DNA of 64,000 nt from Micromussa lordhowensis (lineage: Eukaryota; Cnidaria; Anthozoa; Scleractinia; Lobophylliidae): contig OZ026597.1 in the NCBI GenBank assembly GCA_964020085.1, forward strand, positions 1,228,313 through 1,292,312, given 5' to 3'. Position numbers and translations under genes: made by a program. The notes beneath the pieces are model-generated. The model ran no database searches, was not told the DNA's origin, and was given only the letters and a program-made list of their open reading frames with translations. The first letter of the stretch is position 1. Every line of letters begins with the position of its first letter. This document shows positions 1-64,000 of this stretch, in pieces.

Positions 1-14
1 TAAAGTGAACTCAG

Positions 15-181
15 TGCAGAAAAATTTTTACACTGTATCAAAAACTTGACAGTTCAACTATGGGAAATGCCCTGCATACCTATTCAAGTATGTTATTTAC
101 GTTTTCAATTAAGCCTAAACAGGACAAAAACGTAAACTTAAAGCAATTTTCCTTTGAAGATCAAGTTTCATGTATTGTAAG
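15..181 (+). CDS. Candidate upstream exon of the peptidase-like gene (uncertain)
   Basis: An open frame runs to a strong donor (AAG then GTGAGT at 182) and ends in phase 2, exactly the phase needed by the acceptor at 2925/2926. An in-frame ATG lies at 60-62 and another at 90-92. An in-frame TGA at 6-8 limits how far it can extend, and a CAG ending at 14 could be an acceptor. The encoded peptide (for example FSFEDQVSCIVR at its end) is not recognised. The intron to the next exon would be about 2.7 kb and would hold the fold-back element at 1568-2280. A second open frame over the same bases makes the assignment uncertain. Confidence 0.3.
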
Positions 182-1567
182 GTGAGTGGGGTTTTGATTC
201 CACACAAAATGAAATCAACACTGTGTCTTGAGGAAGGGCCATGATAACCTGTCAATATTGGTTTGACTGAGTTTTATTAGGGATTAATATTATCTATAAA
301 TTGATCAACCTCTTGACCTGTGTTAATCTTGTGGGAAAAAAGCTGGGAGATCAAAGGATTCAGCGAAAGAGATCTGAGTGAATTGAAGCGGGGCTATTTA
401 GACGGTAAACAGTAGTGCTGAAAGAAATAATTGGTGAACCTTACATGGCCAGCTTGTCTAACTGACAAAGGTTACTGAAGAGACCAAAATGTTTTAGAAA
501 ATTAATACATGTCAAACCTATGTCTGATTGATTACAAGCAAAGCATTTCTTAAAGTTCAGTCTTTTTTTGTAGCCTGAGTTACAGTGCATTTACTGGAAC
601 CGGGCCACCCAGACAATGAACACCAATCAGATGGAAGAACTGAAACAATAAATTCCAACATTTTCAAATCCAGTTAATCAAATGTCCTAAGTTCAAATCC
701 AGCCATGCCAATCAAATGTCCGGTACAAAACAATGAAATTTCTGGCTACCTTTGAGAGATAATATAAGAACATAACAAAAGTAATAATGACTGTTATAGT
801 AACACTTGTGGAAGTTTGGGAGAACTCCAAAAAGCTGTGGAAACAAAACACTAAAATAAGTCTGACCCCCAGCTTAAAAAACTTGCCAAATTTTTGCAGA
901 CTGCCAAAATTTTGCAATCTTCAAAAAAGCCGAAGTGCTGCCTTGGAGGCTTCCAAATTGTGGCAACGCAAACAATTTTGTTTTCAACCATTAATTTAAC
1001 TGTCATATTTCTTAAAAGAGGTCTGGATGAAATATCATAACTATTACAGCAGCAAAATAACTTTGATTGGCTAGTCCAGTTTGGCATGTGCAATGGTGGG
1101 CCTAAGTTATTTTTTAAGTTGGTCCATCTGATCCTTTTCACAGTTATTCATTAAGGGAAACGAGGAACATGAGAGGCACTATTCTTTAAATGTTAAAGAC
1201 TCGTACCGTCAGTCTGGCTTCTGGCAGTAACATCAAGACCAAATGACCTCAGAGAGACAAGTTAATATTCCTTTGGTCGCAAATAAGGAAGCCAGTACTG
1301 TAAGTAGCATAAGTGGCAGCCCCTCAAATGAAAAAGAAGAGAATGCGAAGTAACCATTCTTGCTTAATTTGCACCCTAGATGACTCTCTTGAGGACAAGA
1401 GCCATTTAGCTGCATGCATTTGGATGGTTTGGGACTAATGTATATGTCAATCTGCCAACTTTTTGGTTATAATGTGTTAGTTTGATGTGGCCACTGCAAA
1501 GTTGCTAATTTTTGCCTTGCCAGAAATGAGAAAATATTTGAATTCACTCTAGTGTGACCCAGCCCTC

Positions 1568-2280
1568 AAGGTTACTGTATACTTTAAAAGCACCTTTAGA
1601 GGTGCCTCGTGTCCAAGGGATGTTGGGCGTCTGATTTAAACTGTAGATACCTAAACCGCTGTATCAAATTAAAGCTTATAGAGCTGGCTATCAAACTTTT
1701 CCAATTAAAAAATAAATAAAATGAATTGTCTAATTTTTCACGACCTCTAAATGTGAGCGTCCAAATCATCTTTTTGATCCCTTTTGAAAACTACAACTCC
1801 AAGGGAATTTGTTTGTTTGCCCTCAGATTTAGACAGTTGCCAGTTTCACATACTTATAAACAACAAAAAAGTGTCTGCAAAGTTTTGTTTCCAAAGGTTT
1901 TCTCTCCGAGAGTGATTTTTGTTCGATTGCTTCATATTTTTTTCTATCCTATTTCAAAATGTTCTGTAACTTTTCACTGAAATTGAATATGGCAAATAGC
2001 AGACACCTTTTTTAGTGCTTTGGGTCTGGAAATCGAGAGACAAATTAAGTATGAGAAAAACAAAATTCTCTTTGGCTTGTAGCTTTCAAAAGGTGATTCA
2101 GATGCTTGCATTTAGAGGTCGTAAAAAAATTGGCAATAAATTTTATTTCAAAATTCTAGGTATAGTGTGATAGCCAGCTCTGTTAGGTTAAATTTGATAT
2201 AGGGTTTTAGGTGTCTATAGTTTAAACCTGGCGAGCTACATTGCTTGGACGTGACACCTCCAAAGGTATATGGTTAACTT
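1568..2280. repeat. Long fold-back element (inverted repeat about 0.7 kb)
   Basis: The left part (about 1568-1700, containing GAGCTGGCTATCA) recurs as an imperfect reverse complement at about 2160-2280 (TGATAGCCAGCTC). Inner blocks also pair, for example CGACCTCTAAATG near 1741 with CATTTAGAGGTCG near 2110. The arms are diverged by substitutions and small gaps, so this is an old fold-back or MITE-like element. It carries no credible ORF. Confidence 0.75.
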
Positions 2281-2925
2281 AAATTTTTACAAATAAAGTA
2301 TTTCAAATAATTTCATAAATACATGTACACAAATCATGTAATTTTAGATTTTCACACAAGTTTGCTTAAACCAAATACAAATAATACACCTCATAATCAA
2401 AAGTGAGAGTGCACAAAGGTCAGCAGTCAAGAATAGCATACTGATTGTCAGTTAATTAGTTAATACGCCTGTGTGGAGGTGACAATATACCTGAACATTT
2501 GTCATAAGTTCATCCAAACTTTAGATGAACTTACAGCAGTGACTAAATAGCCAGACAGTAACATTTGAATGAAGGATGCATTCCGTATTTCCATGCTCTA
2601 CATTGCATGTCCTTTTGGGGTGAGACTGTTTGGATTAAAGCAATCCCATCCCTAAGCTTCTTCATGCTCAATTTTGTTGTCTGCAATATCAGAAAATAGC
2701 ACAGGTCCTATTTATAGTACTGATTGTCCTAACATGTATAAAATAACAAGAACTGTTTACAGGAAAGTCCTGTTTTCTTAAAATTTAGAGTGGTGCAACT
2801 GTTTTGCATCTTTCACATTAGTTTTTAGCTTACTATGCACACAAGGTTTGTTTCACTTGACATTTAACCTATCCAATGGCCTGTTCCTTATTTTATAACA
2901 TTAACCCATATTCTCCACCTTTCAG

Positions 2926-4083
2926 GAATAAAAACAGAAATGAGGGCTGGCACTATGGCGATGATTATATTGTGGTTACTCATCCTCCAAATTTATCTAA
3001 TACATCGTTGCACAATAATAATGTATCTTGGGAAGCACAGGAGGAAATTTACACTCTATCGGACGCTATAAGTCAGGATGACATTATGGGTTTGAGGCCT
3101 ATCTTTAGAAAGGATCTCCCAGACAAGTACGTTGCTTATTGGGAGGCTAAACTGAATGGAAGAAGTGGTGAAAAATATGTTATCATTTCAGCTGGTAAGT
3201 ATATGGTTACCAGTACATGTAATTTAGCTCTATTTAAGTACTATGCATGTATAACCTGTGAACACACCTATATGAGGTATGGTGAGCCACTTATTGGCTC
3301 ACTAGACGTTTCTGGTGGAGATCTCTTATGTTGTGTTCTCCACCATCACAAGCCTTTCTCAAACTGAATGTTTTGTAATTTTAGTGTAAACATTTTCATA
3401 CTGGAGATGGAAATCTTTTTTTGAATTCAGACAGAAGTGTTGGTTTGTCAAAGTTATTGCAGATACTTTTTGACAGAAGATTAAACTTGCATACACTAAT
3501 GAAGACAGGTGTTTAAAAATTTGACATTTTTTCACTTCTTGTTTAGATGAATGGGTGGTATACAGCCCAAGGGACGGGATTGCTATGTTGTGGTGCAACA
3601 TTACCATTGGCACCCTTTTGTTTTTGTTTTTTTGCATGGTCATGGACCAAGAAGGAGTTGAGGTCCATAAGCACCCAATATCCAGCCATCTTGACTTAAC
3701 AAGCTTGGTCAATAAAGGTCTTATTATATGGAAAAGAAAAAAATTTTCTTGTGGCACACAACAAGTAATTGAGCAGGCAAGAAAGTGCCATCTTACTAAT
3801 ACATACCTGCTTGTGTAGTCATCACAATGCGGGATATGGTTCATCTTGCCCCCTTGTGGAGCCATGTACATGTAGTAAATGTACATGTAGTATTTAGTAA
3901 ATAATAATTAACAATTATTCACCGAACTGGAGGTAAATATCCACCACTTTCACCGACACTGAGATGAATAATTGTTTTAGTATATACCACACAAGCTGAA
4001 TAACTAGCAGCCCAAAGAGTAACTTCATTAGTTAAAATATAGTGGCAAAAGCCACTTTGTTTTTCTTCGGCTGCTCGGAGGTG

Positions 4084-4120
<37 letters not shown>

Positions 4121-7100
4121 AGTGCCGGCGAAAAGTACTATTCACTTGTGTGGTATATACTAATGTGTATTATTACAATTAAACAAGAACAACGGAAAAT
4201 ACCATTTGAATTTGGATGGGGACCAACTTCACAAAATTTGCTATGCAGCAAATTTTATCAGTTTGATTTCATATTGCATTCCATAACAAAAATATGAGGT
4301 GATCTTATTAGTATTTTTCTAACTTTATTGATCAACTATCTTTGAAAATCATGACTGATGTTGAAAAAACATGGACAAAGCTTTCTATGAACACTGCAAA
4401 AATAATGTACATGTATTTTTCAGATCCTGGCAGAGCTCCCAAGAGATCCCAAAAGTGAATTTCATGCACTGTACATGATCATTTTACATGTGAATATTTT
4501 GTTGATTAGTGCTTTCATTGAGAAACCTTTCCAATACAACTTTGTTTCCTGCATTGTAAAATTAGTTACCAGTAAAGTAAAGGTAATTAATAGATGAGAG
4601 CAAAAATCTGTACTTGTACATGTATGTTCATGTTACTTTTATGTTTTCATCCAGCAAGGCAAACTGGTGACCACCGTCTTGTTGAACAAGGAGCTTTACC
4701 AAGCCCCTCAGATGTGCTTACTGAGCAAGCCAGACAAAATGGTTATGGCTGTCACAAAGTTTATCGACTGAGGCCTGATGGGCTTATGGCATGTGAAGAC
4801 ACTGATGTTAACAGAATAGTCGCAGCAACAAGGGGTGTTGATACTGATTCTTGGGTGTGTACATGTACATAGCTGTTCTTAATAATGTAAACATGGCAGT
4901 TTCTAAAGAAATTGTGTTTGAAGAGCTTAAATTGCAATTTTTGTACTGACTGCCATACGTTTAGTAAGTTTTTAGTAATAAGAATTTGTCAGTTCATCTG
5001 GACAACATCTTACGTTGTTTGAAAGCTTTCTTAATCGTTGTCGTGAAATTGATTTTGTTAAGAGAACTGATGTCTTCAACCAGAACTATTTTTACGTTAA
5101 GCTGGAACCTTAAGAGACAAAAATAGCAATTTAGTAACTGGTTTATACCAGCCACGCTAACGTAACTAACTGTGAGATCAAAGCACTGAGGTGAGACACG
5201 TGTAGGTGGATTATGTGGGATAATGGAATTTAAGCCGTACTTGGCGGATAATCCGGTGGATTTGTGAACAAGACAGCACAGGTCAGTGCTGCTAAACTGA
5301 GATTTACAAGGCATAATATAAGAGATCAACATGTAAACATAATCGGTCATATGGCTCTGAAAATACACCAAAAATAACCTGATAAGCTGCTGTATGTACC
5401 GACAGCGTCTCTTTACAATACAGGATACAATGTAGCTGCACAGCAGATTAGGACTAACTTAATCGTCAAATCCGCTATGAGAAGGGTTGCATTTTTGTGC
5501 TGAATTTCACGTTGAAGTCACGACATAAGCTGTCCTTTGTCGAAGTTTGAGAGGCAAAGCCTCTTGTCACGCCAATTTTACCTCCCAATCCATGTTCTAA
5601 TAGCGGATGGGACGGCTCTGTGTTCGTTATTCCGTTTGACCTTCCTGTTGTGTCAGTGTTAATGCAACGTCACCTGTAGCTACGTCCTGAATTTCTTGTG
5701 CGAGGAAGAGAATAGCAACAAATTTGTTAAGATTCAAGTATATTTGTGAGACATACCATCCCACCGAAGCGAATATCTGTTCAACCCAAGATCGGTCTGT
5801 GATGACTACTAGCCAACCAGTCAGTGACAAGTCTCGTCTTAGTCTTAGTTACAAGCTTCTGCTTGAAATATTAATTCTCATTACTGCTGTTGTTGATGCT
5901 GAGAATTTGGTAATACACGATCAAGACCATATCTCTTAGTTAATTATCTATCTGTATTGTTGTCGCCCGTCTGTTTGACAATGACAAGGTTAAAGGTGTT
6001 AGGGGTGACTATATTTTATTCAGACCACGTAATAAAGAAGCTTGTTTGTGACTAGTGTGGTGATCTATCACACAGAAAATTAACTGGAGGAATTTGGACA
6101 AACAAGTTACCCGTGCTTTACCGGGGTTAAAAAAAGAATGGGACGAGTTGGCTGAACGAGTTCAAAAGATGCCAGAGTGGAACAGGTTTCAGTGGTTGTC
6201 GATGAAAACAGGTACGTAACGTGTACAAGGATCCTAAATGGGTTTGAGGACTCCAGGAACCATATTAAACATGTTTGCCAGGGTCTAACATGCTTGAGAG
6301 CCAAGACTTGTGTTTCGTAATCAAAAGGCTTTTTTCTGACTGTGATGAAACGCAACTTGAGCGTCTGCTTCATTCTTCGAACTTTCATTGGAATAATTAC
6401 AGACACCTGAAAGTCGATAGTCGATAGAGGTGAATGATCATCATCCAATAACGTGTTAAGAGTCTTCTGCGAGGGTGTTTTTCTTTTCGTTTTTTCTTGT
6501 GCATGACTCGGACCCCATTGTATTCTAAACACTTTTCACAATTTCTTTCAGGTGTAAGACCACAGCTCACAACACCAGCTGAGCCGTTAACAACTGAGCC
6601 AACGGCAAAGCCAACCAGCCTAGAAACAGAATTCAATTTTCAAGTGGAAGAGACTGAAGATGGGTTCAAGGCGGAACTGGGACTCCGTCCGGGCGACTCG
6701 GTTCGCATTCCACTCGGACAAGGGTTCCGTGAAGTTCGTATCAAGTTTGTTGGGCTTCGGGACGGTGATATGAAGAAGACAAAGAACTGGAAAAAGCATT
6801 GGCAGAAACGACTCTGCCGGGTGTTGTGTGGCATGTGTGAAGGAGAGGGTTATCTGGATATGACGATGGTTAGCAAACGTTTCTTCAAACTGACAAAGAT
6901 GGGTGATCGCTTCATCAAAGTGAAAGTCGATGCAGATGAGACTTTCGTGCGAAGACATCTTGAAGGAAGAGAAATACGCTTCAAAGTAGAGCTGCGAACC
7001 CGCGGGGCTCGAGATATGATAATTAACTACGGCATTATCCTGAGAAGTAGTAGAAATCGGCGCGCTTCCTCTGACGAATATTTCAGAATTCCGCATGAAG

Positions 7101-9909
7101 AGTTGTTTCCAAGGTACCGCCAGCCCCAACACGGCCAATGCATGTCGGGTTCGGGTCCAGTGGCCTGGGCAAAAATACTTGGTTACTATGACAACGTGGC
7201 GGCAAGGACTTCCAAATCAAAATATCCGTAAGTGGTTGTCGTAATTTAGGGTGGATTTCGAGTGACGATCGTTTAATCAAAACCAAAGTTATTTTAGAGT
7301 TATCTCAAAGTTAAGTCATCAACTCCATTAGGAGTCCTTGTAGGGCAATGTGCCAGTGGCGAGTTTGGCGTAGCAAAGATATCAGTGACGTCACTTATTG
7401 TTTTTAATATGCCAACCAGAGAACTATTGGCTGATGAAACAAAGAATTCTTTTGTTTAATGTTTTGAACATTTAAATAACAAAACGAATGTCTGTAAACG
7501 AATATCTTCCCTATTGAAGCTGATCGATCCTTTGGCGTGATTGATAGAAAACAGTTGAAAAGATAGTCATTGGATCAAGTTTTGATGTATCCATTCAGCA
7601 AAATCGCATTGATGTTTGTCTTGCTATGGATTTTTCTTACCTGCCGTAATTTATTCTATAAGCTACTCAGTAAAAAAAAATTGAGATGAAAATTAGAATC
7701 TGTTGTTGGAAATGCAATGTTCTCCAGAAGCGCCGACGTCCGGCGTTTTCTCCGGCTACTCGCGTTTCAAGCGCCGGCTCCTTTTGTTAGACAGAACGAC
7801 AGAAAATGATTCTTCTGTTTTAATTTTTTCAGAATTTCGAACGTGCATGTAGCTAGAATTTGCGCTTTAAATCTCAAGTTCCAAAAACAGTAAGCGAACA
7901 TGACAACTCTAATAGTTTTAGGAAGGCAACATTCTGATAAAGAGAAGTTAGATTTTCATGAGGTCGCATTTCACTACTAGTTGCTAAACAAAGCTTGCTA
8001 AACACTAAACACGGCTGCCATGTTGAAAGTCAGACCGAGTCTCTAAGCATCTGTTCCTGCATATCTTGGAATGAAAATAAAATGGCATGAAAATAGGAGA
8101 CTTCAATTTTGTCAAACTTTGAAAATTGGTTTTAAGGAGGCTGGCAACAGTTTGCAGCACTTTTCTAACAGCTATACGTTGAGGGATGAATACTACCACT
8201 GTTTAACAAGTGATGCTACGATAATGGTATCATACAAATTCCCAATCATTGGTAAGTTGCAATCATCTATTTTACATAACAGGTTACCATAGCAACAATA
8301 TTACCTGCTAAAAAACACCCTTAATTTTAGCTTTGAGCGCTTATAACGCAAAAACGAGCTCGGTGACCCCTATTTTTATTATCGAATTATACTAAGCATG
8401 CTAACATGCAACTTTTTGCAAAGTTTAAAAAATTCTGTGGGGTGGGTTCAGAGCCACCTTAGATTTTCGAAAATGTTAGGTTGCCCTTCACCCACTCCAC
8501 AGAATTTTTTTAAACTTTGCAAAAAGTTGCATCTTAGCATACTTATTATAATTCGGTAATAAAAAGTGGGGGTCATCGAGCTCGTTTTCGAGTTATAAGC
8601 GCTGAACGCTAAAATTAAGGGTGTTTTTAGCAGGTCATATTGTTGCTATGGTAACCTATTGTGGCATAAATCTTGACAGCAATATGTTTATCAATGATTG
8701 GGCAGTTTTTTGATACAATAATTTTGGCATCAACCGATATAGAGTGATTTTAATGATCCATCAAAGTCTACGTCTTGGAAAGTGCTGGAAACTGTTTGAG
8801 CCACCTGAAGTCATTGAAAGAAGTTAAAAAGATAAACGTCGTTTATTACAAGTAATAATTACTTTACAATTATTGTACGGCAAACTTTGTAATTGCTGTA
8901 ACTGCTAGTAAATACTCCAATTTGTATAAAAACGGCACAAAAACTGACCAAAAGTGGCACCTCTTTTCTTGTCGCAGACGTCAGATCGCATCTCCAGCGA
9001 TGCAGTGCATGCCCCCGTCCTCCCCGTGAAGTTCATCTCCTTCAAACGCTGACTACTTTAAAATCTTCGGAGAACACTGAAATAGTTAAGCAATAGACCA
9101 CAAGTTTCTATGGGTTATAGGCTGTTTAACCACGTGGGATGTTGGTAGAACACGAGAAGAATTTGTAAATGACGAGCCGCAGGCGAGTGGTTTACGAATT
9201 CTTCGAGTGTTCTACCAACATCCCAAGTGGTTTATCAGCCTCAAACCCATAGAAACTTGTGGTCTATTGCTTTTACATAATAATTCAGAAGACGCGCGAT
9301 TTTTCCATGGGTTTACCGGCACAATAACCCATAGCTGATTGACCAATCAGAGCGCGCGCATTGATTTGGTTATTATATAATACAAATTAAACCAATTTGA
9401 ATGTTATTCTTCTCTTTTACAGATCAATAAGTCAAATGGTAGGTTTGTCCACACATCTGCCATTAACAATGGACACGTCGGTGGAGAACGTGACACGACG
9501 AATCTTTCACAACCTTGGATCGCACTGTTCGCCTCACGGTAGAGGAGTAACCTCTCCTGCTCAAATGACGCAAATCAAGAAAGTCCTGGGACGAGAGCTC
9601 AAGGTTATTCACCGAGGAGATCATAAAGGAAAGAATGGCCCTTGGACAGACTTGATAATTAACCTTCTTCAAAGGGGCTCACCTGTCATTGTCAGTAAAG
9701 AGACAAGTTATCTCGGTGAACACCATTATATGGTTGTGACAAGAATCCGACAGAGCGCTGAGTACTACAGTTTTTGTCATCGCAAAACCGGTGTATGCTC
9801 ACCGTGGACTTTAAAGGAAGAATCACTCATGTTTGTTCATGAAGATGACAGCCCTGGAAAATGGGTTAGCGCTGACACTCATTTTGTTGCTGCGATCATT
9901 GAGATATAA
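2926..9909 (+). CDS. Cysteine-peptidase-like (C39/C10-like, GPVAWA motif) protein, 5' end unresolved
   Basis: Spliced model with exons 2926-3194, 4655-4854, 6076-6211, 6552-7227 and 9423-9909. All junctions are GT-AG and phases agree (2, 1, 0, 1, 2), giving at least 588 residues up to TAA. The N-terminal part (WHYGDDYIVV, VAYWEAKL) and the middle part (Pro/Thr-rich linker followed by a charged beta-rich domain) match no family I can name. The C-terminal about 220 residues look like a papain-fold peptidase. The block HGQCMSGSGPVAWAKILGYY resembles the nucleophile helix of C39/C10 peptidases, and GEHHYMVVT resembles the active-site His strand. The residue directly before GP, normally Cys in C39-type motifs, is Ser here, although a Cys lies four residues earlier. 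Catalysis is therefore doubtful. The exon at 6076-6211 encodes KINWRNL...WLSMKTG and is supported by phase on both sides. The start codon is not established; see the candidate exon at 15-181. Confidence 0.75.
3977..4163. repeat. Fold-back MITE-like element in intron
   Basis: A perfect 19-base terminal inverted repeat (TTAGTATATACCACACAAG at 3977-3995, its reverse complement at 4145-4163) encloses about 150 bases. An internal hairpin pairs GGAGGTGA with TCACCTCC. It lies in the intron between the first two confident exons of the peptidase-like gene. Confidence 0.8.
8281..8657. repeat. Fold-back element with arms of about 170 bases
   Basis: AGGTTACCATAGCAACAATA at 8281 pairs with TATTGTTGCTATGGTAACCT ending at 8657. 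Pairing continues inward through AAGTTTAAAAAATTCTGTGG and CCACAGAATTTTTTTAAACTT. The arms are nearly identical, so the insertion is probably young. It lies in the last intron (7228-9422) of the peptidase-like gene. Confidence 0.85.
9090..9270. repeat. Fold-back MITE-like element in intron
   Basis: GCAATAGACCACAAGTTTCT at 9090 is repeated inverted as AGAAACTTGTGGTCTATTGC ending at 9270. Inner arms pair through GGATGTTGGTAGAACAC and GTGTTCTACCAACATCC. It is in the last intron of the peptidase-like gene, about 150 bases upstream of its final exon. Confidence 0.85.
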
Positions 9910-11740
9910 AACAACTCAAGACAGTACCAGTACTGGTGCCGCTGTCACAGCTCGATCAACTCGATTGGTCGCTGATCATGTCCATAACTTTGTGGACGTT
10001 ATGCTCCATTGTTCATGAAACTGTAGACTGGAGAAAACCCGTGAAAATGGATGTACCATCATGAATGAACCATAAACTCGAGCCCCTGTCTGTGACAGTG
10101 AGTTACCGAGTCAAGCGACTTTGTAAATAGTGTAATGTAGTAAGCTAAGATTTCAACGGTTGGTTCTACAACGCAGCCTTGATTTATGAATATGTTATAT
10201 TTGTAAAGTCGCAATTTATTTTTTAGGCGCAGATTTTGTATTGTACGAAGATGACCTTTTTTATTCCATATTGTAACCATCTCGTCAAGAGTGTTGCTTT
10301 TCATATTCATATAGCTTTTCCATGTAGAGGTCTCGCCATTTAAACATCAAGTCTCTTTAGTAGCCTTTTCACGGAATGCCTCTCCCCACTGCGTGTAGTG
10401 TGACGAACGTGTGATCAACTTCTTATTTCTCCTTACCGTAACAACACAGTCCAGTAGATCAGTAAGGAGAGTAAAGAATATTGTCAAGTATTAGGAGACA
10501 TCTTGATGTACAACTGAATTCTCCCAACTACACCTGCAACATTGAAATAAATGTATGGAGTCGGTCAGGAGAATTTTTCATCATTTTTTGTATGAAACAT
10601 TATTTTATAGTAATATTATTTCAGGTACGATTGGTGTGAGTGGGGTTCCATAGGCTAACGACGTGGCCTGTGAAAGGACCGCTTGCTTTCACCGGCTAAC
10701 AATCGCTGTAGAAAAATATTTTTCTTTTCTAAAAAAATCTTGTGTTCACTTTTTGAACAGTTTAAGCTATAGACTGTTCGGTCCTTTCTGTAATCGCATC
10801 AAGTAGAGATACCACTTAATAAACATAAATTGAAACCAGGCGAATTATTTTTATTTTGGTTGGTCGCCTGTTTCACTGCGAGTGTTGACCATTTTACAGT
10901 CCAAATGAGCGGACCACTTCTCCAGTATTTAGTATGGGGGTTGCGAGGGTCGAAAGTGACAAAGCGATCGATATTCCTCCATCCAAAGCACATCACATTT
11001 AAATAACTACGTAAACACCTGCACGGCACATAAGGCCATGTTTCACCTCGAACTAAATATATTTCAAAGTTAGTTATGCGAAAAAAAAGAAAACAAACAA
11101 ACAAAGTGAAGGATTGCTAAAACGGGCCTTTTTATAACCCAGAGGTTCATTTTTAAAGAACCGTAGTGTACTTTTCTAACATTTCGAGGAGTTGTTTCGA
11201 TATACCCCTGGCTTCCGTCCAAGACGCTGACAGTGAATACTGGCTTTATTTTGTCCATTTGTCAATTTAAATAATACATAGCAATCTCCCGTAACTGTTT
11301 TTTTTCACAGCCCTTAGGTGATCCTCCGTGGGTTACTCGGCATTCTGTAGTACTTGTTTGACCATGGATGTGGTGCCTATTTGTGAGGAAAATTGGGTTT
11401 GGAGCAACAACTAGCTTTCTTGAGGCAACTGCTTAAGTCGGTTCGCTCCGACTTAAAATATAATTCTATTTCAGCGATTTTTAACTGCATTTTTGGTGGC
11501 AATGACTCACTCCTTCCATCGAAATGCAAATTTTCGTTGACAGAATACTGAATAGGCCACCTGTGTTGCGAAGGGGAACTGCACGAAACAAATTAGCAAT
11601 CTTTAAATAATTGATAACCATTCACCTTTGGACAGTGCTGCAAAGCCTTCGATGCTCAGCTAAGCACCAGTGAGGTAACATCGCTGCACAAACGTGTTTT
11701 TCCCTGACCTTGAAACAGACTTCACAGCTCAAAGCCCACC
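9910..11740. other. 3' flank of the peptidase-like gene and intergenic DNA
   Basis: AATAAA at 10546-10551 is a possible polyadenylation signal, about 640 bases past the stop. The short open frames here (for example minus strand 10799-11104) lack splice context and recognisable domains. The last few hundred bases before 11741 should contain the promoter of the Tae4-like/Hint gene, but I see no clear TATA box. Confidence 0.5.
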
Positions 11741-14700
11741 ATGAAGCAGGTGATTTTCATACTACTGGTGCTAATAGTAATTCCTGTGGCTTTTACAAGT
11801 AAGTATTACCTCGTTATTACTTTGTTGTATTTTACAGTTTGAACTGCCTGGGCTAGGCGTTGGCAGCCGCAAAGGGCTTAGTGCCTTGTTGATCCGCATC
11901 GGGGTTCAATACAAATATCACACGGCACTACTACGTTTTCCTTGAAATCTGGCAATGCGTTTATAAGATTTTGAGTAATTATATGCACAGAACCAGGCAT
12001 AACTTTAGCTAGCGAATATTAATCCTTGAGATGATTGGTCCGGCTGCTAAATTGTGCATCAAGAACGTATTTTTGTTCGATCCTGAAAGCTGCAATACCT
12101 GCTATTTGTTTTTTGGAAAAGCGACCTGATCCTAAATTTGTGATGCAGTTTTTTCAGTTCACTAATTAACTATGGATTACTGAAATAAAACTTTCTGTAA
12201 CAATTTTCATTGCAATTTTAAGTTTGACTAATACGCCTCAAAACTTTCGGGAGAGGTTGCAGCGGTGAGTTGATTGTTTCCAACGCGTATCTGTGCTGCC
12301 ATCCCAGCCTGAAGAAAACTACCTTGAAATTTTCAACATACTCCCATCTTTCCAATGCGTTTGGTTTTTTTCTCGCCTGTTATTTCGCGCCACCTAAACA
12401 TCTCTTACGGTGGTTTGGTAATTTTCGGCGACAGGCAAAAACAGGTTTCGCCAATTGAGACGCTAATCACAGTGGCGTCGGCGGTTGCCTCTAGATGTCA
12501 GCAGATGTAGGGATTTCCTTCTTGAAAAGTCGGAAAAACATCGGACGTCTTCATAAAGGCTGTGTCGGCGTCAACCGATCGATTTGAAGCGCCGGTCAAG
12601 CACAGAATGTCGCGTAATTTTATGCATTTTCCCCAGATTTAAGGCTTCCTTGTTGCAGTTTATTTCTTTTTTACAGGCATAAAATCATGCGACAGGGCAA
12701 ATCCAGCTTGAGCAAACTTGAAAGATATTTAAAAACATTCAGCACTGGGTTTCCTAGGTATTGCTCCCTTTTGTCAGCTTTTCATTTTTATTTGCAGAAA
12801 GTTAGGCCGGATTCCAAGTGGTATAGGGATTAGGGACTTGAGAACGGCAAGAAGTTAAAAGTGGGGAGCACGGGTTTCCGCAGGCGGTCATTTAACAACT
12901 TGACGACAGTTTTTCATGCGTCTGTCCTGTTGTTGATCATGAATTTCGTTTTTGTCAAAACAATGTTATGACGAAACTCGTTGTCAATAACAAGACAGAC
13001 GCACGAAAAACTGTCGTCAAATTGTCCGCTATCGCTCGTTGACGCATCGCATAAATTATAAATTCTTGTGTCTATCCGCTTATTGACAATGAAAAATTAG
13101 CCGATGAGCGCGCGAAAATTCCTGCAGTTATTGTACAATATATGGAAGCGGAAAAATTTTCCCATTTCTATTTGAAGATGAATTGCGTCACAACATTAGC
13201 TGTCCAAAATTTTCTGAATTAACCACGTTTTGTTGATTTGTTATTTTGTTTCCATGATTCCCCGGTTTTAACCGTCCGGGAACATTTCTCACTTGGCGAT
13301 GTATTCTCAAAGAAAGTAGTTCCTCAACCAGTTCGGTTGTTTGACAAAGAGAAGCAGTTTTTTAATTAACTTTTGTGCAAACCCTTTCCACAGAAATGTT
13401 GCCACAGTTCTCAGTCCTTAAAGAAATGTATCTTGGAAACATAGATTATGGCGGACTTTATAGCGACCAAGACGTGAAACAGTACCTTTTTAAGGACCTT
13501 AACAAGCGCAAGTTACCGGAAAACGCCACATGCATACTGCGCATGAGTGCCGTGTTAAACGTCACAACACAGGAGCCTGAGAGCCAGCAAGGCTTGAAAA
13601 ACTACTATTACTTTCATGAACGAAATGAACTCTTAAACTATCTGAACAAGATGTATGGAGCACCCGACCAGTCCAACAAGACCAAAGACTTCAGTGGCAA
13701 AGTTGGAATAATAGCCTTCAAAGTCAGTGGCAGCGAGGCGAGTGAAGATTGCAGTGTTTTGCTGTGGAATGGGAACGGGTTTCATCAGGGGAAAGGTCCT
13801 AAGTATTTCCAGTCCGCTCAGTTGTGGGCTGCTCCTACAGGTATGAATTATTCAATTAATAACGAGTTATTGTTTGAATTATTGGAGAGAAAAAAAATTA
13901 GGAAGGAAGCAGAATCGAAAGCGAGTGATAAGGTGACGCAACCTTCTTGACCTCTCTTAAACTTTCAATCGTTTGAAACCCCTAAGTTGGGATTCTTAAC
14001 AGTTTATGTTCTATTTGAAATATTTGGTTATTTATTTACAGTGTCCCCAATTAGTACAACAGTGCTAAATACATATGACACTTAAATAAAGTTATTATTA
14101 TTATTATTATTCGTTGTTGTGAAGTATGATGACTGATTTTTGCACTGAGTCTTATTAAATTTGCACTGAGTCTTATTAAATTTGGATGACTGATTTTTGC
14201 ACTGAGTCTTATTAAATTTGGATGGGAACTATCTGTCAGAGGGGTCCATCAAAAAAGAATGATATAACAAAGTGCCAGCACAGTTCTCTCACTAGCTGAA
14301 TTTATAGCACGCAAATTTTTAGCGAAGAGAACACCGAATTCCTCGCAACACCACCTCGTACCAACATTTCTCGTAGCACCACTTACCAAGTGATTCTTCG
14401 AAGCTACACCAATAACTAGGACCGCAAACAATAAAAACTTCTTCAAGAACAAACAATAGCAACTTCTTTCAAGAAGAAACAATAAAAACTTCTTTCAAGA
14501 TCACTGATGATGATCAAAATTATAGCTACTTATACTAACATCTGTTTCGTTTTTTCTTAACACTTCAGCTGGCTGTGTGATCGATGTTAATGTACAGCAG
14601 TCTGGTGGATCTACCTGCTTCCCGTCAGAGTCTCAAGTTGAACTCAGATCTGGAAGGAAGATTCCCATCAGAGACCTGGCTATTGGTGACACAGTAAAGA

Positions 14701-15756
14701 CGTTCACTAAGGAAGGTCAGGTTGTGTTCAGTCCAGTCATTACATTCCTAGAGCAAGAACCTGACTACAAAGGTAAGATTTGACTGGCATGAATAGATCT
14801 CTCGGTTATCGTTCGTTCGTTTATTTAGTCTCCAAATCTATTGCACCCCAAAATACCTGTCTGATAATTATATATTTGTCTGATAAATGTAAACGTCCCC
14901 TCCAAAAAAATCTCTTGGCTTTTCCAGACCCAAGGAACAGAGACCTCTACAAGTAACAACAATTTTCTCTTTGATGGAAGCGCATAAGTGTATGCAATTA
15001 TTTTAGTTTAAACCCACAAGATAAGCGGTATCTTTTGTAGGAGGGAGGAAGGAGAAGGGGAACTGGGGACGAGCAAGTCTTCCTATGCTAACAGTAGAAA
15101 AGATTCCATCCCCAAATACCGCAATCCGGCCTCCGCTTTCACTTGAGTACTCATTACTTTGTTATGATTTTATTTTGATTGAAAGTAAACATTATCTAAA
15201 TCTTTTCTTCCTCTAATGATTTTCAGGCCAATTTATTACCATCACGACTGAAAGCAAAACCCAACTCACCATCAGCGAAGCTCATCTTATTTTCAAAATT
15301 GAATTTTTGCGAGGACCCCGAGGAGAGCATACCTCCCGCTCAGTGCATGCGTCCCAAATCAAACCCGGGGACAGCATTCACGTCCACGCTCCACAATGCC
15401 GGGGGCCCGTTACTGACATGGTGGTAGCGGTCTCGACAGTTGAAAGGCAGGGGGCCTTTGCGCCAGTTACCCAGGAAGGGACCATGATAGTGGATGGAGT
15501 CTTGGTGTCGTGTTATGCTGACATCGCGGACCACGATTTGGCTGACTCTCTTATGGCACCTCTAAAGAGCTTTTATAGCTGGGCCCCTCAGATGCTAGGA
15601 GCCAGGGGAAAGTACGCACACGGTTACCTAAAACGGGTCCTGCGTCCCATTGGAACAAGGGTCTTTGGAGAGGAGATGTTCTATCAGGGGCCAGACAGCA
15701 AAGTCATGGGAGGAAAGGAGACGGTCACCTCAGTCTTGGACTGGGATAACGAGTGA
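11741..15756 (+). CDS. Secreted Tae4-like amidase domain fused to a Hedgehog-type Hint (Hog) domain
   Basis: Four exons, 11741-11798, 13394-13840, 14569-14772 and 15227-15756, all GT-AG and all joined in phase 1, give 412 residues. Residues 1-19 are a signal peptide (MKQVIFILLVLIVIPVAFT). Residues about 25-167 match the Tae4 amidase effector fold: NATCILRMSAVLN with Cys66 at the nucleophile position, GKVGIIAFKVSG, LLWNGNGF and QLWAAP in the expected order. The His expected just before the LLWNG strand is Ser140, and no Asp follows it at the expected spacing, so amidase activity is doubtful. Residues about 185-335 form a Hint domain: nucleophile Cys185 in STCFPSESQV, SEAH (Ser253/His256) as the TxxH block, and SCYA (Cys332). 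A C-terminal region like the Hedgehog sterol-recognition segment follows. The Asp that activates cholesterol in Hedgehog is Glu230 (TFLEQEPD). Inferred: a secreted precursor that self-cleaves near residue 184 to release the N-terminal domain. N-glycosylation sequons (NAT, NVT, NKT) fit secretion. Confidence 0.85.
12893..13140. repeat. Fold-back element, copy 1 of a local family
   Basis: GACGACAGTTTTTCATGCGT (from 12902) pairs with its near reverse complement ending near 13019. The following bases to about 13140, including TTATTGACAATGAAAAATTAGCC, recur inverted at 17695-17815. It lies in intron 1 of the Tae4-like/Hint gene. Confidence 0.8.
13950..14111 (+). repeat. Probable retroelement 3' tail with (ATT)n microsatellite
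   Basis: The stretch ending in AATAAAGTTATTATTATTATT (AATAAA at 14085-14090, then ATT repeats to about 14111) looks like the 3' end of a non-LTR retroelement or SINE. It follows directly after the read-through stop of exon 2 of the Hint gene, so it could also act as a polyadenylation site for an intron-retained transcript. Confidence 0.4.
14126..14226. repeat. Short tandem repeats, unit about 23-36 bases
   Basis: TTTGCACTGAGTCTTATTAA occurs three times in about 100 bases, partly preceded by GATGACTGAT. It sits in intron 2 of the Tae4-like/Hint gene. Confidence 0.8.
14415..14505. repeat. Short tandem repeat, unit about 28 bases
   Basis: Three diverged copies of AACAATAAAAACTTCTTTCA-type sequence follow each other in intron 2 of the Tae4-like/Hint gene, ending about 60 bases before the exon 3 acceptor. 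Confidence 0.7.
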
Positions 15757-16825
15757 TTGTTTTTTCTTATAGCAAAGCACAGACTGAAGAAAGCCAAGCC
15801 AAAACGCTGGAACATTATTAAATGTAGAGTTCTAATAGTGCCTTTGAAGAGCTAGAAAAAAGCTAACAAAAAAGCGAGGCATTTTTTAAATAACGAGTTA
15901 AAAGTGGTGTTATATTCAGAAAATATGTGTAATAGTAATGGTAAAGTTATCAACAGTTCCCATAATCACTAAAAAGTTGACAAGGTTGTGGGCTGTTGTT
16001 GTCCCCCCGTATATCTAGCTTAATTTTTTTTTAATAGACAAATATAAGCTGATGCAAGTAAACAGTCAGTGAAGCGCCTTAAGTTGGTCAGAATGAGATA
16101 TGAAACCATACCAATAGACCGTCTAAAACAGATAAAAAAACATGGATTTTAGGTTGTGTCAGAAAGGCCTTTAACTGTATAAGAAACGTGACGTAAAACC
16201 ATCACTCCCTAGTTTGATACAACAACTAGCACTTATATGCAGCTTTTTAATTTCTAAATAGCACTTTAAATCTTCTCTAAGATTACTAACTATTAAATAT
16301 TTATTGCCGGCAGAAAACGACTATTTCTTTTTACTAAACCAGAAGACGTTACATCTTTCTTCGTATCCTATCTTCTACATAAATAACCGGCTAACCAATG
16401 CGTTGTATAAACTGCCCAGTGAAGGCATAAGCCGCCAAATTCTTACTTTTAGATAACGAACTAGAGTTAATGGTGTTTCCACACAGAACGTTATCTTTTA
16501 AAACTCTGAAAGTACAATACACAATTCAGCCCACAGTCCTCTACAAATCTGTCACTGTGCAACCTGTGATTACCTACTCTAATAGTTTTGAAAGAAACAA
16601 AGTCGCTGATGTACTTTTAAGCATATTGTCAAAACTTATTTACTGTATTGTTTACGGTAATGATGCATAAAAAAACGCACGCGCTTTCTGGATGCGTGCT
16701 GTCACTGAGCAGTTAGTGCCTGCGCAGCCAATCAAATTGCAAGTTTGCCGAGTTTTGACACTGCATGGGTTGTCCTGATATCACTATATTTACAACTTTA
16801 AAGCGCGACACTCGAAGAAAATAAT
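15757..16825. other. Intergenic region between two convergent genes
   Basis: It holds the 3' flanks of the Tae4-like/Hint gene (plus) and the first C2 gene (minus). ATTAAA near 15816 is a possible polyadenylation signal. No credible ORF or RNA gene is visible. Confidence 0.5.
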
Positions 16826-19800
16826 TCACTCCACAAAATATTCCTGAATGGGATGCCACTGTTCTATTTCAAGATGTGGCTTTTCCATCACTTGTTCCCA
16901 GTGCTTATACTCGCTCTCGACATTCACGCAATACCCAAGATGCACCGTGCCCAATGGTACGTCACGCACTCTTCCTCGATGCTTGACTTTGAATACGAGC
17001 GTGACCTGCGGCAGTTTGTCCGAGTGCATGTCGAACACAAACACTTCGCTGAAGTTTGGTGTCAGAGTGTTATGCGCGGTCTTTGTTGTGCGACTGCTCA
17101 ACTTTCTTCCACAGAAGGTAACCTCGAGTTTAACAAATGGATCTGAAAAGGAGGGAAGAAAGAAAATCGTTATTGTTTTCATAGAAAAGTCAAAACATAA
17201 CTTCTCCCCAGAAGGTAACCTCGAGTCTGAAAAAGAGGGAAGAAAGAAAATTTGTTATTGTTTTCATAGAAAAGTCAAAACATAACTACTACGGCCTGAT
17301 TGTCTAAATCTTTATGAATTCCTCTCCTAGATCTGTGGTCATTCTGTGCTTTAACTTTACGTTGCATAAGAAATACTTACTGAGTTTTCCATCCTTTGTA
17401 ATTGGTTGTAAAGCTCTGGCGCAGTTTAGTTTGACTGTCAGTTTTTGGTCCGTTGGGTTGTGACACAAAGAAATCGAGAGCTCGCCAAGTTCTGAGAATG
17501 ACAATGGCATTGTCTCCTGCAAAAAAAATCATGTTAAAATATTGTTAGTTACTTTGTAGCCCTGTTACACCCTTTTCAATACGAATGTACACTTTATAAG
17601 AATACTGACGCTGAAATTTGCGAAATTTTACGAATATTTTAAGAATAAACCAGAGGGTGGGATACAACACAATTGTATGTTTTACGATAACTGCAGATAT
17701 TCTCGCGCGCTCATTGGCTAATTTTTATCGTCAATAAGCGGACAGACACATGAATTTGAAATTTGTGCGACGCGTCAGCGAGCGAGAGCAAGCAATTCGA
17801 CCATTTGTTATCATAAAAAAAGAATTTAAAGAAAGAATTTAAAATTAACAAATTGATGTCAGTTTTTAATGAGTCTGTCCTGTTATTGACAATGAATTTC
17901 GTCATCACATTGTCAAAGTAGTTTGACAATGTGATAACGAAATTTATGATCAATAACAGGACAGACGCATGAAAAACTGACGTCAATTTGTTAATTTTTA
18001 ATTCTTTCTTTTCTCGAAACGGCAAAAGTAGCCAAAAAAACAACAACAAAACAGCCCTGGTGGTCTCTTGCGATGTGTCATATCAGGCTTTTTTGCCTGT
18101 AGTCTGGCTCCAAAATTCAACACCACCTAAACTGCACCAAACATGGTACGCTGATATTCCAACGTCAAGAGAGTTGTGGACTCCAAACAGTCTTCATATG
18201 GAAATATCGATTCACTCTATGGTAAAAGCCTTTGAAGTGTCAGTTGCCAAAGGACAAGTACACTAGACAACAAAACCCATTTCAGACTGCCAATATATTG
18301 AGTTGTCTCGAAGCCACGAAGCGACGTTGGAATCCTATGGTGACGTAATACGAATAAGAGCCCCACTACATTAACATTGCAATTTTCTCTTAATTAATAG
18401 AGACAATAATCATTGTAGATTGACTAATTTGAGTTCTTTGCTCTTCTGTGCATTGAAAAACGTGTTGGAATTCTGTCCATCGGTAACTTTTCACTTGAAC
18501 TTTAAGAGTAACCTTATCTGGTCAAAACAATCGAAAATCTCTTTGTTTGTTTGTTTTGTTGGTTTTTTTTTTTGTCACTTGGGAACGTGCAGTAACAATG
18601 ACCATGTTAAACAGTGCAGAATATAAAACAACACACGAGGAAACAAAAACCAAGGATACCAAAAAAAATGTAGAAAATTAAATGCTTAGTTATACAATGA
18701 AACCGAATACCAGATCATAGAATGTTTCTTTGATACATAGGAATTTGCGAGTTACGCCTAGTTTTAAGAGCTATCACAGAAATGTCAAAAATGATACCCT
18801 ACCATCTACACTAAAAGCTCTTAAAAAGCAATAGACTGGTGTTTTTATTTCTGTAAACTGAGGTTGAATTCAATATGTTTGTACAGTGGTGAAGGCTTTG
18901 CCTTTTTAATTACATGTAATGGCCTCATTCTGTGTGTTTTACCTGCATGGACCTTGTAAATTGAAGCTAGCCGGTTTGCGCATCATTCACCACCTTCAAG
19001 CTTTTAGGGTGTTTCACAAAAACGCCCTTAAAGCGGCAATCAGTCGATGAGAGATCGAGCGCATTCCAGGATAGTTACAAAAACAACAAGTAAATAAAGC
19101 CTTTTTGTGATTTAAAGTCCCTTTTAGTGGCACGTTTTGGGTAGTTTGATTTAATTAGGGAAAACCTAAGCTCCAATGATCCGCACTCATCTAATAGTAC
19201 ATGTATAGTTAATAAACAGATGTAAGGTGAAAATTACGTGCTTGTAGCTACAAACACCCATCATTTCAGCGTTTAACTTATTTATCAGACTGTATCGTAT
19301 TTTTCCAGCAAGTAGGAAAATCTGGTATTTGCGTCACGTCTGTTGACGTTCTGACGTGATTTCATTGTCGTATAGAAACTCGAATTTCCGAAAGTCTTTT
19401 ATAATATTGTTACTCGTGAAATATGTCTGCAGTGATTTTTTTTTCCACTTGAAGCATGATGTATCAGCACTTGGGATGATGTATCAGTTATATGTTTGTG
19501 AAGATGCCTTTTTTAAATCGATGGTAAGGCGGAGAAGTAAAAAGGAGGCTTTAAAAGCTAAAAATACAGACTTATATATGATTTATGATCAGAAAAAAAC
19601 GTATGTAACGTTAAAAGTACAGAGGGTGCACTGAAGCAAGAAGAACTTATTGTGAAAATTGAATAGATTGGAACGAGGAAAGTTTGACTGCTTTGCATTT
19701 GAGTCAAGTTAAAGCACTTTTATTCCAATTAATTAAGATTCCACTAAGTTGTTTCTGATATCTGGTTTCCTAAAAATCACATTCTCGACTTAACAGCGAT

Positions 19801-20947
19801 TTGGTACCTTTGTCAATCATTTTGATTCGAAGCGACTATGAAAAAAAAAATAAAATAAAATAAATTAAGTGACACGAAATAGTCACACAATAAAGGTAAA
19901 TAAGATGTTGTTATTACCGGACGTACCTCAATATTGCAGTAAGTTTCATCTATATCGACTGGAATGAGAGGAAGTATCTGAGTTGTTAACTTGTTCGCAG
20001 GAAGTTCCTTTAGCGAGTATTCAACTTCCCCGATTATTGTATTGGCTTGATCATCGAATAGCTGAAAGTGTAACGTACTTTCATGAAGTTTTCCTGAAGT
20101 TATCCCGTGCGCTTCCAATTTTTCATTGAATTGCGGATCATTAGATTTCTTCACCATACGCGTTTTCTGTTCCCAAGTTTGATTCTTATTGAAACTCAAC
20201 GATGCAATTACCAAGACATCGGGCAGGACATCGTCTTCGGAACTCACGATTTTTATCCCGCGGGTAACGTAAATCTGCAGCAAACGAAATGACTGATCGT
20301 AATAAAGGGAAAACTCCAATTTTCCCAAATTGCTGTCGGGAGTTTTCTTGTAAACCGCGACTTTTCTGTGCTGAGGGAGTGAGAGAATTTCTTTGTGTTG
20401 TGCCTGTTTTTTCGTCGGCGAATATTTACGGGGAGGTTTTGGCGATCGTGCGGATGGCGGCGGTGTGATAGAACCTGTGTTGATAGCGTTCAGTTGGATT
20501 CCCGTCCCGCGATCTTCCGCTTTGCGTTTTACATTGACGCTGTGGACTGTCGGCGACAGAAGCGAGTGTCCATTTCGATAATCATCCTTCGAAATACTGC
20601 CTGATCTCTCACTCCTTATCGGCTGCTGGAGTTGTAAAGGGACAGACTGTGGAATATAGAACGGTGGAATGTCTTGTTTGATGACTGCTCGAGACACGTA
20701 AGCCGGATCAGAAGTCAGTTTTTTGTATTTATATTCGTTGGTCACAGAACGGTGGCGGAAAAACTGTACCATAAAATAGACAATCACGACAACAAATCCA
20801 GCGACCAGCCCCAAACCAACCGCCAAAACAACTTTAAAAAAAACGAAAACATAAGGATTAAAGTACTGTTATAACGGACTGTAAATATTGTCAATTGACG
20901 AGTAAAACAATGTGACATCGATTGAAACACTTACCTTGGTTAACCAT
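16826..20947 (-). CDS. Synaptotagmin-like protein with TM anchor and tandem C2 domains (paralogue A)
   Basis: Exons on the minus strand are 20947-20935, 20831-19927, 17516-17381 and 17142-16826, with phases 1, 0, 1, giving 456 residues. The ATG is directly preceded by an in-frame TAA, which fixes the start. A short N-terminus leads into one transmembrane helix (residues about 5-28), a basic juxtamembrane segment, a polar linker, C2A (about 173-306, LGKLEFSLYYD) and C2B (about 310-450). C2B ends with WHPI, the position of the WHXL motif used by synaptotagmins for docking. The Asp clusters that bind calcium are mostly absent: loop 3 of C2A reads LFDDQAN and loop 3 of C2B reads VFKVKHRGRV. Inferred role: a membrane-anchored trafficking or tethering protein independent of calcium. 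The last exon has a second possible acceptor in a tandem duplication at 17113-17287. Confidence 0.88.
17113..17287. repeat. Tandem duplication of an exon edge and splice acceptor
   Basis: GAAGGTAACCTCGAG followed by the C2B acceptor and intron sequence occurs twice (from about 17113 and from about 17211), differing by a 13-base gap and a few substitutions. Each copy has a polypyrimidine tract and AG acceptor on the minus strand. The upstream acceptor (exon start 17226) gives an in-frame extension of 84 bases with no stop. Confidence 0.85.
17695..18010. repeat. Fold-back element, copy 2 of the 12893 family (inverted)
   Basis: The core 17829-18010 is a long inverted repeat (AAGAAAGAATTTAAAATTAA pairs with the end near 18010) and shares GTCTGTCCTGTTATTGA with copy 1. 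The flank 17695-17815 matches the right flank of copy 1 in reverse orientation. It lies in the intron between the C2A and C2B exons of paralogue A. Confidence 0.8.
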
Positions 20948-23520
20948 TTAGGAAACTTGACGGTTTGTCTCTGACTGATGATCAAGACAGAAACAAAAAC
21001 CTTTTAGATTCCCCTGCATGGTTATAAGAAACAGAAACATTTTACGATTTGGGCGAAAATAGGTTTCGAAAGTGCGTGGTCACATTTTCGTTGGTATTGG
21101 CGCGCTCCCCAAAGTGGTAGAGTCAAAAATAAATTATGTTCCCGTTTTTACGTGTTCTATGGGCAGACTGGCTTCCGGTTCACGTCGGTAACCAATCAGG
21201 TCACTTAAAAAACGATTGAATTTGTCACGCCAAAAGCCACCGGAACTGACTTCTACCGTCTGAAAACGTACCGCGTTCCAATCAAAACCTTTATTGTATT
21301 CCTTTTAAAGAAACCGAATGGGAGAAGGTTAATGACATAAATTATCGTTATTACGCTTTCAACCTCCATTAATTGTGCAAATCTTCCAGGACAAACATTG
21401 TTCTGGAAGGATCGCGTGACCACCACGTCACGTCGGCTTCGCGGGAATAAATATCAACTCATATTTCATAAGTAGACGACATTTAATATTCAAATATTCA
21501 GGCGGGAAATAATGTCAAATTAAGTGGAAAGCTACAGGATAAAGCAATAGTTTAATTTTCATACTCACTGCATAGCTGATTGGGGTTGTAGAATTTTCCC
21601 GATCTCGATTGTCCCAGTCGAGTTTGTTCAATCAGTTGTTTTACCGTGATATGGAGAACTGTGCACGTATATATTGAATGGAAATGTTTTTAAAGTCAGA
21701 GGTCGACATAAACAGGCAATAATTAAAAAGGTAAATGTGAAAAAAATAGCGCGTCAATCTTCGGGCGGAAGTCATGCTTTGTCTAACAGAGAAGAAACAT
21801 TTCGACGAAATCATCTCAGATAAAATTGTACATTCTTGAAGATTTCTGGTAAATTTAAGCTTTCCTATGCGTTTGTCCTAACAAGACGCTCAGAGTGAAT
21901 GTGATTTATAAAATAACTGATCTACTAAGCGCGCTCTCATTGGTCGACAGGTGTGTTTAGATGAGAGTATGTAAACTATTCGCCGGTATTTTCGAGGATT
22001 ATTTTATAAAAGCAACAGAATACTTTTCCAATGTTTACGTAGCCTCATCTAAACACTCGGTTCTCGACTCGCGTTTGCATAACTCTCCTCACCCTCCTCG
22101 TGTTTTAACACGGAAAAAGTGCTCTACTGCTTAAATTCAGTTCGCGCGTGATTTACAAGGTCTACTGTTTTGCAATTTTTTTAAAATTGGTTTATTTTAT
22201 AATTTGGAGGGTTATTAGCGACAGATGTGTCTAAAGAAAAAAACAATTTGACCAAAAAGCGAACTCTCATAAGGACAGTAGGGAAGCTGTGATAATGTTA
22301 GGAAAGAGAGTTGTACTACTGGTCAACCATGAAGACTGTTGCTACCCCACAATTCTTAGTATTAATAAAAAACTCTGTTTGACAATTATTATTTTTGTTT
22401 TACTATTTGTCTTTTGTATGTAGCGATGCCGAATCAAGTCAGATTTTACGTTGGAGACCACCACGATCACCAATATCTCCCGAATATTTTGGAACAATGT
22501 TGTGGTTTATGCAAATTTAGGGTTGAAAACAACGAAGCCAGTGAAGTCACACCTAAATTGTCTTTACCGTATTCTAGTTTAAGGTTATAGTGTAAACAAA
22601 GAGCAAAACCGGCTCCGAGTACTCATCGACAAGGGCATTTCTCAGTAATTTCTGCAGATTATAACCCATCCGTAAACAAATTTCGGAAGAAGTGGCACAA
22701 TGACACTGGGATTGGAAAAGTCAGTTTTGACTTCTGAAACGTCACGATAAAAATCTCAATTCTCGAGCACTGAAACTCGGGCTAATCACAAATTGTTCTG
22801 AATAATTTATGACGATGTTACCAGCGATTAGTTCTCTGCCCACGTCTTTTTGTTATCGGCAATAATTATTGTATCTGGAAGATTAAAAAACGGGATTATA
22901 ATTCCATAAAATCAAACACCACAACTCGTTGCAATTACTTTCAATTTATTTGACTTTTATTTGCTGTCACTTGATTGAAACCCAAATTGTGAGCCACAAT
23001 ATATGATAAAATATGCAAGTTAGAAAGATATTTCTTTGCAAAGGATTGTACCAGTTTAATGTGGAAAACAAGGTTTTCAAGAATTGTTGAGACAAAATTC
23101 CGACCTTTTTTCACAGCATATAGCTGGATGATCAGATGCGCGGCAAAAATTCAATATGGAAGTTTCGCTTGACTAAACCAGGTGAAGATCGAAATAATAT
23201 TTACACAGCAAATTCTTATTCAGATATTATGAAAACCCTCTGAAAGAACGTAACGGATGTCATAAGAAGAAACTTTGCCCAAATTGTAACAGTTACGTTG
23301 CTAATTTTAATTTTGCTAGTCTTGTTTCGTAATTAAATACAAGGTGGCGATTATTCCAACGACTTCGATTTGCCTTAAGCGCATTTTAAATTGCTAATGA
23401 GCTATGAAATTTAAAGGAATTTTTTCCTGTTTGCCTTCTGTGTGTTTATTTTACATATTGGCCTTGTTCTGACAACTCCACTCTGTTGCGGAATTAGGAC
23501 AGAATTGTTCTTAAACATTT
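20948..23520. other. Intergenic region upstream of C2 paralogue A
   Basis: It contains the presumed promoter of paralogue A and the 3' flank of paralogue B. An imperfect fold-back lies at about 21940-22075 (GTGTTTAGATGAG pairs with CTCATCTAAACAC). TTTATT at 23445-23450 is an AATAAA signal on the minus strand, about 71 bases past the stop of paralogue B. No coding segment is seen. Confidence 0.55.
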
Positions 23521-24539
23521 TTAGAAGGAAAGTGGGTTCACCCTTTTAATAATTTTCTCCAGCCTGTTGGCTCTTAGTTCAGATAATGGCATGAATACTT
23601 CTCCAATCACATAAACATTGTCTTGCACATGATCAAAATCCAACACCACAAAGTGCACGGTACACTCTCGCAGCTTATTGTGAACAAAACCAGGCACAAT
23701 AAATGTTTCGTTGAAAGCGGGATTCGTTGTACGAGAGATTTTCCTTGTCCACTGCCAAGACAGCATCTCGGGCAAGATGCGCATTTTTACACTGCAGTTT
23801 GGCGGGCGGAGGAAACTCTCGTCTGGTGTAGAAATCCCAACAACTTGAATAACAGTGATGTGTAGTTCACGACTTGCCGTGTCGTAAAAACACGAGAATT
23901 CAAGCCTGCATTCCTCTTCGCCGGTCGAACTTTTCTTTCTAAAGAATTCCTCTGGGCTGGGGTGAACTAATCCATCTGATTTTAAGGTAGTGGGCAAACT
24001 CATTCGCTTTGTTAGCTTGGGTTTTTGCACACCGGTCGAGGCCCCTCGCGGGCTTTCGCTGCCGTCTTCAATATCCTCGCCGTCTTCGTCGATTGTGGTA
24101 ATAGCGCCAGTTTGATACGGCCTGGTTATTCGAATTCTCTGTTGTTCGCCATCTTCTAGCTCTGTAATTTCAGGGTATGATTCCGCCGAGGACTTCGCAA
24201 GAGTGTAGACATTAGGTTGTACTTGAACTGGTCTTGTTTGTGCGACAAGAAAAGCACCTTCAGGACTACTCGCCGAGTAGTAATCGATTTTCGCGCGTAC
24301 GTCGCGCGACTGTGGGTTGTATGTCTTGGATCGTCTGGCATAAACGAAATATCCAACACAAACCACTATTGCGCCGGCCAGAAATCCAAGTACTGATCCC
24401 AGAATCACGCCAAGAACACTCGAGTCCTGAGAAAACAATGACGAATGGTGATTAGTTTAAAACTTTGTTCAAAAGTAACCCAAGACTTCAAAAAACGCGA
24501 AAGTTTAAAAAGCCTTTGTGTTAGAGCGCCTACCGTCAT
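23521..24539 (-). CDS. Synaptotagmin-like protein with TM anchor and a single C2 domain (paralogue B)
   Basis: A 6-base first coding exon (24539-24534, ATG ACG) is joined in phase 0 to a second exon 24426-23521, giving 303 residues. An in-frame TAG four codons upstream supports this ATG. Residues about 4-30 form a transmembrane helix followed by ARRSK. A polar, acidic linker follows, then one C2 domain (about 175-300: LEFSCFYD, NPAFNETFIVPGF, VLDFDH, YVIGEV). The protein stops at the place where the C2A exon of paralogues A and D would be spliced to C2B. Loop 1 has lost the DPYVK-type Asp (PPNCSV), although loop 3 keeps DFD. A polyadenylation signal lies just downstream. Known family function is membrane trafficking; the specific role is unknown. 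Confidence 0.82.
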
Positions 24540-25745
24540 CTGAACTTTCTAAGTCATGTTTCGTTTTTCGCGCTGAAAAACGTTGGTCTGTTGCGGAAGA
24601 TTGAACCGCCAAACGGAAACTTGACAAATGAAGACGTGCCGACAGCTCTCTCTGACCTGGACTTTTCGCGGGGTTGATGAGTGCGATTGCTGAAGGAGTT
24701 GTGAATTTAAATAAAGCTAATTAAAAAGCCTTTTGTGTCTGTCTGTCATTCACATCTTACATTCATCCGTGCGTAAAGCTCTATTTGTTTGCTTCACCAG
24801 TGACAGTACAGTGGTTGTTATGTAAAACAAGCCCACTCGATTCGTGACCTTTTGCGTCACAGAGCAAAAGATATTTCATCCCGGAATAAATCACATTTCT
24901 CTTTACGTAAATTAAATCATCATTCAATCAATGTCAAATCATGTTTTGGTTCCCAATCTGTCCTTTCAACACTCCTTTTACTTATTCTCATCATAAAATT
25001 ATGATCGAGTTCTAAAGGTCGATGTCGTGTAAATAACACTCCACTCCCGCTCATTTTAAAGTTGGTTTGTAATCCTTGAGTTTGCTTTCCATCAAGTCTC
25101 GACGTCTTGCAGTGAAGTGCTTTGTTAATTTATTTTTGGTTTTAGAAAACATTCCAAGCGAAATAGCAATTATTGTCCCAAAGCACCTGCCGACAACGAC
25201 GTACAAAGCTGCCTCTTTAAAAGTAAGAAACAGATAATAGGCGGTCGTTGCTGTTGTTGTGGAATGGTGTATTTTTCTGAGCAACAATGAATTCAGGCAA
25301 AAAGTAAATGAGCGAAATGTTTTGGTGGGTCAATTGATCAAACTAAGACACCTTTCCCCCAGCTCATTTAACATGTTTAAAACAAAAAGCGCCTCCCCCG
25401 ATCTACTTTTTTCCGTGCGCGGTCGTAAAGAAAACGCTCGCTAAATGTAGAAGACAGTCTTCAAATTTCACGTTAAAAATTCAATGTCGATTTAGCAAAC
25501 CCAATTAATCATGTATTGTTTGAAAAGTAAATTAATTCCTTATTTTAAGGTATAAAACTTTTTACAGACTTGGTGTGAAAATTCTGTAAGAGCACAATAC
25601 AAAGAAAGTGTATACTAATTACTACATTTGACGCAAACTGGAGATATTATCTGAATTCTTTTAAAAGGTATACATACAGAGTAATACTGTTTTCATATCA
25701 TGTTTTATTGCTTTGCTATAAATAATGGTAGTTTCACTGAGTGGA

Positions 25746-25847
25746 GTGCACTTTGGTCTGAAATCATACGCGTGATTTCAAAATCGGACGAGCGCGCAGC
25801 GCGAGTTCGATTTGAAATCACAAGTACATTTCAGACCAAAATTGCAC
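25746..25847. repeat. Fold-back MITE-like element
   Basis: TTTGGTCTGAAATCATACGC and GTGATTTCAAAATCGGAC pair with GTTCGATTTGAAATCAC and TACATTTCAGACCAAA on the other side of a GC-rich centre (GAGCGCGCAGCGCGAG). Confidence 0.8.
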
Positions 25848-26224
25848 GACCCGAAGTTCAATTACCACTTTATTAGATCCATTTTTAAATCGCACAATTT
25901 AATAGCCTAAATACAGGAACAAGATTTTGGTCAGGACCAATATTTATTGCACCACGTTGCCAGATTTGCAAAACAATGGCTTTCTTGTCTTTTATTTTCC
26001 TGCAATGTGATTGGTGAGTTTAAAAAAAGCCTTAAAATCTGATTGGTTGTTTTGTTTTACTGTCCCATTCTCATTGGCTGAGAAAAAAGTGTGATTTAGA
26101 GCAAGAGATAGTGCGATTCGTGAATAAATCGCACCTCTGACAACTAATCACATTACAAGGATGGCCAGTGGTTTCAAAATGGATTTAATAAATATGAAAA
26201 TCACGCTTAATTTAACATACAGGC

Positions 26225-26435
26225 CCTATTAGGGGTTTTCGGGATACTGGGACATTTAGGTACAAATTAACGGGATACAGGACATTTGGGGGCAAAATTA
26301 ATGGGATTTGGGATATATAGATCCCGATAATATGAGATACGGGATACGGATATACCACAGCCAAAAATTAGCGGGGATCGGGGTACTCACTCCCCCCCTC
26401 CTCCCTCCTCCTCCCCCCTCCCCCCCCCCCCCGCC
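26225..26435. repeat. Degenerate GGGATAC-type repeat ending in a C-rich tract
   Basis: GGGATACTGGGACATTTAGG, GGGATACAGGACATTTGGGG and GGGATACGG repeat imperfectly. They are followed by a tract at 26391-26435 that is almost entirely C and T, with a run of C at its end. It starts 37 bases downstream of the stop codon of paralogue C, so in that gene's sense strand it is a G-rich segment of the likely 3' UTR. Confidence 0.75.
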
Positions 26436-26471
26436 GTTTACGGGGCCTCTCTTTTCAAAGTTACTCATTTC

Positions 26472-29400
26472 TCATTCAAGTTCAATAATCCCATCGTTCT
26501 TTGCGCAATAAGGTACATTAAGCGGGCGAGTCCTTTTAAACTTGTCACGCGACTTGAGCTCTACAAGAGGAACGTTAAGTTGACCAATGACTTGTTCGTC
26601 TTCTGCGACACAAACAACCACAAACCGAAGGATAGCTGCCTCCAAGTCAGCCGGCTTCACACCGGAAATAATAAAATGATCTTTAAAAACCACCTTTTCT
26701 GAAACATTCAGTGTTCTTGTTCGTCTCCATGTTGTAAATTTAGGAGATAAACAAACTTTTATATAAACAGTGCTTTCGGTCGTAACTGTTTCATTTGTCA
26801 CACCTTCGAGACCCAAAACGGTGACGTAAAGCAAAGGTGTCGCAGAATTAGCTCCCCTGTACAAAACCGAAAATTTGAGACTCCCGACTAAGGCTTCGCT
26901 GCCATTCGTAACATTTTCTTCGTCAATACGATGAATTTTATTGTGGTTGGGAGTTTCGGTGTCTTTTTGTTTTTGTTTTCCATCTCGCCGAAGTGCATTT
27001 AAAAGTGTACTCATCATTGTTGTGTCTTTACCCACTTTAAGAATGCGCTCGTCAAACCGTTTTAAGTGTTGCTTTTGTTCATCGTGCTTCAACGAGCTGT
27101 TGTTTAGGTCAAAAACGATTTCCTTGTCTTCAGTTGTCAACGAGTTCGTTTGAAGGTTCTGTTTCTCTGTGAGGCTCACAGGTGCTTCGGCTGAGTTTAT
27201 GAACCCACGCTTTTGATCAGGGGCTCTGCCTGTTTCATCTAATGTTCCTGCACTTGCAGCTCTTTTACTCTCCGTTAAAGACTTTTCAACACTCAGAATT
27301 TCGGCATCAGATTCCACTGCAAAACTTAACGTTACACTCGATGTGCCCGCAATACTTTCATCCAGCGGAGCGAAACCACTGGCGCCCCTAATTTCGCCCA
27401 AATATGATTGGATACTGTTTGTTTCATGACTGTGATTAACATGCAACTGTTCTGGAGGTTGTTCTGCAAAACTGCTAGCACCTCTAGTGTTAAGATCATT
27501 GATCTCTTGAGTTTTTGCTGAGCGCGAGTCTCCAAAGGAACTCGCCCCACGAAGTTCATTTTCACCGCACCCCGTTGTCATAGAGACGCTTTGTTCTTCT
27601 GCACAACCCCTGCTGAGTTCATGATTATTCGATGTGTTATAATTGAGAGAAACTTGCGATTCACCAAACAGGCTGGCTCCTCTCAATTCGTTTAGTCCTG
27701 AGTGCGTTTCTTGCTTTTGAGTAAACGCTTGACTTCTCCCACTTTCAATCTCAGATTCTGCTGTCGATGACTCAGTATTTCCCATTTTCTGGCAATGTAC
27801 CCGGCATGAGGGGCCATGAATACACATTCTACTTGATGCACGAAGGAGATTTAAAGTACTCTGTCTTCCTCCTTTTGTGATACGCTCTGTTCGTATTGAA
27901 TCAAGCTCATGGCGGCTTCTTGCAATTCCAGTACTCTCATCAGTTTCTGTGTCATCTTCAATTATATTCGCTGGCGCAGTACACTGGTCAGAGGTTGTCT
28001 CATTCTGACTATGCACTCTGCAATGGCCTCCACACAGACATAGTGAACTTGGTGCTCTCACAGTATCCAAACAGCTTGCGCGGCCGCCGCGGTGGACTGG
28101 ATTCTGCGCTGAAGGCAAATCATCGTCTGAAACAAGCTGCAACTTTTTCAGCAGCTGTAAACTTTCTTGAAGCGGTGCCCGCATTTTCCTTCGACTAGGC
28201 ACAGCCCCTTTCCCTTGTGTGGTCAAGTAATCTCTGCGGCATTTTTCTGTTTTTGCATCTGGGAATTCTAACGTTTGATCGTCAGCTACCTCGCTAATTT
28301 TTCGAGACTTTTCTACATCACAAAGCCACTTTTCCAAACCCATGCGCCACAATGGACTTTGATTCATTTCTCGCATGTTCTCTGCAGTCAAGGGACCTGA
28401 CATTTCTACCGATGGAGTAGCAAACCTAAACATGTCACCACAAGTTTTGCTAACGTCACTTTCGTTTCTAAGGGACAAATTTCCGTTTACGTTTAGTGCA
28501 ATATCACCCCAAGTGAGTCGTTCATCACCAGTTGGAGCACCCTTTAGTTCGGTGCCCATTCTCCCACCCTCTGTTCTATGTATGGGACAGTTACAACCTG
28601 TTAAACAAATGGAACTAGGCGCTCTCTCCATCTCCAGTACACTCAATCGTCCCCCACCGTACACCCCACGGTCGTAAGCAGGTAAAGACAGACGAGCGCC
28701 TTCATTTGAATAAGCACCGCCTCGTAACCCTGGGATCTCTGCTTCAACAAGATCAAGAGAATCGTTTTTACTAGTAGGAAACTCTTCCAAACTATCAGCA
28801 TCGTAACTGTCTGGTGAGTTTGTACCAATGCCGCTAGATGCAGCGCGATTTCGTTGCGTGTAGTCATCTTCAAAAACAATATCCTTGTTTTGAAGCGTAA
28901 TAATCAGCGAATGTTTCTTGTTTGCATCATCTTCATGAACTGCATCACTGTCCTTGTCTTTATACGAAGGATTGTCGTAATCTGAAGTGTATTCTCTTGA
29001 ATGAATCGGGCTTACTCCTCTCTCTGTCACTTCTGGTCCAATAATGTTTACTGCGCATGTCTGCCCATGCAATCCCGCTATACTACCAATTAATCCGTTG
29101 ATCGGTTGGTACTGCGGTAAATCATGATATTCTTTCTTCACAGCATCAACAACGTCATTATTTTCTTGCTGTAGCACGGATGACGGTTCTTTCGCAATCT
29201 TGTCTGGTATGTTATGAAAACGAATTGTCCTTCGTCCATACTGCTGTTCAAATTTTCTTTTGGATCTGTTGTCGGGCATTGTTTTAGTTTTACTTAAGGT
29301 AGTTCCGCTTGAAAACAACAGCCCGCCAAACGTCAGCATAAGCACAGCGCCGATGGCGGGAAAAAGAAACGCTGTGACGTCGATTGAGTTTTCCTGTGTT

Positions 29401-30745
29401 ATGACCTCAGCTTCGTCAGGGGACTGGTCCGAGAGATCTGCAAAAAATGTTCGCCGGTGAAATATTTTATTACAGGAAAATATTCTATTCAAATAAGTCA
29501 TTCCTATAATTCCATTCCATTTTGTCTGTTTGTTTTGCCTACACTTAGATGATATTATGAAGTAAAAGAATAACGTTTTTAACATCATATGGCAAACTAC
29601 AGCTAACTGAGGACAACATTAATCTATAACGTGATTGTACGGAAGCAAAATGGACAGTGTTTGAAAAAACGTTTTCCTTGACCTGATGTTTTAACTTTTT
29701 AATTAAAAGCATTAAAATACTTCTGTAATAATCTTTGAACTCGATGTTTCACAGAGCAGCAGCAATCATGTAAGAATTACATCAGTTGAGGGTTCAAAAT
29801 AAATATTAGTTCGCAGGTATATTTACCCTGCATAAAATCAATTCATTTCAGGCTATGTAATATTTAACTATTTTTAATTAGCAATTATAAATGAATAAAT
29901 TAGAATTTTCCTGATCAAGAAGATGATAGGTAAAATTAAAGCCATCCGAAAGTTTTACCCGAAACAGAACTCGGCTGATTGCCACCTGTCAATCCACCTG
30001 CTGTATTCAGAACGGCACAAAAATTGTCAGGAAGAAATCATTTGTTTCCTAAATCAAGTGATTGCAATTTTTTTTAAATGTAACAGGAAAGAAGTGAATA
30101 AAAATGGTCGAAAGCCATAAATAACCGAATGATAATAGTTGTAAATAACGCCTAAGAAATCTGAGGTAATGCAATTCAGTGCTGCTCGTGATGATCCCCG
30201 CCCTTTTGAAAAACCCCATTCCGAGGCAGGGCGTAGCTTCAAAAACTCAAATATACTATGAAAATAATCGTATTTCGATTGTCATACTCCTACACGCATT
30301 TTCTATTCAACATTTTCCAGCAGGCCTGTACGTTTGCACCATTTGTCCAAATTGTTTAGTCTCAAAAAATAATTACTCGAAAGGTAAACATATAGATTGC
30401 TGTAGTAAAACTCTTGAACCCTGAAGAAAATGTCAAATTTTACATCGCTGCCTATTCATAGTGTTTTGTAGCAAAAACGACTAGCAGAACTTTTAATGCA
30501 AGAGCTTATTAGAAGTGATTAAACTTCTGTAAAGGAATTGTACTCTCCAACCAAGGTGGAACAAAATTTGAACCAGCATTTGCACAGACAAATTCTTTCA
30601 GTATGGGATGCAAATTTTAAAATGAATACAACGCTGTAGGTCGAGCTAAGTACCTATATAGCTTTCATAACATTTCACGAAGTAAAACGTTTAAGCAATA
30701 CTTACTCAAAGCGTATTGTTTAGTTCCATTTGACAGTATTTCCAT
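26472..30745 (-). CDS. TM-anchored single-C2 protein with very long cytoplasmic linker and Cys/His repeats (paralogue C)
   Basis: Exon 1 (30745-30706) and exon 2 (29437-26472) join in phase 1 to give 1001 residues. The N-terminal about 33 residues lack a clear signal peptide. One transmembrane helix (about 34-56) follows, then roughly 800 residues of low-complexity cytoplasmic sequence, then one degenerate C2 domain (about 867-995, LVGSLKFSVLY, IIELE end). The linker has two internal repeat families. Three copies of a roughly 28-residue unit with consensus GGRxSxLxxxRAPSSxCLxG plus CxVH lie near residues 275, 461 and 534. Four copies of LRGASxF lie between about 593 and 708. The C2 calcium-ligand Asp residues are missing (VVVCVAEDEQVIG in loop 3). 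The protein ends without a second C2. It is about twice the usual length of a synaptotagmin. Function unknown; a membrane scaffold is a guess. Confidence 0.82.
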
Positions 30746-30859
30746 AATCCAAAGGGAACACCCCGTTGAAATCTCCGCCTGCCTCCTCCAGCCTTCACCT
30801 CGGCAGTCACGTGCCGCGCGTGGCGTGAGAGAGGAACTTCAGAGTAGTTATGGCAACAG

Positions 30860-30867
30860 TGACGTCA
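30860..30867. promoter_or_regulatory. CRE-like palindrome (TGACGTCA)
   Basis: A perfect 8-base CREB/ATF consensus lies 115 bases upstream of the start codon of paralogue C. It could be promoter-proximal or inside the 5' UTR. The function is inferred from the motif only. Confidence 0.4.
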
Positions 30868-31587
30868 TATACTTTGCTTCCATTTTCATCGTTTGCGCGC
30901 CACAGGGAAGAAGTAAGAGCCCTTCGTGACCACAGGAACACCAAAAAGTACGTACCTTGCTCGCCTTTCTCTGGCACAGTGACGCCTCCGAGTTTGCTAG
31001 GTGGATAGTGTTGCGTCCGAAACATATGAAAATCCAGAGTAAAAGAAAAAAACACTGGGAAATCGTTTACTTTTTCATCCGAAGCAAGTGTCAATAAAAG
31101 AAATAAATCTACCTGCCTCTTTTTTAATGCTTGAGTGTTTGTGTTAAGACCGGTTCTTTTTTTCGTTAGCACGCTTCACGCATTTTCGAATATGTGAACC
31201 AAACAAGATCATGTTTAAGACCTCGAGGTAACTGGACACTTGTATAGTCTAACGTTTTACGACAGGCTAAATCATAAACTTTAAACAAGTAATAAGTCAT
31301 TGAAAGGTACATTTATATAGCTTATATTCTGAAACCGGCATATAAAATATGTCGCTGTACGGTTGCTTCCAGCTCTCTCAAATATCAAATGGTAAAGCCT
31401 GTGTTACCAAATTTTTTTAGGTTGTTTCATTTTGCACGGAGTTTCTATTCCCTTTGTAAATAAACCTTGGAAATCTCTCCGTATTGGCGCATATCAGCGT
31501 ACTTTTATAGCATATTTCTAACATGCTAAAGTTCCTAAGCTTGAGATGAAGACGACAGGACCCGCAGATCACTGCCGGTGGCCATGA

Positions 31588-31595
31588 TGACGTCA
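31588..31595. promoter_or_regulatory. CRE-like palindrome (TGACGTCA)
   Basis: A second perfect CREB/ATF consensus lies between the divergent paralogues C and D. One chance copy would not be remarkable, but two occur within 0.75 kb. Confidence 0.3.
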
Positions 31596-33238
31596 TTTCT
31601 TGTGGAAGGAGACTGATTCCTTTGTTAGACGCCATGATGAAATGGCGGCAATCTCTAGATTCCCCAAGCATGACGCTACCAACTTTTAAGGGTAAGAAAC
31701 GCTTGATTTAACAAGTTAAAGCTAATGCTAGAACGCTTGATTTAGTTAGTGATAATTGTTTTGCAGAGAGTTTAGCGGAAACATTGCAGCGGCGGCCAAT
31801 TTAGTTATTCTAAACAAAGAAATATGGCGTTGAACCAGCAATAAATTATAATTTTAATTCTTTTTTCCCCTCTTGATACGTTGAAAACCAGCTTTTATGA
31901 GATGGTTTGCGACAGTTCTGAAGACATGAACAGATATTTACTTGAGACTTTGAATAACAATTCAAAGAGGCACTAAAGTAATGTATTACTTGATCTCTAA
32001 TTGTTTTGATGCTTGGCTTTTGTTCGTTTTGTGCGGGAATTGTTAAATTATTTTCTGTGAAGAGCTGCACTAAATTAATAGAAGAAAGTGTCCTTAATTT
32101 ATGAACACGACGCCATACTCTTACTCTTGACAAACAGTTATTGAAAATGTTTCAAGACGTTTTCTCATACATGAGTTGTCATAGTTTTGATGGTTGAAGT
32201 AAGGAATGAATGCTTTCCAAATGAATTTGAGCCCAACTGCGGCATAGATCAAAGATGAAACAGTAAGTAGATTTTGTCTGAGTGAGCTCTCGGAATCAGC
32301 TGTAGCAATCCGTATTTAAGGCAGTGGAGCAAGTCTGTCTGCCATTGCCAAAACATTTCACTTCATACGGACCAATCAGAGCGAGTCACTCGACTTTGGC
32401 GCCAAAGTAGATTTTATGAAGTTAGCAAGTGGTAGATGGCGCTTATAATAATAATGCTTTAATGGCAGGTAGAGCCAAGAATACTACTTTGTTATCGAAA
32501 AGAACGCTTACAGCTGTAAAACTGAGTATTGAGACAATATAACATACGAATTCATCCACAATTCTTGCGAGTGATGTATAACCCGAAGGCACACCGAATT
32601 TCTGTCAATCTTTGCAATACGAGGCGGAGGGGTGGGAGGGGGTGTTTTTATAGGTCTTCGCAGAAGGTGAAATTAAAATTTGAGACAAATTTGTTCAAGT
32701 ATGGGCGATTACTTTTTTTTATATCTGATAGCTTATGTTTGTTGTTGACTTGACGACAGTAATTGAACTCTCCAGCATGCATGCTCAAAGCATTTTAACA
32801 TTTTACTTGTAATATATTTTCCAATGAAAAGGGATGAACATTTCATTTGGCTCCTCGTCTGATGTGAACATATTTATACAGTTTCCCGAGTGCTTTGTAT
32901 TGTCTACCGTGTTAGTGTAGCCATGAGCGACTGCATTCCACCTGTGTAAACGGTAAAACAATTGCCTTGGCCGAAAAAACTAACAAAAACAGACACGTTT
33001 ATCTTTTCATATGCAAATGTACAATGATTATTCAAAATGCGACAACGTAAACTTTGTGAAATTTTGAAGCACCCGTTGAAAATTGGTCTCATGAAGATGC
33101 CAGTAAGATTCGATCGTGAATTGATAAGAAAAAAGTGAATTTAAGCAACGACAGAAATCTCATGCGACATCTTGGCAATGTACGAGGCGAAACTGCGAGT
33201 TGATCTCAACTGGTCTTGTGTGTATTCGCAAAAGTATC

Positions 33239-36200
33239 ATGGCACCTCTTCTGTCGAGCTCACAGCGATATTATAAATCGGCCAGAGCAGATAACAATAA
33301 CAGAAAAACCCGCGGTAAGACACTTTATTCCTGAATTAAGTTAACCGTTTCAATGTCAGCTTTCATCCGTCATTTTATGTGCGTTGAATTTTCTCTCAGT
33401 CGCTTTGATTTTTTATCGAGCCCTCTTCAAATAATTGATCAGGGAATTGCAAAATCGGTTGCATCGGTTGGTAAGAGTGGGTATAAACTACATTTTGATT
33501 TATAATCTAAGTAGGTATAAAATAACCATTTTATTGTGTGTTTAGATCATTTATTTTCGTGTTAAACCGATCATGATATAGCAGCTAACAAAATCTCCAA
33601 AAACATCAAAACCTCTTTGACACTTTGTAAATATGAAATTTAACATACTACTGACAGTTAAATATAATTGATGGTGTCTCTATATTCATTGCATAGTAAA
33701 CGCAATAAATGCTCTCTTTTTTTTCTCAGATTTTGATCCCCGCAGTAAGCCACAATCAGGTAATTTTATGACGCGTTTTGCGTCCAACAACACGGGTTTG
33801 TTATGTCTCTTTGGCATCCTGGTTTTGCCAATCCTCATTGGCCTCGCTCTCGGCTACTTGTTTATAATTCTGGGCGTCAGCGCGTACAAGAATTTAACGG
33901 GAAAACATTCACGAGAAAAGGCGGTGAAGGAAGCATCGGAAAAGATCCAAGTTGTTATGGGAGACAAGGTTGTTGATTCGTCCTTCCCTAAAACTGTTTC
34001 TCTGAACGTTCAAGAGACCAAGAATCGTAGTTTTTGTTGTCCACCTCCGACAAAATACTACTATCATCGTTTATGTAACTATTCTAATGAGGTTGTGAAT
34101 GGTGATGCAAAGACCTACAATGACGAAAGCTCTCTATCCGGGGAAGAGACAGATAGCAGGTCACGTGAGAAATCCCCTTTGAGTGCCCCGGATGTTGAAG
34201 ACTCTAATTCTAGTACGCATGCGTCACTTGAGGATAACTTGGATAAGACTGAAGAAGAGGTCGATAGAGAAGAGAAAAGTTTTACACAAGACAAGGATTC
34301 TGGCGTTTCTGGGGACGAAAATAGCCCTGCGAAAAGAAAAAAAGCAAATTCTGGCTCTAATATTCCAGCGACACCTGAAAAGAAGAGGTTGGATTTGCCA
34401 GAAAGCAATTCAAGAGAGATAAACTTGAACGAAGTTGGTTTCATAGGTGAAGACAAGACACCTTCGCCTGACAATACAGATGGCAAACTTGGAAAGATTA
34501 GGTTTGCACTTCACTACAATGTCGCTAAGACAGAACTGCAAGTGAACATCATAAAAGCGGTAGATCTTCCCATAACTGACAATAAAGAAGGTATTAATCC
34601 TTTGGTGAAGATATCTCTTCTCCCACAGCAATACTGCTGGCAACGCACCAAGATTATCGAAGGAACACCAGACCCTGTTTTCAACGAAACTTTTGTCATC
34701 TCCGGTTTTTCAAAAGACAGAATCAAAGAATACGAGCTTAAGTTCAGGGTGGTGAATTTTCACGACACATTGAAAGACCGTTATGGTGATGACGTCATAG
34801 GAGAGATCCTCTTCCCCTTGTCAGAATTGAAGTTGATGGAAAACAGAGCCTCGTTCTCAATCACTAAGTGGCTGTATCTTGCACCTCCACCTCCTTATGA
34901 GGTAAGTTGATTTGATAGTACTGCAGGAGGCGTCTGATAACCCCGGGGTACTCTACAAAGTTTTACACGAGGAGGCTCCACCCCAAGGTCCAACCCCTCA
35001 CTCTTTTGTATATTTCGACAGAAAAGGTAGCCCTTTCGTAGACCTTTAATTGTAAAGAGGTCCCCTTTCACATGCTTTCATAACCGGCCCTAATATGAAT
35101 AAATCTCCGAAAGAAGGAAATCTTCTAGTCATTTTCATGTAGCGCTTGATGAATTAAGCTTCGTTTGTTCGAAACTGACTTTAATTAAGGCCTTTTTAAA
35201 TACCTAAATGACACATTTCCCTACCGTTTCATACACCTAAACTAATAAAATCCCTACCGTTATATATACCTGAGAAAGGTATCGTTTTCGGGCGGAACCT
35301 TTCCGTTTAGGCCATTTTAGCGAGACTCCCTCCCCCCCCCCCCCCCCCCCTTCTTCCGGGCTGATAATGCTAGGCACAAAATGTTGAGAAAGGATGGTCG
35401 AGGTGGGTTGTTCCTTTGATCTCATCCCGGGCAGGAGCTTTCCTCTCAATGTATCTCTGTCCATTTGGGTGTGCAGACCGTTGGGAAGAAACTGCGTTCT
35501 TATGGTCATTTTAATTTCGCTTTGTTTGTCAGATTATTCAGTGCTAATCGTCAAATCTGGTCTTCGTCCCCTTCAATTTAAGTTTTGTTCAATGAGAGAG
35601 CTATTTATGGGTGAAGTTCACACTAAGGTTTTACCATGATCAATTTCTCTCTTCTGTTTTTGCGTCTCGTTCGCCGAGTTTTAGAAAAGATAGAGACTGC
35701 TCTTAGGTTTGTTAAAACACTTTCGTAATTTAGGAAAATTATTGACCGATCAACTGTCCTTTCGGATTCTTTCGTGTTTTCTTTCTCAAAATTATCCATC
35801 GGAGACCATTTCTTAAATCTAATGTAAATCTCGCAAATCTTTTATTCTCTTTAATTTCAAGATGGAAGCAGATGACCTTGGCGAGCTCTGTGTGTCTTTA
35901 TGTTTTCGACCAATCAGCGGCCGATTCATTGTAACTGTCACAAAGATTCGCGGCTTACCAAAGCCAACAGCTGACCGTACAGGTAAGTGCGCCTACGGAG
36001 GCATTAACTTCAAAAAGCAAAAACAGGATTACAATAAAAGTCAAACTAAATGTAGAATAAGACAACTTATAACTGGCCGATCAATAAATGGTGAAAAATA
36101 CATCTACTGACAATGTTCATTAGAAAGAGTTGGTATGGGTGTGTCGATAAGTGGTCAGAGCCACCTTAACTTTGCATTCTATTCCCTTTTGTAGACCCGT

Positions 36201-36511
36201 ACGTTAAGCTCGCCCTTTACTGTGATGGCGTCCGCTTATCTAAAGCAAACACACGTGTCAAAAGACGCAGCCTCAATCCCGTGTTCAATGAAAAGTTCAA
36301 CTTCAATGTGTCCGCTGACCAGATATCTCTTACTACCGTAGTGCTCAAGATTGTCAATCATTCCGAAATCAGCGTTGGCGGTGGGGGATTGGGAACGGTT
36401 ATTCTTGGATTTGATTCGTTTGATTCTGGGCAGGAACAGTGGAAGTCCATGATTGAATCACCGAGCAGACACATTGAAAAATGGCACAAACTACACAAAG
36501 ATCTCTACTGA
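33239..36511 (+). CDS. Synaptotagmin-like protein with TM anchor and tandem C2 domains (paralogue D)
   Basis: Exons 33239-33314, 33730-34901, 35862-35982 and 36195-36511 (phases 1, 0, 1) give 561 residues. Residues about 48-78 are a long hydrophobic transmembrane segment. A Ser/Glu/Lys-rich linker with a Cys pair (SFCCPPP) follows, then C2A (about 277-410) and C2B (about 420-555) ending in WHKL, a match to the synaptotagmin WHXL motif. Calcium ligands are changed: C2A has NPLVK where DPYVK is usual and VVNFHD in loop 3. C2B keeps DPYVK but has IVNHSE in loop 3. The last exon has exactly the same length (317 bases) as that of paralogue A and the phases are the same, showing common descent. Intron 2 carries dispersed repeat DNA with a C19 run. 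Confidence 0.88.
34935..35350. repeat. Dispersed repeat DNA with C19 run in intron of paralogue D
   Basis: The segment has degenerate internal similarity (repeated CCCTACCGTT and CCCTTTCGTA-like words) and ends in a run of 19 C at 35332-35350. Its pyrimidine-rich end resembles that of the repeat at 26225-26435, though the bodies differ. Confidence 0.45.
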
Positions 36512-37499
36512 GAATTCATGCTCGGAAAGGGCAGTTCAATTGTTTTTGAGGAGCATTGCCTTATAGTTGATTAACTAGGCTGTAGAGTTTCCTTACAAAA
36601 AAGATAACTATCTTCGACAAGTATGCCTCTATTTTGCTCGTTCATAGCAGTTTTATTCTGTATCAACTGTCACAAACTGATCGATACCTGCAACCACAAG
36701 TAAGGAGACAAACTAATCACAACTTGTAACCGACGGCAAGCATAATGAAGCGGTTAATTAATTGGTGCAATGGTATGGGCCAGGCGCAGGCGCGGGAAAA
36801 CGAAGAAGTGGTGATGACAAGTAATGGGGAGAAAACTCGCAAATTGATGGCAAACGCGGGAAAATTTGGAAACGGCGTTAAGCGCGGGAAAAACGCGTCA
36901 ACAAAGTAACGAATGATTTTGATTGGCTGAGAAGAGGAAACCTTTGTTTTTAGCTGGTATGTTACATACTGCGTGCTTTTATTATTTTCTTTCTTTCTAT
37001 TTCTCTGAAACATCATTCGGAACTGTTCTAATGGTTCATAGTTTAGAATATCTCTCAAGCGATCATACTGAGCAAATACAAAACACACGAGCTGACAGAG
37101 AACTTTTAGTGTGGAATTGAAAAAACCCTTTCGGTGGACTGCAATTAATGCTGAGATACGGGGAGTGGCGAGGCGGAGTGCTGCCAAGACGAGGTTGCCA
37201 ACGAAGCAGACTGGTACTAAGACGAAGTTTTCGATGTAAAAAACGATTTATCAAGCGTGTTCGTTTGTTCATTCGCCGTTCGCGCTCTGAATAATTAAAA
37301 TATAAGAGTTATTTCTTGTGTGATAGCTTTAGATAAGGTTAACGTTTTCAGTGTCACGTTACTTTGTAAGTTGTGCAGAAAATAGATCTTTTAATTTTGT
37401 AGAAAGCAACAAAAAATGGGACAAAAGATTAGTCAATTAATGTATAAATTGTAGCAAGTAAAAGACACTTCATGTACACTACATTTGCTATATAAAGAA
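36512..37499. other. Intergenic region downstream of paralogue D
   Basis: A GCGCGGGAAAA-rich patch lies at about 36780-36900 and may be a dispersed repeat. Overlapping ORFs on both strands (36717-37187 and 36923-37120) show no recognisable domain. No polyadenylation signal is obvious near the stop. Confidence 0.45.
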
Positions 37500-37862
37500 C
37501 AATACGCCAGAGAGATTTGAAAACGCAGCTTTATTCCTATGGTTAGGCCTACCGTCCACACTAATCCGTCACGAAAATGGAGCTTTTCGAGAACGCTCTT
37601 CAAATCGGAGGAATTTGAAAACGCCGGCTTTTCGTTTTCGTGCGGACGAAAAACACTTTGAAAACGGGGCTTTTCCAAAACGATGGCGTCACGAAAATCA
37701 CGTGATTTCCCTGCCCGAGTTTTCCTCGAACACCAATCCAAAATGACCGGTGATTGTTGCGTTTTTAAACTCCTCCAGCGTAGTGTAAACGGACAACATT
37801 TGATGCGTTTTCAGAGTGACACGTCCGTTTTCACATTCCTCCGTCGTAGTGTGGACGCTATC
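37500..37862. repeat. MITE-like dispersed repeat, copy 1
   Basis: CTACCGTCCACACTAATCCG and AAATGACCGGTGATTGTTGC recur in inverted orientation at 63583-63902. The ends carry the CCGTCCAC / GTGTGGACG motif. The ORFs that cover it are accidental. Confidence 0.85.
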
Positions 37863-38251
37863 TAAGTAAAACCAGGCAATATTTACACACAAGGCGGAGT
37901 GCGGATTATTGCCTTCCAGGCTAACTTACCAAGCCATTTGTTTCGGAATCGATTCTTCTTTATATGTTTTTTATTTAAGTAGCAGGACGAGTGTACTCCA
38001 GATTATTCTTCTCAGCATTTTAATTACATTCTAATTATTTTAATCAACTGTTATACTTTCTTTATTAATGTCAGTTAGGAGAATTTGTCAATTCATGGAA
38101 GCTGTCAACTTTCCTCTCATTATCTGTTCTGAGAATTTTTTGTCTTCATGAAGGCCTTGCTTGTCATGCGCCCCACCTGTTTGCGAGAGAAACATTTTTT
38201 CCTTTATCACTCTCAAGCCTTTTGGTGCTACGATTGCTTGAGAATGTTCTC

Positions 38252-38399
38252 GAGCAAAGAGTCCAAAAAACTGTGACCATTTTAATTATTCACATTTAAC
38301 TATCCAATCAGAATCCGCAGATGGATTTCCTGGTTTCTGATTGGATAGTATGAGATTGTGAATAAATTAAAAGTGGTCGTACATTTGAGCTCCTTGCTG
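38252..38399. repeat. Fold-back MITE-like element
   Basis: ACTATCCAATCAGAA and TTTTAATTATTCACA on the left pair with TTCTGATTGGATAGT and TGTGAATAAATTAAAA on the right. The outer ends GAGCAAAGAGTCC and GAGCTCCTTGCT also roughly pair. Confidence 0.75.
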
Positions 38400-38590
38400 T
38401 AAAGGGCCTTTTACACTCTTCTATTCGTGGTGGTGATTTGATTTTCGGACTGACCGTCTATTTTTCATTGTTGGCTTTGTTGAGGAAAATCTTCTTCCAT
38501 CGATGTTGTGGGTAGTGCGAAAGTTACAGTAACAATATTTAAGAATTTAGAGGCGCGCTGGCCTTTTTGAGCTGGACTCATGGTTCAAGC

Positions 38591-39017
38591 GCTGTGGAGG
38601 CGCGGTGGCCTCATGGTTAGTGCGCTTGACTCCAGATCGAGCGGTCCGAGTTGAAACCCTGGCCGAGGACATTGTGTTGTGTTCTTAGAAAAGACACTTA
38701 ACAGGTGTGTATAAATGGGTACCAGCTAATTTAATGCTGGGGGTAACTCTACGATGGACTAGCATCCCATCCAGGGGGAAGTAGAAATATTCCACTTCAT
38801 GCTACAGAAACCGGGATAAGCTCCAGTTGGCTCGTATGTAGACGTTGCCATGGTTCAAGCCCTGGCCGGGGACATTGTGTTGAGTTCTTGGGAAAGACAC
38901 TTTACTCTCACAGTGTCTCCCTCTCCACCCAGGTGTGTAAAAGGGTACCGGTAGATTTAATGCTGGGGATAACCCTGCGATGGACTGGCATCCTATCCAG
39001 GGGGAAGGGGTAGAAAT
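38591..39017 (+). mobile_element. tRNA-derived SINE, one copy followed by a 5'-truncated second copy
   Basis: The first copy (to about 38845) has a pol III A-box-like segment (TGGCCTCATGGTTAGTGCGC) and a B-box-like segment (GGTCCGAGTTGAAACC). Its body includes GACATTGTGTTG, GGTGTGTATAAATGGGTACC, and a tail GATGGACTAGCATCCCATCC. The second copy starts near 38850 at its B box (GGTTCAAGCCC) and repeats the same body and tail to about 39017. The order A box then B box gives plus orientation. Known SINE structure supports the call; no family name is assigned. Confidence 0.8.
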
Positions 39018-42000
39018 ATTGATAAGGAACAGGCGATATCAGACTTCTTGGCCCTGACTCAGAGTTAATTTTTTATTCAAGAAGACATTTGTCATTTGAG
39101 GTTTTTCTCAAAAGATTAGGTATTGTTGTCAAAATTCGTACAGAAATTTGATGTTTTCAGAGAAGGTGGGGGATTATACAAAGCAACTCGTTTCATATAA
39201 TGGGCGATGATCGAATTCGGGACAATGGAGTTTCCAAAGACGCAAGATTATTACAAAGCCGAACTTGAAAACTTCTAATTACCCGTGAGGCGCGGGGTAC
39301 TTAGTTGAACGATTTCAATTGGTTAACAGCCTTCCAGTGTCAATCAAAGTCGAATATGCCATTATCGTATCATAAATGTAATTTCGTAAATGTATGCCCA
39401 CGTATTAGACATGTTATTAGTGCGCTGCAAAATGGCATCTCGCTGATAAACGCCGCGACAGGAAATTCAAAGATGGGACGCAGAGGGATGGTCTTTGTTT
39501 TCAGTTCTTTTATTAGGACTATTTTCTGATGATATTTGTTTTGATATGGTTAACGTATATAATGTTTCAAACGCCGCACAAATTAAGACATTTTCTCAGT
39601 TGCTAATACGCTTGTTTATGGCTCGAGGTCATTAAGCCTGCAATCTGGACATGAAAAATCGAAACGCAGATAAACAAATAAATGAAAGTTGAAACTTTTA
39701 GCCCTCAATGTGAAGATCTTTTTCTACTGAAAAAATGTTGTTCAGACAGAAACGGGCTCAATACAAACGCTTGTTTTTGTCATCAAAGTTTCTAAAACCT
39801 AACCCTTAGCAAATTTGCTTTCATTGTTTTTTTCTCTATTTTAAAGATTGTTTGAAACGAGCTGTTTTTATTTCACCTTTTTTATGCTGTACCTCTTTAC
39901 TGTTTAAAGCAATCTTGTAGCTTGGACACGTTCTAGAATTTTGCTTCTCCCAAATTTTCGTGGCTATTTTTAGATCTTCCCGTTGTAAACGCTATCTGAA
40001 AGAGGAAATGTCCGGATAAATCTTCACAGTCCATTCTTTGCCTTCCGGCCTGCCGATTAGGTAAAAATAGTTCCATTGACGTAAATGAAATGGTATTTAC
40101 GTATTTTCATGATAAAAAGCTTGTGTACTGTAACACCCGCTGTCAAGCGTTTTTAACCAAAAGAAAAGATTTGTAACTTGAACTTCCGTTTCGCGAAAGC
40201 CTTATGGGATTTAGACGAACCGTAATGGTTTTATAAGCATTTCGCATTAACAATGACTTCCTTACACTCAGTTTCAAGAGAGCAAGTAATTTTTCTTCAA
40301 AATCTCAAAATTGCAGCCCGGCCGGCTGGCATTGAAAGAAAACCTTTCACAAACATGCTCGCACGCAATAAATTTCATTGTTGTTTATGTTTTGGGTGTT
40401 GTAAGGTTTTGCTCAATCGACTTGTTTTGATAATAATATGTCAATATTTTAAAAACAAGAAAGCACGCCGGATCGATCAATGATGATCTTTCCTGATATA
40501 AACTTACGCGCCCTTCAAAATGAAAATGTTATCTTTCTAGAAATAGAAATAATTGATTTATTGACTGCGTGAGATATACAGATTCCTGTATGAGAAGATT
40601 GTCTTTGTAAAAACCTTGTTAGCTCTTGATCCCTTTTGTAACAAAGAGAAACAATTAGAGCGGACTTTTTTTTCGTCTGGCAAACGGCTCCAATGTGGAA
40701 AACGAAAGCACTACCAACCGAAAACAGATGAAAATATCTCTGGCATTTTGGGGCGTCGCTTGATAGACCCTTAACACGGGAGGTGAAATGTACTCGAGGA
40801 TGGCTTCTTATTAGATTGGGGAGATATCGACGGTATACAACCTCTATGATAAAAATAATCGAGAGACAAGCCCTTTATTCACTTGCGAAACTGAATGCCT
40901 CGGCAGGTCGACAAGGTGAGATATCGGTGTACAATTCATGAATTAGCAATTATCTGAGATGATGCAAAATTAGGAAGGAAGTGTATGGGAAGGAAGGTAT
41001 TATTGTGCAAACGAATTCATACAGGTCCGAGGTCCGAGGTCCGACATTGATCGAACGAGCTTATTCAATCCTTAATGGAACAGCATTTGATCTGAGACAC
41101 GCTGATGTCTGTTAAAAATCGGTGTAAAATATTTTCCAGATTTTTCTCAAGAGCACTTTACCCCCAGGAGCGCAAATCACAATGAATTAATCGACGGATG
41201 TGGAGACATTTTGACCAGTTGTTTGTGTCCCTGAAAACTGTTACAACTAATGCATCAGATGTGGTTTTGAATTTCAGAAAAAATGAAAAATAGAATAAAC
41301 ATAGGTATCTACTATAGTAAAAGTGTATTGAAAACGCCTGCTATAACAAGACCAGGGAGAATCAAAATAAAAATGGAAACTTTTGAGCCATTGAATAGTG
41401 TGAAGGTTGAAAATCTATGTACCAAGTATTTTCTTGGTGAATCCATTGTAGATGGAGAAAAGAGCACCCTTTGAAAGTCAGTGAAAGACATTAAGCCACT
41501 TGGATAGAGTACAATGAAAAATGAGAGCACAGAAAAATGAAAAAAGGCTTGGACGCCTTGAGAAAGCACTTTCTGTTAAGTCAATATATCGTGAAGAAAT
41601 GTAATCAAGCAACATTAAAAATGTTTCAACTGTCATGTGTTACAAATTCAAATTACAACAAAATACAACAAACAGCTTCATCTATTCTCTCCTCAAAAAG
41701 TACTCAGTCAACCAGCAGTAAAAGACTATATTTTTGTGCCTGAGATTTGAAACTGTTTGTTTTCACTATACCTTCTTTAAAATCACATCACTTAAATGTT
41801 GCAACTACACATTGTTGGGTTAGATAATTTGTGTTGGGTTAGGTAACTTTGTTTCAACCTCAGGCTCGTTTCGTAGTAGGATTTGCCTCTACTATCTTGA
41901 AGTTGTATTTTGTCCCTTGTTGAGTTCTCTTGCTCTGTTCCGAGTCCAGTTCTATTGCTTTAGCTACAATTGTAGGTCTTATCGTATTTTCCGGTTCGGT

Positions 42001-44334
42001 TTTTCTCTTTGCTAGGTTTTATCCGTTTTCTCCGGCCAGTACAGGCGGCCAGTACACGGCCAGTACACGCTTCGTTAGCCGGTTCTATCAATTTTCCAGG
42101 TACTGTTCTTTGTGCGTCTGTCATTTTCCTCGGTTCTGTCTCGAAAGTCAACTTAATCACTGAGAAAATCATTCCATTCTCACCAAGTTTTCGTCTCATC
42201 AAGCTGCCGCAAACATTGTCAAAACATTCTCCCAGTCTTGATTCTAATGTTAGGAGTAAGCAAGTGTATATTAAGCTTTCACGAAACTCAAACCTGATCG
42301 AAGAAATCGGTATCCTCACGTCACACGATAAATCTTAAACGCAACTCAGGGAGTTCAATCTTGAATAGCTACTTACATCGTATCAATCGTCCGGTATGTC
42401 TGTGACCGAGAAACCAAGAATTATGAAACTTGAAGTGATAGGTAAAATGTCAGTGAGTTATCAAGTATAATACAGTATAATCTATGAAAACAGGATTATC
42501 ACGAACACGACTAACAATAAAAAGACGAAAACAACATGGAACCTACTTGAGCCACGTTAAAAATTAGCAGGAATACGGTGGAAACGGTTAAGCGAAAATT
42601 CAGCAGTGAACTGGATTGTAAAATTCACAATTTAATTGGTGTCTCACCAACAGAAACCCTGACAGATTTTTATCAACAGTCAATCTTGGGGAATAGAGGC
42701 ACGGGTTAAAAGGCACAGATTTATCATACGCAACTCCTCCCAGATAAACCGGAGTTTTCAACACGCTTCTCACTCATGTCTGTCGGGTTTACACATGGCT
42801 TATCAGCGGGCAAGGTAAGATATCAATACGTATTGTACAACAGTTTAATATGGGTTCTTCTACTTAAAAGATTTACTTATAAATCTATACTGTTACCTTA
42901 TTGATATACACAACACAATGCAATTTCTATGTTATAAACCAAGGAAAGCAAACGTGAGGATCAAACACACACATTCCTGAGGCTAAACGTTCAACTATCA
43001 TAAAGTCATATGCATGCATAATGAAATAAATTATTTTATCTTTCATTACTTCAAATACCAAATTCTGGCTGTTTTGAATGGTTTTTCTCACAGCCATTTA
43101 ATTTTGAGTGTTTGTATCAAGACTTCGGGAGACGAGATTTAAAATGAGAACGTGATAATGGTTCTTCGCAAAGGAACAACGTTCGTGCTAATCTAACATA
43201 ATAATAGCCACATCGGTTATTAAGTCAGTCTAAGATATTATTACTTTCTTCACATATGATTTGTATCGATCTTCGTTTTCTTTTCATCACAAGATTCTAT
43301 TGACAGAGTTCAGAGTGAGTGCCCCATTTTGACATCGGCAGCCACTCGATCTCTGCATGGGACATTTTTGCCACTTCATCAATTCTTTTCTTTTCATGTT
43401 TCAGTCTAACCGATAAGGCCACTGCTCCAATTTTGTCTCGGAGAAAAAATGTCTCAGCTGTAAAAGATTGCGGTCATGGTTTTGGCGTCGGCCCTGGACT
43501 AAGCCTCTAGAACAACTATCATGTCTTAAAATGTACCTCACCCTTACTCAAGTGGTTAGATCGTGCTACTCGAACAACTTATGTTTACTTGGATTCACGT
43601 GTATTGAGATGGGTTCCAAGAGTATCGCTTTTACCCGGCTATGTAAAGCTTTGAGCTTGTGGTTGCAACTTATGATGCATATTTCTTAAAAGGTAAGTTC
43701 ACGTGGCTTAGTGTCTAACCCTAAAACCCATAGAAATGATATACACTGGAGCACAGTCTTTCCTGGTTGATGAAGGAGACATACAACGACAACAACGACA
43801 AGACAAATCAATCACTGAACCACAAACCCATTTTAAGTGCCGAACACAAGGTGCTCTCAAACTGTAGCAAGGACTCAAAGAAAGCCTCACCTTAATCTTG
43901 TCACCGCCAAAGTCTATTTCTTTCGATCCATTGCAACAATGCTTCATTGAGCAAATTTAAGTTTTAAGTGAATTTCCCACGCAAAGTCTGTCAATCTTTC
44001 ATTGCGATTGTATAGCATTATCAAAGACGCTATTGTAGGAATAGTCGCCCTCAAATTAAGTTAAAGGCTGACCACTTGTGATTGTTGAAGTGAAATGACG
44101 AAAGGATGGTTGCTGAGTGTCCCTGAAACAAGCCACGGTTTTTTTCTAAACTCAATTCAAAAGCTCAAATTAGAAGAAATATATATGTATTTGTGGGTCG
44201 ATGTGAGTTAAAACGCCTGATAAAATCAGGAGATGGCTACCATGTTTGTAGTGGATGGAACGCAATTTTTAATGTGATTGCTCAAATAGGCTTTAGGCCC
44301 ATTCTTACTTCTAATCGTCTTAAAAGGTGAAATT
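39018..44334. other. Gene-poor region
   Basis: I see no supported gene. A short tandem repeat of AGGTCCG lies near 41020-41043. A CCAGTACA-rich patch lies near 42038-42070. The ORFs here are 60-120 codons, often overlapping on both strands, and lack domains. Confidence 0.5.
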
Positions 44335-44565
44335 CTGACATCGTATCATTTATTCTTTTTGCAGACGAGACGGGACTACATGTGTTTACTCTCACGAAGA
44401 TGTCAAATTAATCAATGAGACATTTTTTCTTCTTGCGGTTAGAGGCAAAACGAATTTCAAACGAGAACGAAAAAGTAGCAGAACAGAAGAATTAAGGGTA
44501 AAAGCAAATAATAAAGAGATTAGGGAAGTTGAATCAACAAAATTTATAGGGATTAGACATTGCAG
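44335..44565 (+). pseudogene. Relic of a non-LTR retrotransposon reverse transcriptase
   Basis: FILFADETGLHV (44349-44384) resembles the FADD block of LINE reverse transcriptases with the second catalytic Asp changed to Glu. After a frame change, YSHEDVKLINET (from 44387) and, in the same frame, ESTKFIGI (to about 44554) match the downstream blocks (the latter like TKFLGV). The broken frame and short length show a decayed fragment. Confidence 0.6.
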
Positions 44566-47500
44566 TTAGTGACTATATAACACGCTACTCAAATCAACGA
44601 TGAATTATTATCAAAGGACAAACTTTCTCTATAAAACACTGAGAAATTATTGGTTTACCCGGCCAACGGCAACCTTTCTATGCAGTCAAACTGTTGAACA
44701 ATATTCGTCCATATTAAAGTAACAAAAAAAGTGACATTCTCCCCTTAACTGGCCCAGAATGATTACTGGCGGGAGACTGTGTTATTCCAACGGAATAATA
44801 CCATCTTTCTATATGTAATAATATTACATATATTCCAGGGAGAGGATTCCTGACTCAGTAGAACGCATATGTTTCTAATGGTCTCTAGGTTAATTAATTA
44901 CATATCAAAATCAATTATAATTTGTTATTTGAATGTTCGCGTGCCTGTATGCGTCAGTTTACCCCGGCTCGCGTCAGAGTCTTGAACAAACAGTTATAAA
45001 ATATAAATTGTTATTTAAGAGATTGTTTTTACACTCAGATGACTCGAAATGTAGATAGATAGCTGCCTCGGGGCTGAGGGTGATATCAGAAAACCACAGA
45101 CTGAATGTTTGCACGAACAATTTTTAATGTCATATAGTGGAAATTTAATTAAAGCAAATTCACGATGTACTTATGAGCTGAGGTTTAATTTATTATTAGG
45201 CGTTTGGTGAATTTTTTGAGACGTTTCTCCATACAACAGACTTAAGACTTTAACGTATTTGGCACTGCTGAAAAAGCTTAAATGATCATTTACAAGCCTC
45301 CTATCAACAAGAAGGGAAAAGAGTAAGTGAGTTAATCGCAAGATCATAGTCCTGATGTCTGTGAATTAGTTATTTGGACAAGCCTTGTTTATCTTCATCA
45401 AATTCCTCTCCTGTAAAACAAAGTGTCTAAATGGAAACGTAACGAACGCTTTCTAAAGCTGCAATGTGGTGTACAAGACACATACACTGTACTTGCCAGG
45501 CATAAAATGAAAAATTCCACGTTAATTAAAGTGATTCACTTCAAAATGCTATATGACCCTTTTAATACAATTTGGGACTAAAGAAATAAAGGTTGCAAGA
45601 GTTATTGACACATTGACTGGGGAATTCAAGGAAACCTAATATACTTTAATCTTCAAATGTTAACCCTTGAGGAAAGACAAGTCTGCATTGGCAACAAGGA
45701 GCTTTTTGTACTTTTTCACGTAAAAAGTAAAGAACACTCATTTTCAAACAACTTGTTTATTAACAGCGTTTGTTTTCACTCCTCTTAGCTCAATATTCAA
45801 AACATTTCACGTTAAAGGTTTCAAGGGTCCTCTATTCAAACTGTTACATAAGGTTTTAACTAATTGACATGCTTTTTTTGCAAATAAACACCCCCGCCCT
45901 TCCGATCAAAGTCGTCGACGAAATCACGAAATTTCCGCTTCGGACAATCGGTATTCCCTTCGCGCGTGCACAAGTCAGTTGATATGAGAAATATTCCCCG
46001 GATCTGTCCCCTTGATATGTATCTCTTTGTTGTTTCAATTTTCCGGAAGCGAGACATCTCTGCATGCAAGAAACCAAGGTAAGATTTTGAATTAAATGTT
46101 TTCGAGACTGAACAACTATTGACTGCATACAGAGAAAAAATTCAGATCTGATTGTTTCCAAAACATGTCTTGTCAACACATTGCTGCCAAAGTGACCACA
46201 TGGTCACGTACACCAAAAATCCTGAGCCATTTATATTTTCGAGATTAAAACATATGAGTCTATTTAAGAAAAGTTTAATTTTATGTATATTGTATGAGAC
46301 TGGATCAAATTAAATGAATGTTTAACGGAACTGAAGCAGCAATCTTGTGTATTTGAGTAGATCTCTCAATTTTATCCAACTCGCTGCCATTACTTGTGTT
46401 CTGCAACCTTGCCACACTAATCCTTCTCTATTCGTTCCTAAACAAGTTGGTTTTCAGACCAGGTTCTCAGCCGAGTTTAGTGGGGAATTACATTTTTCAT
46501 ACCAAGTCAAACAGAAGTATTTCTCTTAAAACAAATACCGGTTTAAGAGAAGTTCTCCTATTCTGCTTGGAAACTATAAACTTAAATCAAAACAAAGCCT
46601 TCCCCACAGCGGAAACGTAATCTGTTAAAGCAATTTTGGAGTATCGGAGGCTGCGAATTGAATTTTCTTCGACGTTTTTAATATATGAAAGACAGACATT
46701 TTAATTCATGAGTTACTCAGCGTGTCAGGTCAACGTTTTAACGTTCTTAAGCCAAATGGTGGCCGTTTTTAGACAGAAAGAATAAAACTCGATATCAAAT
46801 GAATTGAATTAGCAGACAGACTTGATGGAGGAAGAACTAAGTCCAAGACGGTTTCGGAACAGTATTGAACGAGTTAACCACCTCACTGATTTGATGAGAC
46901 ACCTTTCAAGATATGTAACACGACAGAGATGATAGGTGTACTCAATTGTGCTCCTATGTACTAACATATCATGTCTTTAATACTAGCTAAATGTAAAGGC
47001 AGAAGATATTTGTTTAATTAGATGTGAAAGACTTCGAGCACCACAAACAGCAAACATAGTTTGTGCATGGCTTCATTATTTCTCTAGTGCTCGATTAATT
47101 CACCAATTCTTCAGTTTCAACTCGCACCATTTTTAACTGCCCACCTTAGTTCAGTTTGCTTAACATATCAACAAATCTATAAGCCGAACTTAATACTGGA
47201 CAATAGACTGAAGCATTCTTCTCGGAATAAAATTGTTCTTATTGTGGTAATATTAGTCCTTCATATTTAATTTTTAATCAGTAGGTTTTGTTTCAATCCA
47301 CATTATATATTGGACAGTTAAAGCAATCACACAAAGTCGATTATGGCCGGGACAAACTTTATTTACAAAGAAGGCTCAGTGGTCGGTGTAAACACAGCAA
47401 TGATTTCAATACTCTCCCCCAGACACATTAAAGGCTAGCTTGAACTCACTTCAACAAGTAACGAATCCAAACTAACTACTTATGGCTAGCTTAGTTATAT

Positions 47501-50500
47501 AAATCTGGCCTACATTAACCAATTAACCTCTAGGTTAAATATCCCTTAAGCTAAAGCTCCATCAAATATAATTTTGCTCCAAGCTAGCGAGGCAGGCACT
47601 GATAACTGATTGGGCATCACCCATCCATTCATCTCTAAATTATTTCCTGAGGTAAATGAAGGAAATCGTCTCAAAAGTGTAGTACCGACGAAACCTTTTG
47701 TCCATGGGATTATTTCTGTCCCATGACTAACATACAACTAACTCAAGGAAGCTTATTTCCATGGCAGTCGAAACCACAAGCTTGGAAGTGGTTTAAAAGT
47801 GCTCCGCTCTAAACAGTGAACTACAATTCTTCGAGGAGGTGTCTTGAAAACCAAAACCTTTTAAACATTGACACAAAGTTATTGTTGAATACTCAGCTTT
47901 ACGGACAGGCTTTCTACCTTTATATACAATACCGTGACAAAGATTATTATATTCAGTCGCCTTACTGTTTCTACGATGAATGGACACAGTGATCGATCTT
48001 TCGAATCTTCTCAGCCAAGAGAGACTTTACAAAGGGTCTCACAATCTTTATATAAGTTAAACACTTTATTGGCTTCTTGTTAACAATAACTGGTTTGCAG
48101 TTATTCACGAAGGCCCTTTAGATTAACATGACTCGTAAGTATTGTTCGAGTACAAAAGCCTATTGTAAAGAAACAATGTTGAGGATGTATTTTAAACTTA
48201 GAGTAGAGCTTCGTGAAACTGGTCCCAGATTTGAAAAGTTTAACTATGACACTGAGTGCATTTGTATTGCAATGCAATAAATCGGCCTTTATGTCCTTCA
48301 ACTTCTGAGCAAGGCCAAGTGTTTCCATACCGTAGCAAATGAGATCAACAAATTTAAAATTAAGATTTCCTATAGTCAATAGAATGTTGTGTAATTAAAT
48401 GTTATAAGCCGACTTGTTTGGGTTTCTTGAAAAAAAATCAGGGAATTCCTTTTCACTTTTTTATTTTGAATGATGGAAGTGATATTACTCATCAATCTGT
48501 GAGTGAAATATGGTCTTGACTGACTCAATAACTGACTACAAGTACACTCTTACACTGAAGCATTTAAATTCTAAATCAATGTTACCTATATCCAGTCTTG
48601 CTAACAAGCTATGCTAGCTAACTAGATGAACAGTTGTATTCATGAGGCAATATGAAAGCATGGATCGAATTGGGTTGCTTTCAACTCATGCAGCCATAGT
48701 ATCTTTTTAAAATTTCATTTGCTATTTGAATTTAATACTACAATGATTTGAACTTATAATAATTGTGGTTATTCTTTTTGGCTTCACCCGTAGAAATTGC
48801 TATGTTAACGATCAAGACAATGAAAAATTTAAGTTCATAAATTAAGCAAGTTTTGCTTTCATTTTAATGTGTTGATGGAACAAGTGTTTAAATCACTGCA
48901 AATAGAACTGAACTTATCGCGGAAAAGGAAGGTGAATCTGTATCCCTTTAATAAATTAAAAGCTTCAATTTGCCTTATTTACTAGCTAGTTCTTAATACT
49001 TCAGAGCCAGTTGTGAGGGAAAGGGTAGCTTAAGGCAGAGATCATAAATTTTCAGTTCAATAGTGACCGCGTGAAATTAATATATTTTTCAAGGGTCCAA
49101 TTAATGAGTCCAGACAACTTAATGGACTCATTTCTCTGAGTGAATCATTAAAGGAAACTAAATCATTGCACACTACAGTAGGGCTAGTGAAATACACCAA
49201 CTGAGCACTTCTACAGTACAAGAGCCAATAAACAGGAAATGCTACTCAATTTGTGTTTCAGTGTTGTTTGTCACAGTTTTCCTTCATCTGTATTCTTGTA
49301 GTTTTTATCGTAAGGGCTTTTTTAGCAAAGTGTTATCAGGGAAACACGTGCAGTTAAAAAAATTAACGTGTTCCTGTTACAATCTTTCGTATAACTGAAT
49401 AGTAGTGGTAGGGTACAGCCTAGCTTACTAGGACATCATCTGGTCTGTGGCTATATTACAACTGCTCCATTCCAAGTTCACTAACAATAAGGCTTTTGCA
49501 TTGCTCAGCAGATGAACACAAAAAATATGAGATCAATGCAAAAACTAGTCAACTTACAAAATAACAGACCATAGTTTGATTTCAGATTATAAAAATAATT
49601 CTAAACCGATGTTTCAGAATTAAAGCTGAAGAATTCTTAACAATAGTTTTAAAAGTAATCAGATTTTTAACCATTGCCTTACTTGTCCAACGGAGGCATT
49701 CCTGACCAAGCGGCATCAGTAAGGAATTGCTCCGGCGCTAAACATCAAGGAAACATTTCGATGTGTCAGCTAATCAATTTAAATTCTTTTCTATTTATGT
49801 TCTTCCATAGTGCCTACTTGAAACGTTAGCTTAATATTGTACTTCACATTTAAGGTTTGTGTATCTTTGATGAAAATATGACATAGTTAGAGGAAAAAGG
49901 TTTGCAAATGGCACTATGTGACCAAATTGTTGGCAAGGTATAAAACTTAAGTGCAACGGAAAGTTATGAACAATTTCGGTTTTAATAATATGCTATAGAG
50001 ATTAATTCCTACTGTAGAAGGTTCTTTTCGTTTCGATTATCATTCGAATCATCGTTGTATTATCTCACAATCCATCTTTTAACCCTGTAAGACGACATCA
50101 AAATAACCTTAAGGTAGATTTTCTTATCTAGAGCGACCTGATTTTTTTATCGCATACAAATCCTACTAGGATTTTCTGCGGTCCGATTGTTTTTAGAGCT
50201 GAGCTTATAAGTTAATTTCAATTCTTTCACTCAAATCAACTTGGAATTTTGGCCGGCAAGCGATTGCAGATTCCGAAAGCCTTTTAACAATACGACAACT
50301 GGAGACTTTGAGGCACCAAATGGGCCAGAATGTAGTCAAAGCTGATTAAAAATATGGTATCTGTGATCAGTTAAAGACATTGTAAGGCGTAACCATCCTC
50401 TTACAGTGGAATTCTCCGCCGCAATCGTTTCTACCATTCCTTGTAAAAAACCGGGAGCTCGCAGTAACTGTCCCGCAAACACAATTAAACTTTCACTTTT

Positions 50501-52478
50501 AATTTTGATATATATCCGATAACAAGCGATTAAGTTGAGCGCGTGTTAAATGTACAACAAATGGGGTTACCTTGCTCTTGTGCCGCTTCTATTCAGAAAA
50601 CCACAAACTTTGACATTCTATCTTTGAGTCACGTACCAAGACTTGCTAAATCGCCAATCGAAAAACCCATCGTTACTCGTTAAAAGGTGCTTCAAATGGG
50701 CTTAGAACCTCTCGGCGATCAAATTTAAAGCTTAATTTCTGACAAGGGTGTAACAACAAGGTTTCCTTTTCGCCCACATGCAGTACAATTAACAATTTGT
50801 TCATCCCCCATGTTGATGGTTTTGAGGCTACGAATAAACAACAAATCATTCACTCAGTTCTTGTGGCGATTACACCACTTCAAAGCAATCTACCACAGTA
50901 AGGATATGACGACAAATGAAAGAAATCTAATGTATATTTGCCTTCAGAAACCGAAACTTACTTCAGTTGTCAACTGTTGGGGCACTTTTCACGCGAGGTC
51001 ACGCGCGATGGAACCACGAGGCAAAGGTAATGCGTGGACGGCCATAAACTTTTTCAGAGCAACGATTTTACGAGTCACAAGGTAGACTCGGCTTGATTAC
51101 AAGTGAAAACATTTACAGGAAAACTCTGCAGTTGCCGGAAACTGCTCAAAACAAAGGAAGCGTCCATTTTCAGGAAGAAAGGGGCCTGGAATTCGGTTGT
51201 CAGGAAGTGGAAATATGCAACTTCTTATCGCATGTGGTAACACAATTATTGGACCGCAAGGTCGCGCGCGCGCTCATGTAATTTCACTCGTGCGTCAACA
51301 CGCAGTGATAATGGCTCTCTTGGAGGGTATTTACTTAACTTGACTTCAAAAGAAATTATGCGATGGAAGCTGTGCCCAAAGCTTAAAAACGCGCACGGAG
51401 GCTAGTGCAGTCTTAGACCAATTTCAGTGCTCCATTAGACGACAATTAAAGGGATCGGTGCTGATAAAAAATAAAAGTGTTGAAATTACTTGCTGAGGAG
51501 CATGTCTCGTATCTGGTTTAGAATAATCGAATAAGCTGAAATAACTTTATTGCAAATCCACATTGCAGATTATTTATACAATGCATTCCGCTTTTCTAAA
51601 CGACGGGATGCAACGAAAATCCATTAGCAGTCGTTTATAAACACAACCCTGCCGCAAAAATACCTAAAAACAATGCGCTAAAATTGGTATGGAAATTCCC
51701 AGATTATTTTAAGCAAACTTGTTTAGTTACTCCACGCCTTTTTACGAAGGTATTCGCTCATTTCCTTTGCCAGCTGTCTATAGCACGCGTCAGACTGGGC
51801 ACTTTTTGCCATAAACGACTCGTGTTACGCTTATTAATTCAAATAAACACGCTACATGAAAACAACTATAAACAACTCTCGAGACGCTAACTGGTTTTTG
51901 TTGACTTTAACCCGCCTGGGAATCCAAACAGGCTTGGACGAACAATGGTGCTAGGTAAAGAACCTTCTGAGAAAAATCCACAAAGCTAAAAGAATCACTT
52001 TTAATCCATTTAAATTCGGACTTGTGATAGCCGATCTGTTATCGCGCCTCGGCTACCTTTAATCGCCCGCTTAATTGCTAATTTGTTTTTAGATCTAATC
52101 TGTTGTTTACTTTGTTAAAGGCTGCATGCATTTCCTGAATTACGTCTTTTTGTGGATTAAAATAGAAATCAACACACGGAATTACGCACAGATACCTAGT
52201 ATTCAAACTTTTCGAGTCTCAATAGCTACCTTTAAAGCTAACGACGGCCGCTCAAGAGGACTTTGAACGCACATGTTATAAAATTAGCTAAAATAACAAA
52301 GCGAAAAACAACCCTAAACAACTTGAGAACTCTTTTGTTTTTGTAAGGAATGTGCACAGAACGGAATTGATGTCGAGTTGACAGATAGTTTTAATTTACG
52401 CCAGATGCCGTAGCATTCCTCATGTGCGCCGGAATAATCAAAGGGGAACCGACCGCCTTGAAACGATGAGCAGAAAGA
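44566..52478. other. Gene-poor region upstream of the forkhead gene
   Basis: No supported coding region or RNA gene is seen. The DNA is AT-rich with scattered short ORFs, none with domain or splice support. Cis-regulatory elements for the forkhead gene may lie here, but the sequence alone does not show them. Confidence 0.5.
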
Positions 52479-52485
52479 TATAAAT
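52479..52485 (+). promoter_or_regulatory. Possible TATA box of the forkhead gene
   Basis: TATAAAT lies about 370 bases upstream of the forkhead start codon, which would leave a 5' UTR of about 345 bases. It is a motif match only. Confidence 0.35.
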
Positions 52486-52856
52486 GAACCGAGTTGACAA
52501 GTGAAAATCACACCCCTTGCCACCGCATTACATGAATCTGAGGACTTTCTAGTCTGCTCAAAGACAGCGTACAAGATTTAGCGTCGCAAAAGGTTTGCTG
52601 TGAAAACATAGGCTGCACACTTAGGTGTGGGTGGTCTGAAGTCTTGCTGGCAGGCTCAAAATAAAAGAGTTTAGTAGCTTTTACGCTGAAGAAGTGCGAG
52701 ACTTCAGCTCTCGGATCAGTTGCAGTGTTGACTTCAAGGTAGAGTGACTCCGCACAGGTCTGAGTAGATCTCACTGCTGGAAACAGCTTAGGAAGTCGCA
52801 AAACCGCTCGATAAGTGCAACAGGTCTTTGCAGTGATTGAATTTTCTGGGTTGAGC

Positions 52857-53840
52857 ATGGAGCTGCAGGTCATAAGAGGTGCCTTAGTCGGGAAGGATCG
52901 CGTTGAAGAGCAGACAGGAATAGACACAGGAAGCCCGTCAAGTGCTGACACTATGCTGGTTCCGATGATGAGCGGACACAGGGAAATAACTTCTGATATT
53001 CCACTGGTGTACCATACAGGAAACTTTCATCAGCCGTCTATCCAATCCTCGCTCTTCGCGGCCGATATAAAAAGCCCCGAGCCAAAGCGACACAACACAA
53101 CAAGTAAACCTACCATGCAGTCGAGAAGCAAGCCTTACCTCTCCGAAGAAGTGAAGCCGCCATTTTCCTACATCGCATTGATAGCAATGGCCATCGACAG
53201 CTCTCCATATCGCATGAGAACACTGAACGAGATCTACGAATACATCATGATGCGATTCCCATATTTTCGCAGCAATCAACAGAAATGGCAGAATTCCATT
53301 CGACACAATCTGTCCCTAAACGATTGCTTTATTAAAGTTCCTCGAAGCTATTTTGGCAAACCAGGCAAGGGGAACTACTGGACTTTGCATCCAGCCTCTG
53401 GGGACATGTTTGGAAGTGGCAGTTTTTTGCGCCGTGCCAAGAGGTTTAAGTGTCGTCCTCCGCAAAAACCCAACGAACCTGCCTTTGTTCGCAAAGTGAA
53501 CTCAAACCATCACTTCAGTTTGTTCGTCGAAGGATTTAGCCATCAGCTTTGTAGCTTGCAATTCCCACCCCACTGTGAATTTAGCGCCTTTCCGCAGAGA
53601 ATCCCTGCAAATGAACCTTGTGTAGCGGCTCCAATTCATCTCCAATTGTCCCCAACACCACAAAGTGTTATTCGTCCTGCCGCACGATATGGGTCTTTGG
53701 AGATCCCTCGCGTGCATGTTGGTGCGTTTCAACCCGTCCCGAAGGGAGCTCGGCGAAGCTTCATGATCAGGGAGTTGATCGAGTCGAAGCCATTGGAAAG
53801 CGCTGCCGAAGTACCCGACGATGTTAGGTCCGCCTTGTGA
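52857..53840 (+). CDS. Forkhead (Fox) transcription factor, coding-intronless
   Basis: A single uninterrupted frame of 327 residues runs from ATG 52857 to TGA 53840. The open frame extends a little upstream but the first ATG is at 52857. Residues about 99-198 are a complete forkhead DNA-binding domain: [32 protein letters not shown] with the recognition helix, [13 protein letters not shown] and FLRRAKRFK. The domain is of the class I type (closest by eye to FoxB/FoxD/FoxE patterns), and I do not assign a subfamily. Near the C-terminus FMIRELI fits the eh1 pattern FxIxxIL that recruits Groucho/TLE co-repressors. The role is inferred to be a nuclear developmental regulator, perhaps a repressor. 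AATAAA at 54350-54355 may mark the transcript end. It is the only supported gene in the last 27 kb. Confidence 0.93.
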
Positions 53841-56800
53841 GTTCCACCGAGAGACAGAGACTGTTTATACAACTCAAGAAGGTCAGCTTATGGCTTCTGC
53901 AAGCCTCTAGAGAAAGACTTTGAAAAACTCCGAAGGCATTTCGCGATCAATCCAGCCATGGAAAGAACTTATGAAGTACATTTCAAAATTGCCGTTCACA
54001 AGTCATTACTTCAGGAGAACATTGGCAATATTTGCTAGTCTCCCAAGAGAAACTGTCTGAAAAATTTATTTAAACTGTTACAAACCTTTTTTATGGACGA
54101 TCGGGTAGGTTATAAATTTTGTAAAGTACACAGAAATGGGCTCGAAGTGCTAAGAATCGATTACGCTAGGTGTTAAAATAATTATCTTAGTGTTGCATGC
54201 ATTTTTCTCATCAATAGACCATACAGACAAAAAAATATACCTCCCTAGTACTTGAACGATTAATGGGGATAATGACATAGTTAGGTTTAGCTTTCGGCCT
54301 AAATGTTTTTCCAAATTGGAATTCAATAGACGTGAACCCATTGTTGATTAATAAAGTAATCATTTAAATCACATTTATTGCGAAGCGGCCGCAAAAAGCA
54401 AACAAAATGTTTGAGGTTACGTTTGCATTTCGATGGGTTTTTTATACGAATCGGTTTGCGTGAGAATACAGATGTGTCGATGCCTGTATTACGCTAAGGA
54501 ATTTTGCCATGTTACAGGTCAAGCGATCTTAAATTCTCGGTTAAAATTCTTTATTTAATGATTTTCAATTTAGTGTCCCAGCTTCCCTAGACCTCCGACC
54601 CGATATGCTCAGAACAATTATAAAAATCGATACAATTACAATCAAGCTATTTCTGCAGCCCCAAACTACCTACACATTTTGATTTGCCAGCACCGAGAAA
54701 AATTTAATTTGCAGTTCAGCAGGAAGGAAGTCTGGACATCACAGTTTGTTCAAGTTTTTGTTAGCTCACCGCAATCTTCGCGTTATACAAAACGCAACAG
54801 TATTACTTAGCCTCAGGAATTTTTATGACGTTACTAAATCCACCCTCCCTCTTACGTTTAATGGCTTGAAATAATATAATTTAACAGTAGAGTTCGTCAA
54901 GCAAGTCTCCATTGACTTTTGAGACTAAACTAAACCTGCCTTTGGTGAGTCTTTGACAACAACAAGTGGAATTACAAATGGAAACATTGCGAATTAATAA
55001 AGCTCAACTTTTAAACATGCAAAGAAGTCTCTACCTTAGAATCTATTTTTAGATCGACCTCGCTTTTGACTTGTCAAACATGATTTGTGCGCGCGTTGAT
55101 TTTACGGAAGGGTGTAGCAAGCTAACTAACCATAAACAGGAAGCAAATAGACAGTGCTCTCTCCAGGAATAATTTTAACATGTTTGCAAGCAAAATTCCT
55201 TAATTCTTGGGCAAAAAAACCTGTTGCACTTGTAACATCAAGCGCTACATTGCTCGCAAAAATTTGTTTTCATTTCGCATTAATTAAATCAAGAGTAACC
55301 GCGTTCTTAAAAGGTATTTAAAAGGTTAGTTAATCCTTTGCCCGGCAATCCAGAGATTGATCAAGCTGGGCGAGTTTATCCCCGTTTTTAATTCTCAGAT
55401 GTTTGTTGAAGATAAGGGGTATGGATTTCCCTCGACCGGACAGGACAAAACCAGAAACTTCTATTTTTACAGGCGATTAACTAAACCCTAGGTTAATATT
55501 CCGAAAAAAAGACCGACGACTGAAGCAATTTCTGGAAGCATTTTTCGGCGGAAAAGCTATTGTTTAAAACGAGAGTTTAGGAAATTCTTTGTTGGGGTAT
55601 TAGAAAATCGATGCCTTAAAGTCTCCTTTCCTTTTGTTGATAATGTTCTGATTTCTAATCTTTCGAAAGCTTTTCATAACTTTTCCATTGCTTGCTAATC
55701 TACTTATAATATTCTGTTTTTACACTTGTGAATGCTCCTGGTGAAATGTGTGTCTTTATGCCGTATAAGAGCATTCCCTATTTCCACACCCAGCAAAACA
55801 TGATAACACATTTACGATGCAGTTTGCTTTCGTTAGTATGACTCGGAGAACTGTAAACTAGATGCACTCCGGCACAATTTCATGCTGAGAGATTAAAGTT
55901 CTTGTGATACTATTATAAAACACGATTTAGCACCAACGGTCATGATATCTTCAAGTCACGTGAGACTTTCAGATGTTGTTGATAAGTCACGAAGGAGAGC
56001 CTCGGCTTTACGAAATAAATCGGTTTAAATGTCTAAAAACTCAACGGTATGGAATAAGCCCTTTTAATGCTTCGCAACCGCAAGATGTGGTCTAAAGGAA
56101 CCATAGAGGTTTTATTTAAGATACCTTTAGTCGTATTATGTCGGTTCGTTTTCGCTAAAAAGGGGTATTACTGTCTCCAGTCGGATATAAACAGTTCTAG
56201 ACGAAAAAATGCACTGATGTGCTTCGGTTTTATCAGTAACTACAGTCTTAGTTACAGCAAGCATTTAAAGTAAACGGGATATTTCCTTTAATACATGAAT
56301 GGGTATTAAGGCAAAAAACAAAGATATGATGAAATACTTCAAGCTTTATTCACTATACTAAAAAAACCTGCAGTATTGGAAGGTGAATATGCAGATCCAA
56401 CATTGACACTGGTCGATACGGATATTATTTTCTGTACATATTTCATTTCGTGCGAATATGCACAGTAGTTCCATGCAAAGATCGTGTTTAAAGTAAAATT
56501 CAAGGAGAAAAATATTCCTTGCTTGACCGCAAGTCATATTGAATCGATATATCCCCGAGAATGACGCAATAAAAAAGCCTTTTCAAGTTAATATGCCGAT
56601 AACCTAGCACTGTAACGAGCAGTTAAAAACTGTATTTCCCTAACTTACTTCACACCGGAATATATCGGTACTTTACTCTTTTCATAATCAAGAGCGGCTT
56701 GCGCTGTTGTTTACTTGTGCAAAATTATATTTAGATCAATTCAAACCACTAGCATTTTTCCGCTTAGAAATGTGCGTCAGACAGGTTAAAAGCGGACGTT

Positions 56801-58917
56801 TTTGAGGTTTGACTCATCGGCAAAAATAGACTTGACTCTTTATGGGATGCTATGAGGAAGTCCTGTCGACTGAAACATTTTGTCGTTTTAGAAGTGGCAT
56901 GTCACTTAATTTTACTACATATATATATATAATTAAAACGAGGGTTGCTGTTTCACCGACCCGGATCTGCCTGAGTGTGCGTTAGCTGTTGGCATCTTCG
57001 CTTCAACAGTCTCTACCGGCTCCCAATGATTTCAAAAATACCCTGGTTCTTGTTCACTTTAAAGCACGGACGAAAAATGGAAGCAATCAACTTTAAAAAC
57101 GATAGGCGATAGGCCTTTGTCTGCTTTAAATGAAGAAAACTATTTGCTTTTTGATTTGCTTTTGGCATTCAACACTAGATCTTTCGAGTCACGATATTTT
57201 GCTGACACCCTGTTTGCTTTTCAGATTTAACTGAGCAAAAGGCCCGATTACAATGAGCGAAGACATGTTCATATCGATCTGGCATGAGTTCCCGGGCATG
57301 CGTTCTGAATACACATCAGCATTTTCCTTATTCAGCCTACTTAAAGTTAATCAAAAAGGAAAATAATCAGTGATAAGTCGTTTTTCGGGTTTCGTCAGCA
57401 AAAATGACACCCAGTTTGTTTGACCGAAAAGATAAAAACTGACGAACTCGATATCTGTGATGAAACTTGTCTCACACACTGCAGTGCTACAAAGAATTTT
57501 TACACGGTGGTCAATTATTCGGGTTTGGCTTGGGCGTGAATAAAAATCTCAGTCCTTTTGTTTGACTTCATTAGATGTAGTCCTCACCGCAACATGGAAT
57601 ATCAGTTTCTAAAATTGGCTTTCTATTGTGAAGGCACCTTTTACTGGTCTAAAACAAAGAAAAGATGTCATAGAACCCATATTAGTTGACCGAGCTTGGC
57701 AGGGGTTAAAGCAAAAACACTGTGTGTTTAAGTAAATACATTTCCTCGGTGGAGTTTAATGGTTTACTTTAGATATTCTGTTTCCAATTTGCCGAGAAAA
57801 CAGATTGTTTTCTTATCATTTTTGTCGGTTTGTTTTGATGACAGCAGACTGGCGAAAAAGTTTTCTTGCAAATTGTTCAAAGAAAACTTTAGAAAACATC
57901 TAGTGTTTAAGGAGGTAGCTTTGGTTGTTTGTTTAGCTGTTCGCTCTAGCAAAGAAAACAAGCTAAACGAACTTTTTCCTGCAAAGGGCTAGCAGAAACG
58001 CAACACTGAAGACTTTTGTTTTCATAAAATTAGCTAAAACCGCTTTTGAAAGCTCGTTTTACGAAAGGCATCATTTTGACCCCATGGAAGATTAATGATT
58101 ATCACAGATGAGAGGGAATTTGACTTAGCTGAATAACAGTGAATCCTTGTAAATATTAAAAGAATTATTTAACTAAAACAATTTTTAAAAGATTGAATCG
58201 TATGGAGAAAATTTAGTTACATTATATTTCTTTTGATGAATTATTCACACGGTTTTCGTTAGCAAGCTGACCCATTTCCACCTGGTTTTAACTGCGTAAT
58301 ATTTTTACAAACACAACAAGATGATAAGTTCAAAAGGTCCTTAAACAATGCTACAATACAGCTTATAGTCTAATGCTAAGGTTCGACCCATTTAAGCTTA
58401 GAAATATTTTCATCCTAATACCAAGATACGCTTCTTTGACCATCAGATTCAGCGCTTCTCATGATCCCAAATAAAATGGATCTTAAAATAACAATGAAAA
58501 TAAGATCTGCAGTTTTACTCCTCGAGCAATAAGGAAACGCTTACAACACTATTGATGTCGAGCGTGCTGATATGATAATTATTTCAATCAAATCACGAGA
58601 TGTTGCATGAGATAACAGTGTATTTTGCTTTCTTGTTAGTTAGATATGCAGGGTTATCTGAGGTTCAGATCAAAGTTATGTATTCATAAATAAACTCATG
58701 ACTAAGATGTATCAAACCTACTTATCAGTCAAATGCTAATGCCATAAGTTATGGTAACAGACTGCCATATCGTGCAATATCGCCCATATCTACTCACATA
58801 TTAGGAACACCAGTCGCTAAATATCGCAATAATATGTTGCATTTGGAACAGACCTTCATCTCATTTACTAGAACTTAACATCTGCTTCAGTTATGAATAA
58901 TAATAGTGCGATATTTC

Positions 58918-58943
58918 ACGCGGGAAGTTTTTGCTTCCCGCGT
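58918..58943. repeat. Perfect 10-bp hairpin
   Basis: ACGCGGGAAG, a 6-base loop (TTTTTG), then CTTCCCGCGT. It is GC-rich in an AT-rich surround. Confidence 0.85.
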
Positions 58944-61470
58944 TGGTTTACAGTTACGCTTTTTACAAAAAACATACAATCATTATAGGCTAAGAATACT
59001 AAGATTTATGGGGGAAAAATACCACACCCAGCTTCTAGAATGTTTTCTTTTCCCTCTCATGTGGCTGTCACTTATAATTTGCTTACATTTTATTGAGTTT
59101 CTCGAGCGTCGTTTTGCATACTGGTTTTTCGCGCGCGATTATACTTACACGTGAGTTCCATCGCGCGTGTCGAGATTCCTCCCACGCGTGTTGACTAGAA
59201 TCATCGTCATCATTCGCTTTCGACTAAGATAAAACAGCAAGAAGATTGCCAGTAAAAAGGTATTCTAGAGACTCGAGTGTAATCGAAGTATTCACTGCCA
59301 TGCAATATAGTGTCTCCCAAACTATGAACTTCCTCTTATTTTTGGAAAATAAATCGGAATTATTTTCTTACGGAAAACTTTCTATTGTTTCGGAACACTA
59401 ATATGGCGGCCATGAAAGCGCTCCATATGTGTGTATATCAGCAACCGAACAACAATGAATGGCAGTCCCTTTAGCAGTGCCAATAGTGTTGATCTTGACA
59501 GTCCATAATGAATTTTCTACTGACCGTAAGCAAAATCTTCTTTACATCTGTAATATTCCAGGACATGTGATAATTTAATTCATGTAAAACACTTTCGGAA
59601 ATGGAACTAAAACAACAACAATTTTGTTGTGTATATGTCTGGAGTCATCTTAAGATGGGTAGCTCTCTTCTGGTTTGCAGTGATTGTGGTATTATTTTCA
59701 GTCCTTGCAAACCTTAAAATTGCTCGTTATTCGCAGGGAATTTGTTATATGATAATGAAAATCTAACCCATTTAGCCACAATCTATCCCTACAGTTTGAA
59801 CGACATTTTGAATTTCACTAAAGAAAATATCTTCCATTGACGAGTTTTTGACCTCATGCAATTAATATTTCCATATTACCACGGGCCAACTTGAAATCGC
59901 TGAGAGATTATGAAATCGTGAAACATCCTACAAGAATGTTTCATGTATTCAACTAACTCAACTTGTGATATGCCTTGATAGTTTGTAGAGAGAGTACAAT
60001 GGAATAATTAAAGTTATACTCCTTGGCAAGGGTTTAAGGGGTTGGGATATGCAGCCGGTTTATCTCCAATCATGTGTTTAAAAGAAGCAACTAGTGGTCT
60101 GTCATCAAGGGAGAATTTTTAGTATTGTAACGTCTTATACTATTTGTAAGCGAGACACAGATTCCTGTCTAGTTTGACTGCTTGTATAAGGACGTTTGGC
60201 ACATTGGCCAACTCCGGCTGTCAAAACCGGTTGGTGGATTGAAATACAACAAGGGGCACCACCCATATAGACGGCAAAGAGAAAGGAATGGCACATCACA
60301 AACGCAGGTGTAACAAAACATTCTAAGACCAGATTAACAGGGCAGGTTTTCATTCAAGAAATTCCCAACTTGTTTATCAGAACAAAGCAGAAGGTGTTCA
60401 CGGGCTTCATGTTGTGAGGTCCTTGTTGTCACAGCAAATCCAATCATTTCGATGACGCGGTGTCTAACCACACTAACAATAGCACTTACAACACTAGACA
60501 ATCCTTTTCCGTTTGAATGCGGAGACCTACCGCATTCATTCACCCTAAGACAAGAGCTCGATGAAATGCTGAATTAGAAGCTATTAAAATTACCAAATTG
60601 CCTCTTTGGCGCGAAACCAGGAACCAGAAACAAAGATTTACAATTCGTTTTACAGAAGGCAACATGTACAACTCGTTTGCCTCACACAAATTTCGTAATT
60701 CGTGAATAGTTTTGGGTGCGAAAGGCCACAACTTTCAATCGCTAAAAGAGAAACTAAACTCCCAACATGACATAGAGTGTTATTTGGTATGATAAAGTTG
60801 AAAATGTCACATTTTTAACAGCATTGGAACGAAATAAAGATATAGTGGTCTAGCATTTATTGGCGCTGATCCAAACAACTCTTTTATTGAAAGTATACTG
60901 TTTAAATGCCAAAACATGCAATGTAAAACTTCTTTAGTATTTGGAAAGTCTGTAGATTCAGTCATTGAAGGTAATATAAAAGAACGAATGTTTGACAAGG
61001 AAACTATTTTCAGTAAAGGTTACATATATTTCGAAAGGGCTCCAAGTACCGTATTTTCCCGTAGAAAACTTATAAAGTTTGTTCCCGTTAAACGTCGATT
61101 GAAAAAGAAGTGGCACAAATTGAGACTCTGTTCTCAAGACATGTTCTCCGAGGAAATGTCCCGTTGTTTTATAGACACGTTTTTAAGCAACCGCGTGTTG
61201 TCAATGCTCGAGAGAGATGTTGGAAACGAATTTTAATAGCACAGTCAAATGGTTGCCCCTCATAGCGTAACTAAATAGGCCAACGGTGACATAATAGCTA
61301 AAAATACTACAGCTCGAATTACTTTTGCTTATATCTTTGCTAACAATTACCAAGTGCTCTTTAGCGTTTTTCTATAGATTTCATGAAAACAGGATTGCCG
61401 TTACTCGATATTCACTTTTTAAATCGTAGTTTGTTGTTAAATTTCTTTGTTTTTCTTCAACTACTCGTAA

Positions 61471-61509
61471 AGTGCGCGCGCGCCGCCGTTTGAAAAAGGC
61501 GCGCGCACT
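61471..61509. repeat. GC-rich hairpin
   Basis: AGTGCGCGCGCGCC on the left pairs with GGCGCGCGCACT on the right around a loop of about 13 bases. It overlaps the start of the ORF at 61472-61693. Confidence 0.8.
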
Positions 61510-61966
61510 CTTTCCGAATAAAGAATTATCTCAACTGTTACGTCACTACAAACAATGCGACAAAGTCAGAAAAAGCTTTTACCAGCAAACAAGAGAGCAT
61601 GATTCTTCTTTTCGGTTAAAAGCAGATTGTGCGACTAAAAAAAACGAGGCAAAAATAAGATTTTTGGCTAAATCTGCTTCTCTCAAAAGATAATGGTAAG
61701 ATCATTAAGCTTTTTACGCCTTAAAACAATTCTCTTTTTACTTGATTGCAGTGTCAAACTTGGAAATTCGACAAAGGAGTCGACAGGAATTTAGCTGAAA
61801 GTGAAAGAAGAAAATAAAATAGCAAAGAAGCATACAAGAATACAAAACAAGCGTATCTCAGTTGTTGGAAAACATTGGAATCAAAGTGTGAAACACTCAT
61901 CGCCCGCCATTCCAGCTTGGGTACTCTCCCGCTTCGTCAAGTCTGATCATTTTGCCTGCAATGTGT

Positions 61967-62178
61967 GTTGTATTTTATATAGTTTTTTGTGCAGCCTTCA
62001 GTTGACGGACGCTACACAAAACACTTTATTAAAATACAACTCATTTAAAAGGAGTCAATTTTTTTGTACTTAAACAAACAAAACCCCTTCCACTGCAGCA
62101 TGTGTTGTATTTTTTAAAGCGTTTTGTGTCGAGTCAGTCAGTACAGACTTGGCAAAAAACGCTTTATGAAATACAACT
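61967..62178. repeat. Two adjacent related stem-loops
   Basis: GTTGTATTTTATATAGTTTT (61967) pairs with its imperfect complement ending AAAATACAAC at 62040. A related pair, GTTGTATTTTTTAAAGCG (62104) with CGCTTTATGAAATACAACT ending at 62178, follows. The two hairpins share sequence and look like a duplicated repeat. Confidence 0.7.
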
Positions 62179-63582
62179 TATATCCAAAGAAATGCTAACT
62201 GTTGAAGTTACATCCAAAAAGAAAACGTTTATCAGCTTATTTGCTGAAGTTAACTTACCCAGCAGCTTATAGTTCATTACATTTCTTTTCACCATATGTA
62301 CACTAGCATTAATTTTGCAAAGTTTTAGTATAGTAATGACACCTAAAATAAAATGGAAGAATTCAATATAAGTTGTCAGAAGTTCTAACTTCCAGGGAAC
62401 TAAGGTCTAACTAAATCTATCTTCTAAATTACTTTGCTCAGGTATTTGTAACAAAAACTAAAATCCTATTTGACAAGCTCGCTGGTCAATCCTTTCCATT
62501 TGGCGCCAATTTCCGCCATTGCGGCCTAACCAGCAAAGGATGATGTGCGTCACAACTGTCGAATGAACTGATTGGTCAGTTTGTTTTCACAACGAGATAA
62601 ATCTGATCGTCAACCAAAATGCAGATATTATCCAAAAGCGTTGCATACTAGCTGTTTAGCTATAGGAGAGTTTATCTGTAGGTAACAACAAAGAAGATGA
62701 CAGTTGATTCGTGTACTTATATGCAAGGACCTTACAAGTTTTTTTTTTAAATTCGTGGTCAGCAAATTTCCGCACCGCCGAAAAATAAAGATATCCTCAA
62801 GGCACGTGCGACATTAGTGAGTGAATTCTACTCTACTTGCTGCGCATTTCCCGGCTAATTATCATATTATTTCCATCAATAAAAAGATTCATTGCGTGCT
62901 TTTTATCGCAAACCGTGCCATTACTTGTTCAATAGTTAAGTTTTCCAGATGCAAAATGACTCTGGCCACGTGCAATCATATGGATCCACGTATCACCCAC
63001 AGAATCGATGTCCGCGCGCGAACCCACGAAATGTTTTATCGAACGGTTTGGGGCAAGATGTACTCTCGTGGTTTCATAGTTACTGGGTCTCTCTTATAGC
63101 TTAGAATATGAATGATATCAGATTTTCGTCATATGCCGTCATAATAATTAAGCTGTGGTTAGCAGTTTTTAAGGGTGCAGTGTCTTTAACACGGGGCTGA
63201 GTAATTTGTTTCAAATGGACAACAACATGTTTCACAGTACCAATGCCTTTGTAAAGAGACTTCATACCGCTTCATGTATAACTTAATGCAATTTTACTTC
63301 GGATTTCAGCTTTTCTTAGCCGATACGTGCAAAGCGATATTATATTCAAATTTGCGGTTTAGACACGGGACGGCAAGGGTGTAACTTGTGGCAACCTGAG
63401 CACGCGAACAAGCGGTTAAATCGCTTATTATCGGATGTACTTGAACAGAAATGATTGTAGCTTTGATTGAATTTGGACTATCTTTCGGCAGGCTAAAACT
63501 AATGTAGTTTTCATTGTACAGTCTCGTGTCGGCTTCCTTTATAACTAGAAAGCTAAATAGAGGTCAAATGCCTTTTTATACA

Positions 63583-63902
63583 GGCCCCGTCCACAATGAC
63601 GCCGGAGAAATCAAAAAACGCAATGCAACAATCACCGGTCATTTTGGATTTGCGTTGGAGGAAAACTCGGTCAGGGAAATCACATGATTATCGTGACGCC
63701 CTCGTTTTCAAAAAGCTTCGTTTCCAAAATGTTTTCCGTCCACTCACACAAAAACGAAACGCCCGCGTTTACGAATTCCTCCGCTTTGAAGAACGTTTTC
63801 GAAAAGCTCTGTTTTCGTGACGGATTAGTGTGGACGGTAGGCCTAACCGTAGAAATAAAGCTGCGTCTTCAAACTCCTCCGCTGTAGTGTTGACTGTGCC
63901 TC
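63583..63902. repeat. MITE-like dispersed repeat, copy 2 (inverted relative to 37500)
   Basis: GCAACAATCACCGGTCATTT, CGGATTAGTGTGGACGGTAG and GTAGTGTTGACTG match the copy at 37500-37862 in reverse orientation. The ORFs here are accidental. Confidence 0.85.
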
Positions 63903-64000
63903 ATTTATTGGTTCGTTCGCGTTCATTTATTCATTTAAGTTTCCCGTAACAGATTAAGTTGGGCGAAACCTGCAACGCACTTTTTGTTAATAGGATCTTT

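Follow-up and report, generated by a model that had tools for sequence, protein, structure and literature searches.

The 64,000-nt stretch of Micromussa lordhowensis DNA that we analysed (the window) contains a gene for a protein of 412 aa, in which a signal peptide is followed by a domain resembling Tae4, the type VI secretion system (T6SS) amidase effector 4 (PF14113), and by a Hedgehog-type Hint domain. We propose with moderate confidence that this is a coral Hog gene encoding a secreted Tae4 module acquired from bacteria, which is released by self-cutting, likely carries a sterol and likely serves for binding, and not as a standard amidase. For the combination of Tae4 and the Hedgehog self-cutting module in one coral protein, no earlier description was found among the titles and abstract openings listed in the literature searches.

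The gene consists of four exons on the plus strand, to which all positions below refer. Exon 1 (11741..11798) contains the start codon and the signal peptide (residues 1-19) and ends at the phase-1 donor GTAAGT. The entire Tae4 domain (residues 20-168) is encoded by the symmetrical 1-1 exon 2 (13394..13840), while exon 3 (14569..14772, also 1-1) comprises a linker with Cys171 and the initial portion of Hint, and exon 4 (15227..15756) the remaining Hint, a sterol-recognition-like tail and the stop codon. The exons splice in frame, and all three introns (1,595, 728 and 454 nt, as calculated from the exon coordinates) are GT-AG introns in phase 1, in agreement with the four phase-1 exons of a single gene proposed by the sequence-only reading. 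The proposal of a secreted animal protein also held, with secretion judged from the signal peptide, in which hydropathy over nine residues peaks at 4.0. The homologues P0002-P0006 likewise begin with a hydrophobic stretch.

Six full-length homologues align with the 412-aa protein. Three of them are from named corals, so that the architecture which we sought in other cnidarians is indeed present there, and orthologues occur in both Vacatina and Refertina, two coral suborders. All three exon junctions are spanned by five of the six homologues and two junctions by P0001, an annotated model without exon 1. P0002 (413 aa) comes from a contig with a length of 1,383 nt, and the contigs that carry P0004 (415 aa) do not exceed 2,098 nt. 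These contigs are too short for introns of this size and thus look like spliced transcripts of other species. Through them, the joining of exons 2 and 3 in transcripts, which the sequence-only reading had named as a test, receives support by inference. In the coral genome, Tae4 was found in one place. A profile search for the fusion outside corals returned nine proteins, none of them from a named anemone; since this search requires shared 5-residue words and listed no hedgehogs, the fusion may still exist elsewhere.

The C-terminal part matches the Pfam family PF01079 (Hint) with an E-value of 3e-46 and 158 bits (cut-off 29.7), and its predicted fold is that of a Hint domain with Cys1 and His72. 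According to the alignment to Hedgehog, Cys185 (14616..14618) corresponds to Hint Cys1, the putative nucleophile of self-cleavage, and His256 (15283..15285) to His72 in the TxxH motif, which reads SEAH here. Cys332 (15511..15513) belongs to an SCYA motif, and its counterpart is presumably Hedgehog Cys143. These residues (Cys1, His72 and the SCYA Cys) are kept in all eight aligned family members. At the position of the Hedgehog general base D46, the window has Glu230 (14751..14753), while six of the eight members have Asp and P0003 has His. The tail (15523..15687) resembles a sterol recognition region according to model and alignment. The model calculated for the Oculina orthologue shows two helices (324-345 and 350-368), with pLDDT of about 56-72 in this block, and His368-Gly-Tyr370 aligns with the HWY of Hedgehog. 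In all eight members the tail His and Tyr align with HWY, but the Trp is replaced, and the first-helix His is replaced in 7/8, by Asp in each case. In Hedgehog, the sterol recognition region is a helix-loop-helix with a Tyr that is needed (PMC7242414). The nucleophilic Cys, the modelled helix-loop-helix tail and the PF01079 match support the Hedgehog-type Hint that was read from the sequence at first.

Unlike Hedgehog, the coral protein has no Hedge domain, the N-terminus being Tae4 instead. The family further differs from Hedgehog and Hog proteins by Thr or Ser before Cys1, by Glu, Asp or His at position 46 and by HGY or HKY in place of HWY, and the Tae4-Hint gene has an intron inside Hint which is missing from the three further Hint genes identified in this coral. 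Elsewhere in this coral genome, Hedge-like exons (read by eye) precede the Hints on C7 and C15, the hedgehog on C15 has Ser before Cys1, and a WSC domain lies upstream of another Hint.

Several replacements in the window copy speak against a sterol tag, namely Glu for D46, Thr for Gly before Cys1, Ser at the place of Thr69, a Gly where HWY has its Trp, and Asp replacing the first-helix His, the last as in 7/8 members. It is possible, although less likely than not, that this Hint domain only hydrolyses and that the Tae4 module is released in a soluble form without lipid. In line with this, position 46 carries Glu in the window copy but His in P0003, the D46A exchange abolishes cholesterolysis in Hedgehog (PMC13060885), and Hint domains that do not splice may carry out hydrolysis or ligation (PMC7242414); a structure of a D46H Hint exists (6tyy). 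However, six of the eight family members have kept Asp46, and the two-helix tail carries the Tyr that Hedgehog needs. A sterol-tagged module is still what we favour.

The N-terminal domain was compared with Tae4 in several ways. The Tae4 profile PF14113 matched the whole protein with an E-value of 1.8e-5 and 25.2 bits, just below the curated cut-off of 27, which was exceeded when exon 2 alone was used (28.0 bits). A phmmer search of the PDB yielded the Tae4 structure 4j30 (E 6e-7); WD40 proteins, matched in short single stretches, and antibody chains in the same search were rejected. In hhalign, 24 coral-type sequences aligned with 41 bacterial Tae4 sequences over 133 columns (98.2%, E 3.5e-14), and the modelled fold is also that of Tae4. 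With Tae4 the coral domain shares the fold across the whole domain, the CxxRMS nucleophile motif and the LWNG motif; it differs in lacking the catalytic His and in having a signal peptide, introns, sequons and the Hint fusion.

The catalytic triad of Tae4 is Cys-His-Asp (PMC6277958), and the triad of StTae4 (PMC3759425) was used for matching the positions. The Cys at the nucleophile position, Cys66 in the window, is present in 24/24 coral-type sequences, and in 22/24 it is directly preceded by an N-glycosylation sequon (N63-A-T65; with Cys66 13522..13533). By contrast, the catalytic His, found in 40/41 bacterial sequences (the remaining one has a gap in a short ORF), is absent from all 24 coral-type sequences. 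Its place is taken by Ser140 (13753..13755) in the window and by Ser (16), Gly (5) or Asn (3) among the 24. An alternative alignment sets the bacterial His opposite Asp138 and not Ser140, but neither place is His in any coral-type row. The ten residues before the CxxLLW motif contain no His in 23/24 rows, and the His of P0005 precedes that Cys by several residues, outside both candidate places. Counted from the shared Trp, Gln151 corresponds to Asp137 of StTae4, with His150 one position earlier (His150-Gln151, 13783..13788, kept in 24/24). Sequons number 3-5 per coral-type domain (mean 3.4) as compared to 0-5 (mean 1.6) in the 41 bacterial ones. The first reading of the domain as a Tae4 amidase is not supported, in view of the missing His and of the sequon touching the nucleophilic Cys, and the standard Tae4 active site is apparently broken.

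How the altered site is used could be explained in different ways. Cys66 and Cys139 are the sole cysteines of the domain in 24/24 sequences, and Cys139 stands right before the position of the lost His in the phmmer PDB and hhalign alignments. Both observations would fit a module locked by a Cys66-Cys139 disulphide, whose fold is purely structural or a ligand. We regard this form of the favoured explanation, with which it is compatible, as plausible but short of probable. The window sequence additionally has the linker Cys171, which is kept in all seven aligned full-length sequences and could pair with Cys139, leaving Cys66 free. Alternatively, Cys66 may work with His150 near the third triad position in a rewired, surface-tethered antibacterial amidase that still cuts peptidoglycan. 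We consider this rather unlikely: the bacterial His is gone from 24/24 sequences and the sequon stands directly before the nucleophile in 22/24. At the same time, Cys66, His150 and Gln151 are all kept in 24/24, a conservation equally compatible with an altered but retained active site and with a structural role. Moreover, the position of the third residue differs between Tae4 triads (PMC6277958), and the animal protein Dae2 is antibacterial (PMC11347951).

The Tae4 resemblance of the N-terminal domain, for which a profile or structural match had been named as a test, is supported by PF14113, 4j30 and hhalign together with the fold, and a general NlpC/P60 or CHAP-type domain merely resembling Tae4 is very improbable. 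Likewise very improbable is an artefact, be it a wrong model joining two neighbouring genes or bacterial contamination, given the introns and phase-1 junctions, the location within a 46-Mb contig, and the six further sequences with this full-length protein, two of which come from contigs that leave no room for introns.

A possible donor was sought in bacteria. At an E-value of 0.001, the coral profile matched one of 398 Pseudomonadota genomes, the already known match in the centre genome; of the six genomes reached through loci, four matched at E 1, one of these only at 0.01. No donor lineage emerged from these genomes. A tblastn search for Tae4 on plasmids with the coral-type domain gave no match. 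Among 46 bacterial ORFs, the profile scored best with those of the GHATLWNG type (L044, L004 and L018), above the HIDLW type of Pseudomonas. This hints that GHATLWNG-type Tae4 proteins may be nearer relatives of the coral domain, in a sample chosen by one motif.

In the dae genes (domesticated amidase effectors), bacterial-type Tae was taken over by animals. The coral protein resembles Dae as an animal-borne secreted Tae homologue, but it belongs to a different Tae family, has not retained the catalytic residues (the His is lost) and has Hint added. Teneurin is not known to have a Hog domain, and AIG1 is a GTPase domain, unlike the bacterial cell-wall domain found here. Tick Dae2 is likewise a secreted animal protein with a bacterial-type Tae domain, but it is described as antibacterial (PMC11347951) and is not known to carry a Hint. 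The coral AIG1/GiMAP-Hint fusions similarly join a domain studied for its immune role to a C-terminal Hint (PMC3723955). The Tox-GHH domain of teneurin is a catalytically inactive toxin domain of bacterial origin used outside animal cells, with a different fold (HNH/EndoVII; PMC3482391). Cnidarian Hog proteins with novel N-termini share secretion and a distinct N-terminus before Hog with our protein (Buerglin 2008, PMC2362128). One such N-terminus, common to Nematostella and Acropora and with at least three conserved cysteines, was reported there to have no similarity outside Cnidaria; it may belong to the Tae4-Hint gene, to the WSC-Hint gene or to neither.

According to our favoured explanation, a Tae4 peptidoglycan-amidase domain would have passed from bacteria into a Hog (Hedgehog-related) gene of the coral, where it persists as a single symmetrical exon. 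The precursor would enter the secretory pathway, Hint would convert the peptide bond preceding Cys185 into a thioester, and attack by a sterol (or water) would then free the Tae4 module, whose C-terminus would most likely bear a sterol ester that holds the module at membranes. The released module, no longer a standard amidase, would most likely be an extracellular binder of peptidoglycan or of a cell-surface ligand. There are precedents for such a role: the inactive toxin domain of teneurin is an extracellular signalling molecule (PMC3482391), the non-catalytic NlpC/P60 protein RipD is adapted to peptidoglycan binding (4jxb), and a choanoflagellate Hog is joined to a cellulose-binding-like domain (PMC2362128). 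More tentatively, one may speculate that corals have a second hedgehog-like factor, cut by Hog and sterol-anchored, in which a toxin fold captured from bacteria and disarmed replaces Hedge and recognises, at the cell surface, either fragments of the bacterial wall or a partner of the coral itself.

Through this gene, one of the coral Hog N-termini gains a molecular identity; in 2008, the N-termini of cnidarian Hog proteins were reported to have no relatives beyond Cnidaria (PMC2362128). The domestication of bacterial toxins and self-cleavage in the manner of Hedgehog, two separate themes, meet in a single gene that has been kept in two coral suborders. The WSC-Hint of the same genome, the cellulose-binding-like Hog (PMC2362128) and the coral AIG1-Hint (PMC3723955) bear on the same idea, which can now be tested, that Hog domains may be used generally to release and anchor immune or glycan-binding domains.

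The gene at 11741..15756 on the plus strand consists of four exons which, as the sequence-only reading had proposed, are joined in frame: the borders are GT-AG, all three junctions are in phase 1, and the product has 412 aa. Two exons are symmetrical (1-1): exon 2 (447 nt), which contains the intron-free Tae4 domain, and exon 3 (204 nt). Both proposed domain assignments were borne out. With the whole protein, Pfam returned Hint at 3e-46 and Tae4 at 1.8e-5, just below the curated cut-off, whereas exon 2 scanned alone passes this cut-off (28.0 bits versus 27). In a PDB sequence search the protein matched Tae4 (4j30, E 6e-7) and the Hedgehog of Drosophila (6td6, E 1.9e-20); when a profile built from 26 related sequences was used instead, the two entries scored 2.1e-10 and 5.5e-30, respectively. 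Among these 26 sequences, comprising the named corals P0001, P0005 and P0006 and members labelled coral-type by similarity, 22 matched Tae4 and nine matched Hint at E 0.1; by eye, the N-domain is present in 23.

The sequence-only reading had suggested looking for this architecture in other cnidarians; it was found in other corals. Full-length homologues are P0001 of Oculina patagonica (77%), P0002-P0004, P0005 of Montipora capricornis and P0006 of Acropora millepora; the Oculina, Montipora and Acropora proteins carry the NCBI names 'tiggy-winkle hedgehog protein-like', 'uncharacterized' and 'desert hedgehog protein-like'. Since Oculina belongs to Vacatina and the other two genera to Refertina, the fusion dates back at least to the common ancestor of the two groups, barring later spread. 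A search with the N-domain yielded 17 further exon-2 reading frames (45-91% identity), and a full-length profile search added two Hint fragments only. Novel N-termini on cnidarian Hog proteins were described in 2008, one of them common to Nematostella and Acropora and without similarity outside Cnidaria (PMC2362128); it may correspond to the gene described here, to the cysteine-richer WSC-Hint gene described below or to neither. AIG1-Hint fusions in coral are already published (PMC3723955). For a Tae4-Hint protein, our literature search, mostly at the level of titles and the beginnings of abstracts, found no earlier description.

The genome of M. lordhowensis (581 Mb, 1,383 contigs) contains at least one Tae4 locus and at least four Hint genes. 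Of the four found, only the gene in the window has a Hint split by an intron, the other three being in a single open frame. Hedge-like exons were recognized by eye upstream of two Hints, on contigs C7 and C15. In a second non-hedgehog Hint gene, on contig C10 (L055; 1765-2193 and 260-964, minus strand), a WSC domain (PF01822, 30.6 bits) precedes a complete Hint that occupies a single frame and carries His at position 46; order and strand suggest that both belong to one gene. Two further Hint proteins, P0025 and P0026, have a similar motif before the Hint (NVNxKKDSxCF), a Hint in one open frame, and His both at position 46 and in place of the second-helix Tyr.

Other features of the window include an exon of an upstream gene at 9391-9906 (plus strand), in which RGSPVIV...HYMVV resembles a C39-type cysteine peptidase by eye; it had no match in Pfam or NCBIfam and nothing convincing in PDB. 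Five C2-domain open frames lie close together (16829-17254, 19816-20868, 23524-24456 and 26475-29618, minus strand; 33672-34907, plus strand), several with a hydrophobic stretch and synaptotagmin-like by eye. A forkhead transcription factor domain is encoded in a single open frame at 52815-53837 (plus strand).

Tae4 catalysis relies on Cys44, His126 and Asp137 in StTae4 (PMC3759425, PMC6277958). For comparison, an exact DNA pattern covering the Cys motif was used to pick 46 bacterial loci, and 41 ORFs were aligned, five shorter than 110 aa being left out; this choice fixes Cys, Arg, Met and Ser in the set by construction, while the His lies outside the selection pattern. A bacterial Tae4 domain at L034 of a Planctomycetota MAG (2884-4893, plus strand) forms the start of a protein of 670 residues whose C-terminal part is long. 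The catalytic His is present in 40 of the 41 bacterial sequences, the remaining one being a gap in the short ORF L008, and in none of 24 coral-type sequences (the window's protein and 23 others; sequences, not species), where Ser (16), Gly (5) or Asn (3) replaces it. The residue opposite the bacterial His varies by alignment (Ser140 in two, Asp138 in another), and no row has His at either place. The canonical triad is therefore broken in every coral-type sequence examined, and the identification as a Tae4 amidase was not supported.

Despite this, Cys66 at the nucleophile position, His150 and Gln151 are unchanged in all 24. The His-Gln pair lies at Trp+6 in 23 and at Trp+8 in one; with the shared Trp as reference point, Gln151 corresponds in position to Asp137 of StTae4, and His150 to the residue before it. 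The invariance of Cys66 and His150 keeps alive the main rival explanation, an amidase rewired to this pair. Cys66 and Cys139 are the two cysteines of the domain in 24/24 sequences, and full-length proteins have an additional Cys171 in the linker. A predicted glycosylation sequon ends immediately before Cys66 in 22 of the 24; predicted sequons number 3-5 per coral-type domain (mean 3.4, n=24) and 0-5 per bacterial domain (mean 1.6, n=41).

In the Hint of eight family members (the window's protein and P0001-P0007), Cys1, His72 and the SCYA Cys are always kept. The TxxH motif has Ser in place of Thr in all eight, a replacement that the WSC-linked Hint shares and the genome's two hedgehogs do not. 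At position 46 the window's protein has Glu, six members have Asp and P0003 has His. D46 serves as general base in the sterol attack, and the substitution D46A stops cholesterolysis (PMC13060885); a Hint structure with D46H is, by its title, in PDB (6tyy). The tail is modelled as two helices, a layout shared with Hedgehog's sterol recognition region; there the second-helix Tyr is required, and Phe can substitute (PMC7242414). The aligned Tyr is kept in 8/8, Gly or Lys stands in place of the adjoining Trp, and in seven of eight members Asp replaces the His that hedgehogs have in the first helix. Cys1 is preceded by Thr in six members and Ser in two, and by Ser and Gly in the two hedgehogs. By this anatomy thioester formation is well supported, and sterol transfer is likely for the family as a whole but less sure for the window's copy.

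The analysis establishes the gene, its modelled folds, their conservation and the loss of the His. We class the product among Hog-domain proteins, with an N-domain that derives from Tae4 and is catalytically non-canonical, rather than among Tae4 amidases. The Tae4 domain was probably acquired from bacteria by transfer; among named animals, our limited search gave matches in corals only. Giardia muris is a eukaryote with a laterally acquired Tae4 (PMC7641422), and tick Dae2, a domesticated amidase effector, is an antibacterial protein (PMC11347951). We suggest that the coral precursor would be secreted and then cut itself before Cys185 (Cys1 of the Hint), which would free the module with the Tae4 fold, its end probably carrying a sterol, and that this module would serve for binding on the coral surface instead of working as a standard amidase.
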